33,654 nt of DNA, from positions 1-33,654 of the forward strand of contig JANXMY010000221.1 in NCBI GenBank assembly GCA_025354405.1, written 5' to 3'. Below, piece by piece: positions 1 to 33,654 of this stretch. The position numbers and the translations under genes were made by a program. How positions within the stretch are numbered: position 1 is the first letter of the stretch; each line of letters starts with the position of its first letter. The stretch is from Armatimonadota bacterium (lineage in GTDB: Bacteria; Armatimonadota; Armatimonadia; Armatimonadales; Capsulimonadaceae). The notes under the pieces were generated by a model. The model was not told the DNA's origin and made no database searches. It was given only the letters and a program-made list of their open reading frames with translations.

Positions 1-528
1 GGCGGACGGCTGATCTACTTTGAAGGAACCTATGTGGACACCTATTCCGGCGTGACCGATTTGGTGCCCCGCTACAACTACAATCAGCTTATGTACCGTC
101 TGGCTCTGGACGATAAACGCCTCGCTCTGCCGTCGCCGGTCTATGCCGTGAAACGTCAGGACGCAACGATGGCCTATCAGATGCGTGAGCAGATCGAAGC
201 GGCTGGCACATGGCCGAATGTCCAGTCCATCCTTTTCTACGCGGTCGCCGCGGCACGTTCGCATGCAGGCCTGATCGCCCTATACGATGGGGCAGCCACT
301 CCGGCTTTTTATGCTCTGCCGGCCATACCCACACCGACGGAGAAAGCTTCGCCCTCAGTCGTCCCGCTGTACGAATACAAAGATAGCTCAGGAAAACACT
401 GGTATTCCACTCAAAGCGATGCCGTATTCGGCAAAGCAATACGTTCCCAGCAGCCGATCTGCCGCGTCTGGCGAAACCCCTCTTCCGTCCTTGCATTGGA
501 CTACGGTGCGAAGCCAGCGGATCAGTAG
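1..528 (+). CDS. C-terminal part of an unidentified protein (5' end outside the window)
   Basis: The reading frame is open from base 1, with residues [17 protein letters not shown] before the first possible GTG at 34, so this is the tail of a longer protein and 34 is not a real start. About 175 residues are visible. The first part ([15 protein letters not shown], then LPSPVY) looks like the closing strands of a beta-propeller-like or DUF4185-like secreted protein; I recognise the style but cannot name the family. The last 60 residues contain [16 protein letters not shown], which resembles the YRFYN...HFYT repeat of DUF5648-type modules. No catalytic motif is visible. It ends 225 bp before the GH43 gene on the same strand. 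Function unassigned. Confidence 0.7.
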
Positions 529-578
529 CATAGGAATCAGAATGGCAATACGGCTTCGAGATATCGCACGTAATGGCG

Positions 579-631
579 CGAGGTGCTTCCGAGGCGAGAG
601 GGAAGGCGTCGTCCCGCAGGCAAGCACCTCG
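579..631. repeat. 10-bp perfect inverted repeat in the gap before the GH43 gene
   Basis: CGAGGTGCTT at 579-588 is repeated as its exact reverse complement AAGCACCTCG at 622-631, with a 33-nt loop that itself holds a GGGA/TCCC pairing. It sits in the 225-bp gap 529-753, where I see no other gene. There is no T-run after either arm, so it does not look like an intrinsic terminator. It could be a structured leader of the GH43 transcript or a remnant of an intergenic repeat. Confidence 0.45.
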
Positions 632-753
632 GATTTGCACTGGCATTTCGCAGCCACTCAGGACGATCTCGATGCCGTTCCAGAAAATGCGATTTCCCCC
701 ATCAATTTTTGCAGCGTGACTCTTCAAATCCCAATTTCACTCACTGAGGCCCT

Positions 754-1680
754 ATGTCCCAAAATCCTATCGCACCGCGTATGAGCGGCAATCCTTTGTT
801 TCCCGGATGGTATGCCGATCCGGAGCTCCACTACTTCGATGGGCGCTACTATCTTTACCCTACGACGTCGTCGAACCCTTATACGACCGCTTCGTTTGAG
901 TGCTGGTCGTCTGCCGACCTTACCGACTGGCGGAATGAAGGCGTTATTCTGAACTTCGCGGATGTCGCCTGGTCCACAAACTACGCCGCCTGGGCACCCT
1001 CGTGCGCCCGATCCCCCCACGACGGAAAATACTACTTCTACTTCTCCGCGGGTGACGGAGCCGGCCTGGGCGTTGCCGTATCCGACAGTCCCGCCGGTCC
1101 GTTCAGAGACGCCATCGGTCGGCCGCTGGTGGGTTACTACCCGCATGGGGCACAGCCCATCGATGCTCACTGCTTTGTGGACGATGACGGGCAGGCGTAT
1201 CTATACTTCGGTGGACATGGGGTCTGCGTGGTCGCACCGCTCACACGAACGTTCTGCGCCATCAATCGCGATTTCCGAAATATCACCCCGTCGCCCGACT
1301 ATGTCGAGGGTCCGTTTATGGTCAAGCGGCACGGCCTTTATTATCTGATGTGGAGTGAAGGCGACTGGGGTGATAATTCCTACCGTGCCGCCTACGGGGT
1401 CTCGGACAACCCCTACGGACCGTTTGAATATGGAGGCCGTATCCTGGAAAGCCAGCCGGATGTCGCAAATTCTGCAGGGCACCATTCCGTGCTAAAACTT
1501 CCAGGCACGGACGACGACTGGGTGATCTGTTACCATCGCCGCCCACTGGGCGAGACGGCCGCTGGCCACCGCGTTTCCTGCATTGAGAAGCTGGAGTTTC
1601 GAGCAGATGGCACCATTGCCCAGGTAGTGCTGACACATATCGGCGTCAAGGCACACCCCGCGGCTGCAGACTCAGATTGA
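754..1680 (+). CDS. Glycoside hydrolase family 43 enzyme, cytoplasmic
   Basis: A 308-residue single-domain five-bladed beta-propeller glycosidase of the GH43 type (arabinofuranosidase / beta-xylosidase / galactosidase activities in the family). The three expected acidic residues are in context: D22 in GWYADPE (general base), D137 in QPIDAH (pKa modulator) and E185 in YVEGPF (general acid). HH at 243-244 and YHR at 260-262 match late-blade motifs. There is no signal peptide, so it should act on imported oligosaccharides. ATG 754 has a weak TGAGG four bases upstream; ATG 781 is a possible alternative, since homology begins only around residue 12. It ends 8 bp from the convergent LysR gene. Substrate cannot be read from sequence; in this context arabinosyl or xylosyl side chains of pectin are plausible. 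Confidence 0.9.
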   Translation: MSQNPIAPRMSGNPLFPGWYADPELHYFDGRYYLYPTTSSNPYTTASFECWSSADLTDWRNEGVILNFADVAWSTNYAAWAPSCARSPHDGKYYFYFSAGDGAGLGVAVSDSPAGPFRDAIGRPLVGYYPHGAQPIDAHCFVDDDGQAYLYFGGHGVCVVAPLTRTFCAINRDFRNITPSPDYVEGPFMVKRHGLYYLMWSEGDWGDNSYRAAYGVSDNPYGPFEYGGRILESQPDVANSAGHHSVLKLPGTDDDWVICYHRRPLGETAAGHRVSCIEKLEFRADGTIAQVVLTHIGVKAHPAAADSD

Positions 1681-1688
1681 GAGAAAGA

Positions 1689-2582
1689 CTACGACAGCAG
1701 CTTGAAAAAGGCGTGGGCGGCTTCGCTTTCCGACTTGCCGCGCAGACGCACGATATGCAGCGGCCGCTCAATGCGGAGGTTGGAAATGGCAACGACCTGG
1801 AGCAGGCCCGCGGCAAGTTCCGTACTCAGCGCCAGCCGGGAAATAATTGCTACGCCCAGGCCTGCGGAGACAGCCCGCTTGATGGCTTCGGTACTGCCCA
1901 GCGACATCGTCGGATGAACCACGACTTTCTGCTGGGCCAGTGCCCGCTCGACGACTTCGCGTGTCCCCGAGCCGGTCTCACGCATCAGAAACGGCTCCGC
2001 GCAGAACTGGGCTGCCGTCAGCCCCTTCTCTTTCAGCAGCCGGTGACCGGGCGGCACCACGGCCACCAGTTCATCCCAGTGGAATATCTCCGCATCTAAA
2101 TCATCCAATTCGTTCTTCGCTTCGCCGATCTCGACAAATCCCTCCGTCAGTGCAACGTCGAGCGCATTCTCGCGGAGCTTTTGCTGGATCACTTGTGTGT
2201 TCGCAATCTCCAGCTCAAGATCAATGCCCGGATAGAGCTTGCGGTACGCCCCCAGGATTTCCGGCAGAAGATAACCCCCGATGGTGAGGCTCGCCCCCAC
2301 CCGAAGGCTGCCCTGAGACAACCCTTTTAATTCTGCGATGGCCCGCTCCGCATCGGCTTCAACGGCAAACAAGCGGCGTGCATATCCTGCCAGTACCTCA
2401 CCGGCCTGTGTCAGCCGGACCCCGCGCGGGAGGCGATCAAAAAGCTTCAGGCCAAGCGCGGCCTCAAGCTCCCTGACTTGTTTGGAAACTGCCGGCTGGC
2501 TCACACATAACCGCTCTGCACCTCGGCTCACACCGCCCGCTTCCGCTACGGCATGAAACACCGCTAAATGGTTCAGGTTCAT
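1689..2582 (-). CDS. LysR-family transcriptional regulator, YeiE/CysB-like
   Basis: 297 residues, normal LysR length. Residues 1-60 form the winged helix-turn-helix (AGGVSRGAERLCVSQPAVSKQ recognition region, then LFDRLPRGVRLTQAG), and residues 90-295 form the two-lobed effector domain beginning LRVGASLTIGGYLLP. It is divergently transcribed from a YeiH/UPF0324 membrane protein. This is the same arrangement as yeiE-yeiH in enterobacteria, so it most likely controls that neighbour and itself from the AT-rich 113-bp gap. No link to the sugar genes is visible. The effector is unknown from sequence; sulfur oxyanion-related ligands are suggested only by the family pairing. Confidence 0.93.
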   Translation of the reverse strand: MNLNHLAVFHAVAEAGGVSRGAERLCVSQPAVSKQVRELEAALGLKLFDRLPRGVRLTQAGEVLAGYARRLFAVEADAERAIAELKGLSQGSLRVGASLTIGGYLLPEILGAYRKLYPGIDLELEIANTQVIQQKLRENALDVALTEGFVEIGEAKNELDDLDAEIFHWDELVAVVPPGHRLLKEKGLTAAQFCAEPFLMRETGSGTREVVERALAQQKVVVHPTMSLGSTEAIKRAVSAGLGVAIISRLALSTELAAGLLQVVAISNLRIERPLHIVRLRGKSESEAAHAFFKLLS

Positions 2583-2620
2583 CGCGCTGCCCCCTCTTAA
2601 AGCATAACTTTTAGTTTACG

Positions 2621-2649
2621 CTGTCATCATAAATATGTATTTTTATTAT
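2621..2649 (+). promoter_or_regulatory. Probable yeiH promoter with overlapping LysR-type operator
   Basis: In the divergent gap, CTGTCA (2621-2626, 4/6 to the -35 consensus) and TATTAT (2644-2649, 5/6 to the -10 consensus) are 17 bp apart and point toward the YeiH gene. An AT-rich imperfect palindrome with arms ATAAA (2629-2633) and TTTAT (2642-2646) fills the spacer and reaches the -10, where a LysR protein would be expected to bind. Assigned by eye. Confidence 0.5.
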
Positions 2650-2695
2650 ACGTTAATTGGTGGGTAAAGTGTATTTAGCAAGAAAAGAGAAAACC

Positions 2696-3775
2696 ATGGT
2701 CGAATACATAGCTGTCGAAGATCAATCGGCAAACAGCAGAGAGGAGAAGCCGAATAATTCTTTGTCCCTCCCGGCGCGGCAGGCCCTCTTTCTCCTCGCA
2801 GCCGCCTTCTGCCTGTCGCCCTGGGCCTCCCCGCCAATTGCGCTGGCACTGGGAATGTTCCTGGCACTGACCGTCGAGAATCCATTTCATCAGATCAGCA
2901 AGCTCGCAGCCAAACACCTTCTGCAAGCCTGCGTCGTCCTTCTCGGCTTTGGAATGAACCTCGCAGTGGTGCTTCAGGCAGGGAAAAGCGGCATGGTTTT
3001 TGCCGCCGGCAGCATTGCCGGCACCCTCACACTCGGTTATCTCGTGGGGAAATGGCTCAAGATCAACCGCAAGACATCCGCACTTATCTCCGCCGGAACG
3101 GCAATCTGCGGCGGGTCGGCAATCGCTGCGGTCGGCTCGGTCATTGGGGCGGCGGAGGAGGAGATGACAGTCGCGATGGGCACGGTCTTTCTGCTGAACG
3201 CAGTGGCACTGTACGTCTTCCCAATTCTCGGCTATGCACTGGGGCTCTCGCAGACGCAGTTCGGCACCTGGTGCGGAGTGGCAATCCATGACATCTCCTC
3301 GGTAGTAGGTGCGGCCTCGCGATACGGCTTGCCTGCCCTCCAGACCGCAGCCGCCGTGAAGCTTTCGCGTGCCCTGTGGATTGTGCCCGTCGCCATTGCG
3401 GCGGCACTCGCCTTTCGTCGCCAAAACCCGGAAACTACTCCGGCTCCCATCGGCGGCTTGGCGGACACCACAGTCGGCTTCGACCCGCGGCAAACCCCGC
3501 TGAAGGCGCAAGGTAAGATTCAGATCCCCTGGTTTATCGGGCTGTTTCTGCTGGCATCGGTCGCCCGCAGCTTTGTACCCGGCGTCGCAAGCGCATCCCC
3601 TGCCCTCTCGCACCTTGCGACGACCGGGCTGACATTGACGCTGTTTCTGATCGGTGCGGGCATTTCACAGAAGACACTGAAGATGGTTGGCTGGAAGCCA
3701 ATGGCTCAGGGCATTCTGCTCTGGCTGGCGGTTAGCGCTGGATCGCTCCTGGTCATTCTGCAGGTAGTTCGTTGA
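2696..3775 (+). CDS. YeiH/UPF0324 family membrane protein (putative sulfate exporter family)
   Basis: About 359 residues from ATG 2696. The frame stays open back to a TTG at 2657, but the extra 13 residues are basic and poorly spaced from a ribosome site, while the AG-rich AAGAAAAGAG lies just before 2696. Around ten hydrophobic segments follow a short soluble N-terminus. The family signature GTAICGGSAIAAVGSVIGA is intact, as is the second conserved stretch CGVAIHDISSVVGAA. Annotation as a sulfate exporter is by family convention; the transported substrate is not established. A soluble loop of roughly 50 residues separates the last three or four helices. It is paired with the divergent LysR gene and not obviously linked to the sugar genes. 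Confidence 0.9.
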   Translation: MVEYIAVEDQSANSREEKPNNSLSLPARQALFLLAAAFCLSPWASPPIALALGMFLALTVENPFHQISKLAAKHLLQACVVLLGFGMNLAVVLQAGKSGMVFAAGSIAGTLTLGYLVGKWLKINRKTSALISAGTAICGGSAIAAVGSVIGAAEEEMTVAMGTVFLLNAVALYVFPILGYALGLSQTQFGTWCGVAIHDISSVVGAASRYGLPALQTAAAVKLSRALWIVPVAIAAALAFRRQNPETTPAPIGGLADTTVGFDPRQTPLKAQGKIQIPWFIGLFLLASVARSFVPGVASASPALSHLATTGLTLTLFLIGAGISQKTLKMVGWKPMAQGILLWLAVSAGSLLVILQVVR

Positions 3776-3812
3776 AGCGCTATCTGTTTTTTGCGAAGGC
3801 AGGAAATAAGCG

Positions 3813-3831
3813 TTTCTATTGCGAATAGGAA
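3813..3831. promoter_or_regulatory. Palindrome upstream of the GH106-like gene, possible operator
   Basis: CTATT-gcg-AATAG (3816-3828) is a perfect inverted repeat. Two further outer pairs (TT/AA) match after one mismatch, giving 7 of 8 pairs over 19 bp. It lies 41 bp before the TTG start of the GH106-like gene, in the 96-bp gap after the YeiH gene. A repressor site is plausible; no clear -35/-10 pair was identified beside it. Confidence 0.4.
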
Positions 3832-3871
3832 TGCCAGTTCTTAGTTTAGCAAGAGGTCATAGGTATTCAGT

Positions 3872-6800
3872 TTGAACGAGCTTTCCACGCAATTTATTAA
3901 CCCGTCGTCCGCATGGCGAGGCAAACCGTTTTGGAGCTGGAACGGAGAACTTCACGAGGAAGAGCTGCTGCGCCAGATCGAGATATTACAAGAAATGGGA
4001 ATGGGTGGATTCTTCATGCACTCACGGACCGGGCTGGTGACGGAATATCTGGGCGAGGAGTGGTTTCGACTGACCAATTCCTGTGCCGACGAGGCGGAGA
4101 AGCGCGGCCTGGAAGCCTGGCTCTACGACGAAGACCGCTGGCCCAGCGGGACCGCCGGCGGGGTCGTCACGGAAGAACCGGAATTCCGGAGCCGGTTCCT
4201 GTGCCTGGAGACCTTCCCTGGGACGCAGTGGGCCTGGCGTGACGGGCTCACGGCAGCGTTTTCCTGCCGCCTGGAGGGGTCAGCGTTCTTTGAATGCACG
4301 CGGATCTTCGCCGAGACGCCGCCGGACTCATATCGAGAGAAGACCGTGCTGGCTTTCCACGTCGAAGAGTCTAACCGATCCAGCTTCTACAATGGCAACA
4401 CCTACGTCGACACGCTCAACCCAGCGGCGACGGACCGCTACATCCAGCTCACCCACGAGCAGTACAAAGCCCACTGCGGAGACCGTTTGGGCCGGTCGGT
4501 TCGGGGCATCTTTACCGACGAACCGCACCGGGGGCCGGTCTTCAGCGGCTTCAGCCTGGACACCTCCAATATGCTCCGCATGACCCCCTGGACCGCGGCA
4601 CTCCCGGAACGCTTCTGCGAACAGTTCGGCTATGACCTTACAGACAAGCTGCCCGAGCTGTTCCTGCAGCCGGAAGGCCTCGCCGTCTCGCCGGTCAAAT
4701 GGCACTACATGGAACTGCTCCAGCAGATGTTCCTGAATAACTTCGCCCGGCCGCTCTTCGATTGGTGCAGTGCCAACGACATACTTTTAACTGGCCATGC
4801 CCTGCATGAGGACAGCTTGACCGCACAGGCCGCCATGCAGGGGTCGCTGATGCGCTTCTACGAGTATATGCACTACCCGGGCATCGACCTGCTGAGCGAA
4901 GGCAACCGCCACTTTCCAATCGTAAAGCAGCTCAGCTCTGCAGCGCGGCAGCTGGGGCAGAAATGGCTGCTTTCAGAGCTGTATGGCTGTACCGGCTGGC
5001 AGATGAGCTTCGAGAGTCACAAGCGTGTTGGTGACTGGCAGGCACTCTTCGGCATCAATCTGCGCTGTCATCACCTTTCCTGGTACACGATGGAGGGCGA
5101 AGCCAAGCGAGACTATCCCGGCAGTATCCTGCACCAGTCAGCGTGGTACAAGGACTATGGGTATGTCGAGACCTATTTCGCCCGGCTCGGCCTGCTGCTG
5201 GCGCAGGGTAAGCCCTGCTGCGATATATTGGTCATCAATCCCGTGGAGAGCGTCTGGTGCCAGATCTATGCCGGCTGGGCGGATGGCCTGTCGCCAAAGA
5301 CTAAGGAAGTTATCGCGCTGGAGAACGACTACTCCGAGCTGTCGTACTGGCTGATTAACGCCCACCTTGATTTCGACTATGGTGATGAAGAGATGCTCGG
5401 GCGTCTGAGCAGCATAGAGATCGGGAGCAGTGGCTGCCCGGTACTGCATGTCGGCCAGGCCTCGTACCGCGCGGTAGTGGTCGGTCACCTCTCGACAATG
5501 CGCTCCAGCACCGTCCGCCTGCTGTCCGAGTTTGCCGCCGCTGGGGGCAGTGTCCTCTTCGCCGGTGATCCCCCCCGCTATGTGGATGCCGTGCAGTCCA
5601 GTGCTCCGGCAGAGCTTGCAGACCTCGCTATTCGTCTGCCCTGGGAAAAGGCACCGATTACCGATGCCTGCCGCGAGGCGGTGCGCAATGATGTCCAGAT
5701 ACTGGATGCCGAGACAGGCATCTCACTTCCGCAGATCTCCTGCCAGATGCGCATCGACGGGGATAGCCTGATTTTGGCAGCGATGAATATGAGCGATAAC
5801 CAGCCCGTAGACGCAGCCCGGATATGCCTCCGGATTGCGACGGAAGACCTGGCCGCTGACGGTTTGCTGGTGGAAGAATGGGACTGCCGCACCGGGGCAC
5901 GTTACCGGGTGCCGTCACAAACTCATGGCAGCCAGATCGAGTTCATGATCGACTTTCCGCCATCCGGCGAGCGTGCGTTTCTCATCGCACCGGCGCCGAG
6001 CAGCGCTCTGGCTGAGAGACCACCCTATTTGGAGGCTGGCCGGGAGGCTGCCGAAGGTCCTTTTGAGTTTACGCTGGGCGAGGAAAATGTCTGCGTTCTC
6101 GACTTTGCACGGCACAAACTCGGCGACGGGATTTGGCAGGATAGCCTCGAAATTCTTCAGGTGGACCGTGCCGTGCGCCGCGCCCTTGAGCTGCCCCTGC
6201 GGAGCGGCGAAATGGTTCAGCCCTGGTTCAGCCGAAAGTATCTGCCTCCTCCACCGGTTCTGGCTTCCCTGACGTTGGAGTTCGACTTCGCTGTGGACTC
6301 CCAGCCGAATGACGCCATTTCCCTCTGCCTGGAGCGGCCCGAACAATGGCAGATTGCACTGAACGGCCGGGTGGTTCCGTCAGACGCATCGGGCTGGTGG
6401 GTAGACAAGGCCTTCCAAAAGATCGCCCTGCCGCGGGAGGCACTGGTGACAGGGGGCAACGTACTCACCCTCACCGGTAATTTTCATCAGGATATGAACC
6501 TTGAAGCCGTTTACCTGATTGGCGGCTTCGGGGTGCGCCTTGAGGGGAATCGTGCGGCACTGACCCAGCTGCCGGAGCGGCTGAGCGTCGGCGACCTGAC
6601 GGCTCAGGGACTACCCTTCTATGGAGGGTCAGTGTCCTACCTGGTCCCGATTCCAAGTCAAGCGCCGCTTTTCATAACCGTTCCGGAGTTTGAGGCCGCG
6701 TGCGTCAAAGTTGTGTCGCCGTACGCTCCCGCCGCGCTGATCGCCTGGCCGCCTTATCGCGCCGAGATCCTGCCCAAGGCGGCGGAGAATGGCCGAATCA

Positions 6801-6973
6801 CGCTGGAGGTAGTGTTAACACGCCGGAATACGTTCGGCCCGCTGCATCTTGTCCCCCTGCGGGCGGGTGCGTACAGCCCGGGGAGCTTCGTCACCGAGGG
6901 GGCGAGCTTCGCAGAGGAGTATCAGCTTTATCCCGCGGGCCTGCTCCAGGCGCCAGTTTTCTCCTGGACCTAA
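3872..6973 (+). CDS. Large GH106-like glycoside hydrolase (probable alpha-L-rhamnosidase), cytoplasmic
   Basis: 1033 residues starting at TTG 3872, with AGGT seven bases upstream. No in-frame ATG occurs before residue 43, which is already inside the conserved N-terminal block, so the TTG is the best start. The N-terminus has the block typical of GH106-like and related unclassified TIM-barrel enzymes: PFWSWNGEL (19-27), then GGFFMHSRTGL (45-55) and YDEDRWPSGTAGG (86-98). Candidate acidic catalytic residues are E217 in FTDEP and E369 in LLSELYG; this is inference. Residues about 770-890 form a beta-sandwich carbohydrate-binding-like module typical of the C-terminus. There is no signal peptide. 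Neighbouring rhamnose catabolic and GH78 genes favour rhamnosidase activity, but other exo-glycosidase activities are possible. Confidence 0.8.
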   Translation: MNELSTQFINPSSAWRGKPFWSWNGELHEEELLRQIEILQEMGMGGFFMHSRTGLVTEYLGEEWFRLTNSCADEAEKRGLEAWLYDEDRWPSGTAGGVVTEEPEFRSRFLCLETFPGTQWAWRDGLTAAFSCRLEGSAFFECTRIFAETPPDSYREKTVLAFHVEESNRSSFYNGNTYVDTLNPAATDRYIQLTHEQYKAHCGDRLGRSVRGIFTDEPHRGPVFSGFSLDTSNMLRMTPWTAALPERFCEQFGYDLTDKLPELFLQPEGLAVSPVKWHYMELLQQMFLNNFARPLFDWCSANDILLTGHALHEDSLTAQAAMQGSLMRFYEYMHYPGIDLLSEGNRHFPIVKQLSSAARQLGQKWLLSELYGCTGWQMSFESHKRVGDWQALFGINLRCHHLSWYTMEGEAKRDYPGSILHQSAWYKDYGYVETYFARLGLLLAQGKPCCDILVINPVESVWCQIYAGWADGLSPKTKEVIALENDYSELSYWLINAHLDFDYGDEEMLGRLSSIEIGSSGCPVLHVGQASYRAVVVGHLSTMRSSTVRLLSEFAAAGGSVLFAGDPPRYVDAVQSSAPAELADLAIRLPWEKAPITDACREAVRNDVQILDAETGISLPQISCQMRIDGDSLILAAMNMSDNQPVDAARICLRIATEDLAADGLLVEEWDCRTGARYRVPSQTHGSQIEFMIDFPPSGERAFLIAPAPSSALAERPPYLEAGREAAEGPFEFTLGEENVCVLDFARHKLGDGIWQDSLEILQVDRAVRRALELPLRSGEMVQPWFSRKYLPPPPVLASLTLEFDFAVDSQPNDAISLCLERPEQWQIALNGRVVPSDASGWWVDKAFQKIALPREALVTGGNVLTLTGNFHQDMNLEAVYLIGGFGVRLEGNRAALTQLPERLSVGDLTAQGLPFYGGSVSYLVPIPSQAPLFITVPEFEAACVKVVSPYAPAALIAWPPYRAEILPKAAENGRITLEVVLTRRNTFGPLHLVPLRAGAYSPGSFVTEGASFAEEYQLYPAGLLQAPVFSWT

Positions 6974-7003
6974 CCAGGGGTGGCGGGAGCAGGCCGGGGC
7001 CAA

Positions 7004-9190
7004 TTATCGAAGGAAGGCCTCATGCAAGCCGCCGTCCACGGCGATGACCTGACCGGTCGTCTTGCTCAGGCGGTCGGAAAGCAGCAGAAAGATCGCTTCC
7101 GCCTGATCTGCCGGAGTGATCGCAGTCTTCATCAGTGTCCGGTCGGCGTAGAAATTAGCGAGCCGGCTCTGCAGCAGATCATCGGCTTCTGCCTCAGAGT
7201 AGGGAAGGCCGTATTTGGCCAGGCTGGCGATGACACGGTCGCGTGGGAACATCGCACTGCCCTGGACGACCGTCGCCGGGGCAACACCGTTGACGCGCAC
7301 CAGAGGAGCCATCACGACGGCCAGCTCGCGAATCAGGTGGTTTGCAGCCGCCTTGCTCGTATCGTAGGCCACGCTGCCTTCCTTGCTGACGACAGCATTT
7401 GCGGATGTCGTGATGACCATTTTGCCGTTCAGCCCCTGCTGGTTCCAGATCGGGGCCGCTTCATCCGCGACCAGGTACGAACCCGTGACATTGATGGCAA
7501 ATGTCAGCCCCCACTTATCGTCGGGGATGTGGCCGCTCGTGTCCGGCGAAACGAAAATTCCCGCGGTGACGGCGACGGAGTCAAAGCCTCCGTAAGCCAG
7601 CGCGACTTCCTGCAGCGCCGCTTGTATGCTCTGACGGCTGGTAATGTCGGCCGCAATTCCAACCGCCTGCCCACAGCCTGAGATGCCACTGCCGGCGACG
7701 CCGATGCCCATGCCGACTTTGCTCGTGATTTCCCTGGCCGTGGCGGCAGCCGATTCCAGGTTCATGTCCAAACAGGCCACATGGGCGCCGTCCCGGACAA
7801 GCCGGTGCGCCAGCTCACGTCCAATTCCACTGCCTGCACCCACAATTGCCACGATCTGCCGGGCCAGCTCTTTTTCCGGCGGCATGCGCTGGAGCTTTGC
7901 TTCTTCCAGAAGCCAGTACTCGATATCGAACGCTTCCTGCTGCGGCAAAGCCACATATTCGTCGATGGCCTCTGCCCCGCGCATCACTTCCACCGCGCAG
8001 TTATAGAATTCCGCGGTCACGCGGGACTCGCTCTTATCTTTGCCCCAAGTGATCATGCCCAGGCCAGGGATGAGGATTACCGTCGGGTTCAGGTCACGCA
8101 TTGCCGGGGAATTTGGCCGCTTACAGGCTTCATAGTAAGCTGTATAATCATTTCGGTACTGGACTAAACCGTCAGCCAGCTTGGTTTTCAGCGCGTTGTC
8201 ATCTTCCGTCTGCGGGTCCCAGGCCACATACAGCGGTTTGATCTTGGTACGAAGGAAGTGGTCCGGGCAGCTTGTGCCCAGCTCCGCCAGACGCGGTGCA
8301 TCATGGCTGTTGACGAAGCGCAGGATCTTCTCGTCATCCTGAATGGTGCCTAAAAGCCGGTGGTTCTGGGAAACCTGTCCCCGGAGCCAGGGCAGAAGTC
8401 GTGCGAAGACGCCGCGCCGCTCCGCTTCCCCAAGGCTCTGGTATTTTGCGCCGCCAAATGTCTGGCACCCCTTGTCGCGGGCCTGGATATAAGCGGCTGC
8501 TTTTTCGATCAAATCCAGTGACAGATAGTAGCATTCTTTGTCATCGTCGGCCCAGTTAATCAAGCCATGCTGGCCTAAAATGACGCCCTGCGCACCGGGA
8601 TTATGGGCGTAGATTTTCTGAAGCTCCAGTCCCAGCTCGAAGCCAGGCCGCAGCCAGGGTGTGTGGATAATATCCGTGCCATAGATCTCGCGCGTCAGCC
8701 GGTCGGAGTTCTTAGACGCTGCAACAGAGATCACCGCATTTGGGTGCGTATGGTCGATATGACGGCGGGGCACGAACGAGTGCAGCGGGGTATCGATCGA
8801 AGAGGGTCGGGAATTCAGGTTAAACGTACACTGGGCGTACAGTCCGACCATGCGGTCTTCCGCTTCCGTCTTGGGGCCAGGCGTATCGCTCTGTGCATAA
8901 AGTCGCTGCAGGCCAAGCAACTTTTCCTGGTACAGCGAGGAGAAATTCGTGCGTCCCGCGGTTCGCAGATCGCCGCCAGAGCCTTTGACCCAGAGAACTT
9001 CGACGGGCTGGGCCGTCAGCGGATCGGGCTCGGTGATTTTGGCGGACGTATTTCCGCCGCCGGTGTTGGTAATGCGTCCGTCCGTTCCCAGCAGGTTGGA
9101 GCGGTAGACAAGGCGTCCCAGGGGATCAAGCGCAGCGGCTTCTTCATCGTCCCACAGGTCGCTGACAAATTGGTATTTCGGGTAGGTCAC
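7004..9190 (-). CDS. rhaEW: Bifunctional rhamnulose-1-phosphate aldolase / L-lactaldehyde dehydrogenase (RhaEW)
   Basis: 728 residues from GTG 9190, which overlaps the rhaB stop as GTGA. An open frame continues upstream to 9760, but that part only shadows rhaB. Residues 1-420 are a class II aldolase: GGGNTSAK near 44-51, zinc ligands H147 and H149 in RRHIDHTHP, and H208 in GQHGL. Residues 445-728 are a short-chain dehydrogenase: GAGSGIG (451-457), NVTG (567-570), S596 and the YDTSK motif (Y609, K613). The aldolase half splits L-rhamnulose-1-phosphate into DHAP and L-lactaldehyde; the SDR half oxidises lactaldehyde to L-lactate with NAD+. This fusion is known from Bacillus and several other phyla. 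It is last in the operon, so its lactate product feeds the LutABC proteins encoded upstream. Confidence 0.95.
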   Translation of the reverse strand: MTYPKYQFVSDLWDDEEAAALDPLGRLVYRSNLLGTDGRITNTGGGNTSAKITEPDPLTAQPVEVLWVKGSGGDLRTAGRTNFSSLYQEKLLGLQRLYAQSDTPGPKTEAEDRMVGLYAQCTFNLNSRPSSIDTPLHSFVPRRHIDHTHPNAVISVAASKNSDRLTREIYGTDIIHTPWLRPGFELGLELQKIYAHNPGAQGVILGQHGLINWADDDKECYYLSLDLIEKAAAYIQARDKGCQTFGGAKYQSLGEAERRGVFARLLPWLRGQVSQNHRLLGTIQDDEKILRFVNSHDAPRLAELGTSCPDHFLRTKIKPLYVAWDPQTEDDNALKTKLADGLVQYRNDYTAYYEACKRPNSPAMRDLNPTVILIPGLGMITWGKDKSESRVTAEFYNCAVEVMRGAEAIDEYVALPQQEAFDIEYWLLEEAKLQRMPPEKELARQIVAIVGAGSGIGRELAHRLVRDGAHVACLDMNLESAAATAREITSKVGMGIGVAGSGISGCGQAVGIAADITSRQSIQAALQEVALAYGGFDSVAVTAGIFVSPDTSGHIPDDKWGLTFAINVTGSYLVADEAAPIWNQQGLNGKMVITTSANAVVSKEGSVAYDTSKAAANHLIRELAVVMAPLVRVNGVAPATVVQGSAMFPRDRVIASLAKYGLPYSEAEADDLLQSRLANFYADRTLMKTAITPADQAEAIFLLLSDRLSKTTGQVIAVDGGLHEAFLR

Positions 9191-10716
9191 GGGTTGAGGG
9201 TCTCCATATGTTGAAATCGGGTGTAGGCATCCTGCCAGACGCCGGCGTCTGCGGGCGCAAAGGACTCTATCGGGAACGAGGCGCGCACTGTTCGGCGCAG
9301 ATCGGCGATAGTTTCGAGGTGGCCGAGTGTCACGGCCTGCAGCAGCAGGTTGCCGATGGCCGTCGCCTCGACAGGGCCGGCCAGCACTTTCCTGCCGGTG
9401 GCATTCGCGGCAAACTGGTTCAGCAGCGCGCTCTGGCTGCCGCCGCCGACAATATGCAGGCGATGGATCGTCCGTCCGGTCAAGGCTTCGATCTGTTCCA
9501 GGGTCGCGCGATAAGACAGCGCCAGGCTTTCCAGAGCGCAGCGCACGACCTGTCCGGGCGTCAGAGGAACCGGCTGCCCGGTGTCGCGGCAAAACTGTCT
9601 GACTCTGCCTGCCATTTCGCCCGATTTCAGGAAGCGAGCATCGGCAGGAGAAATCAAGCTGCGGAAGGGCTCGGCACTCCCGGCCAGCGCTGTTAGCTCT
9701 TCGTAGGAGTATTCGGTCCCGGCGGCGAGCCAGTCGCGGCGGCATTCCTGGATAATCCACAGCCCGGCGATATTTTTGAGAAAGCGTACCGTGCCCCCAT
9801 AGCCGATCTCATTGGTAAAGTTTGCCGCCAGCACCTCGGCATTGATCAGCGGCTCTGGTAGCTCAACACCAAGGAGGGACCAGGTGCCGGAACTCAGAAA
9901 GGCCCAGTCGTCGCCTTCCTCCGGCACGGCGATGACGGCCTCTGCAGTGTCATGAGAGCAAGTCGCAATCACTTGAATCTCTGCCGGAAGGCCGGTCTCG
10001 GCGGCGATCTCCGGCAGAAGCGGCCCGAGCGCGGTTCCGGGGTCAACAAGTGGCGGAAGCAAAAAAGACGGCAGGCCAAAACGCGAAAGCAGATTCGTCG
10101 ACCATTGCCTGGTGGTCGGGTTGTAGATCTGCGTTGTGCTGGCCAGGCTGCGTTCGGCGACTCCTACCCCGCAAAAAAGCGCATGCAAAAAGTCGGCGAC
10201 CAGCAGCAGCTGATCCGATTGGGCCAGCTCCTCTGGAGCCTGCCGCAGGTGGGCCAGAAGCTGATACAGGGTGTTGATCGGCATGAACTGGATGCCGGTC
10301 TCGGCGAAGACAGCTTCGGCAGGGACCGTTTCAAAGGCCGTTCGAAATGCTTCGTCGGTACGCGTGTCACGATAATGGTGCGGCAGAGTCAGCGGCACAT
10401 GGGCCCGGTCGACCAGTACATAGTCCACACCCCAGGAGTCAACGCTCAAAGACGCTGCCCTGGCCCCTTCGCGGTGCGCCGCGACACGCGAGAGCCCGGT
10501 CTTTAGTTCCCCGAAGATATGGTGTACGTTCCAGCGCAGGGAGTCACCACTCCGGACCGGGTCATTCGAGAAGCGATGAATTTCTTCTAAAGTCAAAATG
10601 CCGCTTTGGAGGATACCCAGGATCACGCGGCCACTTTCCGCCCCCAGGTCACAGGCGATGTACGAATGGCCTATCAAAACATCTGCGCCTGCTGATATTT
10701 TCTCAGAATTAAGCAT
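9187..10716 (-). CDS. rhaB: Rhamnulokinase
   Basis: 509 residues, FGGY carbohydrate kinase. The start is ATG 10716, which overlaps the rhaI stop by 8 bases (ATGCTTAA); the open frame upstream to 10944 is antisense-like shadow of rhaI. The N-terminal phosphate-binding signature is CDLGAESGR (22-30), the catalytic region contains VDSWGVDYVLVD, and the C-terminal ATPase lobe carries HIVGGGSQSALLNQFAANA. It phosphorylates L-rhamnulose to L-rhamnulose-1-phosphate in the cytoplasm, with ATP. Overlaps with both neighbours imply translational coupling. Normal family length, no missing motif. Confidence 0.95.
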   Translation of the reverse strand: MLNSEKISAGADVLIGHSYIACDLGAESGRVILGILQSGILTLEEIHRFSNDPVRSGDSLRWNVHHIFGELKTGLSRVAAHREGARAASLSVDSWGVDYVLVDRAHVPLTLPHHYRDTRTDEAFRTAFETVPAEAVFAETGIQFMPINTLYQLLAHLRQAPEELAQSDQLLLVADFLHALFCGVGVAERSLASTTQIYNPTTRQWSTNLLSRFGLPSFLLPPLVDPGTALGPLLPEIAAETGLPAEIQVIATCSHDTAEAVIAVPEEGDDWAFLSSGTWSLLGVELPEPLINAEVLAANFTNEIGYGGTVRFLKNIAGLWIIQECRRDWLAAGTEYSYEELTALAGSAEPFRSLISPADARFLKSGEMAGRVRQFCRDTGQPVPLTPGQVVRCALESLALSYRATLEQIEALTGRTIHRLHIVGGGSQSALLNQFAANATGRKVLAGPVEATAIGNLLLQAVTLGHLETIADLRRTVRASFPIESFAPADAGVWQDAYTRFQHMETLNP

Positions 10717-11902
10717 AGGCTGGCGAGCTGTTTTCGCCCCGCTCCTTCCGGGCTGCTTCCCGCTCCGCCGTAATCTTTTCGACATAGCCCGAAGCGCGGT
10801 AAGCTGCCATCGGATCGGCGGCGAGGCTGTGGCCGGAGCGCCACTGAGCCAGCAGCGGTTTGACGTCGGTATAGAACGCCGCTCGCAGGCATTCCTCGGC
10901 ATCCACGATGTTACGCTGCGCCTGCGCGTCCTGAAGCTTTGCATGGTCCACCAGGCACGCTTTGGCGTACAGCTCCTGTGCGGTTGTGACGGTCTGGATC
11001 ATGGCTTCAATCTTGGGCTTGAGATTGTGGGACTGATCAATCATGTAAGCGATCTTGGAAACGTCCCGCCCGTGGATCTCTGCGGCGGTGCGGATCTCAT
11101 GGAAGATGCGAAAAACTGCGTAGGGGTCGATGCTGCCGAGCGTCAGATCGTCGTCGGCATACTTGCGGTCGTTGAAATGGAAGCCGCCCAGCATATCCTC
11201 ATCGATCAGCCAGGCGACAATCTGCTCAATATTCGCGCCCGGCAGGTGGTGGCCGGTGTCGACAAGTACTTTCGCACGCGGCCCCGCCTGTTTGGCATAC
11301 AGATAGGCCATGCCCCAGTCAGCAATGTCCGTGGCGTAGAAAGCCGGCTCGAACGGCTTGTATTCCACCAGCATCGTCATCGTTTCGGGCATCGCATCAT
11401 GCCAGGACTTCAGCGCCGCTTCCATGCGCTTTTTGCGCGTGACGATATCGTCCTGCCCCGGATAATTCGTACCGTCCGCCATCCAGAACGACAGCAGGTC
11501 CGAGTGTGTTTCGCGTCCGATACGGAGTGATTCCTGAACGTGGCGATCTGCTTCCGCGCGTGCTTTCGGGTCACTGCTGCAGGCCGAGCCGAACTTGTAA
11601 ACCTGATCCTGAAACAGATTCGGATTAATCGAGCCGATACGGACGCCGTTTCGCCGGGCCATTTCGGCGACCTGTGCCGGGTCGTCACCCGCCTTGAAGT
11701 CCCACAGCACATGGACAGCGACAGAGGGGCAGCAGCCGGTCAGCCGGTGCACCACGCCGGCATCCGCCAGCTTTTCTTCGACCGTCGAGGCCGCTGCCGG
11801 CTGAAGAAACTTGCCAAAACGGGTGCCGGTATCGGCGTACCCCCAGGACGGCGTCTCGATCTGAAAAGCATCCAGCAGTGAAAAAAGTTTCTCTTGTCGC
11901 AT
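10709..11902 (-). CDS. rhaI: L-rhamnose isomerase, RhaI (Pseudomonas stutzeri/Gram-positive) type
   Basis: 397 residues, a TIM-barrel metal-dependent isomerase of the RhaI type rather than the enterobacterial RhaA type. Ligand motifs are present: E180 and K182 in LVEYKPFEP, D215 and H218 in VDTGHHLP, H242 and D250/D252 in HFNDRKYADDDL, and D289 in MIDQSHN. Spacing E-35-D-3-H agrees with what I recall for the P. stutzeri enzyme. It converts L-rhamnose to L-rhamnulose. A strong ribosome site (AAGGAG) sits 5 bases before ATG 11902, the clearest in the operon, suggesting strong independent initiation after lutC. Its end overlaps rhaB. Confidence 0.95.
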   Translation of the reverse strand: MRQEKLFSLLDAFQIETPSWGYADTGTRFGKFLQPAAASTVEEKLADAGVVHRLTGCCPSVAVHVLWDFKAGDDPAQVAEMARRNGVRIGSINPNLFQDQVYKFGSACSSDPKARAEADRHVQESLRIGRETHSDLLSFWMADGTNYPGQDDIVTRKKRMEAALKSWHDAMPETMTMLVEYKPFEPAFYATDIADWGMAYLYAKQAGPRAKVLVDTGHHLPGANIEQIVAWLIDEDMLGGFHFNDRKYADDDLTLGSIDPYAVFRIFHEIRTAAEIHGRDVSKIAYMIDQSHNLKPKIEAMIQTVTTAQELYAKACLVDHAKLQDAQAQRNIVDAEECLRAAFYTDVKPLLAQWRSGHSLAADPMAAYRASGYVEKITAEREAARKERGENSSPAYA

Positions 11903-11907
11903 AGTTG

Positions 11908-11913
11908 CTCCTT
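11908..11913 (-). promoter_or_regulatory. Strong Shine-Dalgarno of rhaI
   Basis: AAGGAG on the minus strand lies 5 nt before ATG 11902, in the 34-bp lutC-rhaI gap. It is notable because most other starts in the window have weak or no recognisable site; it fixes the rhaI start. Confidence 0.75.
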
Positions 11914-11936
11914 GTCAGCAAAAAAGGAAGTGAGGT

Positions 11937-12656
11937 TTAAACGCAGAAGATAGTCAGTCGTTTCGGGCCGTGGGCACCCAGAACGAGAATACGCTCGATG
12001 TCCCCGGTCCGGCTTGGGCCGGTGACAAGCGACATCAGGCTGGGATAGTTTGCCCGGTAGCGCTCCGTCAGCAAGGCGAATGCCGCCGTCAGGTCCGGGA
12101 CAAGCTGCTCCCGCCGTGCCAGCACGACATGATGCGGCGCGAGCGCGGACAGAGTTCGCCCTCCGGCACTGCGGCTGGTAATCAGAACGCTGCCGGTCTG
12201 CGCGACTAAGGCATCGCACTCGGTTAGTGCGGCATCGCAGTGCTCCAGTGCCACAATTTCGTAGCCGTCCTCAATCAGGAGTATCGGCAGCGAAAGTGAA
12301 GCTGCGGCCCCGGTGGTCATCGCCCCAGGATGAGTGGCGATCTGCTGCCAGCCGCAGTCTTTGGCAAGCACCGCCAGGCGCTCCTCCATTTCGGCGACAT
12401 CCGCACACAGAAAAAAATCGGCCCGCAGATCGGCGCACTGCTCAGTAAATAGCTGCATCTGCTCGGCCCAGGCCTCGCCCACTGGAGGCAGCCAGGCCCT
12501 GGCTTCCGGCCGTATGACCGGAAGCGACTTCGCGTACCGATCCGCTGCCGGAGCCGGTTCGTGTGGTGTTCGTTTCGGGGCAGGTACTTGCAGCGCCCTC
12601 CGAATTCGTCCCAGTATCTGTTCACGCCCGCTCGAAATTTGTTCGTTCGCGCTCAT
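11937..12656 (-). CDS. lutC: LutC, LUD-domain subunit of the L-lactate oxidation complex
   Basis: 239 residues with a LUD (YkgG/DUF162) domain over most of its length; the conserved stretch AQTGSVLITSRSAGGRTLSALAPHHVVLA is at about residues 150-180. No Fe-S cysteine cluster, as usual for LutC. ATG 12656 overlaps the lutB stop by 4 bases (ATGA), so the two are translationally coupled. Together with LutA and LutB it forms the non-flavin lactate-oxidising system first defined in Bacillus, converting L-lactate to pyruvate. Followed after 34 bp by rhaI, tying lactate oxidation to rhamnose use. Confidence 0.93.
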   Translation of the reverse strand: MSANEQISSGREQILGRIRRALQVPAPKRTPHEPAPAADRYAKSLPVIRPEARAWLPPVGEAWAEQMQLFTEQCADLRADFFLCADVAEMEERLAVLAKDCGWQQIATHPGAMTTGAAASLSLPILLIEDGYEIVALEHCDAALTECDALVAQTGSVLITSRSAGGRTLSALAPHHVVLARREQLVPDLTAAFALLTERYRANYPSLMSLVTGPSRTGDIERILVLGAHGPKRLTIFCV

Positions 12657-14074
12657 GGTTTCATCTCCTGACGTGAGGCCCAGTAGTCTTTGAAGGTTCG
12701 CGGCTGCACCTCCGGGAAGTTGCGGGACTGGGTCCAGCCGAACAGTGGGTCGATCCGACGGCCATTGATAAGCTGATGCAGGCGCTGAAGAAACGGCGCG
12801 ATGCGCGTCAGCTGACGGTAAAGTTTCGGGCGGGTCATCACAAACGCAAACCCCTGATAGGCTATCTGCTCCAATCTATCCGGCTGGGCTTTTGCGGCAT
12901 TCCGCCGGTTTCGCAGCAGATGGTGGTGCAGATCAATCCCTACCGGACAGGTCTCCGTGCAGGCCCCGCACAGTGTCGAGGCCGCCGACAGATGCTTCCA
13001 CTCCTGCAGGCCCTGTAAATGAGGGGTAATCACCGAGCCGATCGGGCCTTGATAGGTGCTTCCGTAAGAGTGTCCGCCGATATTTCGAAAAACCGGGCAG
13101 ACATTGAGGCAGGCCCCGCACCGAATGCAGTGCAGAGCCTCACGCTGCTCCGGGTCAGCCAAAAGCTCCGTCCGGCCATTATCCAGCAAGATGACGTGGA
13201 ACTCTTCGGGACCATCCACTTCGCCGGGCTGCTTTGGGCCGCCGATCAAGGAGTTGTAACAGGTCAACGCCTGTCCCGTTCCCGCCGTCGCCAGCATCGG
13301 CAGGAACAGGGCCAGATCGGCGAGCTTCGGCAGCACTTTTTCAATGCCCAGCAGAGCGATGTGGATACGCGGCACCGAGGTCGTCAGCCTGGCGTTGCCT
13401 TCGTTCTCCGTAATTGAGATCATGCCGGTGTCAGCGACGGCGAAATTCGCGCCGCTGATACCGACATTCGCGCTCAGATATTTTGCCCGCATCACATCGC
13501 GGGCGATCATGGTCAGCTCTTCCGGGCTGTCCGAGGCCGGGGTCCCCAGCTTTTGCGTGAACGTATCACTGATCTCGCCGCGCGTCAGGTGCATGGCCGG
13601 AAACACCAGATGGTAAGGGGGTTCCTCGCGAAGCTGCACGATATACTCGCCCAGGTCTGACTCCGTGACGCAGTACCCGGCGGCCTCCAGAGCGTGGTTG
13701 AGGTGAATCTCTTCGCTGGTCATCGTCTTGGACTTGATCAGCTCTTTCGCTTCCACGCGTCGGCAGAGATCCAGAATATAAGCACAGGCTTCTTCGCCAG
13801 TCGCGGCCCAGAAGACCTGCGTTCCGCGCGCTTCCGTGTTGCGAACGAACTCTTCCAGATACTGGTCAAGATGGTTCAGCGCTTCCCACTTCGTCTCAGA
13901 GGCGGCCTGGCGTGCCGCCTGCCAGTCCTGAAACCGGCCCTGCGTGCCCCGGCGCACGGCTTCGTATTTGCTCATCGCCGTCTGCACCAGTGTTCGGTGC
14001 CGCAGGTCAAGGCTCATACGCTCGGAATCGTTTTGGAACTGGCTTGTCGGCTTTGTTGGCGTCTTCGTGGACAT
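12653..14074 (-). CDS. lutB: LutB, iron-sulfur LUD-domain subunit of the L-lactate oxidation complex
   Basis: 473 residues, typical LutB length. Residues about 60-300 are the LUD domain (SGANFAVADTGMISITENEGNARL at 207-230). Two ferredoxin-type cysteine motifs follow: CIRCGACLNVCP with C316, C319, C322 and C326, and CGACTETCPVG with C369, C372 and C376. The C-terminal 80 residues match the usual LutB tail. The start ATG 14074 is preceded by AAGTAGGA. It lies 12 bp after lutA and overlaps lutC. Electron-transfer core of the lactate-to-pyruvate system; acts in the cytoplasm or at the membrane face. Nothing is missing compared with the family. Confidence 0.95.
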   Translation of the reverse strand: MSTKTPTKPTSQFQNDSERMSLDLRHRTLVQTAMSKYEAVRRGTQGRFQDWQAARQAASETKWEALNHLDQYLEEFVRNTEARGTQVFWAATGEEACAYILDLCRRVEAKELIKSKTMTSEEIHLNHALEAAGYCVTESDLGEYIVQLREEPPYHLVFPAMHLTRGEISDTFTQKLGTPASDSPEELTMIARDVMRAKYLSANVGISGANFAVADTGMISITENEGNARLTTSVPRIHIALLGIEKVLPKLADLALFLPMLATAGTGQALTCYNSLIGGPKQPGEVDGPEEFHVILLDNGRTELLADPEQREALHCIRCGACLNVCPVFRNIGGHSYGSTYQGPIGSVITPHLQGLQEWKHLSAASTLCGACTETCPVGIDLHHHLLRNRRNAAKAQPDRLEQIAYQGFAFVMTRPKLYRQLTRIAPFLQRLHQLINGRRIDPLFGWTQSRNFPEVQPRTFKDYWASRQEMKP

Positions 14075-14086
14075 AAGTCCTACTTT

Positions 14087-14806
14087 CTACGACGTTCGGG
14101 CTAGCACTTCCGCGAGGTGCAGACTCTTCAGCGGCCTGCGCTGCCGGTCCAGCAGCCCTTGCAGGTGCATCAGGCAGCTTGAATCATTGGAGATGATGTA
14201 CTCCGCACCCGTGGCAAGAGCGGAGGCACACTTGACTTCGCCCATCGCCGTCGAGATCGGGGCGAACTTGACGGCAAATGCGCCGCCAAAGCCGCAGCAG
14301 GTCTGCGCCTCGGTCATTTCAATCAGCGTCAATCCGCGAACCTGAGAGAGCAAAACGCGCGGCTGGCTCTGCACCCCAAGTTCCCGAAGCCCGTGGCATC
14401 CATCATGGAATGTCACCGTCGAAGCGAATTTCGCGCCGACATCGGTGGCTCCCAGCTTGGTCACCAGGAAGTCAGAGAACTCCCAGGTCTTTTCAGCCAG
14501 TGCGAGAGCAGCTTCGTAGTGCGGGGTATCCTGAAATATCTGAGGGTAAAAAACCTTGAGCATCGCGCCGCAGGAGCCGGAGGCGACCACAACGACGTCT
14601 GCATTCTGATAGGCTTTCAAGACTCCCTCCGCAACGGCACGTGCCTGTGGCCAAAACCCGCCGTTCAAAGCAGGCTGCCCGCAGCAGGTCACAGATGGAG
14701 GACACTCTACGGTGTGCCCCAGCCGTTCCAAGACCTCAACCACACTGATGCCTGCGCGTGGGTAGAAGGTGTCGACATAGCAGGGGATAAAAAGTGAAAT
14801 TCGCAT
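14087..14806 (-). CDS. lutA: LutA, CCG-domain subunit of the L-lactate oxidation complex
   Basis: 239 residues from ATG 14806, where the family N-terminus MRISLFIPCYVD begins. A GTG at 14830 would add eight residues not expected in the family. Two CCG (DUF224) domains are visible: C9, C41-C42 in TCCGQPA and C79 in SGSCG; then C137 in FHDGCHG, C170-C171 in TCCGFGG and C211. These ligate Fe-S clusters, as in the glycolate-oxidase GlcF/heterodisulfide-reductase lineage. First gene of the lut-rha operon and divergent from the AraC regulator, so the operon promoter should lie between 14807 and 14944. Confidence 0.94.
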   Translation of the reverse strand: MRISLFIPCYVDTFYPRAGISVVEVLERLGHTVECPPSVTCCGQPALNGGFWPQARAVAEGVLKAYQNADVVVVASGSCGAMLKVFYPQIFQDTPHYEAALALAEKTWEFSDFLVTKLGATDVGAKFASTVTFHDGCHGLRELGVQSQPRVLLSQVRGLTLIEMTEAQTCCGFGGAFAVKFAPISTAMGEVKCASALATGAEYIISNDSSCLMHLQGLLDRQRRPLKSLHLAEVLARTS

Positions 14807-14852
14807 AAGAGGTGTCTTGATCCGTCGCACGAGAGCGTTTCTTGAAATATGC

Positions 14853-14870
14853 TACAATGATACTATTGTA
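14853..14870. promoter_or_regulatory. Perfect palindrome between lutA and the AraC-family regulator (candidate operator)
   Basis: TACAAT (14853-14858) and ATTGTA (14865-14870) form a perfect 6-bp inverted repeat around a 6-bp spacer. It lies 47 bp before the lutA start and 75 bp before the regulator start. A weak CTGTTA-N17-CATATT pair on the minus strand overlaps it, so a bound protein would sit on the lut-rha promoter. On the plus strand, TTGCTA (14902-14907) and GATATT (14925-14930), 17 bp apart, are a candidate but weak promoter for the regulator. AraC proteins usually bind direct repeats, so a separate dimeric repressor is also possible. Confidence 0.5.
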
Positions 14871-14944
14871 ACAGGAAACTGCCTCGTAAGAAATGCCGGA
14901 TTTGCTATAGGACCTGTACTTTTTGATATTGACAGCGAAGTGCC

Positions 14945-15850
14945 ATGAAGCAACTCTACCGATACCTGCCTCTGGGCGACGAGATCCTCACTCGCAGCCT
15001 GTACGTTATTGCGGGAGGGAATGCCTACCTGCCGCCAGGCGCTTCTTATCCACCCTCCAGTCACCCGCAGCATCACCAGTTCCACTGGAGTGAGGGCCGC
15101 GTCCTCCAGGAATACCAGTTAATCTATATCGCCCGAGGCTCCGGCCAATTGGAGTCGACTTCGGGCGGGCTGCGGCAGGTCAGGGCAGGAGATCTGATCG
15201 CGTTATTTCCGCATGAATGGCACCGCTATCGTCCCGACCCGGAGATCGGCTGGGAAGAGCACTGGGTCGCCTTTCAGGGAAAAGGAGCCGCGGAGTTTAT
15301 GGCGGAGCATTCCGCCTCGCCGAAAGTCCCTTTGTTCTGTACCGGCATCAATGATTCGCTGCTGAGAGAGTTTGTGCGGATTGCGGAGGAGGTGGCCGAA
15401 GAGGCGGTCGGGTACCAGAACGTCGTCGTGGCAAGCCTTCATCTCATTCTCGCACTCGCGATGGTGTCCCACCAGCGCCTGAGCTTTCAGGCGACCGACG
15501 TTTTGGGGATTATCAAGCGCACGAAGGATCTGTTGATGGAGCGGATCGATCGACCCACCGATATGAACGATCTCGCGGCGGACCTGCGTGTGGGCTATCC
15601 GTGGCTTCGCAAGATGTTTCGCCAGCACACCGGGCTTCCTCTGGCGCAGTACCAGACGCAGCTGCGCCTCTACCAGGCCTGTGAGTTTCTGCGGAATACA
15701 ACGCTCCCCATCGCGGCGATCGGCGGCCGCTGCGGGTTCGAGTCGGCCTACTATTTCGCGCGAGTTTTCCGTGGCAAGATTGGCTGTACTCCAAGCGAAT
15801 ATCGGCTTCAGTCGCGAAAATCACTCCCGGCAATTGAAGAGGCAGCGTGA
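14945..15850 (+). CDS. AraC-family transcriptional regulator, candidate rhamnose regulator
   Basis: 301 residues. Residues about 25-140 are a cupin-type sensor (YQLIYIARGSGQLES, AGDLIALFPHEWHRY, WEEHWVAFQGKG), and residues about 205-292 are the double helix-turn-helix of AraC/XylS (DLAADLRVGYPWLRKMFRQ..., then IAAIGGRCGFESAYYFARVFRGKIGCTPSEYR). It is divergent from lutA and ends 8 bp from the convergent GH78 gene, so it sits between the two rhamnose operons and is the natural candidate activator of one or both, with L-rhamnose or a derivative as inducer. The start at ATG 14945 lacks a clear ribosome site. Regulatory role inferred from position. Confidence 0.92.
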   Translation: MKQLYRYLPLGDEILTRSLYVIAGGNAYLPPGASYPPSSHPQHHQFHWSEGRVLQEYQLIYIARGSGQLESTSGGLRQVRAGDLIALFPHEWHRYRPDPEIGWEEHWVAFQGKGAAEFMAEHSASPKVPLFCTGINDSLLREFVRIAEEVAEEAVGYQNVVVASLHLILALAMVSHQRLSFQATDVLGIIKRTKDLLMERIDRPTDMNDLAADLRVGYPWLRKMFRQHTGLPLAQYQTQLRLYQACEFLRNTTLPIAAIGGRCGFESAYYFARVFRGKIGCTPSEYRLQSRKSLPAIEEAA

Positions 15851-15858
15851 CTGAGAGG

Positions 15859-17505
15859 TCAGCTCTTGACCAGGCGCACGCCATCGGGCAGTTCGAGGTC
15901 AGTTTTCACTTTCCCATCCGCACCAATCTCGTGGGAGACCTGAATGATACCGTGGGGGGTCGGAAATGTCCCACGCGCATAGGTCAGGCCAGCCAGGTGA
16001 GGAGTTACCGTGACAGTGGCGAAGCCCGGTGAGGCCGGGGCAATTCCGAGCACATGCTCCATCAGCCAGGCGGTCGGGCCGGCAGCCCAGCCGTGGCAGA
16101 GGCTGTGCCGCAGCCCTTCATAGCAATATCCCCCAAAGTCGGCGTGGATATCGCGCTGGCCCGGCGGCACCAATTCATCGATTCGGGCACTGTTCTCCAT
16201 CCAGTCGACTTCAAAGCCCTCCCAGAATGTCGTTGCCCCCATATCCAGCATCCCGCCCCAGTAGGTCCGCAGCAGGTCAAGGCAGCCCGCATAGTCCCCG
16301 GCAAGCGCCCTGGCCTGGAGGACGTAGTAGCCGTAGAATGTCGACAGCCCGCGATAGGGGTCCTGGGCGAGAATGTCGCGATTGACGGCGTTTGCCTCCG
16401 CCATGCCTGCCATCGCCATCAGGGCATTGGCCTGCTTGCTGGAGCTCGCCGGACGCCCAAAGCCTGCCGCACGCTGCGCCGCGGAGAGGGCAAGGGCAGA
16501 AGCCGCCGGGTCCGAAAGCACGGAGCAAAGCTCAGCGCCCGCCTGCAGTGCCAGCACGACGAGGGCCTGGAGGCCTGCGTCGATCGCCGCCGGATCCCCG
16601 CTTGTCGGCCATTCCAGAAAACGCATGCCGTCCAGATGCTCTTGTCCCGCGGCATCTACCTTCGAATCGATCAGCGCCAGCAGGCCAGTCAGATATACCT
16701 GCTGCTCCTGGAGATACGACAGGTCGCCCTGGTACCGATACCAATCGCGCTGGATCAGCAGCCACCAGAGCGAGTAAGAGGAGATGCCGTTCATCCATTC
16801 GGGTAAGGGCGAGCGCTCGCGCTGGTAGTCCAGCGTTGCGGGGACAATCGGGTGGCCGCCGAAGACCGACGCGATGACCATCGTCTCCGGATGCAGGTCG
16901 CCAATCCAGACCAGGCGGTCGCGCTTGATACCGTCCCAGACATATTCCTGCATGCACAGATGCACGGTCCGCGCCCCGGTCTGCCAGATTTCATTCAGGC
17001 GCGTATCACTGCATTCGAACGTGCCAAGATGTTCCAGCGGCCGCTGAAGCGACACGGCGCGTACCGCGACTAAGTGCAGAAGAGTATCCGCGGGGAAATC
17101 CAGCCGCACGAACCGAAACCCGGTGTTGCCGACTTCCTGAGTCCCCAGCGGGACCAGTGGAAACACAAGGTCATGATTAGCATGGTCTCCGTTCGGCTCT
17201 CCCATCGCTTCGCTGACCGATTCGCCGAATCGGATACGAACCTCCACGACGCTCCGGCTCGCCGGACCGACCACGATCTGCACACCGCCATTGAGCTCCT
17301 GACCGAAATCCAGCAGCAGGCTGCTTCTCTGGTCGGTGCGGGGAATTGTGCAGTAAGGATGCGATTCGAGCGGCGCCTGCCCGGTGTCACTTGTGAGCAA
17401 GAAGCTGCTCTCCAGCGGGGCAGCGTCGCCGGTGGTCTGCCAGACGATACGTGTTGGGAGCAGAAATTCGCGTTGGCGCGGGTCGACTTGTGAGTTTTGT
17501 GTCAT
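15859..17505 (-). CDS. Cytoplasmic GH78-type alpha-L-rhamnosidase (short form)
   Basis: 548 residues without signal peptide. A short beta-sandwich (about 60-155, LLLDFGQELNGGV) precedes the (alpha/alpha)6 barrel starting near 160 (GTFECSDTRLNEIWQTGARTVHLC). The catalytic motif is WDGIKRDRLVWIGD at 190-203, giving D191, D196 and D203. The spacing 0/+5/+12 matches the Bacillus GL1 RhaB layout as I recall it, but Asp stands where Glu acts as acid. E429 in TTFWEGF is the likely second catalytic acid. Shorter than typical GH78, lacking the N-terminal lectin-like modules. Last gene of the operon starting at 23282, 16 bp after the DUF6785 membrane gene, which suggests it cleaves rhamnosides that protein imports. 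Confidence 0.85.
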   Translation of the reverse strand: MTQNSQVDPRQREFLLPTRIVWQTTGDAAPLESSFLLTSDTGQAPLESHPYCTIPRTDQRSSLLLDFGQELNGGVQIVVGPASRSVVEVRIRFGESVSEAMGEPNGDHANHDLVFPLVPLGTQEVGNTGFRFVRLDFPADTLLHLVAVRAVSLQRPLEHLGTFECSDTRLNEIWQTGARTVHLCMQEYVWDGIKRDRLVWIGDLHPETMVIASVFGGHPIVPATLDYQRERSPLPEWMNGISSYSLWWLLIQRDWYRYQGDLSYLQEQQVYLTGLLALIDSKVDAAGQEHLDGMRFLEWPTSGDPAAIDAGLQALVVLALQAGAELCSVLSDPAASALALSAAQRAAGFGRPASSSKQANALMAMAGMAEANAVNRDILAQDPYRGLSTFYGYYVLQARALAGDYAGCLDLLRTYWGGMLDMGATTFWEGFEVDWMENSARIDELVPPGQRDIHADFGGYCYEGLRHSLCHGWAAGPTAWLMEHVLGIAPASPGFATVTVTPHLAGLTYARGTFPTPHGIIQVSHEIGADGKVKTDLELPDGVRLVKS

Positions 17506-17521
17506 GGAGTATTGCCTTCAG

Positions 17522-19528
17522 TCAGGTTGAGAACGTACGGAATAAGTTCAGATGCAGAGCCACACCGACCAGGCTCCAGATCGAGCCGGTCACAAAGTCG
17601 CCGAGGATCAGGCCCAGGAACAGCGGCAGCATCTGCCGGTAGACCTTGATGCCGCCATACCGCAGCAAAAGCGATTTGCAGGCCCAGGCAATCAGCATGT
17701 CCAGCCAGAACAGGTCGTTCGCCCAGGATGTGTTCAGCACATAGCCGGTCGGCGACAGGGGAAAAGAAACGAACCGTGCTCGCATCAAGGCCAGAGCTCC
17801 GGTCATTGCCGCCCCCGCAATCATGCCGAAGACGGCAGAGTGGTCAGGTGCTTTGGGGTGCTGGAGCCATTTCTGTACACTTTCCCAGGGCGCGGACCCT
17901 TCCGAGACGCGCCACTGGTTGACGTGACCGGTGGCTGCCCCATTGACGTAGTAAAGCTGCAGGTCCCAGAGCAGGGCAAAAACCAGAGCGATCAGGGCCG
18001 CTACCATCAGCGCCGCCGGTACGCCACGCATCGATCCGCCTGCCCTTTTCTGTCCGACAAACGCTTGAAGCTGGTGCGGCAGGGACGCCGCCCGGTAGTC
18101 GCTATTGAACCAGGAGAGCATTCCCAGGTGAACTTTGTCCATGATGCCGAAGTTGGTCGTCCCCCCGACGGTCGTCAGGATACTCTGCGGGTCGATCCAG
18201 GCGAGATAAGGCGATAGGACCGCCGTCTCCGCCTGCAGCCGCGACAGGGCCAGCAGGATTACGACGTAAATACCCAGGAAGGCGAGGGGCAGCCAGAACG
18301 AACCGCCAGACGACCAGACAAAAGCGCAGAGAGCGAGGAAGCCGCCGAGAAAGCCCAGAACAGCCATGCGGGCGCTCATCGGCTCAGCACGTTCCTGCCC
18401 CTCCGGGTCGCCGCGCAGCGCCCGCTGGAAATAGCTTTGGAAGTAACTCCGGCCCTGCCAGAGAACGGCGAGACCCAGTGCGAGCCAGGCACCCCAAGCT
18501 TGATACGAAGTGTAGGGGAATTGCGCAGCGCCGTCGCCAAACTGCCCTCCCCCGGCGCTGTTGCGCCAATCTTCGGTGACAGCCCAGAAGTTAAATGCTT
18601 TGCGCACGAAGTAAAAGAACCAGAGCGAAAAGAGGACATCGGTATTGATCAGGTAACCAAATCCGATTCCCGCCGCATGGATGCCACCGAACATCGGGTC
18701 GAGTGCATTCAGCGGGAACGGCAGACCGCCGGTCATATCACGCGCTGAATTGATCGGGAAGCTTGGGACACTGGGGTAGATACTGGCGAGCGAGTTGATC
18801 GAATGCGAAAGGAACGGAAAAGCAAAGCCGATCCAGAGGAGCTTGTTGCGGTAGATCGGAGCCCCTTCGCGCGTCATCTCCAGCGGCAGGGCTATCACGG
18901 GAAACGGCAGGTGCTCTTCTTCGGCCCAGCGCCGCCGCACGATCACGGCAAGGCACAGGGTCGTCCAAAGGAGAACAAGGAAAAATGCGCCCCAGACGGA
19001 CAACGGCAAAGCCCAGGCCTGCATGATATGCGGCTGGAAGAAGGTCGAGTTCCCCTGATAAAAGCCCTTCAGTACCGCCGGGTCGCGCGGCCCAATGTAG
19101 GACGGCAGCAGATGCCAAAGCTCACGCCAGCCGTTGTTGTTGTTATCGTAGTAAAAGGGGTTGGACAGAAATGGCAGGAAAAACCCCATGTTTCCGACAC
19201 CCGCGACGACACTGGAAATAGACAAAAGCGAATACAGCAGCATCAGCTCGGCCTGGTTCAAGGCGGCGCGTACCCCTGCGAGCCGTCTCACCAGCAAGTT
19301 GATCAGAGTGATGAGGAACAGCAGAAATGTCACCCCAAGAAAGAGCGTTGAGATAGTGATCTCAGTCACGCCGGTCTTCATCTCGGAGTTTGCGATCCAC
19401 CCCGTGTTGAGTGCGATCAGCGGCAGGGCGACCAAGGCGACCGGCAGCCAGCGGACTGTTTTCAGCACGGATTCAGAATTTCCACTCTCCGCTTGTTCGG
19501 CATTTTGCGTTTGTATTTGTGTGCTCAT
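17522..19528 (-). CDS. Polytopic membrane protein, DUF6785/DUF6784-like, candidate rhamnoside transporter
   Basis: 668 residues with about 13 hydrophobic segments, the first at 27-46 after a polar cytoplasmic leader and the last near the C-terminus. Conserved-looking stretches include QAELMLLYSLLSISSVVAGVGNMGF (92-116), AEEEHLPFPVIALPLEM after TM4, and SRLQAETAVLSPYLAWIDPQS with FGIMDKVHLGMLSWFN. These resemble the DUF6785/DUF6784 proteins, which look distantly like OPT-type transporters; the assignment is from memory and unverified. No ATP-binding or phosphotransferase motif. It is sandwiched between secreted and cytoplasmic genes of a rhamnosidase operon, 6 bp after the upstream gene and 16 bp before the downstream GH78. 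No other sugar permease occurs in the window, so import of rhamnose or rhamno-oligosaccharide is the leading hypothesis. Confidence 0.75.
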   Translation of the reverse strand: MSTQIQTQNAEQAESGNSESVLKTVRWLPVALVALPLIALNTGWIANSEMKTGVTEITISTLFLGVTFLLFLITLINLLVRRLAGVRAALNQAELMLLYSLLSISSVVAGVGNMGFFLPFLSNPFYYDNNNNGWRELWHLLPSYIGPRDPAVLKGFYQGNSTFFQPHIMQAWALPLSVWGAFFLVLLWTTLCLAVIVRRRWAEEEHLPFPVIALPLEMTREGAPIYRNKLLWIGFAFPFLSHSINSLASIYPSVPSFPINSARDMTGGLPFPLNALDPMFGGIHAAGIGFGYLINTDVLFSLWFFYFVRKAFNFWAVTEDWRNSAGGGQFGDGAAQFPYTSYQAWGAWLALGLAVLWQGRSYFQSYFQRALRGDPEGQERAEPMSARMAVLGFLGGFLALCAFVWSSGGSFWLPLAFLGIYVVILLALSRLQAETAVLSPYLAWIDPQSILTTVGGTTNFGIMDKVHLGMLSWFNSDYRAASLPHQLQAFVGQKRAGGSMRGVPAALMVAALIALVFALLWDLQLYYVNGAATGHVNQWRVSEGSAPWESVQKWLQHPKAPDHSAVFGMIAGAAMTGALALMRARFVSFPLSPTGYVLNTSWANDLFWLDMLIAWACKSLLLRYGGIKVYRQMLPLFLGLILGDFVTGSIWSLVGVALHLNLFRTFST

Positions 19529-19534
19529 GAAAAT

Positions 19535-20842
19535 TTACTTCGAAGGCGCTTTGGCTGGGGCAGTTTCACGCCTTCCAGCGCGAAGGCTGGCGGAAGAAAC
19601 CGTCAGCACCTGGCTTGCCTGCCCCTGCGGGGCGGACGGCCATAAGCTGAACCGAATTTCAGGCCGTTTGTCATGCACCCTGGCAGAGCTGCGGCGTTCC
19701 ACCACGGCTTGAATCCGGCGGCTCGCGCCTGGCCACAAGCGCAGGTCCCGCACAAAGGGCAGTCCCGCGGCGCCGGCCATCTGCGCGGTCACATCCTTGC
19801 CATTACAGAGAAAACGGACGTTCCACCCATGGTGTGGATCGACGACTTTCGCGGACAGCGTCGGGCAGAGGTCCAGCCACTGGCTGCGATTTGACACAGT
19901 GACGGTCTGTCCCCCTGAGCTAACATCGGCGGCGGCCCGCAGATGCACCGCGTGATCCGGGTCTTTGAGATGGTGTATTAGCCAGTAGGCCATGCCGGTA
20001 ATCGTGTCGGCGGGAAGCCCGCCCACCGCTTCTGGCAGTGTCGGGGTCGTCGTCGCGTACTCGAAGACAATCCAGATATCCGGCCTTGCCCCAGTATCCT
20101 CGTGCTGACGAACACACTGCTGAGCGACTTTGAGCCACTGCGCGGTTGGTTTGAGGTCGTAAGGGGAGACCATGACCGCTGCGATCTTGTGCAGGGAGTG
20201 TGTATATTTGACGATGGAAAAGCTGCCACTTCGCATTCCCCCCTGGTCGGCTTGCCACAGGCTGAGCGGTCCGTCGGTCGAAGCGCCGTCCGTGCGGGCG
20301 GTGTCTTTGCGTACCCGGACATTGTCGCCGATGTTCTTCAGGATGTCGCCATCGTAGAGCCAGGGGCCGTTCTGCGCCAGGCAGGGACGGGTCGCAGGGG
20401 CGGTCAGCCCGAGGTGCTTCAAGTCGCTCAGCTTGAGGTCGCTGACTCCGTAGTTCAGACTGGAGTAGGAGACGCGAAAGCCGCCATTCAGCAGCGCGAA
20501 TAGCTGCCGGGACTGAAGATCCCGGCTGAACTGACCACCGTCCGGGAACCCGCCCAGCCCGGTATCGCGAGAGTCGGACTCGTAATAAGCGCTTTTATGA
20601 GTGAACAGGGAAGAGGTCAGCGCGCATTTTTTGGCGCTCGGATTAAGCATCTGAATGAAGTTGACATAGAAACCATCTGCGTGGGCACGCACATAGGTCC
20701 ATTGATTTGGGTTCGCATTCATCGCGTCCCAGCCATTTGCAGAGCCGACATAAACCTGCTGCGCCAAGGCAAGCGGAGGTGCGCCCGCGCTGAGGGCGGT
20801 CAGGGCGAGAACGGCAGAGAGCGGAGCGCATAAGTTTCGCAT
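19535..20842 (-). CDS. Secreted protein of unknown function in the rhamnosidase operon
   Basis: 435 residues from ATG 20842, which begins a clear Sec signal peptide (MRNLCAPLSAVLALTALSAG, cleavage probably after ALAQ). The frame continues upstream to 21046, but that part shadows the preceding GH78 gene. I do not recognise the family. The body contains aromatic-rich segments (NQWTYVRAHADGFYVNFIQML, PWLYDGDILKNIGDNVRV, PDIWIVFEYATTTPTLPE) reminiscent of a TIM-barrel glycosidase-like fold, followed by a beta-rich C-terminal domain (about 325-415) resembling a sandwich module. No catalytic pair can be assigned. It is 52 bp after the secreted GH78 gene and 6 bp before the DUF6785 gene, so it probably helps process or bind the same substrate outside the cytoplasm. 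Confidence 0.8.
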   Translation of the reverse strand: MRNLCAPLSAVLALTALSAGAPPLALAQQVYVGSANGWDAMNANPNQWTYVRAHADGFYVNFIQMLNPSAKKCALTSSLFTHKSAYYESDSRDTGLGGFPDGGQFSRDLQSRQLFALLNGGFRVSYSSLNYGVSDLKLSDLKHLGLTAPATRPCLAQNGPWLYDGDILKNIGDNVRVRKDTARTDGASTDGPLSLWQADQGGMRSGSFSIVKYTHSLHKIAAVMVSPYDLKPTAQWLKVAQQCVRQHEDTGARPDIWIVFEYATTTPTLPEAVGGLPADTITGMAYWLIHHLKDPDHAVHLRAAADVSSGGQTVTVSNRSQWLDLCPTLSAKVVDPHHGWNVRFLCNGKDVTAQMAGAAGLPFVRDLRLWPGASRRIQAVVERRSSARVHDKRPEIRFSLWPSAPQGQASQVLTVSSASLRAGRRETAPAKAPSK

Positions 20843-20894
20843 GCTAGGAGTGTCTTTCTTTATCACTATTTGGAGGCAGGGGTGGTTTCCCCTC

Positions 20895-23282
20895 TTACTT
20901 TGCCGCATTAATATCGATGCTGCTTTTGAGCTGGTAGACACCCGCTTTGGCCAAATGCACATACGAGAGATCGCCAGACCGGCGAACGAGGGGATACGGG
21001 CGGCCGTTGACGAAAATGGCGCGGCCGGGCAGTCCGATCTGGGCATCGACGCCGGGGGGCAGCCCCACTGTCACAGCCTGACCGCCAGCTGCCCTGGACG
21101 CCCGCACACGAATTAACCCCTGCGGGGCCGGTACTGCACCATCGATCCACTTGAGGTCGCCCAGAAACGGCACGATCTCCACCGTCTTCATGCCGCCGCT
21201 GGTGGACCGGACGCCGAGGACGTATTCCGACAGGAAGCTGGTCGGGCCGGTGGACCAGCCATGACAAAAGCTCAGGTAGGGCGTCATATCCAGCACCCGG
21301 TTCATCTCGGTCGGCATGGCGGGGTCAAACTGCTCCCAGAGGGTCGTCGTCCCGCGCGCCATCATTGCCCCCCAGCAGCGGCGGATCAGGTCCAGTCCAT
21401 CCTGCTGCCGCCCCAAGTCGCCGAAGGCCCGCAGAACATAGCTGCCGTAGTAGGGCGACATTGGATACGCCGCCGTGTTTGCCGCGGAGGCTGGCGGCGT
21501 CCAAACTGGGCTGCCCGCCCGCAGAATACGCGTGTAAATCGCCTGCCGCTGCGCGGGTGTCGCGACGCCCGAATAGATCGCCATGACGTTTGTTTGCAGG
21601 CGGTCCCCGTAAGTCGCCGTCACCGCATCGGGATAGTTTTGACGTGCCGCATCGGTCAGCGTCTTGCCCCAGGCCTCGTACTTGTTTGCGTTCGCCGTAT
21701 CGCCGAGTGTCCGGAGCAGGAACACTGCCTCGTGGATGCCCTTGATGTCGAACAGGTCAACCGCCATGTGCGACTGCGGGCTGTCTTGGACAAAGTCCGG
21801 CGCCCAGTCTACAAAGTTCCAGTCATGATGGGGATTGATGAACAGATGGGCGGCGTCGAATTCCTCGTGCTGGTACGCCAGCAGCGCCAGAATATTCCCC
21901 CGCTGGCTCCTGAGAAACTCCTTGTCACCATCACAGCGGTAGAAGTCAGCAAGTTCGCAGAACCAGGACGAGGTATAGCCCGGAAGCGTGTTGATATCCC
22001 CGGTCGCTAAAGCGGGGTTATATGCCCCACCGGGGGCGGTCTTCGGCAGCCCGGCAATAGAGCGCTCCATCAGGAACCTATCGGCAAAAACGTCGTTGAT
22101 CGTTGCCCCGGTTACGTGCAGGTCGCCGCCCCAAAGACCTCGGTCACGCTTGGGTGCATCCCAGATATCTTCCTGCATGCACAGGTGTGCGGTATACGCC
22201 CCGCTGTACCATATCTTCGTCAGGAGCGGGTCTGAGCAGTCGAACGCTCCTTTGTAGACCACGGGGTAGTACTTATGGTCGCATTCCACCCGGGTCAGCG
22301 TGGCGGCATGACGGGATGGAAACACAAGCAGGGCGTAACGGAACGCGCTGTAAGGCGTGGTGGCCGGGCTGCCGGCGGTGAGGGTCAGGTTGTAGGGCCC
22401 GCTGTTGTCTAATGCCGGCTCCACATGGGTCAGCTCGGCGATCGTCTCCCCCGTCGTCACCCGCATTGTCGTTCCCGGTGTGCCCTGCAGAACGAGGCGT
22501 CCGGCGATTTCTTTTCCAAAATCAATCCGCAGAGACGCCGGGACTTCGCTCTCAGAGACGGCATTTACCGAGATGTGTCTCGCCGAAAGCAGGGCGCCGC
22601 TGGTCTGCCCGGAAAGAACTGCAATCGCGATCGGGTGTACTGTGAGGTGCGCGAGGTACCAGGCATTCGCATCCATCCCGGGCCAGTTGACCAGGTTTGT
22701 ACCCCAGGGTCCGCGTCCTGCCGGGGCGATGGTCGTCGCATTCCTCCAGTGGGAGTCATCAAATGCCGCGCCGGCCCACGCCCCCGGCGGAGAAGCGGAG
22801 GCGAGCACTTTCCAGTGGGATCCGCTTCGCAAAACCGTCTTGCCATTGACGTCCAGCTGTGCCAGAATACCCGCTGCCCCGCCGCTGTTGACACCTTGTA
22901 TCGCGACACTATTTATCCCGGCATGCAGCAGCGAGGTGACCGATTCCTTCTGCACTTGCTTCCACCCATTCTCCGCCATATTCGTCGAGACGACTTTGTG
23001 GCCATTGACAAAGACGGTGACGGCATCGTCGCCCGTCACAAACAGCGCAGCCGAACTTGGCGCGGTGCTGAGCGTGACCAAGCCTCGGGCACTGACAGTC
23101 TGAGTATCTTGTGTCTTCTCGACCCAGATCCACTGGGCAGGCACCGTTGCCTCCAGCGGGGCCTGAAGCCGAGAGGGTGGAAAGCCATAGGTCGGGTCAA
23201 CCGTGGGAGGCTTGGCGGCGACAGCACCCTCGGTGACAGTTAGCAGAGAGAGGAAAGAAAGCAGCAGGAATCGTTTCAGCAT
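20895..23282 (-). CDS. Secreted GH78-type alpha-L-rhamnosidase
   Basis: 795 residues with a Sec signal peptide (MLKRFLLLSFLSLLTVTEGA, cut near AVAA). Residues about 48-210 are a jelly-roll lectin-like domain (AQWIWVEK, DDAVTVFVNGHKV, FDDSHWRNAT) and 225-345 a second sandwich. From about 345 the six-hairpin barrel begins (GAFDCSDPLLTKIWYSGAYTAHLC). The catalytic motif WDAPKRDRGLWGGD is at 374-387 (D375, D380, D387), one residue shorter than the canonical DCPQR.ER form and with Asp at the acid position; E650 in TTTLWEQF is the likely partner. The C-terminus (700-790) is the usual closing sandwich. First gene of the four-gene operon driven by the promoter at 23336-23364. Confidence 0.88.
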   Translation of the reverse strand: MLKRFLLLSFLSLLTVTEGAVAAKPPTVDPTYGFPPSRLQAPLEATVPAQWIWVEKTQDTQTVSARGLVTLSTAPSSAALFVTGDDAVTVFVNGHKVVSTNMAENGWKQVQKESVTSLLHAGINSVAIQGVNSGGAAGILAQLDVNGKTVLRSGSHWKVLASASPPGAWAGAAFDDSHWRNATTIAPAGRGPWGTNLVNWPGMDANAWYLAHLTVHPIAIAVLSGQTSGALLSARHISVNAVSESEVPASLRIDFGKEIAGRLVLQGTPGTTMRVTTGETIAELTHVEPALDNSGPYNLTLTAGSPATTPYSAFRYALLVFPSRHAATLTRVECDHKYYPVVYKGAFDCSDPLLTKIWYSGAYTAHLCMQEDIWDAPKRDRGLWGGDLHVTGATINDVFADRFLMERSIAGLPKTAPGGAYNPALATGDINTLPGYTSSWFCELADFYRCDGDKEFLRSQRGNILALLAYQHEEFDAAHLFINPHHDWNFVDWAPDFVQDSPQSHMAVDLFDIKGIHEAVFLLRTLGDTANANKYEAWGKTLTDAARQNYPDAVTATYGDRLQTNVMAIYSGVATPAQRQAIYTRILRAGSPVWTPPASAANTAAYPMSPYYGSYVLRAFGDLGRQQDGLDLIRRCWGAMMARGTTTLWEQFDPAMPTEMNRVLDMTPYLSFCHGWSTGPTSFLSEYVLGVRSTSGGMKTVEIVPFLGDLKWIDGAVPAPQGLIRVRASRAAGGQAVTVGLPPGVDAQIGLPGRAIFVNGRPYPLVRRSGDLSYVHLAKAGVYQLKSSIDINAAK

Positions 23283-23306
23283 AGTAGGAGAAGGCCTTCA
23301 CACAAG

Positions 23307-23329
23307 ATTGGTAAATCCGATTAACCAAT
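23307..23329. promoter_or_regulatory. 23-bp near-perfect palindromic operator at the transcription start
   Basis: Left half ATTGGTAAATC and right half GATTAACCAAT flank a central C (23318); 10 of 11 base pairs match, the only mismatch being at the sixth position from each end. It begins 6 bp downstream of the -10 box, so it covers the expected start point, where a bound repressor would block transcription. The symmetry suits a dimeric LacI- or GntR-type repressor; no such regulator is encoded in this window. Confidence 0.75.
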
Positions 23330-23335
23330 TGAAGT

Positions 23336-23364
23336 ATTATAGTAGTTTTGCCTTTCTCTGTCAA
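23336..23364 (-). promoter_or_regulatory. Consensus sigma-70-type promoter of the GH78-transporter operon
   Basis: On the minus strand TTGACA (23364-23359) and TATAAT (23341-23336) are separated by exactly 17 bp, a full match to consensus at both boxes. The start should fall near 23329, giving a leader of about 47 nt before ATG 23282. This is the strongest promoter seen in the window. It lies in the 164-bp gap between the GH78 gene and the GH99-like gene upstream, and its paired palindrome implies negative control. Confidence 0.88.
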
Positions 23365-23446
23365 TACCTATTCTCTCTCCAATCAGAATCGAGGGCCAAT
23401 CTCGCAAATCGGAGCTGATGCTGCTAACCTGACGGTTCGGCAGATA

Positions 23447-25645
23447 TCAGCGCAGATTGGCGCGGTAGCTGAAGCGGCCATCGGGGGCAGCGTCGCCATT
23501 CAGGGTGAAGTCGCTGGCATCGCCCCGTACATAGCAGTTGTCGGCCCACTTGAAGTCGAGCGTGGCAGCGCCGGCCTTGATCCCAAGCAGGGCACGCGGA
23601 ATTGTCACCATCATCTCCGTGCCGCGCTGGGAGCAGCGTACACTTCCAGCAGACTGCCACGCATAGCTGCCACCGACGTTTTTTTCCAGGCTCGTGATCT
23701 TTGCCCCTGCATGTCGGTTGAGCACAAAATCGTAGCCTAGCCAGCCCGTCTTCGCGTCGGCGTCGGTGTTGATGTAGAGCAGCATCCAATTCGGGTCGGT
23801 GTGGGGGGTCATCTTCGCTGCGGTACGAGCGTAGAAATAGACGTTCTTCGTATCGAAGCTCACTTTCGCCGCCACGATATCGTTCCGGCCGGTTTGGTTA
23901 CGATAGTGCGCATTCCCCCAGCCGGGATGGTCACGGTGAACGGGGTCACCGATTGCGTCGCGGTATTCGGGGGTGACAGTCTGCCACTGCGCCAGAGTCG
24001 TGATCGTCCGTGCCTGAAGGGGTGGCACCGGGCGCACGCCCTTGTATCGGCGGACATAATCGACGAACTGGTAGTAGTAATCATCCTGGAGACGCCCCTG
24101 CTCGGGCTCGATATCGCGGCTGAACTCCTCGTTGTACTCGTCCACGAAGATCGCTCCGCCTTTGGCGTGCGGCTTGCCGGCGAACGTGGGGCTGTCGTCG
24201 GTATAGTGGCCCGCCGTCCACTCGTTCCAGCCGGTGACGAAGATCAGCTCCGGATCAACCTTGAGTGCGTAGTCGAACTGCTGGGCAAAGCAGAGGCCTT
24301 TCTCGGTGTCGGGGGTGATGCGCAGCTCATTGACGGGCGGCTGTTTCTGCATGAGTGAGCTGCGCCCGATGCTTGTCGTGGCATGCTGGGCGGCTTCGAC
24401 GGCGATCTCCTCCGGCTTCTTCGGGTCTTCGTGCCAGCCGTAGTTCTGGGGGTAGTTATCCAGCCAGGGCCACGCGTCATGCCCATTGCCGAACCACCCG
24501 GTCGGTCCCCAAGATGCTGTCCAGGCCCATGACCCGCGAATGGCAAAGAAGCGCGTAATGTTATCCGGCAGTGTCTTGCCTTGATCCAGAGGCGCGACCA
24601 TCATCAGCGGCTTGCCTTTCCACTGGAACCACAGGTCGGGGAAGAAGTTTTGCGAGTAGAAGTTCGTCCAGAGCGTGTTCTCGGCCCCGTGTCCGGTGAA
24701 GAAGGCGATCTGCGGCGCTTTGTCGCCCTCAGACTTCATCTGCTCCAGTACCCGACAGATATTCAGGTACACGTCTGGATATGTCGGCCCATTCGTATTG
24801 TCGAAGACGATCACGTCTACGCCCGCATTGGCGAGCATCTCCATGTGGGTACGGATCACCGAGGGGTCGTCAGACTGGTAGTAGCCTAACCAAGGCTGGC
24901 TCCACCAGTGCGGGGAGTTGACCGGGCCATACTGCGGGTCAAGGGGATTTGCCGCGAGGAGTTGAGTGTTGTCGTAAACAGGGACATTCCGGACATGGTT
25001 CGCCAGAAAATAGAAGACGGCGACGGTCTTATTGGCACGCGGCGGACCGATCTTAGTCGCGGTGGAGACGGCACGCCCCAGACCGTCGGTGGCGACCCAG
25101 GTATCACTATAGATATCGCGCACGGGAATCGGCCTCGCTGCCGTGAGCGGGCCGAAATCCGACAGACCGACATCGATGATCTGCGGCCCGGCGACATTAT
25201 GGCAGTGCACGGCGAGCGTGTGCCGCCCCGGCAGCAGCAGCCCTTTCGCGCCGAAGGAGAATGGAGTCAGATCGTAGCTGCTGGTCGCACCGGGCACGGT
25301 CGCCGCCAGCTTCCCGTCGATATACACCTCAGCATCGTCGTCATGGAGAACGTTAAGATAGGGGTGGGCAAAAAGCTTTGTGAGGGTAAACGTCTGCCGG
25401 AGCCAGATGTCGTCAGCGGTCCATTCCGTGCGGACACCCCCGATCCCGTGTCCGAAGGGCGCCGGGGCCGCCTGCCAGCCGGCGTCACGGAAGCCAGGCT
25501 GCTGCCAGCCCTCAGCGGGGGCGGTCGTTGTATAGCGCCAGGTTTGGGGCGTCGTCTCCGAAGTCGGCACGTCCTGAGCGAAAGTTGGAACTCCGGCCAG
25601 CAGCAGGAGAAAGAGCGCAAGTAGGAATGAGTGGTGTTTATTCAA
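23447..25645 (-). CDS. Secreted GH71/GH99-like multidomain protein with C-terminal carbohydrate-binding module
   Basis: 732 residues starting at TTG 25645, chosen because a complete signal peptide begins there (MNKHHSFLLALFLLLLAGVP, cut near TFAQ). An AG-rich AAGAAG lies just upstream. Residues about 30-170 are a galactose-binding-like sandwich (DDDAEVYIDGKLAATV). Residues about 190-565 are a TIM barrel resembling GH71/GH99-like proteins: PWLGYYQSDDPSVIRTHMEMLANAGVDVIVFDNTNG, later DPELIFVTGWNEW with the final-strand WNEW motif. Residues about 590-732 look like a CBM9/DOMON-type module (VSFDTKNVYFYART, LLYINTDADAKTGWLGYDF). Exact activity unknown; GH99 members cleave endo-alpha-mannosidic bonds, but this context suggests a plant-type glycan. 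It follows the long GH78 gene by 35 bp and is probably cotranscribed. Confidence 0.75.
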   Translation of the reverse strand: MNKHHSFLLALFLLLLAGVPTFAQDVPTSETTPQTWRYTTTAPAEGWQQPGFRDAGWQAAPAPFGHGIGGVRTEWTADDIWLRQTFTLTKLFAHPYLNVLHDDDAEVYIDGKLAATVPGATSSYDLTPFSFGAKGLLLPGRHTLAVHCHNVAGPQIIDVGLSDFGPLTAARPIPVRDIYSDTWVATDGLGRAVSTATKIGPPRANKTVAVFYFLANHVRNVPVYDNTQLLAANPLDPQYGPVNSPHWWSQPWLGYYQSDDPSVIRTHMEMLANAGVDVIVFDNTNGPTYPDVYLNICRVLEQMKSEGDKAPQIAFFTGHGAENTLWTNFYSQNFFPDLWFQWKGKPLMMVAPLDQGKTLPDNITRFFAIRGSWAWTASWGPTGWFGNGHDAWPWLDNYPQNYGWHEDPKKPEEIAVEAAQHATTSIGRSSLMQKQPPVNELRITPDTEKGLCFAQQFDYALKVDPELIFVTGWNEWTAGHYTDDSPTFAGKPHAKGGAIFVDEYNEEFSRDIEPEQGRLQDDYYYQFVDYVRRYKGVRPVPPLQARTITTLAQWQTVTPEYRDAIGDPVHRDHPGWGNAHYRNQTGRNDIVAAKVSFDTKNVYFYARTAAKMTPHTDPNWMLLYINTDADAKTGWLGYDFVLNRHAGAKITSLEKNVGGSYAWQSAGSVRCSQRGTEMMVTIPRALLGIKAGAATLDFKWADNCYVRGDASDFTLNGDAAPDGRFSYRANLR

Positions 25646-25680
25646 AGTTTCTTCTTTTCAGCGTCACGTCAATGACTTCT

Positions 25681-28600
25681 TCACAAATGGACTGCAGTCG
25701 GAGGCCGCCACAACGACGTAAAGTGGTAGTGGCCTGAGCCGACGAGAAACGTTGCCGCCTCCCCATCCATGCCCAGAGACGGAACACCCTGCCGGCCGTT
25801 GATGCCCTGTCCTTCCGTCACGCCCTGACGGGAAGCGGCGGGCACGTAGATAAGAGCCTTGGTATTGACTGGCACGTCCACGTCCAGCACTAGGCCTGTG
25901 CTTCCCAATTGCCAGTGGGTCTTGATCGTCCCATAAACGCTCTCATAAGAGGCGCTGGCAGAGTGCAGATCTGCCCCTCCGGGCCGCGGCTGTATGATGA
26001 ACCGTTTGTAGCCAGGATGGTTTGGATCGGGGGCGATACCGCCGATTGTCCGATACAGCCATTCGCCGCAGGAACCTAAAGCGCAATGGTTCAGCGAGTA
26101 AGCACCGTTTGGGAAGGAGCCGTCCGGAGCGATGACATCCCAGGTCTCCCAGATGGTGGTTGTTTTATGCGACATCATGTAGCCCCAGGATGGCTGCGTG
26201 GTCTGTTCCAGCACCGCATACGCGAGATCGAGCCGGCCGATTTGAGTCAGGGTCGGCAGCAGCCACTGAGTCCCGACAAACCCGGTCGTGAGATGGTTCT
26301 GATGCCGCGTTACGTTAGCCACCAGCTTGTCACCTGCGGACTTGATCAGCATATCCGGCACCAGCCCGATATGCAGTGCCATGACATACGAAGTCTGACT
26401 GCCGCTGCCGACTGTGCCGTCGGGCTGAACAAACTTTGCGATGAAGGCCCTCTTGATGCCGCCGAATAGCGCTTCGTATTTGCGCGCGTCTTCAGCATGC
26501 CCCAGCACGGCTGCCATTTCAGCAAGCTGCTTGGTATCATAGGCAAAGTAGGCTGTCGCAATCAAATCCCCTGGCGTTCCCTCGCCGGCGTTTTTCCAGT
26601 CCTCCGGTGCCGAGACGCTCCCCTTCGTAATCAGCCCCGGACTCTGCGACTGTAAAAAGCTGATCCATTTCCCCATGCCGACATAAGCCGTGCGGACTAT
26701 ATCGGTGTCCCCATAGCTCTGCCACAGTACGAACGGCATGTTGACGCCGACATCGCCCCAGCCACCCCCCGTGCCGCCGGAGTCGCCCGAATACCAGGCG
26801 GGAGCGACATTGGAAAATTGGCCGTCTGTCAGCATGTCGCGCTCCCATTTGCCGTAGAACGCGGCCATATCGAAGTTGAACGCGGCGGTCTGAACGTAAA
26901 AATTGGCGTCTCCGGTCCAGCCAAGGCGTTCGGTACGCTGCGGGCAGTCCATCGGAGCGGACATGTAGGCATCGCGCCCCGACCATTGAAGGTCCGATTG
27001 GAGCTGATTGAGAAATGCGCTGGACGTATGGAAACTACCGATATGCGGAACATCCGTACCGTAGACCACCCCGGTGATGTCGCTCAGCGCAGGCTCCGAA
27101 ACCGCGCCACGGACCTCGACATACTGGAAGCCGTGGAACGTGAACTCCGGCTGGAACACGGCGGCTCCCGATGCGCCGAACGTATAATGGTCTATCGCGT
27201 CGGCATGGGCTCCCGCAATTCCCGGCGTATCCAGCGTGATCAGATTGAGCGTGCCGTCCGTGTTCAGCAGCTCGCCCTGGCGGACGGTAATTGTCGTTCC
27301 CGTTCGGCCGTGAACCCGGACCCGGGCGACACCGGTGATGTCCTGCGGCAGCTTGTAAATGTAGACGCCGGGCTGAGGCTGTGTCACCGACTCAGCGGCG
27401 AGTGTCTGCGTCGCACGGATCGGCGGGTCCATCTGCGCGACTATTTGGATCCGTTTTGGCAGGACAATCGCGGCGGCAGGCCGCCAGGAGGTGTCGTGAA
27501 GCCCGGCCTGATCCCAGCCGGGATGCTCCAAACGCGCATCATACGTTTCACCGTCCATATTGTCGGCATGCACGACCGGCCCGGAAGCATACTCCCACGA
27601 GCCATCGCTGGCGACTATCTGCGTTGTGCCATCGTCGAACTGAACATGCAGCTCCGCGAAAAGTGCCGGACTATCGCTCCCGTAGTTGTTCGGCCCAAAC
27701 CAGGCGACATTGCCGCAGTACCAGCCCGGCGCAAGCTGAACACCGAGAGCATTGCCGCCGCGCCTCAGCAGTCCGGTGACATCGTAGCACTGGTACTGGA
27801 CACGGCGGTAGTAATTTGTCCAGCCGGGGGCGTAGAAACGGTCCCCTACCCGTTTGCCATTGAGGGACGCCGCATAAATACCAAGCGCAGACGCGTAGAG
27901 CCAGGCCCGGCGCACCGGCTTTGCCAGCGTGAATTCGTGACGCAGCATGGGGGTTCGCAGTCCGCCGGTCCCCAGCATGGAATCGGTGCTGGACACGGTC
28001 AGCCCATTCGGGCCGAGTTTCCCGGCGCTGAACAGGGAAGGGAGATTGGCGGCAAAATCGTCTTTGAACAGTGCTTTTCCCGCGGGATCGGTGACTTTCA
28101 GACTGCGGAACGTCGTCGTTTCCGAAGAGGAATCGCGAAACCCGATAGTTCCCTCAGTCAGTGTTTTGTCGACAGTCGTATCGATCAGGTGCCCATCAAT
28201 GTAAGTCGTGATCGTGCTGCCGGATGCCGTGATGCGCAGCACATGCGGCTGCTGAAAGTCGGTATTGGTGTAGCCATATCCCAGGGGAATGTTTTTCAGC
28301 ACCTGATACCCGCCATTGACCCGCAGGTGCGGGCGGAATATCGGCTGGGAGCCGGCCGTGTTGATCTGCCACATGTAGGCGTCGCCCGGACCATGCGCCC
28401 GGAAATAGACCGTCACGGCTTCGTGCTGAATGGTAAAGGACGTTTCGAGTGTAAAGTCCCGCAAACGCAGCTCCTGCTCTGCTGCTTTGATCCATTTCGC
28501 CTTCCATTCTGCCGGGGACAGAACCCCCATCGTCCAGAATGCCGGTGCACTCCATGCGGAAGGCCGTCCCGCCTGATCCCAAATACGAACTCGCCAGAAG

Positions 28601-28980
28601 CATTGGGTATTGGAACGCAGCGGATGCCCAGCGTACTTCACTTCGACAGATTGATCGGATAAAACTTTTCCGGAATTCCAAAGATCCGCGTTTTGGACAA
28701 GCTGCAGAGTGCTGGAAGCGGCTTCGACCTGATACGCGCTTTGACTCTGGCCCCGCACTTCCGGCGTTCGGCTCCGCGAAATCCAGCTTAAACTGGGATG
28801 CGTATCATCAATTCCGAGCGGGTTTGTGAGGAACGCGCATCGTAGCCGGGCCGGCAGCAGCGGGGATACCGAAGAGACTGCCGCCTCCGTAGGCGGCGCA
28901 CAGAGGGTTAAAAAGAGGCTGAGAAACACCACAGCAGTTGTGAGAAAACGAAGCCTTTGGCTCCCATTGGATATTTTCAT
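25681..28980 (-). CDS. Secreted multidomain GH78 alpha-L-rhamnosidase
   Basis: 1099 residues with a signal peptide (hydrophobic 12-33). Order: Fn3-like N-terminal domain about 42-152 (PARLRCAFLTNPLGIDDTHPSLSW... FWRVRIWDQAG); an inserted concanavalin-like/DUF1080-type module about 170-300 (MWQINTAGSQPIFRPHLRVNGG, ITTYIDGHLID); the rhamnosidase N-terminal lectin domain about 345-520; a sandwich about 525-640; the six-hairpin barrel about 645-1015; and a C-terminal sandwich. The canonical catalytic motif MDCPQRTERLGWTGD (677-691) gives D678, E684 and D691; E945 in TTTIWETWD is the expected second catalytic residue. This is the conventional GH78 of the window, with all key residues intact. Acts outside the cytoplasm on terminal alpha-L-rhamnose. 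Confidence 0.95.
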   Translation of the reverse strand: MKISNGSQRLRFLTTAVVFLSLFLTLCAPPTEAAVSSVSPLLPARLRCAFLTNPLGIDDTHPSLSWISRSRTPEVRGQSQSAYQVEAASSTLQLVQNADLWNSGKVLSDQSVEVKYAGHPLRSNTQCFWRVRIWDQAGRPSAWSAPAFWTMGVLSPAEWKAKWIKAAEQELRLRDFTLETSFTIQHEAVTVYFRAHGPGDAYMWQINTAGSQPIFRPHLRVNGGYQVLKNIPLGYGYTNTDFQQPHVLRITASGSTITTYIDGHLIDTTVDKTLTEGTIGFRDSSSETTTFRSLKVTDPAGKALFKDDFAANLPSLFSAGKLGPNGLTVSSTDSMLGTGGLRTPMLRHEFTLAKPVRRAWLYASALGIYAASLNGKRVGDRFYAPGWTNYYRRVQYQCYDVTGLLRRGGNALGVQLAPGWYCGNVAWFGPNNYGSDSPALFAELHVQFDDGTTQIVASDGSWEYASGPVVHADNMDGETYDARLEHPGWDQAGLHDTSWRPAAAIVLPKRIQIVAQMDPPIRATQTLAAESVTQPQPGVYIYKLPQDITGVARVRVHGRTGTTITVRQGELLNTDGTLNLITLDTPGIAGAHADAIDHYTFGASGAAVFQPEFTFHGFQYVEVRGAVSEPALSDITGVVYGTDVPHIGSFHTSSAFLNQLQSDLQWSGRDAYMSAPMDCPQRTERLGWTGDANFYVQTAAFNFDMAAFYGKWERDMLTDGQFSNVAPAWYSGDSGGTGGGWGDVGVNMPFVLWQSYGDTDIVRTAYVGMGKWISFLQSQSPGLITKGSVSAPEDWKNAGEGTPGDLIATAYFAYDTKQLAEMAAVLGHAEDARKYEALFGGIKRAFIAKFVQPDGTVGSGSQTSYVMALHIGLVPDMLIKSAGDKLVANVTRHQNHLTTGFVGTQWLLPTLTQIGRLDLAYAVLEQTTQPSWGYMMSHKTTTIWETWDVIAPDGSFPNGAYSLNHCALGSCGEWLYRTIGGIAPDPNHPGYKRFIIQPRPGGADLHSASASYESVYGTIKTHWQLGSTGLVLDVDVPVNTKALIYVPAASRQGVTEGQGINGRQGVPSLGMDGEAATFLVGSGHYHFTSLWRPPTAVHL

Positions 28981-29054
28981 AGTTTGTAGGGGCTTCCCAA
29001 ATTAGTGCCGGTGAAGAGGCTTGAGACAAAAAAGCCTGAGTCAAAAGAAGCGTG

Positions 29055-29095
29055 GGAGTAAACTCCTGCGCTGTAGGGGCGCTGCTTGCTGCGCC
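29055..29095. repeat. Paired small palindromes in the GH95-GH78 gap (REP-like)
   Basis: The 202-bp gap 28981-29182 holds GGAGT-aa-ACTCC (29055-29066) followed by GGCGC-tgcttgct-GCGCC (29078-29095), the latter with additional inner GC pairs. The second unit resembles GC-rich REP-type intergenic elements. Nearby, AGGCTT and AAGCCT also pair (about 29018-29036) but without a terminator T-run. No promoter was convincing here. Confidence 0.45.
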
Positions 29096-29182
29096 TGCCA
29101 AGTTTTGCCCTCCAACTTTCAGTCCAGGCTTTGAGAGAGCCGAATATTTATGCAGCAAAGCCGTTTGCAGGTAACAGTTTTA

Positions 29183-32100
29183 CTAAACACGCCGCAGATC
29201 ATAAAGATTGCCCGAGGTTGTCTCGAAGATAATCACGCCCGGTTCAGGATGCTGAACGGAGACCGGGTGTCCGCCAGACGCGACCCGAATTGGCCCGGAC
29301 GCACGGAGACGCACGTGGCCGCCCAGGAGGGAGCGAACAGTTGCCGTATGCAGCACCCCCTTCTGCCAGGCGATGTCTACCTCAAACCCACCCCGCGCTT
29401 TCAAGCCGTGAACATGGCCCTGTGGCCAGACGGCTGGCAGGGCGGGCAGCAGGTGCAGCTCACCTCCCTGGCTTTGGAGAAGCATCTCGCACAGGCCTGA
29501 AACCGCGCCGAAATTGCCATCAATCTGGAACGGCGGGTGCAGGTCAAATAAATTGGGTGCGGTCCGCTCCGGGGTCAGCAGCATTTGGAGCAGCTTGTAG
29601 GCATGGTCGCCGTCTCCCAGCCTGGCCCACAGATTGATCTTCCAGGCCAGCGACCAGCCAGTCGCCTCGTCGCCACGCATTTCCAGTGACTTTCGGGCGG
29701 CGGCGAACAGTTCCGGCGTTTCGCGCCGCGTGATCTGATGGCTGGGGAAGAGGCCGTAGAGGTGGGAGACATGGCGGTTGTGGAGGTCTGCAGTCGCGTC
29801 CCAGTCTTCGAGCCACTCTTGAAGCTGCCCCAGGTGACCAATCTGCATCGGGGCGAGCCGAGCCCGTGCGGCCTGGACTTTAGCTCGGAAATCAGCGTCA
29901 ATTCCCAGCAGCAGGCAGGCCTGGGCACAGGCATCAAACAAATCCCGCAGGATCTGCATGTCCATGGTCGGCCCGGCACAGACAAAAGCGCCCTGAGCCG
30001 CGTGGTGCGGCACTTCCGGCGACACTGAGGGACATGTCACCAGCCAGCCGTGAGTCGGTTCTTCCACTAATGTGTCCAGGAAGAACTGGGCCGCGCCTTT
30101 CATCAGAGGATAGTGACGCGCCAGGGCGGCTTTGTCCAGGGTAAACTCGTAATGATCCCAGAGGCTCTTGCACAGCCACGCGCCGCCTGTGGGCCACATG
30201 CCCGGCTCGGCGAAATCCACTGGGGCCGTGCCGCGCCAGCCATCCGTGTTGTGGTGGCAGACCCAGCCACCTGCCCCATACTGCTCCTTTGCGGTGTTTT
30301 GGCCCGCTTCCGCAAGCTCCGTGATCATATCGAAAAGCGGCTGATAGCATTCGGTCAGGTTGGCAGGCGCGGCGGGCCAATAGTTCATCTCGGTATTGAT
30401 GTTAACCGTATACTTGCTGCCCCACGGCGGGGAAAGGCTATCGTTCCAAAGCCCCTGTAGCGTCGCCGGCTGGCCGCTGGGCCGGGAGCAGGAAAGGAGC
30501 AGGTAGCGCCCGAACTGGAAATGAAGCACGGTGAGCTGCGGGTCGAGACCGTTATTGAACGCATGGACGCGCTCATCCGTCGGCCGATTTGCCGCGGCAG
30601 TCGTTCCCAGATCAAGCGCGGTCCGCTGGAAAAAGTGCCCGTAGTCGGCGACATGTGCCTGACGAAGCGCGGCGAACGACTGAGAGGCGGCGGCTTGCAG
30701 GGGTATCTGCGCTTTTTGGGCGGCGTCTGCGGTGACATCGCGGTAGTTTCGATAACTGGTTCCGATGGAGACGAGAACGGTCACCGAGTTGGCTCCCGAC
30801 ACAAAGAGGACACCTTTCTCCGTCCGAGCCGTTCCACCGTCGACTTTCGCGTGTGCCAGCGCATGGAAGCGGACCGCCCCCTTGACGCCGTTTGCGTCAC
30901 CGCTGACGCCATTCAAGGCAATTGTATGGCCATCAACGGTGGCTGACTCTGACTGCTGAGGGCTGCTGAACCGGGCGCTGAACGAAACCTGACCGGGTTT
31001 GTCCGCCGTCAGATGCAGAACCAGAAGGCCTGCCGGGACACTGGCAAAGCACTCGCGATGGAAGCGCACTCCGTCGGCGACATAACTCACCTGGGCCGTC
31101 GCCGTGTCCAGGGACAATTCCCGACGATAATCCGACACAGCATCGATCTCCGGGAAATCGACGGTGAGATTCCCGACGGTCTGGTAGGGCAGTTCCGGCG
31201 CGGGGGTGCCCATAAACTTCGCATCGATGAGTGCCTGCGCCTCGTTCCACTTCTCCGCAAATATGAGTCGGCGGATCTCGGGCAATGCCTCAAGCCCCTG
31301 CGGGTTGGCAGGCGTGTAGGGGGCGCCGGCCCAGACAGTGCCTTCGTTAAGCTGGAGCCGTTCCCTGGTGACACCTCCGAATATCATCGCACTCAAGTGA
31401 CCATTGCCGACCGGCAAGGCTTCCTCCCACTGCTGCGCGGGGCGACGGTACCACAGCGTCAGCGGTGACGATGGCGCAGGCGCTTCTCCCATAATCTTCA
31501 TATCCCCCCCATCCCGCTGTAATACCAGCACCCCCATAAGAGGCAAGATCTTCTTCCTTGGGTGAGCCGGCAATCGCCAGTCGCCGAGGACGCCGGGCAG
31601 GGACGTCTTCTGCAGGCCCAACCCCGCCGCCCGGCCCGCGATTTCCGCGGCTGTCAACGCACGACCGTAAAGCGCCGCCCGGCGGATACTCCCGTGGAAA
31701 CGATTGCCGCCGTCTGGGTCCATTCCAATCCGAAGCGGCACAGAAGTCGGAACCAGCGGAGGAAATGCCCCTTCAGTCTGCCGCGCCACTTCTTTGCCGT
31801 CCACATAGAGCGCCATGATCTTTTGTGCGGCACTGTAAACGCCGACGACATGTGTCCAGTGATCTGCGGACAGCTTCGCCGCGTAGTGACACTGCCCATT
31901 GGCTGTGATCAGGCGCAGCGAATTTCCGGGATAAGTATCCAGCGTGAAGCTGTTGTTGGTTCCTGGAATCAGCTTGTCGAGGATGCGCCCACCCCCCTCG
32001 GCCATCGGGTCCGATTTCACCCAGGCTTCCAGAGTCACTGCATCCGCCGGACGCAGCGCGGGATCGTCTGCTGCCGCTTGATAGATAGGGCCGTGCTCGC

Positions 32101-32215
32101 CCAGGCGCAGGCTATCCTCCGGCAGGGTATCCGCCCACGCGGCGTCACCCACCCGCAAGAGTGATCCGGCGACTACGGCCCCAATTCCAGCTTGAAGAAA
32201 CTCTCGACGCTTCAT
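29183..32215 (-). CDS. GH95 alpha-L-fucosidase with N-terminal LamG domain and Tat-type signal
   Basis: 1010 residues, longer than a bare GH95 because of an N-terminal concanavalin/LamG module (about 35-200: [47 protein letters not shown]). The leader [20 protein letters not shown] has the twin arginine of Tat substrates. GH95 begins about 252 with [27 protein letters not shown]. In the (alpha/alpha)6 barrel, N605 and N607 ([12 protein letters not shown]), E734 (PSVSPE) and D899 (FQIDGNFG) correspond to the Asn/Asn/Glu/Asp catalytic set known from Bifidobacterium AfcA. The start has GAGGA five bases upstream. Cleaves alpha-1,2-linked L-fucose, or L-galactose in some plant-glycan members. It follows a decayed GH29 fucosidase by 25 bp. 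Confidence 0.94.
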
Positions 32216-32240
32216 AATATTCCTCAGCCTCGATGATCGG

Positions 32241-32813
32241 CTACAGCGCCGCAGACGGCGTCAAGGTAATCCGGCGCAGGTTCATGACATCCCCGTTTGG
32301 CATAGTGAGCGTCTTAAGTAAGAGGGTATGCAACCCTGCCGTCAATGTCAGCGTCTCGCCCTTGCCAGCACTTTTGCGCTCCGCACCCGCGTTTGGAGAT
32401 CCGAGAGGGTCAATCCGCTCGTGGGCCAAACAAAGACATTTAAGTACAGTGTACTCCCCTTAATCGTGCTGTGGCCATCGAAAGGAAGGTGCCTGTACGG
32501 GCTATGCGTCGTGCCGTAGATACTGGCACCATTGAGACCCATCCAGGCACCTCCCTTTCGATGGCCGCAGCACTTCCGGAGCGGGAATGACGCCCGTCGC
32601 ATCCGGGCCGACATTGAGCAGATAGGTGCCGCCCTTGCGGGCAATATCGATCAGGTTGCGGAGCAGCATTTCTGTTGGATTGAAATTGGTGTCATAACTC
32701 TTGTAGCCCCAGGTATCGTTGATCGTCATGCAGGTTTCCCAGTCTTTGCCGGGAAAGCCCTTCGCGGGGATATTCTACTCGGGCGTTTCGGTATCCCCGA
32801 GGATGCCGGCCAG
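32241..32813 (-). pseudogene. Decayed GH29 alpha-L-fucosidase remnant (nonsense plus two frameshifts, 5' truncated)
   Basis: About 190 codons of GH29 C-terminal sequence are readable in three frames. From 32813 the frame reads LAGILGDTETPE, then a TAG at 32777-32775 where GH29 proteins usually have Gln (CAG to TAG), then NIPAKGFPGKDWETCMTIND, the well-conserved WGYKSYDTNF and LLNVGP segments, and GVIPAPEVLR. Near 32560 homology shifts frame to GGAWMGLNGASIYGTTHSPY, and continues to QTRVRSAKVLA. Near 32355 it shifts again to GKGETLTLTAG and ends at TAG 32241. The catalytic barrel with the nucleophile Asp is absent upstream. Transcribed toward GH95, so it was probably once part of that unit. 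The alternative of three small genes is unlikely given the colinear homology. Confidence 0.88.
32466..32573. repeat. 30-nt inverted repeat (28/30 matched) inside the GH29 remnant
   Basis: The arm at 32466-32495 (begins GTGCTGTGGCCATCG) and the arm at 32544-32573 (whose reverse complement begins GTGCTGCGGCCATCG) match at 28 of 30 positions across a 48-nt loop. The left arm encodes the GH29-like RHLPFDGHS segment on the minus strand. The right arm coincides with the first frameshift, between EVLR and GAWMG, and replaces sequence that should be coding. Confidence 0.85.
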
Positions 32814-32826
32814 AGAAAACCACCAT

Positions 32827-32857
32827 GAGTGATCCGTTTGGTTACGATGCATCACTC
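32827..32857. repeat. 7-bp inverted repeat upstream of the GH29 remnant
   Basis: GAGTGAT (32827-32833) and ATCACTC (32851-32857) pair perfectly over a 17-nt spacer, at the point where GH29 homology fades. Could be an old operator or chance. The rest of 32858-32963 shows a TTGACA on the minus strand (32901-32896) but no -10 at the right distance, and no gene. Confidence 0.3.
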
Positions 32858-32963
32858 TTGTTCTTATCTTTCCGCATGGGAGGTACTATTTCCTGTGTCA
32901 AGAAAGCGAGAGCGCTTTGGTCGATTTCGCAGTTTTATCACTATGTCACGAGAAAATACAAAC

Positions 32964-32997
32964 AAAAAACGGTCCGGCCTGTGGAGGCCGGGCCGTT
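32964..32997 (-). terminator. Intrinsic terminator of the DUF1559 gene
   Basis: On the minus strand, 19 nt after the TAA stop, AACGGCCCGGCCT pairs with AGGCCGGACCGTT (12 of 13 pairs, one C-A mismatch) across a CCAC loop and runs directly into TTTTTT. This is a textbook Rho-independent terminator, separating the DUF1559 gene from the glycosidase genes. Confidence 0.93.
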
Positions 32998-33015
32998 GGG
33001 AGAAAGTCTGATAGG

Positions 33016-33654
33016 TTAGGAGGGCGAGAAGGTCGCCGTGATCGGAGCACCGTTACAGGAGCTGCCGACTTTGCTGCCTGAAGCTGCCTGACCACCAGAT
33101 GGTGTCGCGCCGCCGGTGAGGGTGGTCGTGCCGGTTGTGTAGTCGTTCGGGTAGGCGCCGCAGTCGCCGGCCTGGTTGTTCCAGCCTGCAGAGATACCGG
33201 TTGAGAGCAGGTACTTCACATGGCCATCGGTGAAGGCGTAGTTTGCCCCCGCCGTATGGACCGGAATGGTGGAGAAGATGGCAGTGTTTGCGGCAGGTGT
33301 GCCGGGGAATTGGCCGGTCACATATTTCGGACCGTTGTTTCCTGCACTGTAGATGCCGTTGCCGCCTGGTGAGGAGCCGTCAACATAACCTCTCGGATCC
33401 AAGTTCAGAACGTCAGCCTGCTGGCCCTGGCACTCAAAGAAAAGGATTGTCCCGGCAGGAGCCGCCAGACCCGCAAGAGCGATGCCGCCGTTTGCAGGTC
33501 CACCGGTCGGAATATTCGATAGGTCACGGTTGAGACCATAAGAAACAGGGATAGCACCCGTGATACCAGCTCCTTGTGTGGCTGAGATGCCTCCGTTCCC
33601 GGTAACATCCAGCGTAACCTGTTGGCCAGAAGTGGAGTCATCGGGGCACTTGAG
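33016..33654 (-). CDS. DUF1559 prepilin-like protein, C-terminal part (5' end outside the window)
   Basis: The frame is open to the window edge (first residues LKCPDDSTSGQQV), so about 212 C-terminal residues are visible and the N-terminal prepilin cleavage motif and membrane helix are not. KCPDD followed by VSYGLNRDLS matches the central DUF1559 pattern, and the end carries the exact H-X9-DG motif (HTAGANYAFTDG, then HVKYLL) that defines the family C-terminus. Such proteins are type II/IV pseudopilin-like surface proteins, present in dozens to hundreds of copies in Planctomycetota and also common in Verrucomicrobiota and Armatimonadota. Cargo or role here is unknown. It has its own strong terminator, so it is not part of the glycosidase operons. 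Confidence 0.93.
   Translation of the reverse strand, partial: LKCPDDSTSGQQVTLDVTGNGGISATQGAGITGAIPVSYGLNRDLSNIPTGGPANGGIALAGLAAPAGTILFFECQGQQADVLNLDPRGYVDGSSPGGNGIYSAGNNGPKYVTGQFPGTPAANTAIFSTIPVHTAGANYAFTDGHVKYLLSTGISAGWNNQAGDCGAYPNDYTTGTTTLTGGATPSGGQAASGSKVGSSCNGAPITATFSPS

Follow-up and report, generated by a model that had tools for sequence, protein, structure and literature searches.

Barley HvYS1, an OPT/YSL protein, is described as a proton-driven symporter that forms a dimer and works in an elevator-like manner (PMC9691689). The known cargo of OPT/YSL proteins comprises metal-phytosiderophores, glutathione, folates and peptides, and a sugar is reported as an OPT substrate in neither of the two papers (PMC9691689, PMC12687453). 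Proteins with the domains DUF6785 and DUF6784 were named in no paper found in our PMC literature search. One such protein is encoded in the window analysed here, i.e. the 33,654-nucleotide stretch from position 1 to 33,654 of contig JANXMY010000221.1 of an Armatimonadota bacterium (GCA_025354405.1).

The open reading frame at 17522–19528 on the minus strand encodes 668 aa and is covered nearly end to end by two Pfam domains. PF20581 (DUF6785) matched aa 30–530 (17939–19441, minus strand; E=2.8e-119) with 399 bits against a cut-off of 25, and PF20580 (DUF6784) matched aa 567–662 (17543–17830, minus strand; E=7.2e-33) with 113 bits against a cut-off of 26.4. Both domains were present in all 61 aligned homologues. 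The protein is polytopic by hydropathy, and the AlphaFold2 model agrees. The open reading frame is real, and its product is a candidate transporter of the OPT fold with a link to a rhamnosidase locus.

The AlphaFold2 model, for which 58 homologues from public genomes were used, had a pLDDT of 91 and a pTM of 0.92. When it was compared with 350,542 PDB chains in Foldseek, the barley YS1 structures 7wst and 7wsr were the only matches at E≤0.001, with an E value of 3.5e-8, a probability of 1.00 and TM-scores of 0.64 (query) and 0.70 (target). The OPT fold is built from a YS core and a scaffold, with inverted repeats; the match concerns the overall fold, which is shared over most of the chain. Because no other PDB structure matched at this threshold, the protein as predicted is OPT-like at the level of the whole fold. 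In sequence, the distance from HvYS1 and the YSL proteins is large: identity was 12–13%, there was no PF03169 (OPT) match in the window protein, and no metal-chelate genes were recognised nearby. PF03169 matched one of the 61 homologues (E 1.5e-4). An hhalign comparison, made with one Armatimonadota OPT sequence only, was not significant, and PDB sequence searches with the single sequence and with a profile found no relative of the window protein. The first-pass annotation had described the product as DUF6785-like and as OPT-like. The full-length domain matches bear out the former, and the latter holds at the fold level. Mechanism and direction of transport are taken by analogy from YS1.

The gene is part of a same-strand run at 15859–32215 (minus strand). 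The order is a GH95 enzyme with a Laminin_G domain (29183–32215), a full-length GH78 alpha-L-rhamnosidase (25681–28980), a weakly GH99-like enzyme (23447–25645), a GH78-like enzyme (20895–23282), a secreted 435-aa protein (19535–20842), the DUF6785 protein and a second GH78-like enzyme without signal peptide (15859–17505). The GH78, the GH99-like enzyme and the upstream GH78-like enzyme have signal-like N-termini; "secreted" here means a hydrophobic signal-like N-terminus judged by eye, without a signal-peptide predictor. The open reading frame of the 435-aa protein begins at 21046, with an ATG and a signal-like N-terminus at 20842. This protein had no Pfam match and no homologue among the fetched loci. 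The DUF6785 gene follows it after 6 bp and precedes the signal-less GH78-like gene by 16 bp. Hence, the earlier placement of the membrane protein directly between secreted and cytoplasmic GH78 partners was right on the downstream side; upstream, the 435-aa protein intervenes, and the secreted GH78-like enzyme is one gene further away. The DUF6785 protein was also said to be the sole multi-pass product of the operon, and indeed no other polytopic protein was found in the run.

An inverted repeat lies upstream of the GH95 gene (32466–32573; 36 nt, 89% complementary, arms 36 nt apart). The GH99-like enzyme adjoins DUF6785 in four other loci as well (L138, L252, L270 and L272).

On the other side of the operon, an AraC-family regulator (14945–15850, plus strand) is convergent with the operon and divergent from a set of lactate and rhamnose genes on the minus strand. 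These are LutA/LutB/LutC-type lactate oxidation genes (11937–14830), the L-rhamnose isomerase RhaI (10709–11902; TIGR02635, 502 bits, under its cut-off of 531), a rhamnulokinase-like RhaB (9187–10944; TIGR02627, 471 bits, under its cut-off of 528; true start later than the start of the open reading frame) and a bifunctional RhaD aldolase/dehydrogenase (7004–9760; NF006189, 1081 bits, cut-off 634). The RhaD match begins at aa 195, and the start is probably later. A GH106 gene (3872–6973) and a GH43 gene (754–1680) follow on the plus strand. Between these two, a divergent pair at 1689–3775 consists of a LysR regulator and a membrane protein of PF03601 (conserved hypothetical 698). The latter gene (2657–3775, plus strand) represents a second membrane family in the window and is outside the operon.

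The signal-less GH78-like partner was compared with 24 sampled orthologues. About 22 of the 24 had no hydrophobic N-terminus, and two did (L265 and L269). Most of them start shortly before a conserved DPR.R.F..PTR.VW motif. The partner motif DGIKRDRLVWIGD carries Asp, and the corresponding stretch of the classical GH78 on contig C229 of this genome reads DCPQRDERLGWMGD with Glu. We take the Glu of this motif to be the GH78 catalytic acid. The Asp variant occurs in both GH78-like proteins of the operon (DGIKRDR in 15859–17505 and DAPKRDR in 20895–23282) and is kept in ~24 orthologues of the first. The best PDB match of the signal-less enzyme, 3cih, has the same variant. As Asp replaces the Glu of classical GH78, the partner is only a putative glycosidase, and this weighs against the reading favoured below.

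According to the first-pass annotation, there was no RhaT, ABC, MFS or SusCD-type transporter, and the DUF6785 protein was left as the rhamnose importer by elimination. The scan of the window proteins indeed turned up none of these. Genome-wide (3.6 Mb, 233 contigs, 96% complete), the statement fails: a RhaT on C229 (C229:588–1727; L033:561–1727) passed the equivalog model NF010024 with 481 bits (cut-off 468). Upstream of it, in the same orientation and ~370 bp away, is a gene for a large secreted GH78; the two together occupy L033:561–5114. With this RhaT, the elimination argument falls. A rhamnose transporter elsewhere in the genome had been named as evidence against the proposal if regulated with the operon. 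Only half of this evidence is at hand: the transporter is present; as to regulation, no shared 9-mers above shuffles were found in the upstream regions of the operon, the lut/rha genes, RhaT and a DUF6785 operon on contig C53. RhaT (PF06379, NF010024) belongs to a family unrelated to DUF6785 and would serve the same catabolic pathway.

Other sugar carriers were also considered in this genome. A search for a RhaS-type ABC binding protein gave two generic matches far below the cut-off. The single SSF gene (C175:9961), an alternative as a sugar symporter, has an N-terminus that presumably resembles that of an ActP-type permease. Viral contigs were looked for, and none was found. The C229 RhaT gives free rhamnose its own uptake route in this organism. 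With such a route in place, glycosides on which the signal-less GH78-like enzyme might act become the more probable cargo of the DUF6785 protein, and rhamnosyl or mixed oligosaccharides are likelier than free rhamnose.

In the tree, the window protein has its nearest relative (70% identity, sister with a support of 1.0) at locus L252 in G002, a 7.6-Mb single-contig genome of another genus in the same bacterial family. This locus encodes a GH99-like enzyme (43% identity), the DUF6785 protein, a signal-less GH78-like enzyme (61%), two GH43-like enzymes and a GH106 (68% identity over 343 aa to the GH106 of the window). The module is thus present in a second genus.

To count linkage, 40 loci that carry homologues of the window's GH78-like enzymes were sampled. 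DUF6785 was found within two genes of a GH78-like gene in four of them (L252, L270, L272 and L283; 0.44 expected), and as its immediate neighbour in three (0.22 expected). The Poisson P of ~0.001 is a rough estimate: copy numbers come from first-look counts, genes occur in clusters, and two of the loci, L270 and L272, hold sister copies from one genome. A GH99-like enzyme is present in L270 and L272, and a GH106 in L272. In the tree, the copies at L270 and L272 form one DUF6785 lineage and the copy at L283 another, both distinct from the window clade, so the association with GH78-like genes arose about three times.

Other counts weigh against the reading favoured below. No DUF6785 gene was found nearby in 34 of the 40 loci, and only two of ~10 members of the window clade adjoin a GH78. 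In the sister species G005, no DUF6785 of the window type turned up, and no copy of the GH78-like partner either. Elsewhere in the window clade, the neighbouring genes encode an arabinofuranosidase of GH51 type, regulators of the LacI and ROK kinds and a YdjC protein. Further DUF6785 copies adjoin GH95, GH127, GH29, GH26 and GH130 genes. When near and far neighbours were pooled and compared by Pfam, no clear carbohydrate enrichment was seen among the 25 families listed, with carbohydrate genes in both pools. Linkage of DUF6785 to rhamnosidase or rhamnose-catabolism genes was conserved at L252 (GH78-like, GH99-like and GH106) and recurrent in two other lineages; it was missing from most members of the window clade and from all but one of 60 rhamnulokinase loci sampled in the phylum. 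The neighbours of the individual copies are in line with a family of transporters whose sugar cargo differs from lineage to lineage, but the pooled comparison adds no clear signal.

The family is widespread in Armatimonadota. DUF6785 was detected in 151 of 201 sampled genomes, often in more than 10 copies and with up to ~48 candidates per genome in first-look counts. A classical OPT was found in one of the 201. DUF6785 was located within ~10 kb of just one of the 60 rhamnulokinase loci; roughly three would be expected from the mean density of 2.5 DUF6785 copies per Mb, meaning that the linkage is no more than chance.

In Poribacteria, a homocysteine S-methyltransferase/MTHFR gene is near DUF6785 in a cluster of 18 loci, often 26–60 bp upstream. 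At other Poribacterial loci, a DAO oxidoreductase or a URO-D gene is beside it. A homocysteine S-methyltransferase/MTHFR fusion directly upstream of DUF6785 was seen at L047, L049, L050 and other loci. The methyl-transfer neighbours suggest a different cargo for the Poribacterial copies. Because of this, the distribution and the single rhamnulokinase locus, DUF6785 cannot be called a rhamnose family in general, and a family-wide assignment to rhamnose has to be dropped.

The reading we favour is that the protein is an OPT-superfamily glycoside importer whose cargo differs between lineages and which serves a rhamnoside module here. We give it somewhat less than an even chance of being correct. 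The DUF6785 protein would be a secondary transporter in the inner membrane that belongs to the OPT/YSL superfamily and, if it resembles barley YS1, is probably a proton-coupled homodimer of the elevator type. The secreted GH78, GH95 and GH99-like enzymes would release short glycosides or oligosaccharides from a polymer rich in rhamnose and arabinose (pectin-like), and these products would be its most likely cargo. After import, the cytoplasmic GH78-like enzyme would cleave them, and RhaI, RhaB and RhaD-ADH could then use the freed rhamnose. Of the original proposal of an importer of rhamnose or rhamnosides, the tie of the cargo to GH78, GH106 and GH99-like enzymes is retained through L252 and the recurrent linkage; the elimination argument and the extension of rhamnose to the whole family are not.

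The cargo could also be unrelated to the operon, i.e. a metal chelate, a peptide or another small molecule, with no rhamnoside role for the protein. The described OPT/YSL substrates are of this kind (PMC9691689, PMC12687453), and the Poribacterial loci with their methyltransferase, DAO and URO-D genes also point this way. Several Armatimonadota lineages are, however, recurrently linked to glycosidases and sugar regulators, and we consider this explanation unlikely. Free L-rhamnose as the cargo, the narrower form of the first-pass proposal, with the DUF6785 protein as a second permease besides RhaT, is a little more improbable again. It draws on the presence of RhaI, RhaB and RhaD-ADH in the window and on a paralogue on C53 (L006:5454–9905) that heads an operon of DUF6785, a rhamnulokinase-like kinase (TIGR02627, 469 bits) and a class II aldolase. 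This operon is kept in G005 (L118; 92, 82 and 89% identity), where no RhaT match was found. However, the C53 paralogue is 32% identical to the window copy, and its link to rhamnulokinase comes from another subfamily. The genome also has its RhaT above the equivalog cut-off, and the proximity of DUF6785 to rhamnulokinase loci in the phylum does not exceed chance.

The least probable alternative, to which we give a small chance, is that another sugar of the same polymer is imported, as arabinosyl, fucosyl or uronosyl rather than rhamnosyl fragments. Copies of the window clade and others adjoin GH51, GH127, GH29, GH95 and UxaC genes, and L252 is rich in GH43-like genes. Against it, the signal-less GH78-like enzyme accompanies both copies of the window clade that share this module. 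On balance, import of a glycoside is the best-supported reading, and import of free rhamnose is less likely.

How Armatimonadota take up the sugars of plant polymers is poorly known. Rhamnulokinase-type kinases were found in 154 of the 201 genomes but RhaT in only 25. The window and L252 loci offer a concrete pair of transporter and intracellular enzyme for testing. A broader generalisation is possible, if doubtful: DUF6785/DUF6784 may be a hugely expanded, previously unassigned bacterial OPT branch that imports glycosides or oligosaccharides at least in Armatimonadota, with the window copy specific for rhamnosides and among the first sugar-importing proteins of the OPT fold. If true, a very expanded family of membrane proteins in Armatimonadota would gain a function, and the OPT fold would be extended to sugars.
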